Source: Methylophaga sp. OBS4 | Lineage (GTDB): Bacteria > Pseudomonadota > Gammaproteobacteria > Nitrosococcales > Methylophagaceae | Length of the DNA stretch: 64,000 nucleotides | Assembly: GCF_026319305.1 (NCBI RefSeq) | Contig: NZ_JAPDMV010000010.1 | Location: 1 to 64,000 of the forward strand | Reading direction: 5' to 3' | Shown here: positions 1-64,000 of the stretch, piece after piece | How the letters are laid out: every line of letters begins with the position of its first letter | Numbering within the stretch: the stretch's first letter is position 1 | Translations under genes and position numbers: made by a program | Notes under the pieces: generated by a model | What the model saw: the letters and a program-made list of their open reading frames with translations, nothing else | The model's database searches: none | Told to the model about the DNA's origin: nothing

Positions 1-207
1 ATGTTAAGGTGTGGGTTTGTCAGCCATGTTGAGATTGATCTGCAGTGTTCACACGCATTAGAAAATTATTTCGTCGACGAACTTGACACAAACAATACGA
101 CACTTATTCTGTCTGGCGTGGACAGTACTGAACTGGATGGGGTAGCCAGATCATTCCCGGCGAAACTCTTCAAAGGTTCGGTTTATTCGAGGAAAAGGTT
201 TTACTGA
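1..207 (+). CDS. C-terminal end of an unidentified protein (cut by window edge)
   Basis: An open frame runs from the first base to a TGA at 205-207, giving at least 68 residues. The ATG at base 1 is probably internal, because no upstream sequence is available to judge it. The stretch LILSGVD followed by AKLFKG faintly resembles the last strand and lysine loop of a response-regulator receiver domain, which would fit the signalling genes that follow, but this is a weak likeness. Its stop overlaps the stop of the convergent response-regulator gene by a few bases. Function not recognised. Confidence 0.4.
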   Translation: MLRCGFVSHVEIDLQCSHALENYFVDELDTNNTTLILSGVDSTELDGVARSFPAKLFKGSVYSRKRFY

Positions 208-881
208 TTAATTAGTTCACATGAGCTGACAAAGTAATAGTTGCCACTCCGATCCGCTTTCAGAGGCAATTCCCTGCCGGTCTGCTCCTTAATGCGCTTT
301 TTCATCCTGCTGATAAAGGTATCCAAACGCCTGTTGTCATATTCAATCCAGCGATACCCTTGGTGCTCTACAAACCGGCGCTTGGAGAGCAAATTTCTTT
401 CACTATTAAACAACAATTCAAGAAAAGCAGTTTCTCTCTCCGTCAGTTCAGCTTTGTGAGCCTCCGGCGTGAGCAGGAACCGACCATGGCTATTGAGTTG
501 CCACATAGGAGGACTATGATGTTCCCCGCTAAAACGCCGGGAAAGTGAATACAAGATGGCGGTAAGTTCGGAAGGACTGAATGGCTTGCCCAGATAGATA
601 TCTGCGCCTTCAATATAGCCGCGTACTTTGTCTTCGGTAGAGTCTCTTACGGTCAGAATGATAATGCCGATATCGTAATTGTCATCTCTGAGTTTCTTGG
701 CAAAATCATAGCCGCTCCCATCCGGCAGATTGATGTCCACGATGGCGATGTCTGCCTGGCCAACCAGCTGACTGGCCTGATTGATCGTTTCTGACCTGAT
801 TGGCATAAACCCCATCTTTTCAACGACTCTTTCAACCAGCTGGCTAACACCTTCATCATCGTCGAGTATCAATACTTTCAT
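201..881 (-). CDS. OmpR/PhoB-family response regulator
   Basis: 226 residues. An N-terminal receiver domain (about 1-115) shows the acidic pocket LILDDDEG, the phospho-acceptor Asp in IVDINLPDGSG and the conserved Lys in LGKPF. The C-terminal half (about 130-222) looks like a winged-helix DNA-binding domain of the OmpR type (TERETAFLELL at the start of the fold, recognition region around RRLDTFISRMKKRI). The start has a GGAGAT ribosome site. It is transcribed away from the large hybrid kinase at 1205, with about 320 bp between them. The partner kinase cannot be assigned from sequence; the neighbouring kinase is a candidate by position only. Three TGTAA direct repeats upstream could be its own binding site. 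Confidence 0.88.
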   Translation of the reverse strand: MKVLILDDDEGVSQLVERVVEKMGFMPIRSETINQASQLVGQADIAIVDINLPDGSGYDFAKKLRDDNYDIGIIILTVRDSTEDKVRGYIEGADIYLGKPFSPSELTAILYSLSRRFSGEHHSPPMWQLNSHGRFLLTPEAHKAELTERETAFLELLFNSERNLLSKRRFVEHQGYRWIEYDNRRLDTFISRMKKRIKEQTGRELPLKADRSGNYYFVSSCELINQ

Positions 882-1204
882 TTATATCTCCGAAAAAACG
901 TGATTCTACTTAATGCAATAGTGTCCCCCAACCTTTGTAAGGATATGTAAGTTTGTAACAAGGTGAATGGAGATAAGATCCCAAGCATTAGCAGTTTAAA
1001 CAATCTTAGCGCATTGCAAAGCGGGCTATACTGAACATACCATACCGCTGCTCCCTGATTGTTTTTTCAAAACATCACTTATTCTCGCTCAATCATCTAT
1101 TATGTTGTCCGGCTCATTTTCATCACATGATCACAATCTATTGAATTTTCAAATTATCCAAGTGAGAACTAATTCCACGAACCTCAAGACGGAGTTATGA
1201 ATCA
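882..1204. promoter_or_regulatory. Divergent intergenic region with TGTAA direct repeats
   Basis: This 320-bp gap separates the response regulator (leftward) from the hybrid kinase (rightward). It contains three TGTAA repeats at 936-940, 946-950 and 954-958, spaced about one helical turn. OmpR-family regulators often bind such direct repeats, so autoregulation is plausible. A GGAG at about 1191 serves the kinase start at 1205. No convincing -35/-10 pair or RNA gene was recognised. Confidence 0.4.
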
Positions 1205-4200
1205 ATGCACTGGAAGCTAAATCTAGTTTCAGATGAGTTCTATATCACAGAAGAACTTCTCAGTGCCCTCGGCTGGGAATTTGAGCCGGTCAATCTCGAT
1301 TTTAAGCAGTTTATGAACCTGATCGCTGTCAAGGATCGTGATAGGGTTCAGCACGCACTCCAAAACGTCGCAACGGGCAACAAGCCTGCTATCATAGAAT
1401 ACACTGTCATCCTGCCTGATCACGAAAAAAGAGTAATCAGGCAGACCATCAGCCCACTCGTCAATCAAATAGGGCTGGTAACCGCTTTGACAGGAACATT
1501 AGTCGACATATCCGAATTATGGAAGACCAGAAAGCAAACAGAGAACCTCTCCAATTTCTTCAATGAAGCAAAGCTGATTACCCATATCGGCAGTTGGGAA
1601 ACGGATTTGGCTGAAAACAGACTTTATTGGTCTGATGAAACTTGCCGCATGCTTGGTGTCCTGCCCAGCCAGTTTTCTGAAAAATTGGACGAGTTTTATC
1701 AGTTAGTTCTACCGGATGACCGGAACAAGATTTTTAAACAGTATCAAAACGGTACCGCTGATAATGAACTGTTTGAACTTGAATACCGGATTCGGCGTGC
1801 CGACAATCAAGAAATACGATGGTTATATGAACGAGGCAGAAATATTTCTGGTAACGGACATTCAGCTCAGCACAGGCTGGGTATTGTTATGGATGTGACA
1901 GCGCGTAAAAAAATGGAGGCCCTGGTTCAACTGGAAAATATCGTCTTTCAGGAGTTACTCTCGCAGAGCCCTCTGGATGACGTCATCAACGCCATTGCAA
2001 ACGGCATCAAAGAAGTCATCTACGATGTTGCAACCAGTATTCACCTCATTGATCGCGCCCATGACAAAGTTGAAGCTTTCTATGCGCCGAGCATACCCGC
2101 CGAACTCAGCGATCTCATCAAGTCTATTTCAATATCAGATCTGCTCGGCCATACCAATCCCGGCCCCCCAAACGCACCGACGGTAATCATTCGAGATATG
2201 CCCACAGACCCTGTATGGGCTGACTTATATCAAGGCAGGCATGACTGGCCATACCGGCAAAGCCACTCCTTCCCGATTATGACCGCACAACAAGAACTCA
2301 TAGCCGTTCTGACAATCTATTATCCGAACAGCAGCTCCCCTTCACCTGAAGAAGAAAACATTATCAGGCGAATTTGCCATCTCTACACCATCACAATCGA
2401 AAAACATCACAACCATCAAGCCCTCATGTCCAGTGAGGGCCGATTCCGGCACATATTCAATGATTCTGCGACTGGCATCGCGATCACAGATCTGGACGGC
2501 AAGCATCTGGAATTCAACCATGCCTACCGCCAACTGCTCGGTTACACCGAGTCTGAACTGAAACAAAAGGACATAAAGTCGCTCACCCATCCAGCAGACT
2601 GGAAAAAAAACCAATCTCTGCTGAAAACGGTTATTGCCGGTGAACGTGACAGTTTCATAATTGAAAAAAGATTCATCGGCAATCATAAAAAAATCGTCTG
2701 GGTGCGGATGAGCGTCACCGCCCAGAAAAACTCCCAGGGCAAACCCATCAGGTTAATTGGAATCTGTGAAAACATCAGCGAACGTATCCGGGCAGAAAAA
2801 AAGCACGCTGAAGCGCAGGAAGTGATTGCTCATCTTTTCACCAATCTGCCTGGTATAGCCTACAGAGGTATAGCGGACAAACACTGGACAATGCTGTTTT
2901 TAAGTCAAGCAGTCAAAGAGGTGACCGGCTATGATGCACAAGACCTGATTCATAACAGCGTTATAAGCTTTGCAGAGTTAATTCATCAGGACGACCAGTC
3001 CCGGATAAAAAGTGAAATAAACCAGGCTGTTAAGGAAAACCGGAGCTTCCAGGTTGAATACAGAATAATTCATGCAGATGGCTCCATAAGATGGGTCTGT
3101 GAACAGGGAAAAGCTCTCAGCCATAAATCAGGTGATGGGCACATCCTGCTGGATGGTTATATGACCGACATTACGGCCCAAAAAGCCGCTGAACAAACCA
3201 TTGAAGAAAATGAAGAACGGTTTGAGCTTTTACTCAAGGCATCCAGTGATGCTATCTGGGATTGGAATTTAACCACTAACACCGTCTGGCGCAGCAACGG
3301 CTTTGAATCATTATTCGGCTACAAAGCAAATGAACTCCAGCCCTCCTTATCGCAATGGAAGGAGTTAATGCATCCTGAGGATAGAAAAAAGATTAGCGAC
3401 GACATCGAAGCTTTTATTGCCTCCACTGAAACCAAATGGTCTGTCTCATATCGTTACCTGCGTAAAGATGGTGGTTATGCCCATGTTTTAGACCGTGCCT
3501 ATCTGATACGGGATGCCGGCAATAACGCTGTCCGGATGGTCGGCGGTATGACGGATGTGACCGAACGCATGGTCCTGGAGGAAAAGTTACTTCAATCTCA
3601 GCGACTTGAGTCTATCGGTCAGCTTACGGGCGGTGTCGCCCATGACTTCAACAATATCCTCACCGTCATGCTTGGCAATGCCGAAATGATCATTGAAGAA
3701 ACGACCAGCGGCGATCAGGTAAATGAAATGGCACAGATGATTGTCGAAGCAGCCAGAAGAGGGGCTGAACTGACTCAAAGTCTGCTCTCATTTGCCCGCA
3801 AGCAATCACTGAAACCGCAGAAGGTCGACATCAATACACTGATCAGAAATATGAAACCATTGCTGCTGCGGACTATCGGCGAGCCGATTCATTTCGAACA
3901 TGATCTGAATCCCGAACTCTCGTTTGCCAAAGTCGATCCGGGACAGCTTGAAAATGCCCTTCTCAATCTGCTGCTTAATGCCAGAGATGCAATGAAAAAT
4001 GGCGGTGTACTCAAGATATCAACTCAAAACACCACCTTAGGCAAGGATTTTGCCGTAAATCGGGATGTCGTTTATGGTAAGTACATCATGCTCAGTGTTT
4101 GCGACAATGGTGCGGGGATCTCGGCAGACAATCTGCGGTGGGTTTTTGAACCCTTCTTCACCACTAAACCCAAAGGCAAAGGCACCGGCCTGGGCCTGGC

Positions 4201-4714
4201 CATGGTATATGGCTTTGTCAAACAATCAGGTGGCCACATCGAAATCAACTCTACTCCCGGCCAAGGCACTCGTGTAGATATTTATCTGCCAAGCTTCAAA
4301 GGCAACCACCATAAAAATAAAAAGCTGGTCGATGATGCAATCGCTATGCAAGGACGTGAAACTATTCTGCTTGTCGAGGATGACGATTTGGTCAGACGTT
4401 ATGCTCGCCAACAGTTGACCAAACTGGGGTATATCGTGGTTGAAACCGATAATGCCAAAGATGCACTCAAACTGCTCGAAACGCACCATCCTGACTTGTT
4501 ATTCACTGATATTATTCTGCCCGGGGGAATGAATGGTATCGAACTTGCTGAGGAGGCAAAAAAAACAGCTGATGACTTGAAAGTTTTATTCACCTCCGGT
4601 TACACCGATAACGCTGTCGTTGAAAAATACCGGAAAAAGTCCGGCTTTCAACTGCTGGCCAAGCCCTACAAGCGTCAAAAGCTGGCCGCCGCGGTGAGAC
4701 AGGTACTGGATTAA
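1205..4714 (+). CDS. Multi-PAS/GAF hybrid sensor histidine kinase with C-terminal receiver
   Basis: 1169 residues with no obvious membrane segment, so probably a cytoplasmic sensor. Domain order by eye: PAS-like segments at about 15-100 and 110-225, a GAF-like segment at about 240-400, PAS at about 405-525, 535-665 and 670-795, a HisKA dimerisation domain with the phospho-accepting His (GGVAHDFNNIL, about residue 811), and an HATPase domain (NALLNLLLNARDAM, then a G-rich GKGTGLGL). A receiver domain follows (ILLVEDDDLV, acceptor Asp in LLFTDIILPGG, Lys in LAKPYKR). The receiver suggests a phosphorelay or self-regulation. A REC-EAL protein starts 6 bp downstream, so the pair probably controls cyclic-di-GMP turnover. 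The signal sensed is unknown. Confidence 0.9.
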   Translation: MHWKLNLVSDEFYITEELLSALGWEFEPVNLDFKQFMNLIAVKDRDRVQHALQNVATGNKPAIIEYTVILPDHEKRVIRQTISPLVNQIGLVTALTGTLVDISELWKTRKQTENLSNFFNEAKLITHIGSWETDLAENRLYWSDETCRMLGVLPSQFSEKLDEFYQLVLPDDRNKIFKQYQNGTADNELFELEYRIRRADNQEIRWLYERGRNISGNGHSAQHRLGIVMDVTARKKMEALVQLENIVFQELLSQSPLDDVINAIANGIKEVIYDVATSIHLIDRAHDKVEAFYAPSIPAELSDLIKSISISDLLGHTNPGPPNAPTVIIRDMPTDPVWADLYQGRHDWPYRQSHSFPIMTAQQELIAVLTIYYPNSSSPSPEEENIIRRICHLYTITIEKHHNHQALMSSEGRFRHIFNDSATGIAITDLDGKHLEFNHAYRQLLGYTESELKQKDIKSLTHPADWKKNQSLLKTVIAGERDSFIIEKRFIGNHKKIVWVRMSVTAQKNSQGKPIRLIGICENISERIRAEKKHAEAQEVIAHLFTNLPGIAYRGIADKHWTMLFLSQAVKEVTGYDAQDLIHNSVISFAELIHQDDQSRIKSEINQAVKENRSFQVEYRIIHADGSIRWVCEQGKALSHKSGDGHILLDGYMTDITAQKAAEQTIEENEERFELLLKASSDAIWDWNLTTNTVWRSNGFESLFGYKANELQPSLSQWKELMHPEDRKKISDDIEAFIASTETKWSVSYRYLRKDGGYAHVLDRAYLIRDAGNNAVRMVGGMTDVTERMVLEEKLLQSQRLESIGQLTGGVAHDFNNILTVMLGNAEMIIEETTSGDQVNEMAQMIVEAARRGAELTQSLLSFARKQSLKPQKVDINTLIRNMKPLLLRTIGEPIHFEHDLNPELSFAKVDPGQLENALLNLLLNARDAMKNGGVLKISTQNTTLGKDFAVNRDVVYGKYIMLSVCDNGAGISADNLRWVFEPFFTTKPKGKGTGLGLAMVYGFVKQSGGHIEINSTPGQGTRVDIYLPSFKGNHHKNKKLVDDAIAMQGRETILLVEDDDLVRRYARQQLTKLGYIVVETDNAKDALKLLETHHPDLLFTDIILPGGMNGIELAEEAKKTADDLKVLFTSGYTDNAVVEKYRKKSGFQLLAKPYKRQKLAAAVRQVLD

Positions 4715-4720
4715 TCGATC

Positions 4721-5968
4721 ATGATGAACACAACGCACCCGATAGACACTAACCGGCTGCTCATTCTCGAAGATGACATCAATGTAGCCAAGCTTATATC
4801 GAATATTGCAATAAGAGCAGGTTATGATACTCACATCACCACGACGCCAGACGAGTTCTGGGCGCGAATGACTGACTGGAAACCGGCCTTTATTGTCATT
4901 GACCTGATCATGCCTGATATGGATGGTGTTGAAGTCCTGTCCAGGTTATCAATGCGTAACTGCAAATCCAGAATCATTATTACCAGTGGTGTCGGAAGCC
5001 GTATTCTCAGCGCCGCGCAACGCAGTGCACTTGAGCAGGGGTTGGATGTTGCAGGTGTACTGCCCAAACCCTTTGCAACATTACAACTCAAATGCCTGCT
5101 CTATGCCGACAAACAAGCAGACTTAGCTAAAAATTTACTCCTGGAAAGCGAACAACGCCCGCCTGTCACGTTCCATTCTCTCGCAGAAGCGATTGAAAAA
5201 AAACAGCTCATTGCTTTTTTCCAACCCAAGATCGACTGTGACTCCGGAAAGTTAGCCGGCTTTGAAGTTCTGGCCAGGTGGACACACCCGGAAGAAGGGC
5301 TCATTTATCCGGATGAGTTCATCAGCATTGCCGAGCAACTGAATCTGATACAGCCTTTGACTTATCATGTTATTGAAACATCGTTCACCGATTTCACTCG
5401 TTATCTAGATATCGCAAGGCGCACCGATCCAAAGCTGGCAGAGACTATCACTATTTCTATAAACATCTCTGCCAAAGCACTCGATGACCAGGCATTCGCG
5501 ACTAACATACTATCTTTGTGCACAAAACATAACATCCCTACCCGACAAGTCGTGCTGGAATTAACCGAAAGCAGCGCAATGAACGACCCGATCACATCCC
5601 TCAAGATGCTGACCCGATTGCGGATGCAAGGCTTTCAGTTAGCTATTGACGATTTCGGGATCGGCTATTCTTCGGTAGTGCAGCTGATCAGGCTGCCTTT
5701 TTCGGAAATCAAGATCGATAAGTCCTTTGTCATGACAGCAAAGACTGATAAAGAATCGTTGTCGGTTATCAAGTTTATTATTGATCTGGGTAACGATCTG
5801 GGCTTACAAATCACTGCGGAAGGCGTCGAAGACGAAGAAACGCTGATTATTTTGAAATCATTAGGTTGTAATCAGGCCCAAGGTTATTTTATTTCTTACC
5901 CAATGCCAGCTGATGAATTACTGAAAACCGCTGAAGCGTTGACATGCACTAACTCAACACTGATCTGA
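4721..5968 (+). CDS. Response regulator with EAL cyclic-di-GMP phosphodiesterase domain
   Basis: 415 residues. The receiver domain (about 10-130) has LILEDDINV, the acceptor Asp in FIVIDLIMPDMDG and the Lys in VLPKPF. The EAL domain (about 155-405) carries the catalytic signature as EVLAR, plus SINIS, ELTESS, IDDFGIGYSS, KIDKSF and AEGVE. The metal and catalytic residues of active phosphodiesterases therefore appear intact and it should hydrolyse cyclic-di-GMP. It lies 6 bp after the hybrid kinase, which is likely to phosphorylate it. Confidence 0.9.
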   Translation: MMNTTHPIDTNRLLILEDDINVAKLISNIAIRAGYDTHITTTPDEFWARMTDWKPAFIVIDLIMPDMDGVEVLSRLSMRNCKSRIIITSGVGSRILSAAQRSALEQGLDVAGVLPKPFATLQLKCLLYADKQADLAKNLLLESEQRPPVTFHSLAEAIEKKQLIAFFQPKIDCDSGKLAGFEVLARWTHPEEGLIYPDEFISIAEQLNLIQPLTYHVIETSFTDFTRYLDIARRTDPKLAETITISINISAKALDDQAFATNILSLCTKHNIPTRQVVLELTESSAMNDPITSLKMLTRLRMQGFQLAIDDFGIGYSSVVQLIRLPFSEIKIDKSFVMTAKTDKESLSVIKFIIDLGNDLGLQITAEGVEDEETLIILKSLGCNQAQGYFISYPMPADELLKTAEALTCTNSTLI

Positions 5969-6170
5969 CTGTTAGCGTTTCTCAGAATAAAACAGCTCGC
6001 GAATTAAGGCTTCGTACTGAAACAGCCAAGACCAGCAACATCCCCTGGTCAGGTATTAGAAAAAATAATAATCCGGCACTTGTTGACACAGTCCGCTATC
6101 AAATACACGCTGAAAGTCAGCATACGAAGGCTACGCTGTTTGCACAGTTGAACACCTGATAAGAGTATCC
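5969..6170. other. Intergenic region before the broken channel gene
   Basis: A 200-bp gap after the REC-EAL gene. No strong terminator hairpin or promoter was recognised. A segment near 5988-6023 loosely resembles one at 10806-10841 (AGAATAAA, then CTCG, then GAAACA and CC), but the match is gapped and weak. Confidence 0.3.
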
Positions 6171-7175
6171 ATGAAAAAACTTTTTGCCATACCGCTTATT
6201 TTTGTCAGCGTACAAGTCTGGGCCGACCATCCCGCCGTTGCCTTTGGCAATGAAGGAGCGGGACCTATCAGTACAATTAGCGCCACCACTATGCCTCATG
6301 GCAGTTGGAGCGTCGGCATCAGAACTGAGATCATCGAAAATGATGCTTTCAGTCACCAAAAACTGGAACGCTTTGCCGAGCAAGGCCTTGAAGGTGTGCA
6401 TAATATCGATCGCATTCGTAACACCTCATTCTCAGCCGCATATGGCGTTACGGACGATCTGACCTTAAGCGCCAGACTGCCCTATATCGAACGCGACAAT
6501 ATCCGTGAAAGTGAAATTGAAGATGGTGAAGCAGAAGCCCACGAACACGGTGATTCATCAGGATGGGGCGATGTGTTGCTGTTTGGACAATACCGCCTGT
6601 TTGGACAGACTTCACAAGACGCAGCACTGTTATTCGGTATCAAAACACCCACCGGCGAAACATGAAAAAGATGCCAACGGTCAACGTTTCGAAACGGAGT
6701 TTCAACCCGGCTCCGGCTCTTGGGATTACCTGCTCGGGCGGCGTACAGCTATAACCAGGATAAATTCGGTTATCACGCCAATGTGTTAATGAATAAAAAA
6801 ACAGAAGGTACGCAATCCACCGAAATCGGCGACAGCCTGACTTATAACCTGGCGGTGACCTACCGGCTTAATGGACATACACACCATAGCCATGCTGGAA
6901 ATCCCCATACCGACACCAACTGGGATGCAGTGCTTGAGTTCAACGGCGAAACGCGGCGTAAAAATAAAATCGGCTCACACTCGGAGGATAATTCCGGTGG
7001 TACCACTATCCTGCTGGTCCCCGGCTTGAGGGTCTCCGCCGGTGATTTCAGCGGCTTTGTCTCTATCGGCTTGCCGTTCATAGAAAATATGAATGGTAAG
7101 CAAACCGATATCGATATGCGTATCTTGGCCGGTGTTGCGATAGCGCTCTTCCCCCCCTCCCGAGCCTGTAAATAA
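6171..7175 (+). pseudogene. Frame-broken outer-membrane channel/transporter (Phenol_MetA_deg-like)
   Basis: The intact protein would be about 334 residues: a signal peptide (MKKLFAIPLIFVSVQVWA) followed by a beta-rich outer-membrane barrel resembling the 'transporter' family (Phenol_MetA_deg). Frame 6171 stops at TGA 6663-6665 after KTPTGET. The homologous sequence resumes in another frame (HEKDANGQRFETEF, then GSGSWDYLLG), and after about 6733 returns to the first frame (AAYSYNQDKFGYHANVL). One extra A near 6657 and one missing G near 6733 explain both shifts, and together they restore the original frame. Either this is a young pseudogene or there are two base-call errors in short homopolymers. 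Substrate unknown. Confidence 0.7.
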
Positions 7176-7196
7176 CGCGCTGTTTTTTATTGCTTA

Positions 7197-7634
7197 CTAC
7201 TTTTTCTTCTTGCCTTTTTTATCTTTCTTGGCTTTTTTCTTGTTCTTATCTTTCTTTTTATCTTTGTCTTTCTTCTTGTCCTTGCTTTTATCTTTAGCTT
7301 TTTGCTTATCTTTTTTCTTGGTTTTTTCAGGCTTGGGCTTACTTACAATGGTTTTAGCCTCTGCTTCTGGTTGCTCTGGTTGGGCAGTGGCGCTTTCCGG
7401 GAAGCAAGCCAGTTTTAATTGGTGAAAACGCGTAACACAATATTTGACTTGTCCGATAGATAAGCCAGTCTCTAATGCAGCCTGAGCGTGTGTTGCGCCG
7501 GCATGAATGGCGAGTAATGCCGCAGCCCGCTGGCTGTATTTATTATTGCCCGCGGCTATTTGTTTACAGATGGTGACTTCTTTTGGCGCCAGCAATGTCT
7601 TCCTTGCCTGGCTGGTACTTGTCTGTGTTGCCAT
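7197..7634 (-). CDS. Small protein with HTH-like N-terminus and long lysine-rich tail
   Basis: 145 residues. The first about 75 residues look helical and possibly helix-turn-helix-like (IHAGATHAQAALETGLSIG). Residues about 95-145 are almost entirely Lys, Asp and Ala in KKDK/KDKSK repeats. Such histone-H1-like basic tails bind DNA or other polyanions. The start has a ribosome site (AGGGAGAA) 5 bases upstream. The lysine repeat is low-complexity DNA prone to length change. It might be a nucleoid- or RNA-associated protein; no named family was recognised. Confidence 0.65.
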   Translation of the reverse strand: MATQTSTSQARKTLLAPKEVTICKQIAAGNNKYSQRAAALLAIHAGATHAQAALETGLSIGQVKYCVTRFHQLKLACFPESATAQPEQPEAEAKTIVSKPKPEKTKKKDKQKAKDKSKDKKKDKDKKKDKNKKKAKKDKKGKKKK

Positions 7635-7667
7635 TCATTTCTCCCTGAAGATTGAACTGACGTTTGT

Positions 7668-8243
7668 TTATGAAATTTGTACCTGCCGTTCGTCCGCCCC
7701 GGCAGAATTGGCAGGCTCAATATAAATTCTGATATCGGGTTCATTATCCTGTTCCATCACAATGGTAGGTTCCAGCAGCACGCCGATTTTTTTGCTAATT
7801 ATCTCCGTCGACAACTCTTTGCTAATATCAAAGTCGATCAGTGACAGTTTAGCGCTCCGACAGGCCTGAGAAATGATTTTTTGCCGTTCAGTCTGAGCTG
7901 CCGTGCCACTCAGTTGCACTACACAACGTGGCGATGAGTTCAGTTTATCTATCAACACAAAGTCGACACAAACTGATTCGATCTGCTGCTTCGCCTTCAG
8001 AATAACTGCCTGCTTTTGTTTGCCACTGATTTTTATTAAATCAGCAAGCCGTACTTTTGCGTAAATATCATATTCGTTGGATACCGCACTATGCAGTTTG
8101 GTTTTAAAAGCGCGCTCGGCAATATTGAAAAGCGCAGTTTGACGTTCAAACGGGATATTTAATGGATTGGATTTACGTGTCGCTCTGATTAACCACCACA
8201 AAGCCAGTAGTAAAAAAATAAGTGTTAATGCCAAAGTCTGCAT
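7668..8243 (-). CDS. Membrane-anchored DUF2726-like protein
   Basis: 191 residues from the ATG at 8243, chosen for its GAGGAAG ribosome site. One N-terminal membrane helix (LALTLIFLLLALWWLI) is followed by a soluble domain. Features such as RQTALFNIAERAF, YDIYAKVRLADLI and CVDFVLIDK are typical of DUF2726 proteins, which are thought to have a nuclease-like fold. The start overlaps nothing but lies only about 14 bases after the stop of the upstream radical-SAM gene, so they may be co-transcribed. Function unknown. Confidence 0.65.
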   Translation of the reverse strand: MQTLALTLIFLLLALWWLIRATRKSNPLNIPFERQTALFNIAERAFKTKLHSAVSNEYDIYAKVRLADLIKISGKQKQAVILKAKQQIESVCVDFVLIDKLNSSPRCVVQLSGTAAQTERQKIISQACRSAKLSLIDFDISKELSTEIISKKIGVLLEPTIVMEQDNEPDIRIYIEPANSAGADERQVQIS

Positions 8244-8257
8244 GTTCTTCCTCTTAA

Positions 8258-9364
8258 TCAAGCGGTTGCCATATTTACAGGCTGACGTCTTGGCCCCCAG
8301 TTGCCGGGCAGTGGTTCAAAGATACCGACACAAGGCGTGCCACAATTTAAACATCTGCCCTGCTCGTCCAGTTGCCATTCAGATAATTGATACCAGTCTC
8401 GGCCGATAAGTAGCTCGCCACAATGGTGGCACCAGGTACTATCAGCCTGTTTGTCGTGCATATTACCCACGTAGGCGTAATGAATTCCGTTATCCAGTGC
8501 AATTTGTCGCGCTTTTTGTACGGTTGCGCAGGGGGTAGACGGTTTGTCCATCATTTTCCAGTCGGGATGAAACACGGAAAAATGCATCGGCACATCGGGG
8601 CCCAGATGTGCCATTACCCACTGACACATTTCATTAATTTCAGCTTCCGAGTCATTTTCGTCCGGAATAATCAGGTTTGTGATTTCGAACCAGACATCGG
8701 TTTCGTGCTTAAGATATTCCAGCGTTTCCAGCACAGGCTGCAAATGCGAACCGGTTATCTTATGATAAAACTTTTCAGTGAAAGCTTTCAGATCGACATT
8801 GGCGGCATCCATATATCGATAAAATTCTGCGCGGGGCTCAGGACAGACATAACCTGCTGTAACTGCCACGGCTTTGATATCCCGCTCATGACAGGCTTGC
8901 GCTACATCTATCGCGTATTCATGAAAGATAACCGGATCATTATAGGTGAAAGCCACACTGCGACAGCCTAATTGTTCTGCTTTAACTGCTATCTTTTCAG
9001 GTGTTGCTGCAGCCATCAAGGTATCCAGCTCTCGTGATTTGCTGATGTCCCAGTTCTGGCAGAACTTGCAGGCCAGGTTACAACCCGCCGTACCGAATGA
9101 CAGCACAGGCGTACCCGGCAAAAAGTGATTAAGTGGCTTTTTCTCGATCGGGTCAATGACAAAACCACTGGAACGGCCCCAGGTGGTCAGCACAATAGCA
9201 CCATCCCGATTTCCCCGCACAAAACATAGCCCGCGTTGTCCGGGGTGCAATTTACAAAAGCGCGGACAAATATCACATTGCACCCGGCCATCATCAAGTT
9301 TATGCCAGTATTTGGTGGCAACAACCTCACCAAAATCGTTGTGTCCAGGTTGTTTGGGTTTCAT
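8258..9364 (-). CDS. amrS: AmmeMemoRadiSam system radical SAM enzyme
   Basis: 368 residues from the ATG at 9364 (GGAGGTGG ribosome site, 6-base spacing). The radical-SAM Fe-S motif is CNLACKFCQNW. Extra cysteine clusters lie at the N-terminus (CDICPRFC, then GLCFVRGN) and at the C-terminus (WCHHCG, CLNCGTPC), as in this family. It resembles pyruvate-formate-lyase-activating-type enzymes. It is divergent from the genes for the other two partners (MEMO-like and AMMECR1-like), reconstituting the full AmmeMemoRadiSam set. The reaction is not established; a radical-based modification is the usual proposal. Confidence 0.88.
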   Translation of the reverse strand: MKPKQPGHNDFGEVVATKYWHKLDDGRVQCDICPRFCKLHPGQRGLCFVRGNRDGAIVLTTWGRSSGFVIDPIEKKPLNHFLPGTPVLSFGTAGCNLACKFCQNWDISKSRELDTLMAAATPEKIAVKAEQLGCRSVAFTYNDPVIFHEYAIDVAQACHERDIKAVAVTAGYVCPEPRAEFYRYMDAANVDLKAFTEKFYHKITGSHLQPVLETLEYLKHETDVWFEITNLIIPDENDSEAEINEMCQWVMAHLGPDVPMHFSVFHPDWKMMDKPSTPCATVQKARQIALDNGIHYAYVGNMHDKQADSTWCHHCGELLIGRDWYQLSEWQLDEQGRCLNCGTPCVGIFEPLPGNWGPRRQPVNMATA

Positions 9365-9454
9365 TTCAATCCACCTCCAGATAAGGAGATATTGCAATAA
9401 ATATCAGTAAGGATGATACTAATCTAATCTTACGCCGATAAGCGGAGGATTGTC

Positions 9455-10243
9455 ATGGAAATCATTCGCCCCAGCGCAGTGGCAGGCCTTTTCTACCCCG
9501 CAGACACCGATACGCTTAACCATATTATTGCAAACGAGCTTGATAAGAGCGTCAGTTCAACACCACTTACACCCAAGGCCTTAATCGTACCGCATGCCGG
9601 TTATGTTTATTCAGGTGCCATTGCGGCCAGTGCCTACCGATATCTCAAGCCACTCAAACACACGATTAGCCGTGTGGTACTGATTGGACCGTCACATCGC
9701 GTGCCTTTTGACGGTCTGGCGGTATCTGGCGCCGACTGGTTTGAAACACCGTTGGGACTCGTTGCCGTTGATCGTCATGCCAGCAGCAGTATCATGTCAA
9801 TTGAAGGTGTTCATGTTCTGGAACACGCGCACGCCCGTGAACACAGCCTGGAAGTGCAGTTGCCGTTTTTGCAATATCTACTGGACGATTTCAAAATCGT
9901 GCCTGTGGTAGCAGGACATGCCAGTCCGCAACTGGTTGCGCAAGTACTGGAATCACTCTGGGGTGGGCCTGAAACGCTTATCGTCGTCAGTTCTGACCTC
10001 AGTCATTACCTTAATTACGACACTGCCCGTGAAATTGACGCAGAAACCTCTGAAGCTATTATCAATCTTGATAATCACCTTATTGATGGTTATCACGCCT
10101 GTGGCAGTGTCGGCATCAACGGTCTGCTGCTTTATGCTCGCCGTCATCAGCTCCATGGACAAGTGCTCGATTTAAGAAACTCAGGCGATACCGCCGGTAA
10201 AAAAGACAGTGTCGTCGGCTATGGAGCTTATCTGTTTAATTGA
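9455..10243 (+). CDS. amrB: AmmeMemoRadiSam system protein B (MEMO1 family)
   Basis: 262 residues, the normal length of the MEMO1 family, which is related to extradiol dioxygenases. Recognisable motifs are the N-terminal RPSAVAGLFYPAD, the histidine-rich LIVPHAGYVYSG, LIGPSHR, EHSLEVQLPFLQ and the SSDLSHY motif. Homologues bind metal (iron or copper) through such histidines, but the bacterial reaction is unknown. GGAGG sits just upstream of the ATG. It is followed after 3 bases by amrA. Confidence 0.9.
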   Translation: MEIIRPSAVAGLFYPADTDTLNHIIANELDKSVSSTPLTPKALIVPHAGYVYSGAIAASAYRYLKPLKHTISRVVLIGPSHRVPFDGLAVSGADWFETPLGLVAVDRHASSSIMSIEGVHVLEHAHAREHSLEVQLPFLQYLLDDFKIVPVVAGHASPQLVAQVLESLWGGPETLIVVSSDLSHYLNYDTAREIDAETSEAIINLDNHLIDGYHACGSVGINGLLLYARRHQLHGQVLDLRNSGDTAGKKDSVVGYGAYLFN

Positions 10244-10246
10244 ATC

Positions 10247-10798
10247 ATGCTACCAAAAGACGAACGCCATTTGCTGAAAAAAATAGCCCGCGACTCAATA
10301 AGCTACGGCCTCAAATATGATGAAGCCATGCCTGTTGAACTTGGTGTCCTGCCGCCATCATTCACACAACTCAGTGCCTGTTTTGTAACGCTCTATCGGT
10401 CAGGGGCACTTCGCGGTTGCGTCGGTTCCCTGCAAGCACATCGGCCGCTGGCCGTGGATGTCGCCAAAAATGCTTATTCAGCTGCTTTTCGTGACTGCCG
10501 CTTTAAGCCTGTTGATAAAACCGTATTACCCGAACTTGATATTCATATTGCCATTCTGACACCTGCCAATGAAATTGCCTGTACCACCGAACAGGATTTA
10601 CTGGCCCAATTGCGTCCGGGTATTGATGGTTTAATTATCGAAGATAAGGATCACCGAGCCACTTTCCTGCCCGCTGTGTGGGAATCTTTGCCTAACCCGG
10701 AAAGATTTGTACAAGAGTTGAAATGTAAAGCTGGCCTGGCCAGCGATTACTGGTCAGCCCAATTACATTGTTATCGCTATCAGGTCGAATCATTTTAA
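10247..10798 (+). CDS. amrA: AmmeMemoRadiSam system protein A (AMMECR1 family)
   Basis: 183 residues. The AMMECR1 signature appears as SGALRGCVGSLQAHRPL (family consensus LRGCIG), followed by AFRDCRF and DIHIAILTPANEI, and FLPAVWE near the end. The biochemical role of the family is unknown, although it almost always accompanies MEMO1-like and radical-SAM partners, as here. It is probably co-transcribed with amrB. Confidence 0.9.
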   Translation: MLPKDERHLLKKIARDSISYGLKYDEAMPVELGVLPPSFTQLSACFVTLYRSGALRGCVGSLQAHRPLAVDVAKNAYSAAFRDCRFKPVDKTVLPELDIHIAILTPANEIACTTEQDLLAQLRPGIDGLIIEDKDHRATFLPAVWESLPNPERFVQELKCKAGLASDYWSAQLHCYRYQVESF

Positions 10799-10856
10799 TC
10801 CGCCAGAATAAACAGGGCTCGTATTTATACCGAAACAACCTGGAATTATGACCGAC

Positions 10857-11636
10857 TCAGTGTTCCAGAACCCGACTGGTGTGATGGCCATAAAAATGCT
10901 CGGCCACGGCCTCCACAACTGAATCAGCCACATTGGCCGGTCCCGCTTTGCGGTCGTCCTTGGGCAGGTATTTTCCGGTTCTTACCAGACAGGCCTGTAG
11001 CCCCGCCGCCAACGCGCCCAGCACATCGGCCTCAACATCATCACCAATCATCAACACCTGTTCAGGCTGACAGCCCAGCGAAGATACGGCAGCGTGAAAA
11101 AAACCTGCGGCTGGTTTACCCAGAATACAGGCTTCAATATCCGCAGCGTACTCCAGTGCCTGGATAAAAGGGCCGGCATCCAGTTGCAACTGACCGGCAC
11201 TTTTAAAATAGCGGTTACGCCCTATGCCGAGTAGAGGTGCGCCCTCCATCAGCAAGGAAAAGGCCCGGTTCAGATGCTGATAATCAAAACGCTCCGCTGC
11301 ATCGGCAACCACAACCGCATTGGGATTGCTCTGATCCAGTTCAGAAAACTCAGGTTCCAAATCGGGATGTATCAGGCAATACGGTCGTAATTGTTGTTGC
11401 AGGCAGATGTGTTTCACTGCAACCGGTGCGGTGAAAATATCCCGTTGATTCAGCGTAAAGCCCATGTCCTGCAGACTGTGAAGGATATCAGTGCTGGTTG
11501 AACGTGAGGTATTGGTGACAAACCGCATCGGTACCCCGCTCTGTTGCAACTTGCTGACGGTATCAACTGCACCGGGCAGCGGCTGCTTATCAACATGCAA
11601 CACACCGCTGATATCAAAAAGAATCGCTTTGAGCAT
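10857..11636 (-). CDS. HAD-superfamily (IIA) hydrolase, LHPP-like
   Basis: About 259 residues from the ATG at 11636; a GTG one codon earlier is equally close to the AGGGAGG site. The HAD class-IIA motifs appear as ILFDISGVLH (DxSGxL form of motif I), FVTNTSRS (motif II) and GKPAAGFF, then MIGDDVEADV (motif III). Human LHPP and bacterial relatives with the DISG variant are phosphatases with poorly defined substrates. It is encoded alone between the amr genes and the sucrose operon, pointing the same way as the latter, with a 225-bp gap in which I saw no clear signal. Confidence 0.82.
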   Translation of the reverse strand: MLKAILFDISGVLHVDKQPLPGAVDTVSKLQQSGVPMRFVTNTSRSTSTDILHSLQDMGFTLNQRDIFTAPVAVKHICLQQQLRPYCLIHPDLEPEFSELDQSNPNAVVVADAAERFDYQHLNRAFSLLMEGAPLLGIGRNRYFKSAGQLQLDAGPFIQALEYAADIEACILGKPAAGFFHAAVSSLGCQPEQVLMIGDDVEADVLGALAAGLQACLVRTGKYLPKDDRKAGPANVADSVVEAVAEHFYGHHTSRVLEH

Positions 11637-11863
11637 CACAAAAACCTCCCTTTTGTGAAAGCGCGATTAAAGTATGCGCCAAAGCCCGGAGAGACTCAAA
11701 TCAGGTAGGTTCCGTCCAAATACAGCATTTTGTTCGGAATATTAGCCGTTATTAATCACTGATCAACCTGAACTTTATTTAAGAAAACAACACGCGGTTA
11801 GGCAGGAATCCCTATCTACTTCTCTCACAGAAACGCGGGTTTGGTTTATCGGTCCCAGGTTAA

Positions 11864-13819
11864 TTACCCCTCCTGTAACCAATAAAAGCTGAACGGGGGA
11901 ATCACCAGTGCATTTTTGAAAATATCCGGTCGCTGACCACTGCACAAATCAAACAACTGGCCATACTGCGGGTCACCCCAGCTGCCCAGTTCGTCCAGAT
12001 TCAGATGCTGCGGTTTATCGTTGAAATTAGCGACCACCAGTACCCGATCCTGCTGTTGATAAATACTGAAACGCTCAAAAACAAATAAATGTGGATTACC
12101 GCCATCAAGCAATTGACGATTATTAAAGTCGGCAAACACGTCAATTTCCTTGCGTATTGCAATCATACGTTTGAGGGCACTGAATATTTGATATTCCGGT
12201 GTGCCCGGCTGATTACGCAGTTCGGCTTTTTCCCAATCAATCGTAGGACGGTGGACCCAGCGTGAATCGCCCATCTTGTGTGGGTCTTCCAGGAATGACA
12301 CATCATTGACCGTGCCTAGTTCATCACCATAATAAAGCAGCGGAATCCCACCAAAAGACAGAATCAGGCTGTGCAGCAGCAGAATGATTTTGATGGCATC
12401 CTCAACATCCTCCATATCGCCCTGTTCCAAGGCATATTCCAGACCGACCAGTGAGGCCAGAGAACCGGAAATACGTGCGTCACCTGTTTTCTCATTCTGA
12501 CCGAACGGTAGACCACGGGCATGAGATTCATCAAAACGGCCCATGAAATAATCGATAAGAAATTTACGGTGCCGAGCCGGTTGATAACCTACCAATTCAA
12601 TATCACGATCATCAAACCCCAGACCAATATCATCATGACAGCGAATATAGTTAAGCCAGGTTGCCCGATCCAGTTTCACCGGCAGGCTCTTTATTCCCTG
12701 GTTGAGAAGTTGCGTGTTCTTGGTCGCGACCGCATCCCACATCAAGGCCATAAAAGTGGCGTTATAGGCAATTTCGCACTCTTTGGCGATAACAGCGTCT
12801 TCCCCAAAATACTTGGCTACCTCCACCGGCGCCACAATCGCCTCGGCGATATAAAGAACACTCGGCGCGGTCACCTGGCAGCAGTCTTTCAGCAGTTGCA
12901 GGATCAGATGTGCTTCCCGCTCATTCTGACAGGTACTGCCGATTTTTTTCCACAAAAATGCCACCGCATCAAGACGCAAAATATCAGCGCCCTGATTCGC
13001 CCAGAACAAAATGACATCCAGCATTTCAATAAAGACGGCCGGATTGGAATAATTCAAATCCCACTGGTAGTCATTAAAGACCGTCATCACCCAGCGGCCC
13101 ATATCTTCGTCCCATGTAAAGTTGCCGGGTGAAGTTTCAGGGAATACTTCCGGCATGCTCTGCTCAAACATATCCGGCACATTACGATTCTCAAAGGTAT
13201 AAAAATAATCCTGATACACCGGATCACCCTGCCGCGCTTTTTGTGCCCATTCATGTTCATTTGAAGTGTGGTTCAACACCACATCCAGGGTCAGCAGAAT
13301 ATCTCTTTCATGCATGGAACGGGCAAGCTGATTAAGATCCGCCAGCGTACCGGCCCGTTCATCAATTTCACGAAAGTTACTGACCGCATATCCGCCGTCA
13401 CTGCTACCGCGCGGGCAGCGCATGATGGGCATGATATGAACCAGATTAACGCCCAGTTCCTGAAAGTAGTGCAGATGGGCTTCCATGCCTTTCAGATCAC
13501 CGGCAAAACCATGACTGTATAAAGCCATACCTACCCAGTTCTGGCTTAAAAACCAGTTATGATCGGCTTCACGCTCAATATCACGCTGCCGCAGATCTTC
13601 CGGCCGGTTAATATACTGCCAGGCCATGGTTTCAACCAGGCGCTGTGCCTGTTCCTTGAAGTCGTCGCGGTCACCGTACAACCGGTCAAACAAGGAATGA
13701 ATCGCGTAAAAATTCGCGCCCAGCCGGGTGTAGAAATAGCGTAGATCCTGTTTTGAGATCCCGGCTTCGATCTCATTAAGAATGTCATTTAAAAGCGTAT
13801 GCGCTTGCTGCTCGTACAT
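11864..13819 (-). CDS. ams: Amylosucrase (GH13)
   Basis: 651 residues from the ATG at 13819 (AAGGAA site, 4-base spacing); a longer upstream frame lacks a ribosome site. It is a GH13 alpha-amylase-type barrel with DVVLNHTSNEHEW, the nucleophile Asp in ILRLDAVAF, the acid/base Glu in YIAEAIVAP and the transition-state pair in IRCHDDIGLGF. Length and N-terminal helical region match amylosucrase, which splits sucrose to fructose and builds alpha-1,4-glucan. It is the last gene of sps-spp-fruK-ams, a layout known in halotolerant methylotrophs, so the operon can both make and recycle sucrose. Sucrose phosphorylase or another GH13 is less likely given the gene order. Confidence 0.9.
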   Translation of the reverse strand: MYEQQAHTLLNDILNEIEAGISKQDLRYFYTRLGANFYAIHSLFDRLYGDRDDFKEQAQRLVETMAWQYINRPEDLRQRDIEREADHNWFLSQNWVGMALYSHGFAGDLKGMEAHLHYFQELGVNLVHIMPIMRCPRGSSDGGYAVSNFREIDERAGTLADLNQLARSMHERDILLTLDVVLNHTSNEHEWAQKARQGDPVYQDYFYTFENRNVPDMFEQSMPEVFPETSPGNFTWDEDMGRWVMTVFNDYQWDLNYSNPAVFIEMLDVILFWANQGADILRLDAVAFLWKKIGSTCQNEREAHLILQLLKDCCQVTAPSVLYIAEAIVAPVEVAKYFGEDAVIAKECEIAYNATFMALMWDAVATKNTQLLNQGIKSLPVKLDRATWLNYIRCHDDIGLGFDDRDIELVGYQPARHRKFLIDYFMGRFDESHARGLPFGQNEKTGDARISGSLASLVGLEYALEQGDMEDVEDAIKIILLLHSLILSFGGIPLLYYGDELGTVNDVSFLEDPHKMGDSRWVHRPTIDWEKAELRNQPGTPEYQIFSALKRMIAIRKEIDVFADFNNRQLLDGGNPHLFVFERFSIYQQQDRVLVVANFNDKPQHLNLDELGSWGDPQYGQLFDLCSGQRPDIFKNALVIPPFSFYWLQEG

Positions 13820-13847
13820 GAAGTTCCTTCGTGTCTGTTCTCTGGCT

Positions 13848-14723
13848 TTAAGCTGAAAAGCCTTGATAAAAGGCCTTGTTTTTACTGATGGCACCACGTT
13901 GGCCGACTACTTTCGAGGCAAAAGCCTGTGCCTTTTCCAAGGTCGAGGTTATCGGCCAGCCCGCCATCAAACCATGAATATACATAGCGGTAAACGCATC
14001 GCCGGCCCCCACCGTGTCGACTACGGTTGTTGCTTGTGCCGGAGCGACTTGATGAAACTCTCCATCCTGACTGCGTACGACGGCCCCTTTTTCACCACAG
14101 GTCACAATAAGCTGATCCAGATGAAAATGGGTATGCATACGCGTCATGTCCTGATGCAGATCCGCAGAACGAAAACCCAGCGACTCCAATTCATCCTGAT
14201 TCAATTTCACCCATCTGGCCTGCTCCAGCCAGCGGCACAGATCTGTTTTCTGCCACCAGGGTGCGCGAAGGTTGACATCAACAAATATCGCCAGATTTTC
14301 CGCCTGTGTCAGTGTTTGTAAGGTCTGGTGTGAAACCGGATTTCTGGCCGCCAGTGATCCATGGTAGAACAGGCCTGACTGCGGCGGCTGTTTTAGCTCG
14401 TCGTAATCAATAAAGTCATACGCACTGTCGATGGCAATATCATAATGAGGTTGATTATTCTCAAGGCTCACGATAACGCGGCCGGTGGGATGTTTTGTAT
14501 CACGCTGCACATTTTCGGTTGTCATGCCCCAGCTCTGCATCTCGCTGAGAATGGCATCACCCAGCGCATCATTTCCAACCCGGCTGATGAATTGTGGCTG
14601 ATCTCCCAGGGCCTGCAGATGCCAGGCAACATTGAATGGGGCCCCTCCCAGAACCGATTCTCCATTAGCAAAACAATCGAATAAGGCTTCACCGAATATA
14701 GTTAGGGTTTGTTGACGTTTCAT
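13848..14723 (-). CDS. fruK: Fructokinase (PfkB family)
   Basis: 291 residues from the ATG at 14723, which overlaps the spp stop (ATGA). PfkB signatures are present: GGAPFNVAWHLQALG near the N-terminus and DTVGAGDAFTAMY near the C-terminus, the latter carrying the catalytic Asp. It should phosphorylate the fructose released by amylosucrase and return it to the C1-assimilation (ribulose monophosphate) sugar-phosphate pool. It is the third gene of the sucrose operon. Confidence 0.9.
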   Translation of the reverse strand: MKRQQTLTIFGEALFDCFANGESVLGGAPFNVAWHLQALGDQPQFISRVGNDALGDAILSEMQSWGMTTENVQRDTKHPTGRVIVSLENNQPHYDIAIDSAYDFIDYDELKQPPQSGLFYHGSLAARNPVSHQTLQTLTQAENLAIFVDVNLRAPWWQKTDLCRWLEQARWVKLNQDELESLGFRSADLHQDMTRMHTHFHLDQLIVTCGEKGAVVRSQDGEFHQVAPAQATTVVDTVGAGDAFTAMYIHGLMAGWPITSTLEKAQAFASKVVGQRGAISKNKAFYQGFSA

Positions 14724-15577
14724 GATGATTCTTCTGCAGTATGCGAATGACAAAAATGCGGCGCAAAATGCGCGACTCCCTGCAATACACCCGCCGAATA
14801 ATTGCCATTAATGTCCTGTTCGTCGCTTTTGGCAAGATACAGGGCTGACGCATGGCCTTTATGCCGGGAGATATCCACCGCGGCTTGTTTGATTTCAGCA
14901 CTGGCATTATCAACCAACACTGACTGAATACGGCTGGTAAGCACCGGCAGATCATTACCACTGTCACCGGCAAAAATCACCTCATTAAGTGCATAGTCCA
15001 GTTTTTTCTGTAAAAACTCTATGGCATGTAATTTTGTGGCGTGCTTAGGCAACACGTCAAGCAGGCCCACATTTTTCGGTTCATCGATACTCCATAACAC
15101 GCTGACTTCCACCCCAGCATCTGATAGACAGGCTTCTATACGGGCAAAGATGCTGTCCTTATCAAGATATAAAGGCAGGTAATAACTGAGTTTATGCGTG
15201 TTTTGTTTGCTGCTTTCCTGCAATCGCAGTTCACTGATCGGTTTCAGCAACTGTTTCAGTTGAGCATGAGTTTTGCCATGCCAGTCCTGGTCTATCTCGG
15301 CCTCCCATTCGACCATCTGCTGCCAGCTGCCTTTGCCTATTTGGTAAATCTTGGTGCCGACATCAGTGATCGCATAATCAGGCATGGGCAATGCGTAGTT
15401 TTTAATCGCCTGCTTGACTAATGTCACATGCCGGCCGGTCACATAAACGAGTTTGACATCCGGCCGGTTGCAAAAAGCGTTGAATTGCTTGCGTGCATCA
15501 GCCGGTTCGGGCTGAAATCCATTGGGAATAATGGTTCTGTCCATATCGGTACACAACAGTAATTTCTGTTCTGGCAT
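14720..15577 (-). CDS. spp: Sucrose-6-phosphate phosphatase (HAD-IIB)
   Basis: 285 residues. The HAD motif I is intact (LLCTDMDRTI), motif II is VYVTGRH and motif III/IV is FAGDSGNDLPVL, so it should be catalytic. It starts 2 bases after sps and overlaps fruK, so translation is probably coupled. It removes phosphate from sucrose-6-phosphate made by the upstream gene product. Length matches bacterial and plant SPP catalytic domains. Confidence 0.88.
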   Translation of the reverse strand: MPEQKLLLCTDMDRTIIPNGFQPEPADARKQFNAFCNRPDVKLVYVTGRHVTLVKQAIKNYALPMPDYAITDVGTKIYQIGKGSWQQMVEWEAEIDQDWHGKTHAQLKQLLKPISELRLQESSKQNTHKLSYYLPLYLDKDSIFARIEACLSDAGVEVSVLWSIDEPKNVGLLDVLPKHATKLHAIEFLQKKLDYALNEVIFAGDSGNDLPVLTSRIQSVLVDNASAEIKQAAVDISRHKGHASALYLAKSDEQDINGNYSAGVLQGVAHFAPHFCHSHTAEESS

Positions 15578-15579
15578 TG

Positions 15580-17727
15580 TTACGCTTTCTGCTGTTTGGG
15601 TTTATTAAAAAACTGATAATGCTCAAGCGCTTCCAGAATCCCGGCAGCAAAAGGCCTGGTGGCGAAGTAAATATGCTCGATATCAATCAGCTGAGACAAT
15701 TCTTCGTGATGACGATTAGCAACCACGGCTGCGAGGGTATTGCCACGCATCATGTCTTCGTCGGCGCCGGAACCACCGGCAACAAATATATGCTCCAGTG
15801 GTATCTGCCAGCGATCGGCGACGTAGCGTAGCGCCATCCCTTTGGATGCCCGGATCGGCAGAATATCCAGATATTGACCAAATGCGACCTGCACATGAAC
15901 GGCCTGCTCTTCACGGTGCAGCTGTCGTTTTATTTCTTCAACATCGGCAATCTCGGGATCGATGTAATAACTCAGTTTAAAACGGCTTTGCTCTGCTTTT
16001 GGCTGCCGCTCCAAGCCCGGATATTCATCCAGCAGTTGCCTGACTTTATGCGGTGTCCAGTGATAATCAATATGTTGTGCCCAGCCGGTGTCAGGTGTCA
16101 GTTTAGGCGCGTAGTATATTTCGGTACCGGAGCTGGTAATCAGAATATCCGGCTCCGGAATTTTGTGTTTTTTCATCAGCCGTAAAGCCGCATCAAGACG
16201 GCGGCCGGTAGCGATAGCAAATTTGGTGGTTTTACGATGCTCCCGCAGCAAAATAATCAAACCCTGCAATGACACATCGTCGCCAATCAGGTTCAAATCC
16301 AGATCACTGACAATGGCACCTTCCGCATAAACCGGATGGATGCGCTCCACCGGTTTGCGGTTGAGCAATTCAGAATGGTGAATTATCGGTTTCACCAGCT
16401 GCAGATAACGTTTGGCATGAGCCTGCCAGGAATAATGCCTGGTTACACCTTCCAGGCCCTGGCGGGAGAATTCCTGCCAGCGTTTCCGGTTAGTCAGCAA
16501 TGACAGCAAAGCATCAGTGATCGTCTTCGCTTCCAGTGGGTCAACCAGGTAGCCATTATGGCAGTTGCCGATAATGTCCCGCGGTCCGCCGTCTTCAGTC
16601 GCGACAATCGGTAAACCGGAAGCTGCGGCTTCAATCAAGGTCAGACCAAAAGGTTCAGTCAGGGCCGGATTGACAAACACGCCGCCTGAAGCCGCAGCAA
16701 TACGGTAAATCAGTGGTACTTGATCGCGTTTGTGATGCTTGGGTAAAGCCACTTTACCGTAAAGATCATAACGATCGATGGCAACCAGCAGCTCGTGGAA
16801 TACTTCCTGTGCCCCTATTTCCAGATCATCAATATCATCACGGTTACCGGCCACTATCAACAGATTGCCTAATTGTTGCAGTTGTATTGATTCACCATAG
16901 GCCTCAAGCAGCGCACTGATGTTCTTGCGTTTATCCGGCCTCGACAACGCCATAATAATGGGTTTGTTCGGGTCGGTCAGATGTTTGGTCAACGTGGCAT
17001 GCAAATCGCTTTGTAACTCATCACCTGTCGGTGGCTTAAACTGCTTGATATTGGTGCCCGGTGGAATAACCCGCATTTGCTCAGGTTGATAATGATCATA
17101 GATTTCGTATTGTTCTTCAATTTCCTGATGGGTGCTGGTGATCACCCGTTCCGCCGTTGCCAGCGTAATTTCCTCGGCTGCCACCCGCCGGCTCATATTG
17201 TAAAGTTGTTCGATCTGCTCACCACTCAAACCACTGGCGAGCAACCTTCTGCGCTTGACCCGTCCCAATGAATGACCGGTATGGATCAGAGGGATACCCA
17301 GCAGACTTGCCACATGGGCACCGACCAGGCCGGCATCGGCATAGTGACTGTGAATCAAATCAGGAAAGCGGCCGCTTTGTCTGAAAAAGTCAGCCAGGTT
17401 ATCGGCAAAAGTATCAAGGTGTTCCCATAAATGCTCTTTGTAGATGTATACGTCGGGACCGGCATCAATACGAACAATTCGCAGTTTGTCGCTGAGTAGC
17501 TCAATCGGCTCGGCATAGTCGCGGTCAACCCGATCATCCACAACACGCCGCGTTACAAGATCGACTTTTGCAACCTCAGGTAATTCAGCCAGAGCCTGTG
17601 CCAGTTCGAGTACATACAGGGTTTGCCCGCCAGTATCGGCATCACGGCCCAGTTCAAGATTTTGTCCACGTATCAGACCGTGCACACTGATCAAGGCGAT
17701 GTAGATCTTCCCCGATTGTTCGCTCAT
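15580..17727 (-). CDS. sps: Sucrose-phosphate synthase with degenerate C-terminal HAD domain
   Basis: 715 residues. The N-terminal two-thirds (to about 460) is a GT4 glycosyltransferase: SVHGLIRGQNLELGRDADTG at the donor end, HSHYADAGLVGAH, ALSRPDKRKN, and the EPFGLTLIEAAASGLP motif that binds the nucleotide sugar. The C-terminal domain (about 470-700) is HAD/SPP-like but its motif I reads SDLDLN (Asn instead of Thr) and motif IV reads GGSGADED (the usual GDSG Asp lost). It is thus probably non-catalytic, leaving phosphatase work to the separate spp. It is the first gene of the operon. Confidence 0.92.
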   Translation of the reverse strand: MSEQSGKIYIALISVHGLIRGQNLELGRDADTGGQTLYVLELAQALAELPEVAKVDLVTRRVVDDRVDRDYAEPIELLSDKLRIVRIDAGPDVYIYKEHLWEHLDTFADNLADFFRQSGRFPDLIHSHYADAGLVGAHVASLLGIPLIHTGHSLGRVKRRRLLASGLSGEQIEQLYNMSRRVAAEEITLATAERVITSTHQEIEEQYEIYDHYQPEQMRVIPPGTNIKQFKPPTGDELQSDLHATLTKHLTDPNKPIIMALSRPDKRKNISALLEAYGESIQLQQLGNLLIVAGNRDDIDDLEIGAQEVFHELLVAIDRYDLYGKVALPKHHKRDQVPLIYRIAAASGGVFVNPALTEPFGLTLIEAAASGLPIVATEDGGPRDIIGNCHNGYLVDPLEAKTITDALLSLLTNRKRWQEFSRQGLEGVTRHYSWQAHAKRYLQLVKPIIHHSELLNRKPVERIHPVYAEGAIVSDLDLNLIGDDVSLQGLIILLREHRKTTKFAIATGRRLDAALRLMKKHKIPEPDILITSSGTEIYYAPKLTPDTGWAQHIDYHWTPHKVRQLLDEYPGLERQPKAEQSRFKLSYYIDPEIADVEEIKRQLHREEQAVHVQVAFGQYLDILPIRASKGMALRYVADRWQIPLEHIFVAGGSGADEDMMRGNTLAAVVANRHHEELSQLIDIEHIYFATRPFAAGILEALEHYQFFNKPKQQKA

Positions 17728-17797
17728 AGCAAAATCATTCTCCGGTTATTGAATAAACATCCTTATCAGACCGCCCTGGGGTTCACTCCTCTGAATG

Positions 17798-17848
17798 TCA
17801 CAGTAAGTTTGTGAAGCAATATAGTATTGATGTATCACAGCACTGTGA
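17798..17848. promoter_or_regulatory. Two inverted-repeat candidate operators upstream of sps
   Basis: TCACAGTAAGTTTGTGA (17798-17814, 5-bp arms) and TCACAGCACTGTGA (17835-17848, 6-bp arms) lie 70-120 bp upstream of the sps start. The two share TCACA and TGTGA arms and are about 37 bp apart centre to centre. This suggests a dimeric regulator of the sucrose operon, for example an osmotic or carbon regulator; identity unknown. No clear promoter was identified beside them. Confidence 0.45.
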
Positions 17849-17985
17849 CAGCATACAACAGTTGAAATGACAAACTGCCGGGCTCCTTCATCAGAGTCAG
17901 GACAGGCTTATACCGGCAGAAATCGTTTATTGTCAGGACATAACATTACTATAACAGAGGCCGCTGACTGTCAGCCTCTACAAAG

Positions 17986-18606
17986 TTATTTGAACAACGA
18001 TTTAACTTTGGCGCTGAGTCTATGGAAGAAGCGGTGTTTACTGCTGGCCGCCTCGCTGGTCAGAAAGTTAATCTGAATAGACTGACGCTTGCCTTCAAAA
18101 CTGGGGTAGCCATGCCAGCAGTTATCGGTGACCTTGAATGCCAGTAATGCGCCCGGCCCCGGCGTGATCTCGTCCACATAGTCATCCATATCATCGCCGT
18201 TACGCAGGATTCTGAGTTTGCCGGTTGCTGCAGGCCATTGTTCATTCAGATAAATCAGAATAGTGGCGACCTTGGTTTTAGAATCGGTGTGGATACGGCC
18301 ATCTTTTTTGCGGGAAAAGCCACGCAAGGTCACCATCATTGGCAACTCCATGACTTTGACATCAAACTTGTCACAAATTATTTTGCGAAACTGCGGCGTA
18401 TCCAGTGAATCAATCAGCTGCTTGAAAGCCGGTCCCATTGCCACATCATCGATATTGTAGCTGCCGCCATCGTCGATAGCTGGAAAATCACTGATGATAG
18501 CCGAGATCTCGTTCGCATCAATGGCGTTATCCACTGTAAAAAATGGAAACGGATCGGTTCTCACGGGCGATGCGCTCAGCGCATCCAGATTAAGCACGTT
18601 TTGCAT
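17986..18606 (-). CDS. 2-oxoglutarate/Fe(II) oxygenase (prolyl-hydroxylase-like)
   Basis: 206 residues. The iron-binding HxD is in GRIHTDSK, the distal His in NCWHGYPSFEG, and the 2OG-binding Arg in GKRQSIQINF, all in the spacing of the 2OG-FeII oxygenase superfamily. Substrate not predictable. It is transcribed toward the sps promoter region and is separated from it by about 260 bp. It has no clear partner nearby. Confidence 0.8.
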   Translation of the reverse strand: MQNVLNLDALSASPVRTDPFPFFTVDNAIDANEISAIISDFPAIDDGGSYNIDDVAMGPAFKQLIDSLDTPQFRKIICDKFDVKVMELPMMVTLRGFSRKKDGRIHTDSKTKVATILIYLNEQWPAATGKLRILRNGDDMDDYVDEITPGPGALLAFKVTDNCWHGYPSFEGKRQSIQINFLTSEAASSKHRFFHRLSAKVKSLFK

Positions 18607-18677
18607 AGTTCAGTAACAATTGATTGACAAGCGGTAAGGTTACCACGTCATTTCATTGCCAGAAAGCGCCCAGCCAG

Positions 18678-19208
18678 TCATAAGTAAATCGACAATTCCC
18701 GCCGGCATCGCTCATTATCTGCATCGATCCACGCCTCAACAGCTGCAATCCTGTCAATATAATCAGCCGGTAACGTGTTCTCCCGCGCCCCGGTCAAAAC
18801 ATGGATTTTGTACCAGTCGAAAGGTTTGAGCGTAGCGTCAATATCCGTTGCTATATAGGTATAAGCGCAAACGGTCTGCCCGTTACGGTTCAGTAACTGC
18901 ACCGGTTTGACTTCATAGCCCTTTCCCAATCCTTCCAATTGATCCAGCAAAGGTTTTTCAGCCTGTTTAAAACGAAACACCACTCCTTGAACCGTATCTG
19001 CCGGGTCGCCGGTTACACAGGCATCACATTTGGCCGAACCATCAACATGACTGCGTTTGTGGAAACACAATTGGTGCCCCCTTAATGCAGCGTTGCAGAC
19101 GAGTTGTGCTGAAGGCACTCTGGCACGCAACCTGCGTACCGACATATTGGAACCATAGGCAAAATACAGAATATGTTCCGAAGCTGTTTTAGTATCAGTT
19201 GATGACAT
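18678..19208 (-). CDS. Gamma-glutamylcyclotransferase-like protein
   Basis: 176 residues. The substrate loop YFAYGSNM and downstream QLEGLGKGYEVKPV, with its Glu, match the gamma-glutamylcyclotransferase fold, which turns gamma-glutamyl amines or peptides into 5-oxoproline. Four cysteines and GSAKCDAC form an uncommon insert. A link to gamma-glutamylmethylamide metabolism is conceivable because that compound is made by GmaS in this window, but it is 40 kb away and this is speculation. It is divergent from the FTR1 gene. Confidence 0.75.
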   Translation of the reverse strand: MSSTDTKTASEHILYFAYGSNMSVRRLRARVPSAQLVCNAALRGHQLCFHKRSHVDGSAKCDACVTGDPADTVQGVVFRFKQAEKPLLDQLEGLGKGYEVKPVQLLNRNGQTVCAYTYIATDIDATLKPFDWYKIHVLTGARENTLPADYIDRIAAVEAWIDADNERCRRELSIYL

Positions 19209-19284
19209 GTCTTATCTGACCTGACAACAAACTTAATGACTTCAAAGAATTGATTGATTTAGCCCCGTGATTAACGTTTATAAT

Positions 19285-19303
19285 AATAGTGATTCTCATT
19301 TCC
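19285..19303 (+). promoter_or_regulatory. Putative Fur box
   Basis: AATAGTGATTCTCATTTCC reads on the other strand as GGAAATGAGAATCACTATT, close to the Fur consensus (TGAGAATCA core). It lies about 50-70 bp upstream of the preferred FTR1 start at 19354, where an operator would be expected. It also argues against the longer open frame from 19267, which would translate through it. Confidence 0.6.
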
Positions 19304-19353
19304 AAAAAATTGCACTCAGTCAATCGTGTATCGTTATCGGAGCCAACATAAAA

Positions 19354-21276
19354 GTGTTTAAATTGGGCAATATCATCAAGTCTGTTTTTTTGAGCAGCTT
19401 GATTACAATAGTCGCTTTGACTGTACTGCCAGTTAAGGCCAACGAAGCGCAAAGCGATACGCGCCAATTAATGCAGATAGCTGAATATATCAATGTTGAT
19501 TATACCGAAGCGGTTAAAGACGGCGAAATCATCAGCGAAGCCGAATATCAGGAAATGCTAGAATTTTCGAGTCTCGCAGTTGAAAAAAGCCATACTCTGG
19601 AGGGAGGGGCCGCGGCTGTCGCTGCTGCTGTAAAGCTTGAAAATGCCATTCAGGAAAAACAGGATCCTGCTGTTATCAAGCCCATCACCGTTGAATTACG
19701 TAACTTACTGATGGCCATTGCACCTGAAGTCACTCTCTCTGAAAATTTGTTACCTGGCGTCCAAACACAAGTATTATTTCAACAAAACTGTATCGCCTGC
19801 CACGGCGCGCAAGGCAAAGGCGATGGCGAATTAGCGGCTTCACTGGAACCTGCTCCTACCGACTTTACAGATAAAACACGTGCTGAGAATCGTTCTCTGC
19901 TCGGCCTGTATGATGCTATTACCAATGGTCTTGAAGGCACGGCAATGACCGCATTCTCACAACTCAGTGATCAGCAACGCTGGTCACTGGCCTTCTACGT
20001 CGGCAGTCTGGCTTTTGACGGCCAGAAAGACGCTCTTGCCAACGTGCCTGCAGTTATGACACTGCATCAGTTTGTCAGCAACAGCCCCAATACCCTGGCC
20101 CAGCAATTTCCTGCCGTAGATAGCCAGCTTCTTGAACAGTTACGGGTCAATCCAACCCCGTTATTTACCACAACCAATCCGCTGGAAATGGCGAAACAAC
20201 AGCTGCGCGCAGCGCATCATAGTTATTTGAACGGTGATTTCAAGCAGGCACAGGCTTTGGCCGTCAGCGCTTACCTGGATGGCTTTGAGATGGTGGAAAA
20301 TGCACTCGATGCTTATGACTCCCAATTGCGTAAAGATATTGAAAAGTCGATGATGCAATTTCGGCAACTGACCGGACAGGTTCAGCAACAAGACACACTG
20401 GCTCAAACGCTGGACACTGCAATAACACAACTTGATCGTGCACAAAACATGCTCTCTGCCGACACCTTGTCTGACTCAACGCTGTTTACTGCCAGCTTCA
20501 TTATCCTGCTGCGTGAAGGGCTGGAAGCCTTATTAGTAGTCATGGCACTGCTCACCGTATTGGTTAAAACACAGCGCCGTGATGCGGTCAAATATGTTCA
20601 CAGTGGCTGGATTGCCGCAATTGCCGCCGGTTTTGGCACCTGGTGGATGGCCCAGCACTTGATCAGTATCAGTGGTGCCAGCCGTGAAATCATGGAAGGT
20701 GTAGCTGCTTTACTTGCCGCGGCCGTATTGTTTTATGTCGGTTTCTGGATGCATAGCAAAACCAATGCGATCCACTGGCAGGCTTATATCAGAGACAATA
20801 TTCACCGCCATCTGAGTACCGGTACGTTGTGGGGTATTGCCGGTCTGGCGTTTATCGCCGTCTACCGCGAAGTATTTGAAACCGTACTGTTTTATCAATC
20901 ACTGCTGACACAGGCTCAGCCCTCACAATTCATGTCCATCTCAACCGGTTTCTTTGCAGGTGTTGTCGTACTGGCTTTCGTAGCGTGGGTAATGATTAAA
21001 TTCTCCATGCGCCTGTCTATTGGTAAGTTTTTCTCTTTCACCACCTATTTAATGCTCGCTTTATCGTTTGTATTGATGGGTAAAGCCGTAGCCGCTTTAC
21101 AGGAAGCCGCCTTGATTGCTATCTCGCCTTTACCATTCAATATCAACATATCCTGGCTGGGCATCCATGCCACCTGGGAAGGTATTTTGTCTCAGCTGCT
21201 GATTCTACTGCTATCGCTATTGCTGTTACTGGGCTTCAAGCCATTTAGCCAGCGCCACTCAACCCAGCAAAGCTAA
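19354..21276 (+). CDS. Cytochrome c-FTR1 fusion iron permease
   Basis: 640 residues from the GTG at 19354, giving a clean signal peptide (VFLSSLITIVALTVLPVKANEA). A periplasmic region with a heme c motif CIACHGAQGKGDG (about residues 150-240) is followed by a helical segment and, from about residue 380, a seven-helix FTR1 domain with two REXXE-type motifs: LLREGLEALLVV and YREVFETVLFYQ. FTR1 proteins import Fe(III); the fused heme domain could oxidise or relay electrons for Fe(II), as in EfeUOB or FtrABCD systems. Fur-box control fits iron uptake. The exact start is uncertain (weak ribosome site). Confidence 0.82.
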   Translation: MFKLGNIIKSVFLSSLITIVALTVLPVKANEAQSDTRQLMQIAEYINVDYTEAVKDGEIISEAEYQEMLEFSSLAVEKSHTLEGGAAAVAAAVKLENAIQEKQDPAVIKPITVELRNLLMAIAPEVTLSENLLPGVQTQVLFQQNCIACHGAQGKGDGELAASLEPAPTDFTDKTRAENRSLLGLYDAITNGLEGTAMTAFSQLSDQQRWSLAFYVGSLAFDGQKDALANVPAVMTLHQFVSNSPNTLAQQFPAVDSQLLEQLRVNPTPLFTTTNPLEMAKQQLRAAHHSYLNGDFKQAQALAVSAYLDGFEMVENALDAYDSQLRKDIEKSMMQFRQLTGQVQQQDTLAQTLDTAITQLDRAQNMLSADTLSDSTLFTASFIILLREGLEALLVVMALLTVLVKTQRRDAVKYVHSGWIAAIAAGFGTWWMAQHLISISGASREIMEGVAALLAAAVLFYVGFWMHSKTNAIHWQAYIRDNIHRHLSTGTLWGIAGLAFIAVYREVFETVLFYQSLLTQAQPSQFMSISTGFFAGVVVLAFVAWVMIKFSMRLSIGKFFSFTTYLMLALSFVLMGKAVAALQEAALIAISPLPFNINISWLGIHATWEGILSQLLILLLSLLLLLGFKPFSQRHSTQQS

Positions 21277-21311
21277 TAGAAGCGGCCTCAAAAACAGGGA
21301 TCGCCTCTAAT

Positions 21312-21340
21312 AAAAAAGCCCGCAGAATGCGGGCTTTTTT
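21312..21340 (+). terminator. Bidirectional intrinsic terminator
   Basis: A perfect hairpin (AAAAAAGCCCGC, 5-base loop, GCGGGCTTTTTT) lies between the convergent FTR1 and molybdopterin-oxidoreductase genes. A and T tracts on the two sides let it work for both strands. Confidence 0.9.
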
Positions 21341-21372
21341 AATCCTACTGGTGAAAATAAGTGGGCAAATGC

Positions 21373-23496
21373 CTACCCCGCCAAAGCCACCTGCACCAGG
21401 TTGTCGGTAAAAGTCGGGGCATGCCCCATATCCACGAACTCGGCAGAACTGACGCAATTCACCGTACCTTTATTGAGCTGCCGCCAATACCCTAATGTGG
21501 CAACAACCATTCCGGAGTTCACGTCATCCGTGATCTGCGCCACGCCCTCAAAACCGCCCCGATTATTAAAGACCCTGACATTATCACCACTCTGGATATT
21601 ACGCAGTTCAGCATCTGCTGGGTTAATCATCACAAACTGTTCGCCCTGGCCTTTTATTTTCTGCGCCATATTGGCATAACAGGAATTAAGAAAACCGTGG
21701 CTCTTGGGTGAAATAATATTAAGCGGATATCTGGCAGCCAGCTCAGGATTATTCTCAGCCGTCTCCCGGGAAGGCACGTAGTCCGGCAGGCTGTCCAATG
21801 CTTCACCCGGCTGAAATCCTTCGTACATCTGGCGAAACGGTGCCGCAACAAAGTTAGTCGCGCCTTCGACTATAAAATGACATTTACCCGTCGCTGTCGG
21901 AAAGTTACCTTCCTTATGCGGTGCACGATTATCCCGACTACCCACATTCAAGCGGGCAAAGCCATGCTCGCGTAAATAAGCCAGATCAATGCCATCACAA
22001 GCCGGTGCATCCCAGTTCACATAGTTTTGCAGACACTCGGAATCCGACCATCTGAAATTTTCCTCCTCATACCCCATTTTGGCGGCAAGACGGCGGAAAA
22101 TCTCATTATTGGGGAGCGCTTCCCCGGGTGATTCAACACATTTTTCATTGTATGTCAGATAGAGATGGCCCCATGACAGAATCATGTCTTCCATTTCCGC
22201 GCCCATAGAGGCTGGCAGCACGATATCAGCATAAGACGCCGTATCAGACAGGAAATGCTCGGCAGAAACCAGGAACAAATCCTCACGCATCAGCCCCTCG
22301 ACAATTTTGTCTGTTTCCGCTGCTTGCGTGACCGGGTTGGCGTTCCAGCACATCATTGATTTAATCGGGATATCCAGTGCCATTTCGCCGTTCAAAGCAC
22401 GGCCAATCTGTATCGCATTAATCACCCGTGTGCCTTCAGGAATCAGATCAGGACGGGAAATAACATCAAACTTGTATGGATGCTCCCAGACCGGGAATTG
22501 CAACGCCCCGCCGCCAACATGCCGCCAGGCACCGGTTAACGCGGGTAGACAAGTCACGGCGCGAATAGCCTGACCGCCGCCGTAGTTACGCTCCAACGCC
22601 ACACCTAAACGAATCGCCGCCGGTTGGGTGGTGGCAAATTCACGGGCCAGCTTGCGGATATCTTCGGCAGCCACACCGGTGATTTTTTCGGCCCATTCCG
22701 GTGTTCTGGTTTTGGCTCTCTCGGCTAGTTCCGCATAACCTACGGTGTAATTATCGACATAATCCTGATCCTGCAAACCTTCTGCAATAATGGTATGCAC
22801 CATCGCCATTGCCAGCGCGCCGTCGGTACCGGGTTTGGGCGCAATATGCCAGTCTGCTTCTTTGGCGGTTCTGGATTTATAAGGATCAATCACCACCACT
22901 TTGGCGCCAAGCTTTTGCGCTTCTTTTACAATATGCCAGTGATGCAGATTGGTGCTGACCGAATTACAGCCCCAGATAATAATGTATTTGGAGTGGATAA
23001 AACTTTCCGGATCAACTCCGGCAGTGGGGCCAACCGTCAGCAACCAGGCCGTACAGGAACCTTCACCACAGAAAGTGCGTTCGCAAACCGTCGCGCCCAT
23101 TTTGTTAAAAAAGGCATCGCCGCCGTTCAAACCATGCACCAGCCCTTGATTACCCAGATAGCTGTAGGGAATGATAGCCTGCGGTCCGTATTCAGCAATA
23201 ATGGCTTTCCAGCGTAGCGTGATTTCATCCAGCGCTTCATCCCAGCTGATTTGTTCAAACTGCCCGCTGCCTTTGGGGCCGACCCGGCGCATGGGATGTA
23301 ACAGGCGATCCGGATGATAATGACGTTTTTCGTAGTCTTTGAGTTTGACGCAAAGACCGCCACGGGTCAGGGGATGATCAGGATTGCCTTTGACACCGGT
23401 CAGCTTGCCGTTTTCAACTTCAAACACCATGGAACAAGTATCGGGACAGTCATGGGGACAGCCCCCGTGATGTGTTGTTTTTAATACACTAGCCAT
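21373..23496 (-). CDS. Molybdopterin oxidoreductase with N-terminal 4Fe-4S site
   Basis: 707 residues. N-terminal Fe-S ligands CPHDCPDTC and a fourth Cys in GGLCVKL fit the DMSO-reductase/formate-dehydrogenase superfamily. Other family segments include ISWDEALDEI, LWGCNSV-like IIWGCNSVSTN, GTDGALAMAM and a C-terminal pterin domain (INPADAELRNIQSGD). No twin-arginine signal, so probably cytoplasmic. The Mo-ligand region (ERTFCGEGSCTAW) differs from classical formate dehydrogenases. I therefore leave the substrate open (formate, or a YoaE-type unknown). GGAGAGAG precedes the ATG. No accessory subunits are adjacent. Confidence 0.8.
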   Translation of the reverse strand: MASVLKTTHHGGCPHDCPDTCSMVFEVENGKLTGVKGNPDHPLTRGGLCVKLKDYEKRHYHPDRLLHPMRRVGPKGSGQFEQISWDEALDEITLRWKAIIAEYGPQAIIPYSYLGNQGLVHGLNGGDAFFNKMGATVCERTFCGEGSCTAWLLTVGPTAGVDPESFIHSKYIIIWGCNSVSTNLHHWHIVKEAQKLGAKVVVIDPYKSRTAKEADWHIAPKPGTDGALAMAMVHTIIAEGLQDQDYVDNYTVGYAELAERAKTRTPEWAEKITGVAAEDIRKLAREFATTQPAAIRLGVALERNYGGGQAIRAVTCLPALTGAWRHVGGGALQFPVWEHPYKFDVISRPDLIPEGTRVINAIQIGRALNGEMALDIPIKSMMCWNANPVTQAAETDKIVEGLMREDLFLVSAEHFLSDTASYADIVLPASMGAEMEDMILSWGHLYLTYNEKCVESPGEALPNNEIFRRLAAKMGYEEENFRWSDSECLQNYVNWDAPACDGIDLAYLREHGFARLNVGSRDNRAPHKEGNFPTATGKCHFIVEGATNFVAAPFRQMYEGFQPGEALDSLPDYVPSRETAENNPELAARYPLNIISPKSHGFLNSCYANMAQKIKGQGEQFVMINPADAELRNIQSGDNVRVFNNRGGFEGVAQITDDVNSGMVVATLGYWRQLNKGTVNCVSSAEFVDMGHAPTFTDNLVQVALAG

Positions 23497-23589
23497 ATCG
23501 TCTCTCTCCTCGCTATCTATTGATTATGCAGCGTTTTATTTCTGACTATACATCAAATGAGTCCGGGAATTTTGCCCGACGCAGGCGCT

Positions 23590-24768
23590 TCAATCTGCAA
23601 TCAATTGCAATGCCTGTTGCAAGTCATTTATCAAATCGTCGACTGATTCCAGCCCCACCGACAGTCGGATCATTGCGCCGCTGATACCGGCCTGTTGTAA
23701 CTGTTCCGGCGCCATACCATGGTGTGAAGTGGTCACAGGTTGTGTAGCAAGCGTCTCCGCGCCTCCCAGGCTGGGTGCCAAAGCGATCAGGTTTAAATTA
23801 TCAATCACGGTTGTGGCGGCCACGGTACCGCCTTTCACATTGAAACTGAGCATGCCGCCAAACCCCTGCATCTGTCTGCAGGCAAGCGGATGCCCGGGAT
23901 CTGTTTCCAAGCCGGGATAAAATACAGTCTCGACCGATGGATGCGCTTGCAGAAAGCGGGCTATTTGCAACGTATTAAAATTATGCCGTTCTATACGCAG
24001 CGGCAACGTTATCAGACTGCGTTTCAGTTTGTGGGCAATTTCAGGGGCAATCATCTGCCCCAGGTTTTTGCGCCAGCCATTTACTTTTGTCAGCTCATCC
24101 GCACTGCCGGTCAACACCCCCGCCGTCAAATCGCTGTGCCCGCCAAGAAACTTGGTAGCACTCTGCACCGAAAAGTCCGCGCCCAATTGGAGCGGTTTCT
24201 GATTAACCGGCGAAGCGAAGGTATTATCGACCGCGACTTTCGCCGGGTATTGATGAACCTTACCTGCAACAGCCTGAATATCGATCACCTGTAAAGTAGG
24301 ATTGGCCGGCGTTTCAAAAAATACCAGTGACGCCCCCTGCCGCAACGCCTGTTCCAGTGCTGAGTGATCATCGGCAGGCAGAAACAGGCTGTTAACACCG
24401 ATGCCGGTTAACTGGTTTTGCAGAAGTTCCGCCGTGCCGCCATAAATTTCCCCCAGACAGATAATGCCACCCCCGCCATGTGCCAGAAACAGCGAAGAAA
24501 TAGCCGCCATACCAGATGAAAACGCCAGCGCGGCTTCAGCTTCATCTAATGCTGCCAAGCGTTGTTCCAGCGACTTGATAGTGGGGTTCATGCCGTAACG
24601 GGTATAAAAAGCGCCTGGTTTTTCCCCATTAATCACCGACAATAAAGAAGCCGTATTGTCAAAACGGAAGGTGGTGGTGTCATACAGCGGTGTGAACGGC
24701 GACCCGAGCGTATCATGGCCGTTCCCCGCATGAACAGCCAGCGTCATTTGCTGTCTGGAATCAGTCAT
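23590..24768 (-). CDS. Trans-sulfuration-family PLP enzyme (cystathionine gamma-synthase/lyase type)
   Basis: 392 residues, standard length for Cys/Met-metabolism PLP enzymes. The PLP-binding Lys lies in SATKFLGGHSD; other family motifs are FYTRYGMNPT, LAFSSGMAAI, FFETPANPT, VAVDNTFASP and a C-terminal IRLSVGLE. The family includes cystathionine gamma-synthase, beta/gamma-lyases and O-succinylhomoserine sulfhydrylase, and sequence alone does not discriminate here. AGGAG precedes the ATG. Confidence 0.85.
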   Translation of the reverse strand: MTDSRQQMTLAVHAGNGHDTLGSPFTPLYDTTTFRFDNTASLLSVINGEKPGAFYTRYGMNPTIKSLEQRLAALDEAEAALAFSSGMAAISSLFLAHGGGGIICLGEIYGGTAELLQNQLTGIGVNSLFLPADDHSALEQALRQGASLVFFETPANPTLQVIDIQAVAGKVHQYPAKVAVDNTFASPVNQKPLQLGADFSVQSATKFLGGHSDLTAGVLTGSADELTKVNGWRKNLGQMIAPEIAHKLKRSLITLPLRIERHNFNTLQIARFLQAHPSVETVFYPGLETDPGHPLACRQMQGFGGMLSFNVKGGTVAATTVIDNLNLIALAPSLGGAETLATQPVTTSHHGMAPEQLQQAGISGAMIRLSVGLESVDDLINDLQQALQLIAD

Positions 24769-24832
24769 TTTGCACTCCTTTGTGCTGACGAGTCGTCAAT
24801 ACTGTCGACGATAAAAGGTTAACCTGGCTCTC

Positions 24833-25162
24833 AGGGCTGCAGGCTTTTCGTCTTCGCTACCGTTGTTGTCTGAAAAAATGTCAATCAAGCCGGGAGGAAT
24901 GAAGTTTGTGTTCAAAAAGGTGCCGGACGATTTTGTAGTCATTCTAGATAAATGACGAGCAAATCTTCCACATCCTGCTCACGCCCTGGCTTACATCCAT
25001 GTAGGCCACACAGAAAAGTGCTTTTGCAGACACTCCCGGCGGGCTGGGGCTGTTTTTGCGCCCAGCGTCAAAGTCAATCACTCACTACATCACACTCTTT
25101 CCGCCTTGCCGGACACAAAAACAGCCTCCAGCAGTGGTGAATACGAAAGACTAACAGCCCCT
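24833..25162 (-). repeat. MITE-like element, copy A
   Basis: About 330 bp of non-coding DNA, homologous in inverted orientation to 34772-35108. Its ends form imperfect inverted repeats: AGGGCTGCAGGCTTTTCG at 24833-24850, and CGAAAGACTAACAGCCCCT at 25144-25162. Shared internal blocks include GTGGCCTAC, TGGATGTA, GCGTGAGCAG and TGACTACAAAA. It lies between the divergent trans-sulfuration and cupin genes. No transposase frame; a 25-codon frame (about 24878-24955) ends VVILDK, with a counterpart ending VVILNK in copy B. No target-site duplication was obvious. Confidence 0.6.
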
Positions 25163-25310
25163 AAATTAAGCTTGTCCCTTATTCAAGTCAATGGCAGCCG
25201 AACCGTCGTTTCTACCTCTTTTTGAGTAAGCCTTCTTAATAATTGTTGCTATTCGCAAATATGGATTTAATAGCTAGTGTCTTATGACACAAAAATTAAG
25301 GAGGTAAGAT

Positions 25311-25652
25311 ATGAAATATATTCAAAAAGCCATTGCAGCTGAACAACCGTCTATGGGCATTGAAGGCGTGAATGCTACTCTGGGCGATACTGTTGTATCT
25401 GACAGTAAAGATAAAACCTTGTGTGCTGGTTTTTTCCACCTCAACAAAAGTGATAAACCATTGGTTTACACCTATGATTACGAAGAAATGAAGATCGTCG
25501 TTGAAGGTGAGTTCATTATTTCTGACGAATCTGGGCAGAAAGTTAATGCCAAAGTTGGTGATGTACTTTACTTTGCTAACGGCGAGACCATTACCTTTGA
25601 AACCCCCAGTAAAGCTGTTGGCTTCTTTGTAGGTCAACGCAACCCCCTGTAA
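25311..25652 (+). CDS. Small cupin-domain protein (EutQ-like)
   Basis: 113 residues, a single cupin barrel with KIVVEGEFIISDESG and VGDVLYFANGETI, resembling the ethanolamine-utilisation EutQ/cupin group. Such proteins bind a small molecule or metal, and the substrate is unknown here. A strong AAGGAGG ribosome site precedes the ATG. It is monocistronic, ended by a terminator shared with the convergent response regulator. Confidence 0.8.
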   Translation: MKYIQKAIAAEQPSMGIEGVNATLGDTVVSDSKDKTLCAGFFHLNKSDKPLVYTYDYEEMKIVVEGEFIISDESGQKVNAKVGDVLYFANGETITFETPSKAVGFFVGQRNPL

Positions 25653-25677
25653 TCCAAAAAGCAGGCTCATGAAAAAT

Positions 25678-25712
25678 GCCGGTAACGTCATCTGACATTG
25701 CCGGCTTTTTTT
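25678..25712 (+). terminator. Intrinsic terminator after the cupin gene
   Basis: GCCGGTAACGTCA and TGACATTGCCGGC pair almost completely around a two-base loop and are followed by TTTTTTT. It reaches the stop of the convergent NarL-like gene. Confidence 0.85.
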
Positions 25713-26349
25713 ATTTCTGCTGATGTTTCCAGACAGCTGCTTCCAGGCGGCTGGTCAGGTTCAGTTTTCTTAAAATGTTTTTAATATGAACCTTGACTGT
25801 AGTGTCACTGATACCCAGTTTGCGGGCGATGTTTTTGTTGTTCATGCCCTCAGCCAGGCAGTTAAGAATCTCGTTCTCACGTTCGGTCAGGCCGGCATCT
25901 GAAACTGATATTTTGGTGTCGGGCTCCATCAGCGCTTTTTTGAGTACCTCAGTCAAACAATCCTGCAGCACCGTCACGCCGACCGAAGCTTTGACGAGAT
26001 GGTTTCTCAAGTCTTCAGGTTCCATATCTTTGAGTAAGTAACCATCCGCACCGGCTTTGAAGGCGGCCAGCAAGTCTTCTTCTGCATCTGATACGGTTAA
26101 CATGACATAACGCGCCTGAAGATCGGTCGCTTTAAATCGTCGCAGTGTCTCCAGTCCGTCCATACCTTTCATATTAAGATCGAGCAAGACAAGATCCGGC
26201 AACAGCTGTTGGGCCAGTTCCAAACCTTCCTGACCGGATGCAGCCTCACCAACTACCTCAAAATTAGGATCATCAGAAATAATCTGACTGACTCCTTTCC
26301 GGAATAAAGGATGATCATCAACTATCATTACTTTTATCGTGTTCTGCAT
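25711..26349 (-). CDS. NarL/LuxR-family response regulator
   Basis: 212 residues from the ATG at 26349; the longer frame upstream would be atypical. The receiver domain has VMIVDDHPLFRKG, the acceptor Asp in LVLLDLNMKGMDG and the Lys in YLLKDM. The LuxR-type HTH is at about 148-205 (LTERENEILNCLAEGMNNKNIA, KLGISDTTVKVHIKNI; shown in two pieces). It begins 22 bases after the sensor kinase at 26372, so the two form a NarX/NarL-like pair. Nitrate is not implied; location beside methylamine genes makes control of those genes possible. Confidence 0.88.
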   Translation of the reverse strand: MQNTIKVMIVDDHPLFRKGVSQIISDDPNFEVVGEAASGQEGLELAQQLLPDLVLLDLNMKGMDGLETLRRFKATDLQARYVMLTVSDAEEDLLAAFKAGADGYLLKDMEPEDLRNHLVKASVGVTVLQDCLTEVLKKALMEPDTKISVSDAGLTERENEILNCLAEGMNNKNIARKLGISDTTVKVHIKNILRKLNLTSRLEAAVWKHQQK

Positions 26350-26371
26350 ATTAATTCTCAATGTATCTTCG

Positions 26372-28195
26372 TTATTGTGCCAATTTTGGCATGAATGAGA
26401 GACGGACACGAGTACCACCGTACCGCCTTGCCATCACCTCTATATCGCCACCCAGCGTATTGGCGCGTTCTTTCATGATAGCCTGTCCGTGATGGTCATG
26501 GGTCGTCGATGCCGGCGTGAACCCCACCCCATCGTCATCTATGGTTAACTCGACTGAACCGTTTTTCTGCAACATCATCAAAATGGAGACATTTTTGGCT
26601 CCCGAATGACGCACAATATTCGACAAGGCCTCTCTGACCACATGCAGAATGTGAAACTCTTCATTCACCGTCAGACGACAATTTACCAGCCTGTTATCTA
26701 ATGTAATGGTTAACGGTGACCGTTGCGAAAACTCATCGATAGTCGCCTGAATCGCATAACCCAGTCCACGCAAATCCATATGCACACGAAAAGTCGTTAA
26801 TAATTCGCGCAATTCGCGATAGGCATTGTCCAGTCCTTCACGTAGCTCGCTTACCACAGCCATCTGTTTTTCGTCATTATTTTTCGATTGCAGCCGCGCT
26901 ACCTGAATTTTCATAAATGATAGCGATTGCGCCAGTGAGTCATGTAATTCACGGGCGATAGCGGCCCGCTCCTCCAGCACTGCCAGCCGTCTGCCTTCTT
27001 CGTCATGGCCTTGAAATTTGGCGACCATGCCCAACAATCTGGCGGTAATTTCAAGTACTTTAATCTCAGAGTCTTCCAGAAAGCGTCCCTGTTCCATTTC
27101 CACCAACAATACACCGATACCGTTACTGACGCCGGAGAATGTCACACCCAGACAACCGATTCGCTCATCATCTGCGTTGGTGTATTCATATGTTGCCACG
27201 CCTACCATCAGCAACTCATCAAAGATCTCGTCTGTCAAGCTTTGGGGTTTATGGTGTGAAAATATGATTCTTTCCGTCGAAATAACGGCCGCATCGTCAG
27301 TATAAATAAGTGCTGCATTGGTAAACCCCAATGCTCTTTCGAGAGCATAAAGCATTTTCAGCATGGTTCTCTCGCTGAGCACATTTTCACTCACCGTCTC
27401 AATAAAGCGCAGTATAAAATCCTGGGCCCGAATCAGCACCCGCACGTGCTCACTGGTTCGATGCGCCCAGGTCACCTCTGATTCGAAGCCTTCCAATTGC
27501 GCCGTCAGTTCCGAAACACGATGTTCCAAGGTCGCAAATTCATCGACAGCGGCACGGTGACTAGCATCACCTGACTTAATATTGATGAAAGACGTGAGAT
27601 TATCAAGACGCTCCACAAGCAAGCGGCGCCCGCCTATCACAATGGCCAAAATACAACTGAACACAAAGATCAGGCTGATAGCCTGTAATAAACCGATAAT
27701 GGATCGTTTGGCTTCATTGTCCCGGTGCAAAGCTTTATCCAACTCGTCATAGGATTCCGCCACTCTCTCGGCCATGCGCAATTGCGCGGTGACTCTGACG
27801 TTGAATTTGGCAACATCGGAAAAATTCTGCTGTTCCCGCTCAACTTTTCGTACCGCTGCCAGCACCTCGGGATTATCCTGCCGCAACATCCACAATACCT
27901 CAGGATCTGCGGTATCGAGGTAATGCTGCTGCATGTCTTTTAATGTCGCATCGGCCGCTTCCAACTTGATGGCTTTCATATAGGAAAGTTGGCGGTGCCA
28001 ATAAACCTTCTGGCTGCTAATCTTATCTATGGCTGACTGGCTGGACGGGATATAATCTAATAAAAAAATAGTACCCGATTGCATCAGCAAAACGGTGAGC
28101 GTAATACAAAACAGCAACAGCATCAGCTTGGCATAAAGCGTCCGTCGACTAAAACTGCCGATTAAGGCTGATATTTGTTTCAGTTTTGTTACCAT
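26372..28195 (-). CDS. NarX-like membrane sensor histidine kinase (HisKA_3)
   Basis: 607 residues. Two membrane helices (about 22-42 and 167-190) enclose a helical periplasmic domain; a HAMP/coiled region and a GAF-like segment precede the kinase core. The phospho-accepting His lies in AIARELHDSLAQSLS, typical of HisKA_3, with NIVRHSGAKNV (N box) and DDDGVGFTP (G1) in the ATPase domain. Partner is the NarL-type regulator downstream. It lacks an obvious ribosome site at the ATG. It diverges from the PAS protein, the two starts being about 50 bases apart. Confidence 0.88.
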   Translation of the reverse strand: MVTKLKQISALIGSFSRRTLYAKLMLLLFCITLTVLLMQSGTIFLLDYIPSSQSAIDKISSQKVYWHRQLSYMKAIKLEAADATLKDMQQHYLDTADPEVLWMLRQDNPEVLAAVRKVEREQQNFSDVAKFNVRVTAQLRMAERVAESYDELDKALHRDNEAKRSIIGLLQAISLIFVFSCILAIVIGGRRLLVERLDNLTSFINIKSGDASHRAAVDEFATLEHRVSELTAQLEGFESEVTWAHRTSEHVRVLIRAQDFILRFIETVSENVLSERTMLKMLYALERALGFTNAALIYTDDAAVISTERIIFSHHKPQSLTDEIFDELLMVGVATYEYTNADDERIGCLGVTFSGVSNGIGVLLVEMEQGRFLEDSEIKVLEITARLLGMVAKFQGHDEEGRRLAVLEERAAIARELHDSLAQSLSFMKIQVARLQSKNNDEKQMAVVSELREGLDNAYRELRELLTTFRVHMDLRGLGYAIQATIDEFSQRSPLTITLDNRLVNCRLTVNEEFHILHVVREALSNIVRHSGAKNVSILMMLQKNGSVELTIDDDGVGFTPASTTHDHHGQAIMKERANTLGGDIEVMARRYGGTRVRLSFMPKLAQ

Positions 28196-28243
28196 CAGTT
28201 TTTGTTGTCTCCCAACACAAACCCATCAAAGAAGGTTTTTGTT

Positions 28244-29647
28244 ATGAGTTTATTTTTATTTTGCCTGGTCATGCTCAGCGCCATTTTCACTCTGGTGTTT
28301 GGCTTCTGGTGGGACAGTAGCGCACCATTCAAAGTCCACCTTTCTGTGCTCGCGTCCTTACTTGCGATGTTACTCTCAGCCATACTAATCATTAATATTT
28401 ACCCCAAAATTCAACGTCGCAGCGCAGTCACGGCAAAAGACAAACACCTGGACAATGTGATGTGGGGACAAGATATTTCCAGTAAATTATCAACACCGGC
28501 CGCAGTTATCGAAGGGTACAACATCAAATTTGCCAACAATGCCTTTCTCAAAGAATTGGGAATGAGCGGCATGCGGGAGTTTATCACTGAGATGCCGCTG
28601 ACCAATCTGGTTCACCCCAGTAATCACAACGCTTTGGCCAATTTCATCAGCCAGCAGCATGACCTGCAGAGCAATGAGACTATCACACTGAGAATGCTTT
28701 ATGCTGATGGTACGACAATCCCGGTTCATATGTCATTATCCCCGCTGAATGCTACCGAACAACCCAATCAGTATTTACTCCAGTTTTCACTGACATCCAG
28801 TTCTGAACCTGCAACCAGCTCTGTCTCAGAGGAGCTTACCTACCATCTGCTTATAGACCGGATCGAGCAAATTGTTTTCCAAATCAATGTTGATCAGGAA
28901 CTTATTTTTCTCAATCCATCCTGGCAGCGCCTGCTGGATTACAGCACCGAAGAAAGTCTGAATAAAACACTGTTTTCATTCATTCACCCTGAGGATCAAC
29001 CCCTGGCCGAATCCAGACTTAACGCTTTGACTGAAGGCAAGCGCCAACAGTGTCAATTCGAACTGCGTCTGATTGCCAAAAACGGCCGTTCCCTGTGGGT
29101 AGAGTTACGGGCTTCAACCACCTCGACCCTGAAAGGCGAACGTACCAGCATTATGGGTACATTGACCGATATCAGCCGCATGAAACAGACTGAAGCTGGC
29201 TTAAAAGCCAATGCCCGCTCCACCACCGATATGATCATGACCAATATCCCATGTATGTTGTATCGCTGTAAAAATGATCGTAACTGGACTTTTGACTTTG
29301 TCAGTGAAGGCTGTCTGGAAGTCACAGAATATCAGCCTTATGAAATCACCAACTCCCTCAACTTTAATTATATGCAATTAATCTACCCTGAGGATCAACC
29401 CAGAGTCTGGGAACATGTCCAAAATCAGATCAATAAACAACGCAGCTTCCAGCTTGTTTATCGCATTCTCACCAGAAGCAACAAAATCAAATGGGTAATG
29501 GAACGGGGCAAGGGTATTTTCTCTGGTAGTGATGAATTGCTGACACTGGAAGGAGTCATTATCGATATCACCAGTGATAATTTCCATGAACTCATGTACG
29601 GTCTGGAGCAAATAATAGAATCGCCTTGTCCCTATCCTCAACCATAA
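28244..29647 (+). CDS. Membrane protein with tandem PAS domains and no output domain
   Basis: 467 residues from the ATG at 28244 (AGAAGG 8 bases upstream). Two N-terminal membrane helices (LFLFCLVMLSAIFTLVFGFW and a second at about 28-50) are followed by three PAS-type segments at roughly 75-200, 215-340 and 345-455. The last two carry typical PAS/PAC pieces such as HPEDQPLAESRLNAL and YRILTRSNKIKWVMERGKG. No kinase, GGDEF, EAL or methyl-accepting domain follows. Divergent from the NarX-like kinase, it could be an accessory sensor for that system. Confidence 0.75.
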   Translation: MSLFLFCLVMLSAIFTLVFGFWWDSSAPFKVHLSVLASLLAMLLSAILIINIYPKIQRRSAVTAKDKHLDNVMWGQDISSKLSTPAAVIEGYNIKFANNAFLKELGMSGMREFITEMPLTNLVHPSNHNALANFISQQHDLQSNETITLRMLYADGTTIPVHMSLSPLNATEQPNQYLLQFSLTSSSEPATSSVSEELTYHLLIDRIEQIVFQINVDQELIFLNPSWQRLLDYSTEESLNKTLFSFIHPEDQPLAESRLNALTEGKRQQCQFELRLIAKNGRSLWVELRASTTSTLKGERTSIMGTLTDISRMKQTEAGLKANARSTTDMIMTNIPCMLYRCKNDRNWTFDFVSEGCLEVTEYQPYEITNSLNFNYMQLIYPEDQPRVWEHVQNQINKQRSFQLVYRILTRSNKIKWVMERGKGIFSGSDELLTLEGVIIDITSDNFHELMYGLEQIIESPCPYPQP

Positions 29648-29684
29648 AAAAGGAGCCACAGCTCTCAGAGTGTGGCTCCTTTTT
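29646..29684 (+). terminator. Bidirectional intrinsic terminator
   Basis: AAAAAGGAGCCACA, a 12-base loop region, and TGTGGCTCCTTTTT form a perfect 9-bp GC-rich stem with A and T tracts. It separates the PAS protein from the convergent porin gene. Confidence 0.9.
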
Positions 29685-29696
29685 AAGCTCAAATAT

Positions 29697-30491
29697 TTAG
29701 AAAGAGCGCGTCACATAACCAATAAACTGGCTATCACCACGATTATCGCCATCAACACCCGGCCACCAGTCTTTATCAGCGTTGGTGTCGGTATAGTTCA
29801 CACCCACTGTCCAGCCTTCAGAACCAGCAAGCGAAAAGTCCTTGCTCACGCCAATCAGGTAGTCGGTGTAATCAAAGTCGCTGTAGTTTTCGACATCCAG
29901 GCGACCGATATGTGCTGTCAGATTGAAGTCCATCGGCAGGCCATAATTGAAGTTCAGCTCGTAATACTGAGTGCCTTTACTATCGCCATTAGCGTCAGCG
30001 CCCATCGTATTGCTAGTGACACCGCCCCAGTCGGTCAGGGTACGGCTGTATTTGGCAGTGAACCATTTCCAGGTGGCGGCCACATAAGCTTCGGTGGTGT
30101 CGAAATCTTCATCGCTCCGGCCATTCAGACCCGGCACTTTCTTATTATCAGGGTAATAGAATTGCAGCAAACCGACATCCACGCCAAAATCATCTGTGAA
30201 CTGGTGGTAATAACCGCCATAGAAGTCGACTTCGATGCTGTTACCCACGTTAAGGCCTTCTTCCAGAGTGGTTGCCCAGACGCCCGCATACCAGCCGCTG
30301 GCATGGGCATAGTCAAATCCGCCCTGCAAAGCAGGATCTTCATCACTGTAGTCAATGCCGCGGAATACGTACGAACTGAACAAACCGACGTTTGAACTAA
30401 AGCTGTGCGGTGAGGTTTCTTCGGCATGAATAGCCGTGGTGGCTGTCATAGCGGTACCCGCTATTGCCATTGTTAATAAAAGCTTCTTCAT
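29697..30491 (-). CDS. TorF-family putative porin
   Basis: 264 residues with a signal peptide (MKKLLLTMAIAGTAMTATTA, cleavage after IHA). Mature sequence shows FSSNVGLFSSYVFRGIDYS, the opening motif of the TorF/Gcw_chp outer-membrane family, alternating aromatic beta strands and a C-terminal Phe (VTRSF), as in barrel proteins. The promoter carries the 91-bp module shared with mgdA, so this porin is probably co-regulated with methylamine oxidation and may admit methylated amines. It lies directly downstream of dmmC on the same strand. Confidence 0.85.
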   Translation of the reverse strand: MKKLLLTMAIAGTAMTATTAIHAEETSPHSFSSNVGLFSSYVFRGIDYSDEDPALQGGFDYAHASGWYAGVWATTLEEGLNVGNSIEVDFYGGYYHQFTDDFGVDVGLLQFYYPDNKKVPGLNGRSDEDFDTTEAYVAATWKWFTAKYSRTLTDWGGVTSNTMGADANGDSKGTQYYELNFNYGLPMDFNLTAHIGRLDVENYSDFDYTDYLIGVSKDFSLAGSEGWTVGVNYTDTNADKDWWPGVDGDNRGDSQFIGYVTRSF

Positions 30492-30573
30492 TCTATTTTC
30501 CTTTTAGGTTGGTAAAAGTTGTTGCTAAAAATCGCAATAAATATTGCGTCGTTCAGATTGGTTGAATTACTTG

Positions 30574-30664
30574 GAGTAGACAGCATCAACCACCGTTCAA
30601 TTAAACAATGTTTCACCAAGTGAAACTTTAACTGCATTTACGCATGACTCATTTTCCCTGTCAA
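30574..30664 (-). promoter_or_regulatory. Promoter/operator module shared with mgdA (porin copy)
   Basis: On the minus strand: TTGACA (30659-30664), a 17-bp spacer, then GTAAAT (30636-30641) as a weak -10. Next is a palindrome GTTTCACTTGGTGAAAC (30610-30626, 7-bp arms), which would cover about +3 to +19. The conserved leader continues to 30574. It aligns without gaps to 63862-63952 with 77 of 91 identities. The operator position suggests a repressor. The palindrome is separated from dmmC's stop by about 45 bp. Confidence 0.75.
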
Positions 30665-30669
30665 CACAT

Positions 30670-31710
30670 TCACTCAGGATGAGTGCCCAATTCGAGCTCT
30701 TCGCCATCGTCCAGCGGTGCCAGCCAATCTATCGCCATCTGACGGTAGTTATCCAGTCCTTTGTATTCAGATAAGTCCGGATGCAGGTTTTGCAGCACGC
30801 GATGCAAACGTTTGGCCCAACGTGGATAAGTCGCCAAATCTTTAAGGCTGATGAGGTAACCACGGACGCTGAAGGCAATGGCATTACTGCGCGGCAGGCG
30901 GAATAGTGCCTGAAGCTCCACACGCAAATGCACTTTTTCAGCCACATTTTCCGGTGTGACTGACATATTGTCCGGCCCCCAAAGCGGGTAATTTTCCGGA
31001 GAGGTATCCAGACGCGGGTTAATCGTCATGGTCCAATTCAGGCGACGAACCGGGCTGCCATATTGAAGATGCAGCAAGTATTTCAGGGCACGGTCAAAAA
31101 TGCCGAGTTCATTGGCTTGCGGAACCGGACCATGCCATTCCTTGAACGACATGCCGGCGTCAAATGCCATAGACCAGTCGGCCTGACTGGTGACCATGCC
31201 GGCATCGGCAAATAAATCTTCATCACGCTGGTCCAGCAGAATCCAGTCGCCCTGCACTTGACGGGCGATATATTCAAACGGCTCCATCGGCAGCGTGCCT
31301 TCATCACCAAAGGTGAAGGACTGTCCGATGCCCAGTGGTTTGTTGACCCAGTGCCAGTTATCACCGTCTTTACTCAGCTGAAACTGTTCCGGATAGTCAG
31401 CCGCCAGTGAATCCATTACCAACTCAACCATGTCCCACTGCGCATCCATCATGTGCGGCAACGCAATATAACGCTCGGAATCTTCTTCCAGCGTAATTTG
31501 CCTCTCTGCACATTCGGCGACGTAATGTTCATCTACGTCAATAACATGTTCAAACACCGAACCTGGCTGCGTCGGAGCATGCTGCTCAATGTTGACGCTG
31601 TACATATATTCATCTTCGGCAAACGGGAACGGAAAACGACGAATGGCTTCAGGTGAGTTAGAAAAGGTGTAATCATCACGGAAGCTTTCTTGTTTAAATA
31701 CCATGTTCAT
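30670..31710 (-). CDS. dmmC: Dimethylamine monooxygenase subunit DmmC (DUF3445, heme-dependent N-demethylase family)
   Basis: 346 residues. The N-terminus (FPFPFAEDEYMYSVNIEQ) and segments such as NWTMTINPRLD and LFRLPRSNAIAFSVRGYL are typical of DUF3445, the heme-dependent oxidative N-demethylase family. With DmmA and DmmB it should oxidise dimethylamine to methylamine and formaldehyde using O2. Last gene of dmmDABC, in the order known from Ruegeria pomeroyi. A GAGGAA site precedes the ATG. No signal peptide. Subunit letters are assigned from gene order and may need checking. Confidence 0.85.
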   Translation of the reverse strand: MNMVFKQESFRDDYTFSNSPEAIRRFPFPFAEDEYMYSVNIEQHAPTQPGSVFEHVIDVDEHYVAECAERQITLEEDSERYIALPHMMDAQWDMVELVMDSLAADYPEQFQLSKDGDNWHWVNKPLGIGQSFTFGDEGTLPMEPFEYIARQVQGDWILLDQRDEDLFADAGMVTSQADWSMAFDAGMSFKEWHGPVPQANELGIFDRALKYLLHLQYGSPVRRLNWTMTINPRLDTSPENYPLWGPDNMSVTPENVAEKVHLRVELQALFRLPRSNAIAFSVRGYLISLKDLATYPRWAKRLHRVLQNLHPDLSEYKGLDNYRQMAIDWLAPLDDGEELELGTHPE

Positions 31711-31720
31711 TCGTATTTCC

Positions 31721-32674
31721 TCAGATGTTGAGCACTAAGTGGCTGCATTTAGCACGTGAGACGCAGGGCAGAATTTTGTTTCCTACCGCTTTTTCTGCGT
31801 CTGACAGATAATGATCGTTGTGCATCAGTACACCATCACAATCGAGCACTTCCAGCTCACAACGCCCACAGGCACCGCCACGGCACAGGAACGGGGCATC
31901 AACACCCGCTTCTTCCATCGCTTCCAGCAGGCTCATATCACCCGGTACTTCCACTTCCATCTCGGTTTGCGCCAGTTTGACGCTGAACGCATCGCCCATC
32001 GGCGGGGCTAAGAACTGCTCGCTGTGCACATGGTTTTCCGGCCAACCCAGATTTTTTGCTGTTATCAACAGCGATTTGACCATGGGCTCCGGGCCACACA
32101 CATAGACATGGGTGCCTAAAGGCTGATGGCCGAGCAGATCGTTAAAATCCACAAGCTGGCCTTCTTGTTCGACATAAAAATGCACCCGGTCACCACACAT
32201 CTCTTCCAGTTGTCCTCTGAAAGCCGCATGCTCATTGGAACGATAGGCGTAGTGCATTTCATAATCGCAGCCGAGCCGGTTCAAGTCCGCGATCTGGGAC
32301 ATAAACGGTGTAATACCGATACCACCTGCAACCAGAATATGTCTGCGTCCCAGCTTAGAGATGGCAAACAGATTGACCGGATAGGTGATTTGCAGCCGTG
32401 AACCCGGCTTCACCTTGTCGTGCATGAACACCGAACCACCGCGGGATTGGTCCTGGCGGCGCACTGAAATATGATAACTATCCGTATTCGCAGGCGATCC
32501 CATCAGTGAATAAGGATTCCGATGAATACGACCATTGATATTCATTGCCACCACCACATGACTGCCACCGGAAAACCGCGGCAAGGGTTCGCCGTTTTCC
32601 TGTACCAGCGTGAAGTGCTTCACGAACTCGGTTACTTGTTCAACATCGGTTACTTTTACATTCAAAATACTCAT
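31721..32674 (-). CDS. dmmB: Dimethylamine monooxygenase reductase DmmB (PDR/VanB family)
   Basis: 317 residues. It has the phthalate-dioxygenase-reductase layout: a flavin domain (about 1-105, NPYSLMGSP for FMN), an NAD domain (VAGGIGITPFMSQ, YVCGPEPM) and a C-terminal 2Fe-2S ferredoxin (CRGGACGRCE, with a fourth Cys in LPCVSRA). It supplies electrons from NAD(P)H to the oxygenase subunit. The start overlaps the stop of dmmA by 4 bases. Confidence 0.9.
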   Translation of the reverse strand: MSILNVKVTDVEQVTEFVKHFTLVQENGEPLPRFSGGSHVVVAMNINGRIHRNPYSLMGSPANTDSYHISVRRQDQSRGGSVFMHDKVKPGSRLQITYPVNLFAISKLGRRHILVAGGIGITPFMSQIADLNRLGCDYEMHYAYRSNEHAAFRGQLEEMCGDRVHFYVEQEGQLVDFNDLLGHQPLGTHVYVCGPEPMVKSLLITAKNLGWPENHVHSEQFLAPPMGDAFSVKLAQTEMEVEVPGDMSLLEAMEEAGVDAPFLCRGGACGRCELEVLDCDGVLMHNDHYLSDAEKAVGNKILPCVSRAKCSHLVLNI

Positions 32675-33273
32675 GGGTAGAGCTCCTCACTTGCCGGAAT
32701 CTTGCCGGGTTCTTCCGCATCAATCATCACGCCCATATAGGCGCCGAGACGTCTGGAAAAATGATCCCGAACAAACAGGTGCCGGCCGCACCCGCTACAA
32801 GGATGGATACTGTGATGCACATCCTCGTCAATAGTCTTGCAATGTACGCAGTAAACTGAGCGTGCCAGCGTACCGCAGAGTTCTTTTTCAACATTGACGT
32901 CTTGCACGCCATAGGGTTTAAGTGTCTGCATCACCGACCAGATAAATGCTTCAGTACCGGCGACATAAAATTGTGTGCCCATTAAACAGTCAGGTAGTTG
33001 CTCCTTGAGCGCTGCCAACACCGCCTGTTTAGAATCACAAATCTGCAATCCTTCTGGGACCAGCGTTGAAACAATATCAGCGTACTTTTTCGAAGCCGAT
33101 GCATTATCGGCAAACAACAACTTGATTGGCTCACGGGGATACATTTGCTGAAACAACTTCAGCACGGCAATACCACCCTCCCCCTGTGCTATCACTACAT
33201 GGCCGGTCGCCTGATGACGCCAGACCAATGAGTCATAAAAGGGTTTACTTCTTATCCAATATCCTCGTTCCAT
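32671..33273 (-). CDS. dmmA: Dimethylamine monooxygenase subunit DmmA
   Basis: 200 residues from the ATG at 33273 (MERGYW). The N-terminal half resembles a nucleotide-binding alpha/beta domain (AQGEGGIAVLKLF). The C-terminus carries a zinc-ribbon-like pair of CxxC motifs (CVHCKTIDED and CSGCGRHLFVRDHFSRRLGA), typical of DmmA. Its exact job in the complex is not settled. It overlaps dmmB and follows dmmD by 77 bases. Confidence 0.82.
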   Translation of the reverse strand: MERGYWIRSKPFYDSLVWRHQATGHVVIAQGEGGIAVLKLFQQMYPREPIKLLFADNASASKKYADIVSTLVPEGLQICDSKQAVLAALKEQLPDCLMGTQFYVAGTEAFIWSVMQTLKPYGVQDVNVEKELCGTLARSVYCVHCKTIDEDVHHSIHPCSGCGRHLFVRDHFSRRLGAYMGVMIDAEEPGKIPASEELYP

Positions 33274-33350
33274 ATTTGTTATCTCATCTTGTTCGTACAG
33301 CCAGCACCCTGCCATTGGCAGGGTTGCAAGCAGTACGAGAGTTAATCTTG

Positions 33351-34520
33351 TTACTCTGGATGAGTACGCAGACGCATGGGGTCATAAAACGGTGTTTTCA
33401 CCACATGCGCTTCTACCGGTGTTTCACCGCTAATCACTACCTGAGTGCCCAGTTGTGAAAACTCGGGCTTGACATGCACCATAGCCAGAGATTTCATCAG
33501 ATAACGGCTATAGCAGGCACTGGTAACCACACCGATTTCTCTACCGTCTTTGATGATTCTGGCACCTGCTTCAACCGCTTCACTGCTCTGACATTCCAGT
33601 CCCACCTGTTTGAATCGTTCACGTCCGCGTAACTTGAGCAGCGCTTCCTTACCGATGTAGTTGCCTGGTTTATCCAGATCAACACACCAGCCCAAATTCA
33701 CCTCCCAAGGGGTGGTATCGCCTTCGGGCATGTCATAGGGGTAAAACAATAACGCTGCTTCTACGCGGGTCAAATCCAGAGAGTCCCAAGAAGCTGCCAT
33801 CACACCATAAGGGTGGCCTTTTTCCAGAATGCTGTCCCAAAGATGAATTGCATCATCGGCGTGACAATAGACTTCATAGCCGCGTTCTCCTGAATAGCCG
33901 CCACGGGCGATCTTTACATCACAGCCGAATAGTTTGGTTTCGATATGTTTAAAATAAGGCAGTTTGGCCAGATCAATAGCCATATGGGGCGGGTCCAGCG
34001 CATCAGCAGATCTAAGGACATCAATAGATCTGGGGCCCTGCAATGACAGAATATGGACATCCATATCCTGTTCAATTGTCACATCCATACCTTCAGCCAG
34101 ACGGGCCAAAGTCTGCTGCGTCGCACCGCTGCCATGTGACAGGCGATATTGCTCTTTGCCATCACATATCACCATGATGTCGTCGACCAGCGCCCCTTTT
34201 TCATTTACTTGTGCTGCCAGTCTTGACGTGCCCGGTTCAAGGTTGCTGACATCAATCGCAACAAGCTGATCAAGTACAGTCAACGCAGCCGGACCGGAAA
34301 CGTTGACAATGTTGAGTGCAGAAATATCATAAAGCCCGGCCCTGGTTCTGACTGCAATCACTTCATCATACGGGTTTGTATGGTAACGCCAGGGAATCGG
34401 CATATTGTTCCAGGTTTCGCCGTCCAGCTTGCAACCCAATTCCTGATGTCTGATATTTAAGATTGAATTGCGTATGGTACCTGATTCAGGTGTCAAGGCA
34501 TTTAAGCTTGAATTTCCCAT
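33351..34520 (-). CDS. dmmD: GcvT-like protein of the dimethylamine cluster (DmmD)
   Basis: 389 residues of the aminomethyltransferase (GcvT/YgfZ) fold, with TRAGLYDISALN, YRLSHGSG, LQGPRSIDVL, RGGYSGERGYEVYC and LTRVEAALLFYP. These residues form the folate-binding pocket in relatives, so it probably captures the methyl carbon as methylene-tetrahydrofolate or acts as an accessory demethylase. In Ruegeria an additional dmmD gene is needed for growth although DmmABC suffices for activity. First gene of dmmDABC. Confidence 0.8.
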   Translation of the reverse strand: MGNSSLNALTPESGTIRNSILNIRHQELGCKLDGETWNNMPIPWRYHTNPYDEVIAVRTRAGLYDISALNIVNVSGPAALTVLDQLVAIDVSNLEPGTSRLAAQVNEKGALVDDIMVICDGKEQYRLSHGSGATQQTLARLAEGMDVTIEQDMDVHILSLQGPRSIDVLRSADALDPPHMAIDLAKLPYFKHIETKLFGCDVKIARGGYSGERGYEVYCHADDAIHLWDSILEKGHPYGVMAASWDSLDLTRVEAALLFYPYDMPEGDTTPWEVNLGWCVDLDKPGNYIGKEALLKLRGRERFKQVGLECQSSEAVEAGARIIKDGREIGVVTSACYSRYLMKSLAMVHVKPEFSQLGTQVVISGETPVEAHVVKTPFYDPMRLRTHPE

Positions 34521-34771
34521 AATGAGTGACTCCGGTGTAATGAAAATGTAATCGTATGGAAAAACATATCGAAATCAGGATCGCTCCGAAATTCTCACGA
34601 TGGAGTACTCCCTTTAGAGTAAGCAGGGATTAAGCAGATCTCAGCGCTATCAGAATCAGAAAAATTGCAGCAATCGGAAGGCATAGGTCAGCAGGGATTC
34701 ACCGACACCTTTATCTCATTAAGAACATCAGGAGATGCAACACTAGACCAAGTTAATCCATGCCAAAGCCT
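34521..34771. other. Upstream region of dmmD
   Basis: 250 bp of non-coding DNA that should hold the dmm promoter. A 10-bp palindrome GGAGTACTCC (34602-34611) lies about 80 bases upstream of dmmD and could be an operator. No copy of the mgdA/porin module is present. No convincing -35/-10 pair was found. Confidence 0.3.
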
Positions 34772-35108
34772 AAGGACTGTTGCTGTTTCGTAATTCACCA
34801 CTGCCGAAGCTGTGGGCTGTGCCTGAAAAACCACTTTTCTGCGTGGCCTACTTGGATGTAGGTCAGAGGCGTGAGCAGATGCGGAAGCTTTGCCCGTTAT
34901 TTATTTAAAATGACTACAAAAATGTCTGGACAAGCAATGTTCCAGACATTGCTTTTGCATACACTCCATCCATGGCGATAAACGTTTTTGAGCACAAGCC
35001 CCCAAGGGTGCAAGATACAACGATGTATCTTGCAAACTTCATTGTTCGTGCTTGATTGACTTTTTTTCAGAAAACAACAATAAGGAAGTCGAAAGACCAA
35101 CAGCCCCT
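34772..35108 (+). repeat. MITE-like element, copy B
   Basis: Inverted, diverged copy of the element at 24833-25162. Ends: AAGGACTGTTGCTGTTTCG (34772-34790) and CGAAAGACCAACAGCCCCT (35090-35108); the latter is nearly identical to the right end of copy A. Internal matches to copy A's other strand include CACTTTTCTG, GTGGCCTAC and TGACTACAAAA. The middle (about 34925-35035) is replaced by other sequence. It sits 14 bases after the ribH stop, between ribH and dmmD. Confidence 0.6.
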
Positions 35109-35122
35109 GATACTGAACAAAC

Positions 35123-35599
35123 TCAGTGCTTGCTCAGCCGTTTCAGGGATTGGATCATTTCTAGCACAACCTGGGCCGCTTCGGCACCCTTTATTGTCAT
35201 CCTGTCGATGGCTTGTTGCTCGTTTTCGGTGGTCAGAATTGCATTGGCAACAGGAATGCCAGTGTTAATTTGAATGTCGGAAACACATCGTGCCGACTCG
35301 TTAGCAACGATTTCAAAGTGATAGGTTTCACCCCGTACGATGCAACCGAGGGCAATAAGCCCGTCATATGCGCCTGTTAATGCCATTTCATTAAGCATCA
35401 ATGGCGATTCAAGTGCGCCCGGCACGGTCATGATATCAATATCGGCTTCCGCCACCTGGCTCTGCCGCAACTGTTCAAGACACGCATTCAGCAAACCTTC
35501 GCCGATATGCGGGTTGAAGCGGGACTGGACAATACCGATCCGCAAACCGGCACCGTTAGTCGTTGTTCTGGTCACTGATTTTTCAAAATCCGTTGCCAT
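35123..35599 (-). CDS. ribH: 6,7-dimethyl-8-ribityllumazine synthase
   Basis: 158 residues. Motifs: VQSRFN near the N-terminus, TVPGALESPL, LGCIVRGETYHFE (catalytic His region) and GIPVANAILTTEN. It condenses 5-amino-6-ribitylaminouracil with 3,4-dihydroxybutanone-4-phosphate, the penultimate step of riboflavin synthesis. It lies 126 bases after etfA, inside the flavoprotein cluster, and is probably an extra or dedicated copy, since the usual rib operon partners are not next to it. Together with ribBA at 47.8 kb it points to high flavin demand. Confidence 0.93.
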   Translation of the reverse strand: MATDFEKSVTRTTTNGAGLRIGIVQSRFNPHIGEGLLNACLEQLRQSQVAEADIDIMTVPGALESPLMLNEMALTGAYDGLIALGCIVRGETYHFEIVANESARCVSDIQINTGIPVANAILTTENEQQAIDRMTIKGAEAAQVVLEMIQSLKRLSKH

Positions 35600-35624
35600 A
35601 TCACATCCTTTATCAAGTCAAAAC

Positions 35625-35677
35625 GCAGGCAGGCAAAACTGTTTTTGTTAACAGCTATACCCGGGATACCTGCCTGC
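35625..35677 (-). other. Structured spacer between etfA and ribH
   Basis: GCAGGCAGG (35625-35633) pairs perfectly with CCTGCCTGC (35669-35677). The enclosed 35 bases contain a smaller hairpin (CTGTT/AACAG) and a palindrome (ATACCCGGGAT-like). No long U-run follows on the minus strand, so it may be an mRNA-processing or stability structure rather than a simple terminator. Confidence 0.5.
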
Positions 35678-35725
35678 ACTTTAACCAACCTGTCAACTCA
35701 GTGACAGATTATTGTCAAGTCCTGC

Positions 35726-36685
35726 TTATTCAAAGTGTGTACGCAGTTCTTCTTCAATATCAAAGATATCGCCAACAATACCGTATTTGGCAATGGTGAA
35801 GATCGACGCACCCGGATCGGTGTTAACCGCCACAATCGTAGGCACGTGTTTCATGCCGGCCATATGCTGAATCGAACCGGAAATGCCCATTGCAACATAC
35901 AATTTACACGAGCCCACCACTTTGCCTGATTGACCCACCTGACGTGATTTCGGCAACCAGCCAGAATCAGCAATCGGACGGGAGCAACATAAAGTAGCAC
36001 CTGCCATATCTGCCAGTTCGCGGAATTGATCAACATTATCTTCATCGGCAATACCACGGCCAATAGACATAATGAAGTCAACCGTCGTGATATCAATGTC
36101 ACCCGCACCTTCGGGCTCAACATAACGCAGGTTTTGGCTGCGGCTGCTCAGATTGTTCATCTCTAATATGTTCACTGTCGGCGTTGCCGCCTCTTCTACA
36201 GGCTTAAACACACTCGCGCGAACTGTCAGTAATACGCAATCCTTACCGGGGAAATCAACTTCTACATAGACTTTTTCATTATACGCGGCACGTGTAACCA
36301 CCAGCTCATCACCATCGTAAGTCAGTCCGAACACATCGCTTGCAAAACCATAGTTACCTTTGCGCGCCAGAGTCGGTGCATAGCCCAGACTGTCTACAGA
36401 ATGCGGCATCAACACCACGGCAGGAGTATAGGTTTCCATCAGCGAGCTTACTGCTGCTTCATGAATATCAGAATCAAAATCTTCCGAAGGTGTTTTAACA
36501 GCGACAACTTCATCTACACCGCTGAGTGACAATTGATCGACATAAGACTCTGAGTTCTGACCAATAATGGCCACAACCACCTTGTCATCCGCCTGACGAA
36601 TATCTTGTGCTGCGGTAATCACCTCAAGTGAGATGGGACGCAATTCATTTTGGCGACTTTCCGCCACGACCAGAATAGTTTTCAT
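35726..36685 (-). CDS. etfA: Electron-transfer flavoprotein alpha subunit
   Basis: 319 residues. It matches the Methylophilus W3A1 type, the physiological acceptor of TMA dehydrogenase, in many places: RPISLEVI, TTVDFIMSIGRGI, SRPIADSGWLPKSRQVGQSG (FAD binding), YVAMGISGSIQHMAGM and AVNTDPGASIF. It carries FAD and takes electrons one at a time from the 4Fe-4S centre of TMADH. It starts 2 bases after etfB; GGGGGAA precedes the ATG. Confidence 0.95.
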   Translation of the reverse strand: MKTILVVAESRQNELRPISLEVITAAQDIRQADDKVVVAIIGQNSESYVDQLSLSGVDEVVAVKTPSEDFDSDIHEAAVSSLMETYTPAVVLMPHSVDSLGYAPTLARKGNYGFASDVFGLTYDGDELVVTRAAYNEKVYVEVDFPGKDCVLLTVRASVFKPVEEAATPTVNILEMNNLSSRSQNLRYVEPEGAGDIDITTVDFIMSIGRGIADEDNVDQFRELADMAGATLCCSRPIADSGWLPKSRQVGQSGKVVGSCKLYVAMGISGSIQHMAGMKHVPTIVAVNTDPGASIFTIAKYGIVGDIFDIEEELRTHFE

Positions 36686-36687
36686 CT

Positions 36688-37482
36688 TTATTCCCCCTTG
36701 AATTCTCTTATAATTTCAGCCAGTTTGGCCGCCTGTTCAGCTGGTGTGCCTTCAATCATCGTCGCCATACCTTTTTCAGGGATATACATACGTCTGACAT
36801 GTGAAAAAGCCGCATCAGCGCCAACTTCTTCAGCGCTAAGTCCCAAATCACTGAGTGAGACCTCCTGAATCGGCTTAGCAGCCGCCTGTTTGATGCCACG
36901 CAGAGAGGCATACCGTGGCGTGTTGATACCCAGTTGAATTGTTAATACCGCAGGACAGGTGATTTCAACTTCCTGGGTCAGTCCGCCTTCCAACTCACGA
37001 CTGACAGTCGCTTTACTGTTGCCCGGTGTGTAATCAAGTCCGGCAACAACGGCAGCATGCGGCCAATTAAGGTAGGACGCAGTGGCAATGCCGGTAGCAG
37101 AATTAGCTTCATCTGAAGACTGGACACCGGCAAAAACCATATCTGGTTTTTCAGATTCAGCCACAGCCGCCAGAATGCGTCCGATAGTAATGGTGTCGGA
37201 GCCTTCCATTTCATCACTCCAGACCCGGATGGCTCTGTCTGCGCCTTTGGCAAGACATTTACGCAGACTTTCGTCTACGCGATCCGGTCCCACTGAAACC
37301 ACAACAACCTCGACTTCGGTATCGGAGCTTTCCTTGATACTCATTGCCTCTTCGAGTGAGAAATCATCCCATTCATTAAGGTCATAGAGGAGGAAGTCCT
37401 CATCAACATCAAGTTGGTCGTCACGAATTTCAAAGTCATCATCCAGAGCGGCGACTTCTTTGACTGCAACTAAAATTTTCAT
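36688..37482 (-). CDS. etfB: Electron-transfer flavoprotein beta subunit
   Basis: 264 residues. Matches ETF beta of the W3A1 type: MYDLNEWDDFSLEEA-like LYDLNEWDDFSLEEA, VVSVGPDRVDESLRKCLAKG (AMP-binding side), FAGVQSSDEA and RYASLRGIKQA (recognition loop). It forms the heterodimer with EtfA. AGGAG precedes the ATG. The LRV protein ends 48 bases upstream of it on the same strand. Confidence 0.95.
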   Translation of the reverse strand: MKILVAVKEVAALDDDFEIRDDQLDVDEDFLLYDLNEWDDFSLEEAMSIKESSDTEVEVVVVSVGPDRVDESLRKCLAKGADRAIRVWSDEMEGSDTITIGRILAAVAESEKPDMVFAGVQSSDEANSATGIATASYLNWPHAAVVAGLDYTPGNSKATVSRELEGGLTQEVEITCPAVLTIQLGINTPRYASLRGIKQAAAKPIQEVSLSDLGLSAEEVGADAAFSHVRRMYIPEKGMATMIEGTPAEQAAKLAEIIREFKGE

Positions 37483-37530
37483 ACTATTTTCTCCTAATTT
37501 GCTGTTTTACTTCAGCTTTATATGCAGAAC

Positions 37531-38928
37531 TTACTGCAAATACTTCCTGGAAAACCAGGTAAACAATGTGAAACGAACGGCTGAGTCCGGATCATCGTAA
37601 AGCGCCCATTTATCTTCATCACTGAGTACCTCGCTCTGTATCAGCAGCAAGCGATGCAGGTAATAGGGATCTTCAAGTAATGGATACAAAGTCTCGCGAT
37701 CGGCATTTTTGTTCAGGATCACAGCGCGTCTGACATGCGGTTCGATCGATTTGGTAAGCCTTTGTAATACCGGTTGCGGGGTATTGGGATTATTAGCCAC
37801 ACCGCTGAGCACATCGACGGACTGGTCATCAGACAACATTTTCAGCACAGGTACAGGGGTATGGGGCTGATATGCCACGGCTGAGCGAACCCAGGCCTCA
37901 GGATCCTCCGCCAACTGAATCAGTATCTTCTCGGGTGTGCTGCTGTTGCGGGCGATGGCTCTTCTGACTTCTTTATCGCTGTCAGTCGTCAGCTGTTGCA
38001 TCAGAGCTTCGCTTAAATTCGGGTTCAGAGCGACCCACTGTCTCACCCAGTGATCATCATCATTTGCCAGCTTTTCCACTGCTTCCAGACTCAGGTCCTG
38101 GCGTGCGGCTACTGCTCTTCTGACTGATGCAGAGGGTGCATCTATCAATTCTTCCGCTCTGTCGGCAGCTAAATTCGGGTTCCCTGCCGCGGCACGACGG
38201 ATAGAGCTGTCATCGTGTTTTGTCAGCAATAACAAAGCAGCTTTGTCAGTGCGCGGATTGGCGGCCAGATGTCTGAGCACCACAGGATCCGTATGTTCCA
38301 GCGCCTGCGAAAATAATTGTGACGGGCACTGGTCGTGCGCGATCACTTCAGCCTGAACAAAATTATTTCCCCTGTTGTAAATTTTTTCCAGTAGTTCAAC
38401 GGGGGTATTGGCGTGTCCGGCCAGTTCGGCATCAAAAGTCCCGGCATGTTTTGCTTCAACCATTGCAAAAATTTCTGCCGTGGCATTTGGATTTTTGCAA
38501 ACAGACCGGATAATCGATGTTTCAGTTTCAGTCTCGACAATCTTTTTCAACACTTCTGCCGAAGTATGAATATGCTGGGCAATCAAACCGACCAGCGTGA
38601 GGTCGTCATGTTCATCTTTGAACAGCGTCTCCAGCGTATCACTCTCAGTAGCAGGATTTTTGTCTATTCGAAGACGAATCGTATCATCATGCAAGCCGGA
38701 CAGCAGTCTCAATACAATGGCTGGCGTATGCTCCCAGCGGGCCAGCCGCAACGCATCACGCCGCTCTTTGCACAGAATATCGGCAAGTTCCGAACGCTGT
38801 GCTTCATTAGCCACTTCATACACTGCCGCTGCACTGTATATATCGTTCTCGCTGAGAGCAATCGAAACCAGATCTGAAGCTGATTCAGGTAGTTTAATAT
38901 CATGCTGTTGCAAGATCGGCCCCCTCAT
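37531..38928 (-). CDS. Leucine-rich-repeat-variant (LRV/HEAT-like) repeat protein
   Basis: About 465 residues, made of roughly 24-residue alpha repeats of the LRV/HEAT type (for example VRRAVAARQDLS, VRQWVALNPNLS, VRRAIARNSSTP, VRSAVAYQPHTP). No membrane helix or signal peptide, and few cysteines, so it lacks the Fe-S site of the Azotobacter LRV protein. The start is uncertain: ATG at 38928, or TTG at 38913 with an AGGGGG site 6 bases upstream; either overlaps the 3' end of the ETF-quinone reductase gene. A protein scaffold or assembly factor for the reductase or ETF is a fair inference from context. Confidence 0.75.
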   Translation of the reverse strand: MRGPILQQHDIKLPESASDLVSIALSENDIYSAAAVYEVANEAQRSELADILCKERRDALRLARWEHTPAIVLRLLSGLHDDTIRLRIDKNPATESDTLETLFKDEHDDLTLVGLIAQHIHTSAEVLKKIVETETETSIIRSVCKNPNATAEIFAMVEAKHAGTFDAELAGHANTPVELLEKIYNRGNNFVQAEVIAHDQCPSQLFSQALEHTDPVVLRHLAANPRTDKAALLLLTKHDDSSIRRAAAGNPNLAADRAEELIDAPSASVRRAVAARQDLSLEAVEKLANDDDHWVRQWVALNPNLSEALMQQLTTDSDKEVRRAIARNSSTPEKILIQLAEDPEAWVRSAVAYQPHTPVPVLKMLSDDQSVDVLSGVANNPNTPQPVLQRLTKSIEPHVRRAVILNKNADRETLYPLLEDPYYLHRLLLIQSEVLSDEDKWALYDDPDSAVRFTLFTWFSRKYLQ

Positions 38929-41035
38929 CTTCTTCATCATCAAACTCAATACATTCATTGACGAGTTCAATCAGTTCTTTAACGACAAACTTCCCTTCGT
39001 TGCCACTTGTTTTCAGCGCATCTTCAAACATGGTCAGATCTTTAGGACATGACACGATGAAGACTTGCAGACCTTCAATTTCAGCCGCTTCTTTCATACG
39101 GTTTTCTGAAGGTTTTTCTATACCGACAGGATCCGGAATCCAGATACGGCCACCACCGGCACCACAGCAGAAGGAGTTGTCACGGTTACGATCCATTTCC
39201 ACCAGATCGCAGCCGAGCATTTTTATCACTTCACGCGGCGCGTCATAGCCTTTGTTATAGCGGCCCAAATGGCAGGGGTCATGGAACGTAACGCAATAAT
39301 CCAGTTTTTTCTTCAGTTTGAGTTTGCCTTCATCCAGCAATTGTTTGAGCAGCGTGGTGTAATGCTGAATCTCAAACTCACCGCCGAAGTCGGGATATTC
39401 GTTCCTGATGGTGTTGAACGAGTGCGGATCAGTGGTCACAATCGAGTTGAACTCACAGGCATCCAGCGTGTTGATATTGGATGAGGCCAGCAACTCATAC
39501 AGCCCCTCTTCACCCACACGGCGGACATCATTACCGGCATTCATTTCAGCTTCATAAAGCAGCCCGAAATCGACACCGGCCTGTTTCATAATGCGGGCAA
39601 ATGATTTGGTCACCACCTGATTGCGCGGGTCAAACGACGCGTAGTCTCCGACGAACCACATCACATCAACCGGCTCTTTGCGGGCATCTTTGATTTCAAA
39701 TGATAAGTCTTTGGTCCATTTGGCGCGTTTGCGTTTGGACTCACCCATTGAGTTACCGGTTTTGTGAACCGATTGCAGTGTTTTCTGCAAAATGGGATCC
39801 ATATTGCCTTCATCCACCAGTTTGCGGCGCATTTGCACGATAATCGGCACATGCTCAATGGCCACCGGGCAAATTTCCACACAGGCCATACAGGTGCGGC
39901 AGGACCACAAGGTTTCCATAAAGACCTGACCGACATCTTTGCCGTGCACATCGAGCTCGACTTCGTCCGGCAGCTCCTTTTTCTCCAGTGCATTATTGGC
40001 AAATTCGCGCAGGGAAAGAATCACATCACGCGGTGATAACGGCGCGCCCACTGCGTTGGCCGGGCAGGCCTCATGGCAACGGCCGCATTTGGTACAGGCA
40101 TCCAGATGAAGTAATTGTTTCCAGGTGAAATCGGTAATAGTTTTAACACCGATATCTTCCTGCTCTTCAGGTACGGTCGGCAGCCGTATTCCTGCCTTGG
40201 GATCACGAAACATCAATGAAGCCGAGGCAGTAAATATATGCTTGATCTTGGTAAAAGGAATCACGGCGATAAAGGTCAGTGCCAACACACCATGGAACCA
40301 CCATAAGCCGGTACGGAAGGTGCCTGCCGCTTCAGGGCCCATGCCCAGTCCGTGCATCATGCCGGCAATTGCAGCGCCCACCGGAGACCACCAGCGGTAA
40401 TCCCATACAGTGGCATCGTCCATTAGCCAGACAAGACGTGACGATTCCAGTAAAAATCCAGTAATAACAATGAGGATGAATGACCACAAAAAGGCCCAAT
40501 CTTCGCGCCGGTAAAAACTGCGGTCATAATCCGGATCACCCGGTTCACGATCAGGACGGGTGTAATCGAGTTTGGGCAGTTTCAGCCATTTACGGCGATA
40601 CATCATGTAAATCAGCCCGGCGATTACAGCGACACCGGCCACATCAAGAATCAAAGAGAACCAGAGGTAAAAATCGCCATACCAGAACTTGAAGCCAAAC
40701 AACGGCTCAAGAATGTCGTATTCCAGCGTTATTGTGGCCGTGCCGATGAACAGCAATACAAAGCCGAAGAAAATACCCGCATGCGCCTTACCCGCCGCTG
40801 TGTCACGACGCTTTATTGTACGATGCGTCAGCATGGTTTTAACCATGTCGATAAAACGAGGGAAAATCTCGCCCCACGCTGCATCAGGCTTGCCTCGGCG
40901 GTATTTTCTCACCTGCACGTAGCAGCCATAGAGAAATACAGCAATGGCAGTATATCCAACTATGTAAAACAAATAGATGGACGTTGTTGAAAAATCTTCA
41001 AACAGAATTCGGGTAATTTCTTGTGCTTCGTTCAT
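38900..41035 (-). CDS. Membrane Fe-S ETF:quinone oxidoreductase (DgcB/heterodisulfide-reductase-like)
   Basis: 711 residues from the ATG at 41035. About five or six membrane helices in the first 270 residues (nitrate-reductase-gamma-like) are followed by two 4Fe-4S sites (CTKCGRCHEACP and CRTCMACVEICP) and a CCG-domain part with HDPCHLGRYN and FCCGAGGGR. Relatives sit next to etfBA in amine-demethylase operons and pass electrons from ETF to quinone. Position between tmd and etfBA indicates the chain TMADH to ETF to this protein to ubiquinone. Symbol left blank because names vary. Confidence 0.85.
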   Translation of the reverse strand: MNEAQEITRILFEDFSTTSIYLFYIVGYTAIAVFLYGCYVQVRKYRRGKPDAAWGEIFPRFIDMVKTMLTHRTIKRRDTAAGKAHAGIFFGFVLLFIGTATITLEYDILEPLFGFKFWYGDFYLWFSLILDVAGVAVIAGLIYMMYRRKWLKLPKLDYTRPDREPGDPDYDRSFYRREDWAFLWSFILIVITGFLLESSRLVWLMDDATVWDYRWWSPVGAAIAGMMHGLGMGPEAAGTFRTGLWWFHGVLALTFIAVIPFTKIKHIFTASASLMFRDPKAGIRLPTVPEEQEDIGVKTITDFTWKQLLHLDACTKCGRCHEACPANAVGAPLSPRDVILSLREFANNALEKKELPDEVELDVHGKDVGQVFMETLWSCRTCMACVEICPVAIEHVPIIVQMRRKLVDEGNMDPILQKTLQSVHKTGNSMGESKRKRAKWTKDLSFEIKDARKEPVDVMWFVGDYASFDPRNQVVTKSFARIMKQAGVDFGLLYEAEMNAGNDVRRVGEEGLYELLASSNINTLDACEFNSIVTTDPHSFNTIRNEYPDFGGEFEIQHYTTLLKQLLDEGKLKLKKKLDYCVTFHDPCHLGRYNKGYDAPREVIKMLGCDLVEMDRNRDNSFCCGAGGGRIWIPDPVGIEKPSENRMKEAAEIEGLQVFIVSCPKDLTMFEDALKTSGNEGKFVVKELIELVNECIEFDDEEDEGADLATA

Positions 41036-41092
41036 AACACACACCTGCTAGGCTTGCTTGGAATAGGAATAGAATGCTTTGAGGTCAGAAAT

Positions 41093-41117
41093 GCGTGCTG
41101 CCTTCATGGCAGCACGC
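41093..41117 (-). other. Perfect hairpin between tmd and the ETF-reductase gene
   Basis: GCGTGCTGCC and GGCAGCACGC form a 10-bp perfect stem around a 5-base loop, 14 bases past the tmd stop. On the minus strand it is followed by ATTTCTGACC, not a U-tract. It is thus more likely a 3'-end stabilising or processing structure, or a weak terminator that lets tmd be made in excess of the genes downstream. Confidence 0.6.
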
Positions 41118-41130
41118 AACCTTTTCCTGT

Positions 41131-43377
<2,247 letters not shown>

Positions 43378-43391
43378 TTACTCCAACAATT

Positions 43392-43416
43392 CCTAAGAGG
43401 GGTTACCTCCTAGGTA
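43392..43416 (-). promoter_or_regulatory. Inverted repeat upstream of tmd
   Basis: CCTAAGAGG, 5 bases, CCTCCTAGG is an 8-of-9 inverted repeat (43392-43414), overlapped by TACCTCCTAGGTA (43404-43416). It is about 70 bases upstream of the tmd start and about 50 bases after the terminator of the permease gene, so it is the best candidate operator for tmd. No strong -35/-10 pair was seen. Confidence 0.45.
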
Positions 43417-43460
43417 GTAGAGACCCCTATACACTCGGGAGAAATATCAACGCTGCAGAC

Positions 43461-43489
43461 AAAAAACGGGGGGCTTGCTCCACCCGTTT
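43461..43489 (-). terminator. Intrinsic terminator of the APC permease gene
   Basis: On the minus strand AAACGGG and CCCGTTT pair, with a 12-base middle, followed by a TTTTT run. It ends the permease transcript 27 bases after its stop and insulates tmd. Confidence 0.75.
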
Positions 43490-43515
43490 GCTTATTGAGA
43501 GCAGAGGAAAAGCCG

Positions 43516-45219
43516 CTAAGACACCAGGCTGTTGGTGAAATAAACAACAAAGATACCGGCAGCCAATGCAATATATGGCAGAATACCTGCTCGTGTATCG
43601 CCATCTTTTTCGTTACTGCTCAGATACATATCTTCCAGCATGGCTTTCGGGAATTGACCTTTGTCGATGATGTAGTGACGCCATATAAAAACAGGAATCA
43701 CCAGCGCAGCCAGGAACAGACCACTCACCAATGTTCCCACTCCCCAGACATTGGCCCCCAGCCCCATCAACGCCAGATTGACGTAAGCCAGTATGGTGCC
43801 CATCACAATCAGAATAGTAGGCGCCCGATACGGTCGTTCCCAGCTCGGACGATCCATGCGGTGAATCCAGCCTGAGTTCAAATTCAGGAAGTTGAAAATG
43901 ATATAACCCACGTTGGAAGCTGCCAGCAGGAACACGTAATCTGACATGCTCAGCAGTACCATATTCACTATTAGATTGGTCCACATGGCGCTGCTCGGCG
44001 CGCCATGCTCGTTCACATAAGACAGATACTTCGGTAACAAGCCATCAACGGAACCCTGATATAAGGTACGCGAAGAACCGGACATGGTCGTCATGATAGA
44101 TAGCAGCAAAGCCAGTATCAGCATCACCACAAACATATTGGCAATAAAACCGCTACCTCCGAAAATGCCGGCCAGCGCATTCGCCACCCCCATACCGCTG
44201 TAGATTTCCGATGCCAGCATACCGTCATAAACAGCCGGTGCAATCACGGCGCCTGATGAATTCAGAACTTCAGGTGTAACCAGCTCTCCCAGACCCAGGT
44301 GTCCCTGGAATGCCAATGGCACAAGTGTGAATACAGCAACACACAACAGCCCTGAATAGAAAATGGCTTTGAAGGTATCCTTTCTGGGATTTTTAAACTC
44401 ACGTGTGTAACACGCGGCAGTTTCAAATCCATACGTTGACCAGGCCGCAATAAACAAACCGCCGGCCATCAACACCCAGCCGTCCATGCTCCACTGCCCA
44501 TCTACCACATTACCGATAGCGTCATAAGCCAGCGGTGACAATGGAAAGAAATGCGCGGAAGGTACATCATCGGTGATCAGCGGTACTACGCCGACGATCA
44601 GCAACGGCACCAGTGCTGTTACCCCCAGGACCATGGTCGTTTTTGCCGAGCGTAGAATACCGCCGTTCTGAATGGCATAAACCAACAGCATCAACGAAGC
44701 ACCGATAATGAAGGTAGCGTTAATTCTGAGCTGGAGCCCCTGTTTGAGCATGCTCAGATCCATTAACGTTATCTGCCAGGTATTAATCACGGCATCTGCC
44801 GGAAACAAAGCCGTCAGAATATAGCCAGCCGCCAGACCCGAACCTATCGCCAGCACGGGGCCCCAGGCGACCCAGTTACACCATATTGACAAAGGTGCGA
44901 CAAACTTGCTGTATTTAACCCAGGCCACTGCACCATACACGGATGCTCCGCCTGTTTTATGCGGAAACAAACCCGCTATTTCTGCATAGGTAAAAGCCTG
45001 AATAAAGCCAAAGCCAATCGAAATCATCCATACCAACCAGGCCGGCTTACCCACTGTGGCAGCAATCGCCCCCATGGAAAACAGCACCAGAGCCGGTACT
45101 CCACTTGCCACCCAAAACGCCCCCGTCCAGTTAATGCTGCGGTGGAGTGAAGAACTGCCTGCCACTACATCATCGGCGAGGTCGGCTGTAATAGCATCAA
45201 TCGTTGTTTTTTCCTGCAC
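43516..45219 (-). CDS. APC-superfamily amine/amino-acid permease, candidate methylated-amine importer
   Basis: 567 residues from the GTG at 45219, chosen for its AAGGAG site 5 bases upstream; the longer frame begins with no site. About 12-14 membrane helices, with the APC-type early motif SMGAIAATVGKPAWLVW and FTYAEIAGLFPHKTGGASVYG, and RPSWERPYRAPTI in a late cytoplasmic loop. It lies directly upstream of tmd on the same strand. Import of trimethylamine or another methylated amine is the natural guess from context, not shown by the sequence. A 36-residue membrane protein is encoded 340 bases upstream. Confidence 0.82.
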   Translation of the reverse strand: MQEKTTIDAITADLADDVVAGSSSLHRSINWTGAFWVASGVPALVLFSMGAIAATVGKPAWLVWMISIGFGFIQAFTYAEIAGLFPHKTGGASVYGAVAWVKYSKFVAPLSIWCNWVAWGPVLAIGSGLAAGYILTALFPADAVINTWQITLMDLSMLKQGLQLRINATFIIGASLMLLVYAIQNGGILRSAKTTMVLGVTALVPLLIVGVVPLITDDVPSAHFFPLSPLAYDAIGNVVDGQWSMDGWVLMAGGLFIAAWSTYGFETAACYTREFKNPRKDTFKAIFYSGLLCVAVFTLVPLAFQGHLGLGELVTPEVLNSSGAVIAPAVYDGMLASEIYSGMGVANALAGIFGGSGFIANMFVVMLILALLLSIMTTMSGSSRTLYQGSVDGLLPKYLSYVNEHGAPSSAMWTNLIVNMVLLSMSDYVFLLAASNVGYIIFNFLNLNSGWIHRMDRPSWERPYRAPTILIVMGTILAYVNLALMGLGANVWGVGTLVSGLFLAALVIPVFIWRHYIIDKGQFPKAMLEDMYLSSNEKDGDTRAGILPYIALAAGIFVVYFTNSLVS

Positions 45220-45560
45220 TGTTTCTCCTTGAGGGTAAGCAAATCCGAATAACGCAATCCTGTAAAAATTCAACTATTAAGGTTTTACAGGTAATATCCT
45301 TGCCAGCGTATATGTAGGCTTATACACCACAATATGCACCCATTTGTAACTGAATCTGTACTATCCTTGTCACTCGCACACCTTTTCAATTCTCAATACA
45401 GACTACTGCTTAAGGAGTGGCCTGAGAGTAATATGCTGCTTTTGACCTGAACTCAGGTCTTGTGTTTATCTGAAGCTTACCTAGGGGCCTGTTTATCTTT
45501 CAGCTCACAACAGAAGCGGACCAGTGCCCGGTCCGGAATTTTATTCAGCATTTACTTGCA
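45220..45560. promoter_or_regulatory. Upstream region of the APC permease with palindromes
   Basis: 340 bp without a gene. A perfect 16-bp palindrome GACCTGAACTCAGGTC lies at 45444-45459 (7-bp arms), a likely operator. A hairpin CGGACC-AGTGCCC-GGTCCG lies at 45517-45535, just after the stop of the 36-residue gene, and may be its terminator or a processing site, though no T-tract follows on the minus strand. Confidence 0.45.
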
Positions 45561-45671
45561 TTAAGCTTTTGTGACAAAGCTCCTCGCATGATAAAGAGCA
45601 AGAACACTCAATGCGACTATCACCACAATTGCCAATACATCGGCTCCGGAATATCCCCAAAATTCAGACAT
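45561..45671 (-). CDS. 36-residue single-helix membrane protein
   Basis: MSEFWGYSGADVLAIVVIVA then LSVLALYHARSFVTKA: one membrane helix (about residues 11-27) followed by a short basic tail. A good ribosome site (TGAGGAG, 7-8 bases before the ATG) supports translation. Too short for routine gene callers. It lies between a small soluble ORF and the APC permease, suggesting an accessory subunit of that permease, but function is not recognised. Confidence 0.6.
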   Translation of the reverse strand: MSEFWGYSGADVLAIVVIVALSVLALYHARSFVTKA

Positions 45672-45703
45672 AATATTTTCTCCTCATAAAGATCGAACAA
45701 CGA

Positions 45704-45877
45704 TTACGCCAGTCCACTGCCACGCATGCATTCACGACCAAAATCATTCAGCCGGATCTTTAACAACACTTTACCCAGTCCAAAACAGCCCTTCTCGCCC
45801 AGCTTTTCTTCAACATTTCTATAATTACCCGGACTCAGAACAGCATGCGATATGAAATCTGATCTAAGCATACACAT
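45704..45877 (-). CDS. Small protein sharing a C-terminal motif with the protein at 46463
   Basis: 57 residues from the ATG at 45877 (GGAGAGGG 7 bases upstream); a start at 45919 would add 14 residues. The C-terminus RLNDFGRECMRGSGLA closely matches YAMSDFGRERMRDTGLLQA of the 95-residue protein at 46463. The two are therefore probably related, this copy being shorter at the N-terminus. It precedes the 36-residue membrane protein. Unknown function, perhaps a degenerate duplicate. Confidence 0.5.
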   Translation of the reverse strand: MCMLRSDFISHAVLSPGNYRNVEEKLGEKGCFGLGKVLLKIRLNDFGRECMRGSGLA

Positions 45878-46070
45878 TGAAAAGCCCTCTCCACGCAGTC
45901 CTCCATAGTAGATGGACATATCTCAATTTTTCTGGAAATCCGGAAAATGGAACAGGATGGGCTGAAATAAAACTTAAAGGGAAGCTGTCACCCGAATTGA
46001 CTGGAATCATCAGTAGCCATCTCAACATCATGTTCAACTCAAGAAAAAATTTGCTCTCTGCCACTATCGA

Positions 46071-46385
46071 TCAGGCGGTAATTTTGAGGCCGACAATGCC
46101 GATCAAAATCAACATGACACTCAACATACGGTACAAACCGGCCGCTTCACCCAGAAAGAAAATACCGAAGATAACCGTGCCGACCGCACCAATACCGACC
46201 CAGACACCGTATGCAGTCCCTACCGGCAGCGAGCGCATGGCAATGCCTAGCAACCAGAAACTTAACAAGAGTGTGATAACAGTGCCCACACTGGGCCAGA
46301 ATTTTGTCATGCCCTCTGAATACTTAAGCCCCACAGCCCATACGACTTCAAGCAAACCGGCAATGACGAGAATTAACCAAGCCAT
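46071..46385 (-). CDS. gdx: Guanidinium exporter of the SMR family (Gdx/SugE)
   Basis: 104 residues from the second ATG (46385), 5 bases after AGGAGG. Four membrane helices and the SMR signature: the essential Glu in IAGLLEVVWAVGLKYS, RSLPVGTAYGVWVGIGAVG in helices 2-3, and a final GIVGLKITA. This is the SugE/Gdx branch, not the multidrug EmrE branch. The guanidine-II riboswitch directly upstream supports guanidinium export as the true role. Last gene of a run that includes folE2, ribBA, an EamA-type transporter and a small winged-helix-like protein. Confidence 0.92.
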   Translation of the reverse strand: MAWLILVIAGLLEVVWAVGLKYSEGMTKFWPSVGTVITLLLSFWLLGIAMRSLPVGTAYGVWVGIGAVGTVIFGIFFLGEAAGLYRMLSVMLILIGIVGLKITA

Positions 46386-46390
46386 CATGG

Positions 46391-46447
46391 CCTCCTTTAT
46401 GATGGGGCCGTCCCCGTTGATATATGGAGCGGTGAGGTCGTCCCCAC
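46391..46447 (-). ncRNA. Guanidine-II riboswitch (mini-ykkC)
   Basis: On the minus strand there are two short hairpins with the diagnostic ACGR tetraloops: GTGGGG-ACGA-CCTCAC (46432-46447) and GGGG-ACGG-CCCC (46404-46415). The second is followed by AAGGAGG (46391-46397), the gdx ribosome site. Both loops and their spacing match the guanidine-II class, which frees the ribosome site when guanidine binds. No covariance search was run. Confidence 0.88.
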
Positions 46448-46462
46448 TTCCCGCTGAGGGGA

Positions 46463-46750
46463 TTAAGCCTGAAGCAGGCCGGTATCCCGCATGCGTTCCC
46501 TGCCAAAGTCAGACATCGCATACTTGAACATTAAGCGGTTGCTAACGTTATCCAGACGGTGCGCCTCGCGGATAATCAGGCCTGCCGCAGCCAGTTCATC
46601 GAGGATGATACTGAAATGCTTGACCCAGTAGCTTCCGGATAAAGCGTATTCTGACTGGGCGGCGTCGATCAGCACTTTATCCCACAGGGTGCCATGTTGT
46701 TCCAGATAAACCAGCATATAGCCTTTGTGATGAAGTTTCATCGCTATCAT
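46463..46750 (-). CDS. Small winged-helix-like protein of unknown function
   Basis: 95 residues (or 92 from an internal ATG). The start overlaps the stop of the upstream EamA gene (ATGA). Secondary-structure pattern of helices with WVKHFSIILDELAAAGLIIREAH resembles a winged-helix fold, but no family was recognised. Its C-terminus DFGRERMRDTGLLQA is repeated in the ORF at 45704. Lies just ahead of the guanidine riboswitch. It may be a regulator of the transporter genes around it. Confidence 0.6.
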   Translation of the reverse strand: MIAMKLHHKGYMLVYLEQHGTLWDKVLIDAAQSEYALSGSYWVKHFSIILDELAAAGLIIREAHRLDNVSNRLMFKYAMSDFGRERMRDTGLLQA

Positions 46751-47796
46751 CCAGTTGTTTCAGTGACCGACCGCAGCTCGGCGATTGACTCAGGTGGTTC
46801 CCGGAACATCACAAAACTGCCGGTTACCGTTAGAATCAGACCTACAATGAAATACCACTCCGGTAATTCCAGCGTTACGGCGGCCACAAAAATAACGGCG
46901 AACACCCCGTAGAGATTGCCGATGGCCTCGCCACGCCCGACGCCGATTAAGGAAAAGCTTTTATAAAACGAGGTATAACAATAAGCGTGACATACGGAGG
47001 CCAGCAACATCCATTTCATTGCATCAATTGATGCCACGGTCTCTACAAGCAGGTGCATAACCGGCAAATCAGTAAACAACATCAGCAACGGCAGAATTAA
47101 CACACCCCAAAACAGGATTTCAAACGTAAAGCGGCACTGAATGCCGACATCAGGATCAGTGACATCCATGGCTCTGGAAGCCACCGCCCCCTCCGCTCCC
47201 CAGCCAATGGCGGACATAATGCCGCCTGCATAGCCAAGCCAGGCATAACCGCCCATCAGGTCTTCACCAAACAAACCCGGACCGTAAATCACCACCCCGC
47301 CCATAATAATGATAGCCATGCCTAAAGCCGCTTGTGCCGATATCTTTTCGTGATACCACAAACGGGCAATCACTGCCCCCACTACCGGATAGAACAAGGA
47401 AGTCACCGCGGCAAAAACCGGCCCGACAAAGCCCATCGCCATATAGGATCCGAAGATCGCCATGGGACCGCCAAATAAAGAGGCCAACGCATACCACTTG
47501 GAAATTTTCCGAAACCGCACCAAAGTGCGGCCATAGTCTTTTAATTTACCAAGACTGCCATTCCATAATGCCAGGAAAATAAATACCGCGATGGCATGCA
47601 GCCAGGTCATCACCGCAGTGGCAACAAGCCGATGGGCTTGTTGATCCGGGCCGATGGCTGAATAGGGATATTCATACCACAGCGCCGTACCGGGAATATA
47701 CCAGGCGCCCCATAACACTGCCGTCCACAACGCCCAGGTAAATCCCCAGCGCTGGTTACGGGCATAATGCCGTTTCAGTGCATCTTCTGAATACAT
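46747..47796 (-). CDS. EamA/DMT-family transporter
   Basis: 349 residues with about ten membrane helices in two EamA-like halves (for example LFGGPMAIFGSYMAMGFVGPVFAA and LGMAIIIMGGVVIYGPGLFG; each shown in part). A soluble N-terminus (MYSEDALKRHYARNQRWGFT) precedes helix 1. It begins 18 bases after ribBA and overlaps the next gene, so it is part of folE2-ribBA-this-46463-gdx. Substrate unknown; export or import of a metabolite linked to riboflavin or folate is possible but unsupported by motif. Confidence 0.8.
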   Translation of the reverse strand: MYSEDALKRHYARNQRWGFTWALWTAVLWGAWYIPGTALWYEYPYSAIGPDQQAHRLVATAVMTWLHAIAVFIFLALWNGSLGKLKDYGRTLVRFRKISKWYALASLFGGPMAIFGSYMAMGFVGPVFAAVTSLFYPVVGAVIARLWYHEKISAQAALGMAIIIMGGVVIYGPGLFGEDLMGGYAWLGYAGGIMSAIGWGAEGAVASRAMDVTDPDVGIQCRFTFEILFWGVLILPLLMLFTDLPVMHLLVETVASIDAMKWMLLASVCHAYCYTSFYKSFSLIGVGRGEAIGNLYGVFAVIFVAAVTLELPEWYFIVGLILTVTGSFVMFREPPESIAELRSVTETTG

Positions 47797-47814
47797 AACC
47801 GCCCCTGGGTGGGT

Positions 47815-48975
47815 TTAGCTTTGTGCTGTGTCGGCTACGCGCAATTTCGGCAACATGTCAGGCAACAGGAATTCCGCCACGGTCAGGCCAAAGCCGCTCA
47901 TGCTGGGAATCTTTCTGGGCCAGGTCAGCAAAGACATTTTGTTTATGCCCAAATCTTTCAGAATCTGGGCGCCGATGCCATAGTGTTTCAGTTGATAATC
48001 GTCCGGCAATTGGGGCTGCCCGGTGATTTGTGTCAACCAGTCATCATCATCGCCCTTCAGCAACACCAACACGCCATGCCCGGCTTGCTGAATAGTCTGC
48101 ATCGCCTCAGCTACACTCCAGCTATGTCCGTGTCTGTCATTATCAAGCAAATCGAAACTGTTCAGCGGTGCATGTACACGGACCAGGGTGGAATATTTTG
48201 ATTGCGGCTCACCGTATACCAGTGCCAAATGGATTTGCTGGGTGGTGAGGTCACGATAAGTCGATAGCTCAAACTGGCCGTAAGCTGTATTGATGCTGCG
48301 CTGGTGTTCACGTTTTACCAGTTGCTCAGTCTGGTTGCGATATTCGATCAAGTCGGCAATCGTCCCCACTTTGAGTTCATGGGCTTCAGCAAAACGTAAC
48401 AGATCAGGCATTCTTGCCATGGTGCCATCTTCATTCATGATTTCGCAGATAACCGAGGCCGGTTCCAATCCGGCTAACAGCGTCAAATCACAGCCTGCTT
48501 CGGTATGCCCGGCCCTCGCCAGCACGCCACCCGTTTGTGCCATCAAAGGAAAGATATGACCGGGCCTGACAATATCCGCCGGTTTGGCATCAGCGGCCAC
48601 AGCAGCTTGTACGGTACGCGCTCTGTCTGCGGTGGAAATACCGGTAGTCACCCCTTCCGCCGCTTCTATCGAGACGGTGAAGTTGGTACCGAGACTGGCC
48701 CGGTTATGTCGAACCATCAGCGGTAAATCAAGCTGACGGCAACGTTGTTCACTCAAAGTCAGGCAAATCAGGCCTCTGGCAAAACGTGCCATAAAGTTGA
48801 TGTGTTCCGCCGTGACAAATTCTGCGGCCATGATGAGGTCGCCCTCATTCTCCCGGTCCTCATCATCCATCAGCACAACCATCTTACCTTGACGAATATC
48901 GTCAATAATCTCCTCAACCGGTGAAATCCGGCGCTGAGACTGTTTTGGTGCAAACGGAATAGTTAGACTGTTCAT
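47815..48975 (-). CDS. ribBA: 3,4-dihydroxy-2-butanone-4-phosphate synthase with degenerate GTP-cyclohydrolase II domain
   Basis: 386 residues. The N-terminal RibB domain is intact ([27 protein letters not shown]). In the C-terminal half the GCHII zinc site, normally three Cys around LTGDVFGS and CDCG, is replaced by [14 protein letters not shown], so no zinc ligands remain. Only the RibB activity (carbon unit of lumazine) is expected, a common state in gammaproteobacteria. It starts 11 bases after folE2. Confidence 0.88.
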
Positions 48976-48986
48976 GGCATGTCCCC

Positions 48987-49775
48987 TTACAGGCGGTCAA
49001 TCATTGCATAGGCTGAGTGGTTGTGAATCGACTCGAAATTTTCGCATTCAACTTTAAAACCCGACACGGCCGTATTTTTATCCAGGGTGCCGGCAATATC
49101 TCTGACCAGATCCTCGACAAATTTCGGATTATCGTAGGCGAATTCGGTGACATATTTCTCATCCGGCCGTTTCAACAGACCATAAAGCTGGCTCGAGGCC
49201 TGCTCTTCCACCGCACCGATCAACTGATCCAGAGACAGGCTGTCGTCCATGTTAACTTCAACCGTAACCAGAGAACGCTGGTTATGAGCGCCATACGCGG
49301 AAATCTTCTTTGAACAGGGGCACAGGCTGGTCACCGGAATCTCGGCCTTTACTGTCAGGCTGAAATCGGTGCCCATACCGGCCGCCAGCGTTACGTCATA
49401 ATCCATCATGCTTTTCACCCCGGAGACGGGGGCGGCTTTACTGATGAAAAATGGAAAACGCATTTCGACATGGCCGACTTCGGCTTCCAGCAGCTGTAAC
49501 ATGTCCTGCATAAACACTTTCATGCTGCCGACTGAGAAAACCTGCTGTGGACGCTCAAGCAGTTCAATAAAGCGAGACATATGTGTGCCTTTGACATCAT
49601 GCGGCAGTTGCACATACATACTGAAATCGGCCACAACACGAATGGGGCCTTGATCATCGCTTTCAAAATAAATGGGATAACGTAACGATTTGATACCCAC
49701 CTGGTCTATGGCCAGCTGACGCTTGTCAGGGGTGTTTTGTACATCTTCCAGACCGGTGTTAAGAGGCAAATTCAT
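48987..49775 (-). CDS. folE2: GTP cyclohydrolase FolE2 (type IB)
   Basis: 262 residues from the ATG at 49775 (AAGGAT upstream); the frame extends further with no site. The COG1469 signature is present: MRFPFFISKAAPVSG, SLCPCSKKISAYGAHNQRS (metal-binding Cys) and FVEDLVRDIAGTL. It makes 7,8-dihydroneopterin triphosphate for folate. Type IB enzymes can use metals other than zinc and replace FolE when zinc is scarce. Here it fits folate demand of the DmmD- and MgdC-type proteins. First gene of the folE2-ribBA operon. Confidence 0.92.
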   Translation of the reverse strand: MNLPLNTGLEDVQNTPDKRQLAIDQVGIKSLRYPIYFESDDQGPIRVVADFSMYVQLPHDVKGTHMSRFIELLERPQQVFSVGSMKVFMQDMLQLLEAEVGHVEMRFPFFISKAAPVSGVKSMMDYDVTLAAGMGTDFSLTVKAEIPVTSLCPCSKKISAYGAHNQRSLVTVEVNMDDSLSLDQLIGAVEEQASSQLYGLLKRPDEKYVTEFAYDNPKFVEDLVRDIAGTLDKNTAVSGFKVECENFESIHNHSAYAMIDRL

Positions 49776-49832
49776 AACGTTTATCCTTATCTGTAGACTT
49801 CGTTTAGTCATTGAAATCTGTTGATTATCCTC

Positions 49833-49910
49833 AAAAAAAAGGAGGGTGAACTTACCGCTGCCACTTATTTATCGCCATTGAGAACGTATGCTGGCTGCGG
49901 CAGTTCACCC
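49833..49910 (-). other. Long hairpin with U-tract upstream of folE2
   Basis: On the minus strand GGGTGAACT and AGTTCACCC form a perfect 9-bp stem (49902-49910 with 49844-49852), extended inward by CCGC/GCGG and GCC/GGC and capped by a 30-base loop. TCC and then a run of eight T follow. It is either a terminator for transcription coming from 50147, or an attenuator in the folE2 leader. It does not match the THF-II or FMN riboswitch consensus as I remember them. Confidence 0.6.
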
Positions 49911-49946
49911 CCAACGTCCCAACGAGAGACCGGTTAGAGGATAACC

Positions 49947-50051
49947 ATGAAGAAGCTGAGTCTGAATCATCAAACTAAAGCCTCGATTTGGATTATCCAA
50001 GGCTGCAAGGTCAGTCACAATTCCAAAGAAGGATTACTACCAATGGGTTAG
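49947..50051 (+). CDS. Possible 34-residue small ORF
   Basis: ATG at 49947 with AGAGGA 6 bases before it, ending at TAG 50049-50051. The peptide (MKKLSLNHQTKASIWIIQGC and 14 more residues) has no recognised family and no membrane helix. It is the only plus-strand candidate in a minus-strand region, so it may be chance. Included because of its ribosome site and the hairpin upstream. Confidence 0.2.
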   Translation: MKKLSLNHQTKASIWIIQGCKVSHNSKEGLLPMG

Positions 50052-50146
50052 TAAGGCCTTGTGAACTGAGTTATAAAAAACCCTGCCAAGCAAAGTGCAG
50101 CTGACAATCTTGCATTCGCCACGCTGCTGACAACGCAATGGCCAGA

Positions 50147-50431
50147 TTAATTTTGCTGTGCCAGCGTCCAACGCAGCCGCGCCCACATATACGCATCCAT
50201 GACTGACAAGGCGTAGATAAAAACACCACCGGCGAACTGGCCAACCAAAGAAACATCCGGCGCAGCCAAATTAAAAGTGATCACACCGAGCACCATCATG
50301 AAAAATACCATCATTAAACCGCGCATCGGTGCATGATTAAGCACCTGCCCGACACCGGGTAACACAATCGCTACGGCAAGTACCAGGTAGGGATGAATCG
50401 GTCTGGATTGTTTCTGAATAGCCTGACTCAT
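50147..50431 (-). CDS. Small membrane protein with about three helices
   Basis: 94 residues: a short basic N-terminus (SQAIQKQSRPIHP), helices LVLAVAIVLPGVGQVL, MMVFFMMVLGVITFNLA and a third at LVGQFAGGVFIYALSV, then MDAYMWARLRW. Unrecognised family. The start overlaps the stop of the gene at 50428 (ATGA), so the two are translated together. Confidence 0.6.
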   Translation of the reverse strand: MSQAIQKQSRPIHPYLVLAVAIVLPGVGQVLNHAPMRGLMMVFFMMVLGVITFNLAAPDVSLVGQFAGGVFIYALSVMDAYMWARLRWTLAQQN

Positions 50432-51096
50432 GGGTTTTCGCCTCCATCCAGATTGTATTGCAACCGTTGTAACTGACGCGCCAATGCCGCCACCTGATCC
50501 GAATCAATCGGGTTGTCATCAAAATGCACCGAACGCAACAGTAAATAATTTCCCCTGTCGGCCTGACGAATCAGATAAGTCAGGCGAACAGCATCCGGTG
50601 TTATCAGTAATTCTTTGGTTTTTTCATCGGCAAACAAAGTCCGGACATCGGCATCGATGGCCTGCAAGTCCGGCGTCACATCCCGACTCATATAACGGGC
50701 ATGTTCAGGCCAGCCAGCCAGCGGCTTGACTGGCTGAGACCATTGCCACGACGGACTATAAAACTCGGTATTCTGCGGCCGTACCAGAATATCGAGACTG
50801 CCGGTTGTGGCAGAAGTATTACGCTCCAGTTTGATATGCAACCACATCACCGGAATCTTACGGGCAGTCAGATTATCCACCTCGACCCGCAAAGACAGGG
50901 GAGTCTGGTTGAAAAAGCCACGTATCGAAGCATAACCGGCAGCATTAAAACGTGTCTCACTGACAGTCATGACCTTGCCACAACTGTCAAGTAAGCTCGC
51001 ACGCGATTGAATCACCTGCCGGTGATGTTGTTTATATAACCACCACAAGGCGAAACTGAACACAATGGCCAGCATAAAGACGATAAGTTCAGACAT
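50428..51096 (-). CDS. Membrane-anchored protein of unknown function
   Basis: 222 residues. One N-terminal helix (LIVFMLAIVFSFALWWLY) followed by a basic stretch and a soluble, beta-rich domain of about 180 residues. No family recognised. It starts the two-gene set with 50147. Upstream lies the terminator of the Usp gene, so these two genes probably have their own promoter in the 51097-51172 gap. Confidence 0.55.
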   Translation of the reverse strand: MSELIVFMLAIVFSFALWWLYKQHHRQVIQSRASLLDSCGKVMTVSETRFNAAGYASIRGFFNQTPLSLRVEVDNLTARKIPVMWLHIKLERNTSATTGSLDILVRPQNTEFYSPSWQWSQPVKPLAGWPEHARYMSRDVTPDLQAIDADVRTLFADEKTKELLITPDAVRLTYLIRQADRGNYLLLRSVHFDDNPIDSDQVAALARQLQRLQYNLDGGENP

Positions 51097-51172
51097 AGTG
51101 ACCGCTCCGTCTCAGCATAAAAGTTAATTGAATAAACATCGGTAACTCCTTTGGAAAACAGCAAAAGATCGT

Positions 51173-51214
51173 AAAAAAGACCCCGCAGCCAGTTTGCTGC
51201 ACTCACTGCGGGGC
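51173..51214 (-). terminator. Intrinsic terminator after the Usp gene
   Basis: On the minus strand GGCCCCGCAG pairs with CTGCGGGGTC around a loop and is followed by TTTTTTAC. It ends the transcript of the permease-Usp operon just past the Usp stop. Confidence 0.85.
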
Positions 51215-51221
51215 CAACGGA

Positions 51222-51650
51222 CTAGCGCACCACCGTTACCGGGCAATGCGCCTTGCTGATAACCTGCTCGGCAATAGAACCGAGCAGCACCTTGGAGACA
51301 CCTGTACGTCCCACCGAACCAGTTACCACATGATCGTGATCATTCTCTTCGGCATAATTAATAATTGCCGCCGCAATGTTGTGTCCCGGCACCGTGGTGC
51401 AGAATACCGGTCGCAAACCATGCTGATGGGCTTTCTCCATCGCCTGATGTAACTCCATCTGAAGCTGATCAGATGCTGCATTGAGCACATTGGAGTCCCA
51501 GAAGTAGGAATGAGACACATCATTTTCGGTAGGCATCATCACATGAATAAATGTCAGTTCCGCCTTAGCCAGCAGCGCCAATTCAATGGCAAACTCAATT
51601 GCTTTTTCAGCACTGTGAGAACCATCTGTTGCACATAGTATTTTTTTCAT
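51222..51650 (-). CDS. Universal stress protein (UspA family)
   Basis: 142 residues, standard single-domain Usp length. Starts KKILCATDGSHSAEKA and ends with the nucleotide-binding motif VTGSVGRTGVSKVLLGSIAE. This glycine-rich loop (GxxG-x9-GS) means it probably binds ATP. It follows the APC permease by 14 bases (GGAGGAGG site), so its role is likely tied to that transporter, perhaps as a regulatory subunit. Confidence 0.9.
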   Translation of the reverse strand: MKKILCATDGSHSAEKAIEFAIELALLAKAELTFIHVMMPTENDVSHSYFWDSNVLNAASDQLQMELHQAMEKAHQHGLRPVFCTTVPGHNIAAAIINYAEENDHDHVVTGSVGRTGVSKVLLGSIAEQVISKAHCPVTVVR

Positions 51651-51664
51651 TTCTGCCTCCTCCT

Positions 51665-53095
51665 TTAATAACCTTTAGGCCGTGGCCAAGGCATGGTGAA
51701 CTGATCACCGCGTTTCACAAACTGATAACGACGCATCACAAACCACACCGATGCTACGATGTAGAAAGCCATGATCGACAACAGCGAAGCGCCGTAACCG
51801 AGGAAGGTGGCGAAATAAACCACTGAACACAGACCCAGCAATGTCAGTGCCGGAATCGGATGGAACGGATGGATATAGCCACGTTTGATCACATCCAGTG
51901 GCCACATTTTTCTGAACCGGATCATATTGAAGGACATAAAGGTATAGCCCAGCAAACCCGACAGAATGGAGAAAGTGATCACCTGATCCAGCAGACCGGT
52001 AAAGGCAAACGAGACTGCGATGGGAATCAAAAAGATAATGGCGCGGTACGGTGTCCGGTAATGCGGATGAATCGCCCCGAACCAGGTTGGCATATAACGG
52101 TCACGCCCCATCGAAAACCAGGCCCGTGCCGCATCATTGATACAGCCATTGGCAGAGGCAATCGCCGCAAACATGGTGCCGATAAACAGCACAACCTGCA
52201 AAGAAGGATTACCAATAATGGATGCCGCATCATATAACGGTGTGGTCGCCTGTCCCAGGTATTGCCAAGGCATCAGACCGGTTGCGATATACCAGGTCAA
52301 TGTCGCGGCCACCAGCAGCGTCAGAATCCCGCCGATGGTACCCAGTGGAATAGCCCTGCCCGCGCTGCGCACTTCTTCTGCAGCCTGACAAGTGCCTTCA
52401 ATACCCAGGTAATACCACATACCGAACTGTAACGCCGCCACAACCCCAATCCAGCCATAAGGCAGTTCAGTCAATAAATCACTGTGCTTGAGGATGTTGC
52501 CCGGATTAAGCGGATCACTGCCGACAAACAAGGCAATAATCGCCAAAAAGGCAAACAGCGTAATGACAAAATTCACCGTCAGGGTCATAAACACCCCGCG
52601 GTAATTCAGCCAGGCCAGAAAAGCAATGGTCAACACCACAAACGGCTGCGGACTCAGATCAGCATAGCCGGTTGCTGAAGCCACCGCTGCCATCAAATCC
52701 CCGACTATCAGCGCATCTGCCGCTTCCAGCATGGTATAGGCCATCACCAGGTACAAACCCACATTAAAGGCCATAAGTGGTCCGATAATATGCTTGGCCT
52801 GGGTATATTGCCCGCCAGCTGCCGCCACGGTTGAAGTCACTTCGGAGTCAATCATCGCCACGCAGCTGTACAGCAAACCAATCACCCAGCAGGCAATCAA
52901 CGCACCATAAGCACCGCCCTTGGCAACCGAAAAGTTCCAGCCCATAAACTCACCGACCAGAACGATACCGACGCCCAGCGCCCAAACATGAAACGGGTTC
53001 AACACTTTCAGCATCGAAATGCGTGGTTGAGTCCCCGTTACAGACGTAGATGTACTCTGTTTTGCAGTCCCTGTAGTAGACGTTGATGTACTCAT
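51665..53095 (-). CDS. APC-superfamily permease (ethanolamine-permease-like), candidate methylamine importer
   Basis: 476 residues with about 12 membrane helices. APC motifs: VLVGEFMGWNFSVAKGGAYG at helix 1, CQAAEEVRSAGRAIP in the conserved loop after helix 6, and HPHYRTPYRAIIF later. Likeness to the ethanolamine-permease group is by eye. Overlaps the stop of a 59-residue membrane protein (ATGA). Position next to mgsC of the methylamine pathway makes methylamine a reasonable substrate guess. Followed by Usp. Confidence 0.82.
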   Translation of the reverse strand: MSTSTSTTGTAKQSTSTSVTGTQPRISMLKVLNPFHVWALGVGIVLVGEFMGWNFSVAKGGAYGALIACWVIGLLYSCVAMIDSEVTSTVAAAGGQYTQAKHIIGPLMAFNVGLYLVMAYTMLEAADALIVGDLMAAVASATGYADLSPQPFVVLTIAFLAWLNYRGVFMTLTVNFVITLFAFLAIIALFVGSDPLNPGNILKHSDLLTELPYGWIGVVAALQFGMWYYLGIEGTCQAAEEVRSAGRAIPLGTIGGILTLLVAATLTWYIATGLMPWQYLGQATTPLYDAASIIGNPSLQVVLFIGTMFAAIASANGCINDAARAWFSMGRDRYMPTWFGAIHPHYRTPYRAIIFLIPIAVSFAFTGLLDQVITFSILSGLLGYTFMSFNMIRFRKMWPLDVIKRGYIHPFHPIPALTLLGLCSVVYFATFLGYGASLLSIMAFYIVASVWFVMRRYQFVKRGDQFTMPWPRPKGY

Positions 53096-53271
53096 TTGTC
53101 TTCCCCTTCTCGTTTGATTTCCTCCATCAACTCATCCGCACCCTCACGGGAACTGACCAGCAGATCTTCATCAAACTGACGCGACACACTGACGGCATCG
53201 GCCAGAATCCAGAGCAGCAGCACCGCGGAAATAATCCAGGCGGCATAGCTCAATAATTCCCAATAAATCAT
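53092..53271 (-). CDS. 59-residue single-helix membrane protein in the permease operon
   Basis: Starts MIYWELLSYAAWIISAVLLL and continues WILADAVSVSRQFDEDLLVS and 19 more: one membrane helix, then a charged cytoplasmic tail ending EEIKREGEDK. It overlaps both neighbours by ATGA (upstream gene stop at 53268, permease start at 53095). This tight coupling shows it is a real gene and probably an accessory subunit of the permease. No family recognised. Confidence 0.75.
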   Translation of the reverse strand: MIYWELLSYAAWIISAVLLLWILADAVSVSRQFDEDLLVSSREGADELMEEIKREGEDK

Positions 53272-53687
53272 CTTGCACTCTCCTGTTCATTAGCCTGATT
53301 GCCGGCGGCACCGAATTTTTCGTCAATTACCTCACGGTATTGCCTGTCAGAGACACGCAAGACAAAAAAGAAGTAGCCGATAATTACCAAAGCCGTGATA
53401 ATCAGCATCAGCGGATTTATGGTGTAATCAAACTTGTCGTTGATAATCTCAGCCGCAGCAGCCACATCTAAACCGAGCTTTTGCCACTGTTCCTGTTCAA
53501 CGGGGGAGACATTAAGTGATTCCCAGGTGATGACCTGAGCGGAGATCGTTTCATCGGGGGCAGATTTAGCAGCCGATTCGAGAAACAAGGGGATATACAG
53601 ACTGACATAAACTAATACAAGAATGAACAGGCTATCGAATAACTGGCCACGCTTGTTCTGTATTTTGGGTATATACATATTGGACAT
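53268..53687 (-). CDS. Two-helix membrane protein with a periplasmic domain in the permease operon
   Basis: 139 residues. Helix 1 (SLFILVLVYVSLYIPLFL), a probable periplasmic loop of about 55 residues rich in acidic residues (SAPDETISAQVITWESLNVS), helix 2 (INPLMLIITALVIIGYFFFV) and a charged tail. It overlaps the 59-residue gene. The operon reads 54007, this gene, 53271, permease, Usp. Function unknown; the loop could sense or capture substrate. Confidence 0.7.
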   Translation of the reverse strand: MSNMYIPKIQNKRGQLFDSLFILVLVYVSLYIPLFLESAAKSAPDETISAQVITWESLNVSPVEQEQWQKLGLDVAAAAEIINDKFDYTINPLMLIITALVIIGYFFFVLRVSDRQYREVIDEKFGAAGNQANEQESAR

Positions 53688-53716
53688 AGCTTTTCCTCAT
53701 TAATAAACTCATCACA

Positions 53717-54007
53717 TTATTTTTTGGCCGCCCGATTTTCATCGAGATGCTTGATATCCAGTGTGTAAATGAAGTCCTTATCTTCCGCGTAGTGTTTGGT
53801 CATCGCTGCTACTGACGCAGTATTGAAAAGCACTAACAACGCACTGGCAATAATCATCACCGTTCTTATGAACGGATCTTCCACAATGCTTAAGATACTA
53901 ATGAGGACGAAGCCTATAGCCAGCCAGAGTAAAATAATATCCGACCAGGCCATAATACAGTCCCGTATATACATATTTTGTATACGTTTTTTTAAATTAT
54001 TATTCAT
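53717..54007 (-). CDS. Small two-helix membrane protein, first gene of the permease operon
   Basis: 96 residues, start at the ATG with GAGGAA 7 bases upstream. Two membrane helices (WSDIILLWLAIGFVLISIL, then a second, VMIIASALLVLFNTAS) and a C-terminal polar tail ending ENRAAKK. No family recognised. About 200 bp downstream of mgsC, in a gap that shows no clear terminator, so read-through from the mgs operon is possible. Confidence 0.65.
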   Translation of the reverse strand: MNNNLKKRIQNMYIRDCIMAWSDIILLWLAIGFVLISILSIVEDPFIRTVMIIASALLVLFNTASVAAMTKHYAEDKDFIYTLDIKHLDENRAAKK

Positions 54008-54206
54008 GGTTTATTCCTCTCTCTTTTTTTATATTTAGTTAATAACTACACTGATTCCTCCTCTATGAAATAAATCAAATAAAAAAGAAAAGGACTGATG
54101 CCACCATGAAAAAACACACTTAAATTGACGGGGTAAGGATCTTTTTAAGTAGGTTTAATCAAAGCAGCACCAGCCCTTGTCTCGATTGCTCTAAAAAAAC
54201 GGTTTA

Positions 54207-55538
54207 TCAGAACTGCTGCTGACCCGGAATCCAGCTGGTACCCGCCAGAGGTACTTTCGCCATCGCAGCCGACTCAACAGTCAATGCCACCAGATCTTCA
54301 GGTTCAAGATTACGCAAATCGTTTTTACCGCAGGCTCTGGCCAGGGTTTGTGCTTCCAATGTCAACACACGCAGATAGTTAGCTAAACGACGGCCTCCCT
54401 CAATGGGATCCATTCTTTTCATTAACTCCGGATCCTGAGTTGAAATACCGGCAGGATCTTTGCCATCGTGATAATCATCATAGAAACCGGCAGCTGAACC
54501 GATCTTCTTGAACTCTTCATCATAAATCGGATCGTTATCACCCAAAGCGACCATAGCTGCAGTACCAATGGCTACCGCGTCGGCGCCCAGTGCCATACAT
54601 TTGGCAACATCTGCACCATTGCGAATACCGCCGGACACAATCAGCTGAACCTTACGGTGCATGCCCATTTCCTGCAGAGCCTGAACGGCAAGAGGAATAG
54701 CAGCCAACGTTGGTATGCCCACATGTTCGATGAATACTTCTTGTGTTGCAGCAGTACCACCTTGCATACCATCTACAACAATGACATCAGCACCGGCTTT
54801 CACAGCGAGTTTCACATCGTAATAAGTACGTGTTGCACCCACTTTGATGTAAATCGGTACCTGCCAATCAGTGATCTCACGCAACTCATGAATTTTGATA
54901 GCCAGATCATCCGGTCCGGTCCAGTCAGGGTGACGACAGGCAGAACGCTGATCGACGCCCATCGGCAGTGTGCGCATTTTAGCGACGCGTTCGGTAATTT
55001 TCTGGTCGAGCAACATACCGCCACCACCAGGTTTGGCACCCTGGCCCAGTACCACTTCTATCGCATCGGCTTTACGCAGATCATCCGGGTTCATGCCGTA
55101 ACGTGATGGCAAGATTTGATAAACCAGTTTTGTAGAGTGACCACGTTCTTCCTGAGTCATCCCGCCGTCACCGGTAGTCGTAGAAGTACCCACTGCGGAG
55201 GCACCCCGGCCAAGCGCTTCCTTGGCATGTGCTGAAAGGGCACCAAAACTCATGCCTGCAATCGTCACCGGGATATCAAGTTCAATCGGTTTCTTGGCAA
55301 AGCGGGTACCGAGTTTCACTGAGGTATTGCATTTTTCACGATAGCCTTCCAGCGGATAACGAGACATGCTCGCTCCCAGGAACAGCAAATCGTCAAAATG
55401 TGGCAGCTTGCGCTTGGCACCAAAACCACGAATATCGTAGATGCCTGTGTCCGCTGCACGGCGGATTTCAGACATGGACAGACGGTCGAAAGTCGCTGAT
55501 TCACGAAGTTCGGTAGTTCGTTTGATTCTTTCACTCAT
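54207..55538 (-). CDS. mgsC: N-methylglutamate synthase subunit C (FMN-dependent glutamate-synthase domain)
   Basis: 443 residues of the FMN-binding alpha/beta barrel of glutamate synthase: IAGMSFGALSAHAKEALGRG, STTTGDGGMTQEERGHSTK, EVVLGQGAKPGGGGML, KVGATRTYYDV, VDGMQGGTAATQEV and VSGGIRNGADVAKCMALGAD. In MgsABC it combines methylamine delivered from gamma-glutamylmethylamide with glutamate carbon to make N-methylglutamate. Third subunit gene; GAGGAA precedes the ATG. Confidence 0.92.
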   Translation of the reverse strand: MSERIKRTTELRESATFDRLSMSEIRRAADTGIYDIRGFGAKRKLPHFDDLLFLGASMSRYPLEGYREKCNTSVKLGTRFAKKPIELDIPVTIAGMSFGALSAHAKEALGRGASAVGTSTTTGDGGMTQEERGHSTKLVYQILPSRYGMNPDDLRKADAIEVVLGQGAKPGGGGMLLDQKITERVAKMRTLPMGVDQRSACRHPDWTGPDDLAIKIHELREITDWQVPIYIKVGATRTYYDVKLAVKAGADVIVVDGMQGGTAATQEVFIEHVGIPTLAAIPLAVQALQEMGMHRKVQLIVSGGIRNGADVAKCMALGADAVAIGTAAMVALGDNDPIYDEEFKKIGSAAGFYDDYHDGKDPAGISTQDPELMKRMDPIEGGRRLANYLRVLTLEAQTLARACGKNDLRNLEPEDLVALTVESAAMAKVPLAGTSWIPGQQQF

Positions 55539-55563
55539 TGTATTTTCCTCGCAAAATCAACCA

Positions 55564-56313
55564 TCAATACGCGCCAGCGTTATCGACTTTGAAGTTGTAC
55601 AGTTGACGGGCCGAACCGTAGCGTTTGAAGGCTTTCGGATCTTCGTCCACGCCGGCTTGCTCGAGCAGTTTGGTCAGCTCTTCGATGTGCTCGGCACGCA
55701 TCTCTTTCTCGATGCAATCCGCGCCCAGCGACTTCACTTTACCTTTCACATAGATATGGACTTCGTACAGTGAATCGCCCAGGGCATCCCCGGCATCACC
55801 ACACACCACCAAAGTACCGGCCTGTCCCATAAAGCAGCTCATATGACCGACATTGCCTTTCACAACAATGTCAACCCCTTTCATCGAGATACCACACCGT
55901 GAACCGGCATTACCTTCAACCACCAGGAGACCGCCATGAGCGGTGGCACCGGCAGCGGAGGAAGCATCGCCTTTAACGCGTACGCTGCCTGACATCATGT
56001 TTTCAGCCACACCTTGTCCGGCACTGCCGTGTACCACAATATCGGCTTCTTTATTCATACCGGCACAGTAATAACCGGCGTGGCCTTTGATATCGATTTT
56101 CAGTTTCTGATCGACACCGACTGCCAGATTATGCTGACCTTTTGGATTCAGCACTTCCCACTCCGCTTGAGTGAGTTCGTTTGCCTGATCATGCAGAGCC
56201 TGATTCAGCTCGCGTACAGACTGCACAGCCAGATCTACTACGCCATCCACTTGCTCAATTAGAGGCTGACTCATTTCGCCTACTGACTGTTCTGCTAAGT
56301 TGATCGTTTTCAT
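55564..56313 (-). CDS. mgsB: N-methylglutamate synthase subunit B (GXGXG domain)
   Basis: 249 residues. The C-terminal part is a right-handed beta helix of the glutamate-synthase GXGXG type, with repeats such as NKEADIVVHGSAGQG, TAHGGLLVVEGNAGS, GVDIVVKGNVGH and AGTLVVCGDAGD. Structural domain that connects the amidotransferase and FMN domains in glutamate synthase; here a separate subunit. AGGAG precedes the ATG, 24 bases after mgsA. Confidence 0.9.
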   Translation of the reverse strand: MKTINLAEQSVGEMSQPLIEQVDGVVDLAVQSVRELNQALHDQANELTQAEWEVLNPKGQHNLAVGVDQKLKIDIKGHAGYYCAGMNKEADIVVHGSAGQGVAENMMSGSVRVKGDASSAAGATAHGGLLVVEGNAGSRCGISMKGVDIVVKGNVGHMSCFMGQAGTLVVCGDAGDALGDSLYEVHIYVKGKVKSLGADCIEKEMRAEHIEELTKLLEQAGVDEDPKAFKRYGSARQLYNFKVDNAGAY

Positions 56314-56337
56314 TTTGTTCTCCTAATGCGCCATTGC

Positions 56338-57240
56338 TTAGTTATTGTCGCGTTCCCACACGTAAATAGTTGCAGGTTCGGGTTCCCAGACTTTTGCGTT
56401 CTCAATACCTGGCAAGGTAGTCAAAGCCTGATATTCAGAAGCCATAGCAACGTAATCATCTGTTTCTGCAATTACTGCCGGTTTGCAGGCAATCGGGTCA
56501 CGCACAACCGCAAAGCCGTCTTTGGTACCGATAGTAAAGGTGTAAAAACCGTCCAGTTCTTGCAGCGCATGTTCCAGCGCTTCACGCAGTGAATCACCCT
56601 GTTGCAGACGGTAAGTCAGGTAACCTGCCGCCACTTCAGAATCATTTTCGGTATCGAAGGTAATACCATTGCGTTTCAGTTCCTGGCGTAGACGGTTATG
56701 GTTGGAAAGAGAACCGTTGTGAACCAGGCACAAATCCAGACCGGTAGAGAAAGGATGGCTGCCTGCCATGGTGACAGCAGATTCTGTTGCCATACGGGTA
56801 TGGCCGATAATGTGGCTGCCTTTCATATTGTTGAGTTTGAACATATCAACAATTTTTTCCGGCAGACCGACTTCTTTCAGAATCTCAATTGATTTACCTG
56901 AACTCATAATCAGCACATCGGGATGATTTTGTTCCAGATATTGCTCAACGGCTTCGTCTTCTGCATTCACTTTGAGTACAGCAACTTTGCTGTTTTGAAA
57001 CCATTCGACTGTGGTATTCAGAGCCGTTTCGATTTCTTTAGCCAATTTGGCCCAGTCATAGTTTTCGTCTTCGTGACGCAGGGTCAGTTTGATACCGTCG
57101 TTAACCGCGTCACCATAGACGGCAAACCCGGCACTATCAGGACCGCGGTCGGTCATCGCAATCAGCATTGGTGCAAATAACTCACCCAAGCGATTTTCGT
57201 ATTCATTGTTTTTCAAATAAAGGCCAACAATTCCACACAT
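56338..57240 (-). CDS. mgsA: N-methylglutamate synthase subunit A (class-II amidotransferase)
   Basis: 300 residues. Ntn-type amidotransferase with the nucleophilic Cys right after the start Met (MCGIVGLYL), TDRGPDSAG, GHTRMATESAVTMAGSHPF and LVHNGSLSNH. In glutamate synthase this domain hydrolyses glutamine to ammonia; in MgsABC it works on gamma-glutamylmethylamide to release methylamine. Follows gmaS by 36 bases. Confidence 0.92.
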   Translation of the reverse strand: MCGIVGLYLKNNEYENRLGELFAPMLIAMTDRGPDSAGFAVYGDAVNDGIKLTLRHEDENYDWAKLAKEIETALNTTVEWFQNSKVAVLKVNAEDEAVEQYLEQNHPDVLIMSSGKSIEILKEVGLPEKIVDMFKLNNMKGSHIIGHTRMATESAVTMAGSHPFSTGLDLCLVHNGSLSNHNRLRQELKRNGITFDTENDSEVAAGYLTYRLQQGDSLREALEHALQELDGFYTFTIGTKDGFAVVRDPIACKPAVIAETDDYVAMASEYQALTTLPGIENAKVWEPEPATIYVWERDNN

Positions 57241-57276
57241 AAGATTTCTCCTAAAAAATTCCTACTAGAGGGATAC

Positions 57277-58683
57277 TTAATAAAATTCAGCGTAACGAGA
57301 GATTTCCCAATCGGAGACATGTCTCATGTACTCCACCCATTCCATGTGTTTCAGTTCCAGAAACTCGTTCGCAAGTCCTTCACCCAATGCACCACGAACA
57401 ACACTGTCTTTTTCAAAAGCGGTCAGGGCTTCGTGTAGATTTTGAGGCAGGATGGCAATACCTTTTTCTTCCAGTTCAGCAGGGCTGAGTTCATAGAGAT
57501 TGGTATTGTGTCCCTGGCCCGGATCAAGCTCGCGTTCCACACCGTCCATACCGGCGGCAATAATGGCTGCCGTTGTCAGGTAAGGGTTGCATGAGCCATC
57601 CGGCAGGCGCATTTCAAGACGACCGTAAGGAATACGCACCATGGTTGAACGGTTGTTATCGCCATAAGTCACATAAGCGGGCGCCCAGGTGGCACCTGTC
57701 AGTGAACGGCCGACAACAAGACGTTTGTATGAATTCACAGTCGGTGCAGCCAATGCACACAAGGCCGGGGCATGTTCCAGCAGACCCGCCATAAAGTGAT
57801 AAGCCAGTTTGCTCAGACCGTGTCCCGTCGGATCACTGTCATCGTGGAACAGGCTCTTTTCACCATCACCGATAGAGATATGCAAGTGCATGCCATTACC
57901 AGGTCTGTTGCTGAACGGTTTAGGCATATAAGTACAAATCATGCCCAGTTCATTGGCAATTTCACTGGCGGCCATCTTAAACATGATGAAATCATCAGCA
58001 CTTTTCAGGCAGTCGGCATAGGTGTAGTTGATTTCAAACTGACCATTCGCATCTTCGTGATCAATTTGATAAACATCCAGCCCTACTTCGATAAGGGATT
58101 CAGTCAGTTTCTCCAGAAAAGCACTCTGACGGGTAATACCCTTATAGTCATAACAAGGTTTATGCAGCGTATCGGTATCATCGAACGGGTGCATTTGACC
58201 GAACTCATCTTTTTTCAGCAAAGAGAATTCTGGCTCCAGGCCGGTAAACATGGTCCAGCCTCTTGCGTTCAGCCGCTCAATCTGATTTTTCAATACAACA
58301 CGGGAATCGAAGTTATAAGGCTTGCCATTGACATGACCATCACAGATGATTCTTGCGTAACCCGGTTGCCAGGGAATAACTGTCAAGGTAGATAAATCGC
58401 CCCTGGCCATATAGTCAGGCCCGTTTGGCTTGATGCCCATGCCACAGATTGCGCCACCTGCAAAACCGGCGCCATTACCCAGAATATCCTCCAGATGAGC
58501 AGCAGGTATTGACTTGACTTTGGCAACACCGTGGATATCAACAAACTGTGCCAGAATGTACTTAATCTTGTTGTCTTTGAGGAATTGCTTAGCTTCTTCT
58601 ACTGTGTTCACAGCAGTGTCGGTCGGAACTAAATCTTCAGCAACCGGCTGACTTATTTCATTTGCTTCTGCTACATATTTCAT
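57277..58683 (-). CDS. gmaS: Gamma-glutamylmethylamide synthetase (glutamine-synthetase family)
   Basis: 468 residues, matching the GS-like GmaS enzymes of methylotrophs. Motifs: [53 protein letters not shown], and [23 protein letters not shown]-dependent coupling of methylamine to glutamate gives gamma-glutamylmethylamide. Ordinary glutamine synthetase is less likely because of sequence type and position between mgdD and mgsA. AAGGAAAG precedes the ATG. Confidence 0.94.
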
Positions 58684-58719
58684 ATTTCTTTCCTTCTTGG
58701 TTAAGGTTTTTCAGCAATT

Positions 58720-59388
58720 TCAATTGCTTTTGAAATACCGGTTAATTCCGACAGGTCCGCCACCCAACTCTTTAATTATATTGAGCAGGGTTTTCCACAA
58801 ATAAGGGCCGAAAGTACCGTCGCACCAGAGTCGGTAGACAGTTTGACCATTCAGGCTTTGCCTCAGCAGCGTTGCTGAAACACCGGCTATCATGGTCATT
58901 ACAAGTCGGTTATCGTCGAGCACATCACCATTCAGATCGATTGCACACACTTCGGAAAATAATGGCTGGATCAGTTCACCACTGAGAATGAAAGCTGCAT
59001 CGTTACGACTGACTTTATGTATGCCGCTTTCATTAACGCTGGTCTGATTCAGTTTTGAACATAGCTCTGTACCAGGTTGATCTTCTAGCAAAAACTCAGT
59101 ATTCCCCAGCCTCATCACCAGGGTATTGTCATCCTGAGTTGTCCAACTGTTAGTACCTGTTGGCAGGTTGACATTGGCAGCGGTCAACCACGCTGATGCA
59201 TTAGGGCCTTTTACCCCGAAACGGTTCAGCGCACTGACATCACAAATTGATAAAGTCTGACTGTGAGCATCTTCCACTGTTGTTTCAGCAAAACTCAGGG
59301 CCGTGCTCATACCGTTGATGTCGCCTACAACCGGTTTACGCAGAGACTGAGCAAAGGCAACCGGACTTCTATAAACAGCGTCTTGCAT
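58720..59388 (-). CDS. mgdD: N-methylglutamate dehydrogenase subunit D (sarcosine-oxidase gamma-like)
   Basis: 222 residues from the ATG at 59388 (AGGAGCTTGATC before it). SoxG-type fold with LSICDVSALNRFGVKGPNASAWL, LVMRLGNTEFLLED and LRQSLNGQTVYRLWCDGTF. The small gamma-type subunit has a folate-binding-like fold but no known catalysis; it closes the complex. It lies 3 bases after mgdC. Confidence 0.88.
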   Translation of the reverse strand: MQDAVYRSPVAFAQSLRKPVVGDINGMSTALSFAETTVEDAHSQTLSICDVSALNRFGVKGPNASAWLTAANVNLPTGTNSWTTQDDNTLVMRLGNTEFLLEDQPGTELCSKLNQTSVNESGIHKVSRNDAAFILSGELIQPLFSEVCAIDLNGDVLDDNRLVMTMIAGVSATLLRQSLNGQTVYRLWCDGTFGPYLWKTLLNIIKELGGGPVGINRYFKSN

Positions 59389-59390
59389 GA

Positions 59391-62300
59391 TCAAGCTCCT
59401 TTTTTTGCTAAAAGATGAAAAAACGGTGCCTTCACTACCGTGGCAGACACCATGGCTCCTGAGTCAGCGCGAATCTGAAATTGACTGCCGATGCCACTTT
59501 GTTCAGGGGCAACAAAGGCAAAACCAATCACCCGATTCAAATATTTGCTATACGAAATACTGGTGACACGGCCTTTGATATCGTCGTTTTCGATCACCAG
59601 ATTGCACTCCTTGGGCAGTTCACCGGCAAAGTCGCTATCCAGCACGAAATTAATCAGTTTTTTGTTCAACTGTTTTTTGGCAAGGATTTGCAGACTTCTC
59701 TGACCGACAAAGAAAGGCTTATCCATCGCGACCAGCGATTCAGAGTGGGCTTCAAACGGGTTGGTCAGGCCATCAGTATCATGGCTGATCAGATGGTGCC
59801 CCATTTCCAGCCGTAACAAACGCTGTGCATCAGTACCAAAGGCACGAATACCCGCCTGTTTGCCCGCTGTCATGATGGCTTCCCAGACATGCAAGCCGGC
59901 TTTGTAGGGCACATGGATTTCAAACGCGAGTTCGGCAACAAAGCTGACTCGCATTATCCGTGCGTCGACGCCAGCCACCTGGCCTTCACGGATAGCCCCA
60001 TCACGCATCGCAGATACTGACAAGTCAATATCGGTTAAACCTTCAACGATAGAGCGGGATGCCGGACCGGCAACAGTCATCGCAGCCATGGCACCGGTCA
60101 GGTTCACCAGGGTCACCTGCATGCCCCACAGCTGAATATTGCGTTGCATTTCGCGGTAGACCGAGGCGGCATTAGATGAGTTGGTCGAGACATAGAATTT
60201 GTCTTCAGCCAGACGGGCAGCCAGACCATCGTCGGTCATGACGCCGGATTCATCCAGCAGCATGGCGATACGGCTGTCTCCCACTTTCTGGCCGGCAAAT
60301 TTGCCAGTGTAGAAACGTTCCAGAAAAGCAGCAGCATCGGGGCCGAAAACTTCGATTTTGCCCAGCGTGCTGCCATCGATCATGCCTGCTTTTTCACGAA
60401 CTGCGGTCGCTTCTTCCTGCACGGCCTGGCTAGCTGTTAGCGTTGTTCCTGCCGGCACATAATAAGCTGGCCGCATCCAGACACCGGCATCCATCATCAC
60501 ACCACCATGGTCGACATGCCATTCGTGCATTGCGGTATAACGATGCGGATGAAAGCTACGGCCACCCAGGTGACCAATAGGCGTCGGATGGAAAAACGGT
60601 CTGGCTGTTGTGGTACCAATTTTCTGTACCGGCAACTGACGGATCCGCGCCAGAATGCGAATCGCATTCATATTGGAATGTTTACCCTGGCTCGGCCCCA
60701 TGCCCACGGTAGTGAAACGTTTCATCAATTCGATATTGTCGAAACCTTCTTTTGCCGCATTGATAAAGTCCTTGACCTGAATGTCTTCATCGAAATCGAC
60801 AAAGTTTTTGCCTTTAGGATGATTAACAATCGGGTATGGATGGCTGGGTGATGCGGCCTGTGGAATGTTCACGCTGACAGCATCTGCTTGTTTACCCAGA
60901 TAATTCAGTACTTCTGCCGCTGCGCGCTGACCATCTTGCTGACGTGCTTTCAGATCAAAGACACCATTGACTTTACCCGCCGCGAACACACCTTCAGGCA
61001 GTTGGTCCGGAACAAATTGCTCCAGGCCATCGTCATAACGCATCTGGGTCCCGGCCTGATACAGCAGGGCAGCAGCCGGTGCCCAACCTGAACTCATCGC
61101 GACGCCATCACAGCTCAATCTGACACTGCGGCTGGTATCAGCTTCAGCATCTGCCTCGTTATACGGGCAGACCACTACTTCCTTGATACTCAGCTTGTCT
61201 TTAGTTGCCACAGCCTCGTAAATACAGCTGGCCTTATGTACGGCAATGCCTTTGTCAGTGACTCGCTCAGTCAACTCACGGCTGGCACCATCACGACGCA
61301 TATCAATCACCGCCACCACTTCGGTACCGGCAGAGGCCAGATCCAAAGCCGTGCGATAGCCATGGTCATTAGCTGTGACCACCACCCCTTTATTAAAAGG
61401 TTTGACGGCATAACGGTGAATCAGACGCTGTGCGGCTGAGCCCAGCATCACACCCGGCAAATCGTTGTATCTGAATACAGGGGGTTGCTCAAACACACCA
61501 CTGGCAACAATGACGGTTTTAGCTCGCACCTTGGTAATGCCATCATCTTCAACAATAGGTACCAGATGATCTGCATAATAACCAGCTGCATAAGCATTGG
61601 TGATCAGACGAATATTGGCCTCATTTCTGACCGCATTCAGTAAAGTTGACAAGGTATCGGCGACCGTTTGATCACCGGCGTAGTCATAGGTCAGACTACC
61701 ACCTGCCTGGTGATTTTCATCAACCAGAATGACTTTCAAACCCTGACTTGCGGCCGATAAGGCAGCAGACAATCCCGCAGCGCCGGCGCCTACAATCAGT
61801 ACATCACAATGGGCGTGACGTTTGGGTTTGGTGATCCGCGGGTAATTGAAGTTAACAACCCCCAGACCTGCCGCCTTACGGACTATGTTTTCCCAGAAAG
61901 GAAACAATCTCCGAGGCGTATGGAAAGCTTTGTAGTAAAAACCAACCGGTAAGACCGGCGACAAATAGTCGATGTACTTGTTCTTGTCCTTAAGCACCCC
62001 GCCGTCAGTGTTGACAGCTTCCAATGTCATGCCATTGCTGACAGGCCATACGTCAGCTCTGATATTGGTATCTTCACCATCGGTCATCATCGCATTGACG
62101 TCGTGGTTAGCAAAACTCAATACCCCTCTGGCACGGTGGTATTTAAAACTACGGCCCAGGACTTTAATGCCTGCAGCCCACAGAGCACTGCTGATGGTAT
62201 CGCCTTCATAACCTTCAACAGTCCGACCTTCATAACTGAACGTCAAAGGCTTATCACGATTAATCCATTCGCCTCTTTTCTTTGCAATACGCGCAGTCAT
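59391..62300 (-). CDS. mgdC: N-methylglutamate dehydrogenase subunit C (sarcosine-oxidase alpha-like)
   Basis: 969 residues. N-terminal ferredoxin-like part (EGYEGDTISSALWAAGIKV), FAD/NAD-binding half (HCDVLIVGAGAAGLSAALSA, SSGWAPAAAL) and a C-terminal GcvT-like domain (AGMIDGSTLGKIEVFGPDAA, LRLEMGHHL) where tetrahydrofolate takes the methylene group. Shares the heterotetrameric sarcosine-oxidase layout, but operon context with gmaS and mgsABC shows it serves N-methylglutamate. Overlaps mgdB by ATGA. Confidence 0.92.
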   Translation of the reverse strand: MTARIAKKRGEWINRDKPLTFSYEGRTVEGYEGDTISSALWAAGIKVLGRSFKYHRARGVLSFANHDVNAMMTDGEDTNIRADVWPVSNGMTLEAVNTDGGVLKDKNKYIDYLSPVLPVGFYYKAFHTPRRLFPFWENIVRKAAGLGVVNFNYPRITKPKRHAHCDVLIVGAGAAGLSAALSAASQGLKVILVDENHQAGGSLTYDYAGDQTVADTLSTLLNAVRNEANIRLITNAYAAGYYADHLVPIVEDDGITKVRAKTVIVASGVFEQPPVFRYNDLPGVMLGSAAQRLIHRYAVKPFNKGVVVTANDHGYRTALDLASAGTEVVAVIDMRRDGASRELTERVTDKGIAVHKASCIYEAVATKDKLSIKEVVVCPYNEADAEADTSRSVRLSCDGVAMSSGWAPAAALLYQAGTQMRYDDGLEQFVPDQLPEGVFAAGKVNGVFDLKARQQDGQRAAAEVLNYLGKQADAVSVNIPQAASPSHPYPIVNHPKGKNFVDFDEDIQVKDFINAAKEGFDNIELMKRFTTVGMGPSQGKHSNMNAIRILARIRQLPVQKIGTTTARPFFHPTPIGHLGGRSFHPHRYTAMHEWHVDHGGVMMDAGVWMRPAYYVPAGTTLTASQAVQEEATAVREKAGMIDGSTLGKIEVFGPDAAAFLERFYTGKFAGQKVGDSRIAMLLDESGVMTDDGLAARLAEDKFYVSTNSSNAASVYREMQRNIQLWGMQVTLVNLTGAMAAMTVAGPASRSIVEGLTDIDLSVSAMRDGAIREGQVAGVDARIMRVSFVAELAFEIHVPYKAGLHVWEAIMTAGKQAGIRAFGTDAQRLLRLEMGHHLISHDTDGLTNPFEAHSESLVAMDKPFFVGQRSLQILAKKQLNKKLINFVLDSDFAGELPKECNLVIENDDIKGRVTSISYSKYLNRVIGFAFVAPEQSGIGSQFQIRADSGAMVSATVVKAPFFHLLAKKGA

Positions 62301-62560
62301 TGCTTTCCCCCCTGACCCGGCAGATAGGTACGACTGACCTTGTCAGTCATGGTGTGTCTTTCAGCGATAAACCAAGTGCCGCTCGGGCCGTGGTACCACC
62401 ACTCTTTTTTGAAGCCTGGAGCACCACTTCTGTTATGCACATAAGCAGCCCAGACCTTGTCTGTGCAAGTGTCAGGATTCGGCATGTCACGATATTCACC
62501 GCCATAGGTGAATTCGCTTAACGGTCTGACACCGTTGATAGGACATTCAAGTAATTTCAT
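62297..62560 (-). CDS. mgdB: N-methylglutamate dehydrogenase subunit B (sarcosine-oxidase delta-like)
   Basis: 87 residues, the size of SoxD. Core motifs LECPINGVRPLSEFTYGGE and EWWYHGPSGTWFIAERHT. Canonical SoxD binds zinc with CPxCG and HxxGC; here the second and third Cys are replaced (CPIN and HGPSG), so only Cys6 and the His remain and zinc is probably absent. Start follows mgdA by 14 bases. Confidence 0.85.
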   Translation of the reverse strand: MKLLECPINGVRPLSEFTYGGEYRDMPNPDTCTDKVWAAYVHNRSGAPGFKKEWWYHGPSGTWFIAERHTMTDKVSRTYLPGQGGKQ

Positions 62561-62574
62561 AGTCTTACTCTCAC

Positions 62575-63816
62575 TTAGTGACCGACCGAGGCTGCGCCTT
62601 TTTCACCAGTCAGCTCATAGTCTTCGAAACGGGATAAACGGTATGAATTGATCAGATCAGGGGCTATATCACGGGCAATGGTTTCTGCCATGGTCTTACC
62701 GCTGATCGGTGTCGCTTTGAAGCCCCATGTGCCCCACCCGGCGTCAAGATAGAACCCTTCAATCGGGGTTTTACCCATGATCGGCGCGAAATCCGGAGTG
62801 ATATCTGCCATGCCGGCCCACTGCCGGACGACTTTGATATTGGAGAGGAACGGGAACATATCAACGATGTGAGACGTCAGACCCTCAACAAAATCGAGCG
62901 ATGAACGGGTTGAATGCACTTCATAAGGATCCAGCGACGAACCCATCACCAATTCCCCACGGGAAGACTGGCTCACATAAACATGCAGGCTGCCTGACAC
63001 CAGAATCGTATCCAGCCACGGTTTCATCGGCTCACTGACGCAAGCTTGCAGCGGGTGAATCACTATCGGCGTTTCTATATCGACCATATCGGTAATGCGT
63101 GGGGTAAAACCGGCTACCGCAGAGAGCACACGATTGGTACTGATATAACCTTTATTGGTGTTAACGCCGACAACTTTGCCGCTCTTAACATCAATACCGG
63201 TCACTTCAGTATTCTGGAAAATTTCCACACCCAGCTGATCAGCACCGCGTGCATAGCCCCAGGCCACACCGTCATGACGGGCTACCGAACCGGGCGCATG
63301 ATATAAAGCGCCCAGGATAGGGGCCTGACCACTGCAGGAAATATCGAGTTGAGGACAAGCTTTGGAAATTTCATCGGGTCCGACCACATAACTCTCGACG
63401 CCAACATGCTTGTTCACTTCGGCACGCCAGCGCATGGTACGCATAGCCGATTCAGTATGTGCCAGCGTGAAATGGCCGCGAGTAGAATAAAACAGATTAA
63501 GGTCAAGTTCTTCTGACAGGCCTTCGTACATCTTGACGCTGGCATCATAGAAGTTGACGCCTTCCGGTGTCAGGTAGTTAGAACGAACAATAGTGGTGTT
63601 ACGACCGGTGTTACCACCGCCGATATAGCCTTTCTCCAGCACCGCCACATTGGTGATGCCAAAATCTTTGGCCAGATAGTAAGCGGCGGCGAGGCCATGG
63701 CCCCCACCCCCGATAATCACGGCATCATAGGTTTTTTTAGGCTGAGTACAGTCTCTAAAAAAACGGGGGGCCGGGTGTTCACGACTAAGAGCATACTTCA
63801 AGAGTCGTAATGGCAT
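62575..63816 (-). CDS. mgdA: N-methylglutamate dehydrogenase subunit A (sarcosine-oxidase beta-like)
   Basis: 413 residues. FAD-binding Rossmann start YDAVIIGGGGHGLAAAYYLA and LEKGYIGGGNTGRNTT. The His in SVARHDGVAWGY aligns with the residue that binds FMN covalently in SoxB. Likely catalytic subunit oxidising N-methylglutamate to glutamate plus formaldehyde or methylene-THF. First gene of mgdABCD-gmaS-mgsABC; GGAGG lies 6 bases before the ATG. The promoter holds the 91-bp module. Confidence 0.92.
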   Translation of the reverse strand: MPLRLLKYALSREHPAPRFFRDCTQPKKTYDAVIIGGGGHGLAAAYYLAKDFGITNVAVLEKGYIGGGNTGRNTTIVRSNYLTPEGVNFYDASVKMYEGLSEELDLNLFYSTRGHFTLAHTESAMRTMRWRAEVNKHVGVESYVVGPDEISKACPQLDISCSGQAPILGALYHAPGSVARHDGVAWGYARGADQLGVEIFQNTEVTGIDVKSGKVVGVNTNKGYISTNRVLSAVAGFTPRITDMVDIETPIVIHPLQACVSEPMKPWLDTILVSGSLHVYVSQSSRGELVMGSSLDPYEVHSTRSSLDFVEGLTSHIVDMFPFLSNIKVVRQWAGMADITPDFAPIMGKTPIEGFYLDAGWGTWGFKATPISGKTMAETIARDIAPDLINSYRLSRFEDYELTGEKGAASVGH

Positions 63817-63861
63817 TATTAACCTCCACTGCTCGGTGAGTTTAGATACCTACTACTTTTC

Positions 63862-63952
63862 GAGTAGACATCATTAACTACCTTATAAGTAAACAATGTT
63901 TCACCTAATGAAACTTTAACTACATTTACGCATGCCTGATTTTTCATGTCAA
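63862..63952 (-). promoter_or_regulatory. Promoter/operator module shared with the porin (mgdA copy)
   Basis: On the minus strand: TTGACA (63947-63952), 17-bp spacer, GTAAAT (63924-63929), then the palindrome GTTTCATTAGGTGAAAC (63898-63914, 6-bp arms) just past the predicted start, and a conserved leader to 63862. Aligns without gaps to 30574-30664 with 77 of 91 identities. It lies 46 bp upstream of the mgdA ATG. Likely the main promoter of the whole N-methylglutamate operon. Confidence 0.78.
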
Positions 63953-64000
63953 TACCCTTATGAAACTTTTTTTCATTTTATGAATCTTACCTTCACTATG

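Follow-up and report, generated by a model that had tools for sequence, protein, structure and literature searches.

A conserved promoter-operator module of the N-methylglutamate pathway in Methylophaga, with a candidate XRE-cupin regulator and a copy before a porin gene

The analysed stretch of the Methylophaga sp. OBS4 draft genome (64,000 nucleotides, hereafter the window) carries the genes of the N-methylglutamate pathway and a dimethylamine monooxygenase cluster (table 1). Downstream of mgdA lie the tightly packed mgdC, mgdD, gmaS and mgsABC genes of the pathway, and the run that they form is probably a single transcript. The 274 bp between mgdA and this run hold a small frame resembling mgdB. 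A second mgdA-like gene with 48% identity is found elsewhere in the genome (locus L048, G000:C18:4871-6040), where it is not accompanied by the module described below. The gene order dmmB-dmmC-porin-PAS protein is kept in eight other genomes of the genus, as far as their contigs reach. Adjoining the dmm-porin cluster are genes for a NarL-type response regulator, a NarX-like kinase and a PAS protein (25711-29647), which are kept there in several relatives and possibly constitute a methylated-amine sensor.

Table 1. Features of the mgd and dmm-porin loci (window positions unless stated otherwise)
Feature	Position	Strand	Basis or remark
TorF/Gcw_chp family porin	29697-30491	-	PF09694; TIGR02001 over cut-off
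Module copy between dmmC and porin gene	30574-30664	-	Missing at the same junction in 8 relatives
Operator O2 of porin copy, GTTTCAC-TTG-GTGAAAC	30610-30626	-	Two-copy alignment; whole-genome palindrome search
-35 hexamer TTGACA, porin copy	30659-30664	-	Two-copy alignment
Dimethylamine monooxygenase cluster (GcvT-like, DmmA, reductase, HODM/DmmC)	30670-34520	-	NF041259, PF11927, PF22290; porin directly after
Remaining mgd-gmaS-mgsABC run	54207-62300	-	Gaps of -4 to 36 bp from mgdC onward
mgdA, SoxB-like N-methylglutamate dehydrogenase subunit	62575-63816	-	PF01266; TIGR01373 486 bits, under its cut-off
7-2-7 inverted repeat TACTCGA-AA-AGTAGTA, mgdA leader	63851-63866	-	Fixed offset, 16/17 genomes
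Module upstream of mgdA (promoter, operator O2, leader start)	63862-63952	-	77/91 identity with 30574-30664; kept at mgdA in 17/17 genomes
Extra half-site GTTTAC after O2	63889-63894	-	Fixed spacing after both O1 and O2, conserved
Operator O2 of mgdA, GTTTCAT-TAG-GTGAAAC	63898-63914	-	Centre near +12
TGn-extended -10 region TGC GTAAAT, mgdA promoter	63924-63932	-	Hexamer weak, TG invariant, no consensus -10
-35 hexamer TTGACA, mgdA promoter	63947-63952	-	Invariant in 19/19 aligned copies
Operator O1 of mgdA, TTCATAAAATGAA	63972-63984	-	Centre near -61; 72 bp from O2 centre
XRE-cupin gene, divergent from mgdA	Contig C6, 64040-64699		Begins 40 bp past window end; 220 aa, HTH_3 + cupin
Extra module places	This porin; folE2-ribBA in G023 (M. 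thiooxydans); NarL-type response regulator in G003 (M. lonarensis)		Sequence model

Upstream of mgdA and of the porin gene, both on the minus strand, 63952 to 63862 and 30664 to 30574 align without gaps and are identical at 77 of 91 positions, as the original prediction for this DNA had stated. The other best ungapped matches to either copy in the 64-kb window reach 41-44 of 91, and for 60 random 91-mers the best match averages 43.7 and never exceeds 54. The similarity begins at TTGACA and ends sharply at the 91-bp limit. Both predicted palindromes are present, and a search of the 2.55-Mb draft genome allowing zero or one mismatch found the palindrome in just these two places (reversed-pattern control, 0). 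A sequence-model search of this genome up to E = 1 likewise returned the two modules and a half-match at O1 and nothing more, and we rejected a wider regulon in this genome at that threshold; the draft is 83.6% complete, so that further module copies could be missed.

The exact TTGACA in both copies is separated by 17 bp from GTAAAT, again as predicted. Because GTAAAT agrees with the consensus -10 at only 3/6 positions, a consensus scanner calls a sigma-70 promoter in neither copy; together with its extended TGn, however, TTGACA-N17-GTAAAT is nearly invariant in 19 copies, which supports the promoter register of the original prediction. The conserved blocks in the aligned mgdA upstream regions are TTGACA, TGn-GTAAAT, the palindromic operator O2, GTTTAC and a further operator, O1, before the -35 hexamer. 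O2 had been recognized from the start, whereas O1 had been missed. O2 spans about +4 to +20, a position that would suit repression. O1 is present in 17/17 mgdA promoters at a centre-to-centre distance from O2 of 70-72 bp (72 in 11 genomes, 70 in five and 71 in one), and it is still 72 bp in the two genomes whose promoter spacer is 18 bp long. GTTT follows O1 and O2 at equal distance. O1 sits between two divergent promoters and may have a role in autoregulation too.

The leader had also been called conserved, and it is, but its conserved parts are better taken as DNA sites, namely the GTTTAC half-site and, at mgdA only, the 7-2-7 repeat. The repeat has the consensus TACYNCT-TA-RGTAGTA in 16/17 genomes, and its spacing and consensus agree in these with the NarL-type pattern TACYNMT-N2-AKNRGTA, so that it looks like a NarL/FixJ-type site; the response regulator of the dmm cluster is missing from some of the genomes that keep the repeat. 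We also considered an RNA stem and rejected it, as positions 4 and 5 pair in just 10 and 6 of 16 genomes, respectively, with no compensation. The window holds five one-mismatch NarL-type sites versus 0.8 expected. Two of them, at 45404-45419 and 50038-50053, precede a gene for an amino-acid permease (43516-45273) and folE2 (48987-49811).

Among 24 genomes of the genus, mgdA occurs in 17, all of which have the module upstream of it (E 5e-18 to 5.2e-14), and none of the seven genomes without mgdA has the module. The sequence model found only three other places with E <1e-10 in the 24 genomes, all of them within methylated-amine gene clusters; the matches next in rank represent half-matches to O1, hits on the opposite strand or noise. 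A search of Methylophaga genomes had been proposed as a check, with random scatter as the contrary outcome: the module is instead linked to mgdA in every genome that has this gene and otherwise to amine genes only. The order's 39 remaining genomes gave no match at E ≤0.001. When 84,980 species were scanned for the exact pattern, 17 Methylophaga loci and one locus on a Chloroflexi contig were returned, the latter taken as a chance match given the size of the scan.

The gene beginning just beyond the window, divergent from mgdA, encodes a protein with an N-terminal Cro/CI-type HTH_3 domain (PF01381, E 1.1e-14, residues 33-87) and a C-terminal cupin domain (PF07883, E 1.9e-15, residues 142-205). 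It is present in this arrangement in 17/17 mgdA genomes and missing in the other 7, a co-occurrence with the module that is partly mere linkage since the two adjoin. AlphaFold models it with medium confidence (pLDDT 68) and places a helix at residues 55-62; the best PDB match of the protein is 1y9q, an HTH_3 family regulator. The nearest named NCBIfam equivalog is PuuR (NF007408), which we rejected as an assignment because the score of 44.5 bits against a cut-off of 211 means that the protein is not PuuR. In Pseudomonas, XRE-cupin proteins act as local inhibitors by way of palindromic binding sites (PMC7901475), and one such operator, TTAAG-N5-CTTAA of PsdR, is proven (PMC10965056). The module palindrome, TTTCA-N5-TGAAA, has the same 5-N5-5 geometry. 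Judged from sequence, the XRE-cupin protein is likely the regulator acting at the module and, as mgdA and the porin gene have an operator in common, they probably have this regulator in common as well. The original prediction of a common regulator, probably a repressor, is supported to this degree. It had sought the gene either elsewhere or among the HTH proteins of the window, and of these the former is the likely one.

Two genomes of a sister genus in the same family have a 62-66% identical regulator, again divergent from mgdA. They carry GTTTCAYNNNRTGAAGC at the same promoter position, the sequence downstream of a TTGACA being GTTTCATCACATGAAGC or GTTTCACCAGATGAAGC. A more distant paralogue (44-47% identity) is divergent from gmaS. 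Its intergenic region contains TTTCCTATAAGGAAA or TTTCCTATCAGGAAA, a TTTCC-TATMA-GGAAA palindrome of the same geometry, and its recognition helix starts with SQGM, not SRGM. These two gmaS cases are suggestive of a half-site change that accompanies the helix change. In the intergenic region before gmaS at two sister-genus loci (L116 and L117), the TTTCCTATMAGGAAA palindrome of the gmaS-linked regulator closely precedes a sigma-54-like TGGCAC-N5-TTGC. A second XRE-cupin regulator occurs in M. lonarensis, 81% identical and divergent from glnK-amtB (G003, L064 1411-2139), with no strong module between the two.

Here, dmmC and the porin gene lie 178 bp apart. The distance is shorter in G012, the nearest relative, at 62 bp, and in G004, at 45 bp, and the module is absent from this gap in all eight relatives with the same junction. 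The porin copy matches the mgdA promoter of its own genome at 77/91 positions and all other mgdA promoters at ≤70/91. Since its closest relative is thus the genome's own mgdA promoter and the gaps of the relatives are free of the module, the copy was most likely derived from that promoter and inserted in this lineage. It lacks O1 and ends inside the 7-2-7 leader repeat, the right half of which is lost. TTGACA, the extended -10, O2 and GTTTA are intact, with drift at spacer positions. A terminator-like hairpin, CGCAATATTTATTGCG-ATTTTT, at 30533-30548 (minus strand) separates this promoter copy from the start codon of the porin gene. Of the mgdA-porin regulon first envisaged, the shared module therefore stands, but an ancient two-gene regulon does not; an ancestral mgd promoter and a lineage-specific insert take its place. 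The proposed link of the porin with methylamine use is supported; the porin closes the dimethylamine monooxygenase cluster and the module is amine-linked elsewhere.

Origin from the mgdA promoter of the same genome was considered for all three extra copies and holds for the porin alone. The response-regulator copy of M. lonarensis scores 48 against its own mgdA promoter and 47 against the best other, and the folE2 copy of M. thiooxydans is closest to the mgdA promoter of another species. Two of the three carry O2 only. In M. lonarensis the module fills the gap between the kinase gene and its response-regulator gene, and no comparable gap is found in the window or in M. thiooxydans. We tentatively suggest, as a serious possibility, that the mgd promoter-operator is a copyable cassette placed before the porin, folE2-ribBA and response-regulator genes in separate lineages, such that the XRE-cupin regulon would grow by promoter insertion and not by point mutation of existing promoters.

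Against this background of conservation, distribution, adjacency and insertion, we consider it probable that the module is the promoter-operator of the operon mgdABCD-gmaS-mgsABC, that it is repressed by the divergently encoded XRE-cupin protein and released by a metabolite, and that it was copied before the porin gene in this lineage. A dimer of the protein would bind at O2, shortly past the start site, and also at O1 near -61, and so repress initiation, possibly through bridging of the two operators. Methylamine, gamma-glutamylmethylamide or N-methylglutamate is predicted to occupy the cupin domain and release the repressor. With the promoter copy, bearing O2 and lacking O1, inserted between dmmC and the TorF-family porin gene, the porin, formerly read with the dimethylamine operon only or from another promoter, would now be switched on alongside methylamine use.

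The position of O1 is open to another reading, in which the XRE-cupin protein is mainly an activator at mgdA acting from O1, O2 is modulating, and the porin copy is weak, constitutive or differently controlled. About -61 is a classical (class-I) activator position, O1 is kept in all mgdA promoters, the -10 hexamer is poor, and in Ruegeria the master regulator of this pathway, TmaR, activates its targets, yet belongs to the AraC family (PMC13390433). Characterized XRE-cupin proteins are repressors, however, O2 overlaps the initial transcribed region, and it is O2 that stands alone in two extra copies; we regard activation at mgdA as conceivable but unlikely. A similarly low probability attaches to the porin copy being a passive duplication with no regulatory role. 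The copy is species-specific and lacks both O1 and a full leader repeat, and the hairpin that follows it (30548-30533) is a further caveat to porin control, but its promoter and operator elements have stayed intact despite the drift of the spacer, and copies elsewhere also lie before amine-cluster genes only.

Two other readings concern what the palindrome itself is. Binding by another factor, such as the NarL-type response regulator adjoining the porin (25711-26418), might be suggested by the location of its gene in the dmm cluster and by the module copy upstream of its M. lonarensis counterpart; TTTCA-N5-TGAAA is not a NarL-type site, though, and a close orthologue (at least 71% identity) is missing from the complete module-bearing genomes G005 and G022 and present in the module-less G008. 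We rejected this candidate, the distribution of which does not match that of the module, as very improbable. About as improbable is the reading that the palindrome acts as a 5'-terminal hairpin in the RNA, affecting mRNA stability or attenuation, in place of an operator. The palindrome does lie in the transcribed leader and could form a 7-bp stem in most copies, but it recurs as O1 upstream of the promoter, outside the transcript and with an equally spaced half-site, and in some copies (G001 and the folE2 copy) an inner C..A would be unpaired in RNA. Repression by the XRE-cupin protein from O1 and O2 remains the reading that we prefer.

In the sea, methylated amines are an important component of the dissolved organic nitrogen. 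The analysis provides a named, testable candidate regulator and its operator for the N-methylglutamate pathway and ties a TorF-family porin to methylated amines, while the promoter insertion offers a compact natural case in which the states before and after can be compared in living relatives. Our search of the open-access literature turned up neither an XRE-cupin regulator described for mgd genes nor an account of how the N-methylglutamate pathway is controlled in Methylophaga. The sole regulator study of this pathway found there concerns Ruegeria pomeroyi, and the words Methylophaga, XRE and cupin do not occur in it (PMC13390433). The regulator, the operator and the promoter copying are new examples of phenomena that are already known.

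The closest counterparts of the proposed system are PsdR, PauR and ErfA of Pseudomonas, which likewise combine HTH_3 and cupin domains, are encoded beside a catabolic target and have a 5-N5-5 palindrome and a small regulon (PMC7901475, PMC10965056). Here, by contrast, the half-site is TTTCA and not TTAAG, two operators surround one promoter, the genes are those of the N-methylglutamate pathway and binding is predicted. PuuR of Escherichia coli shares the domain plan, and the gamma-glutamylputrescine pathway that it serves is analogous in using a gamma-glutamylated amine. In R. pomeroyi the dmm, gmaS-mgs and mgd promoters are also under coordinated control, exerted however by an AraC-family activator, TmaR, and a GntR-family repressor, TmoR, and not by an XRE-cupin protein, and promoter copying is not described in the accessible part of the study (PMC13390433). 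The gain or replacement of promoter regions independently of the downstream gene is established as horizontal regulatory transfer or regulatory switching (PMC9944727); the present case differs in that the promoter appears to have been copied within one genome and placed before a gene that belongs to a related pathway.
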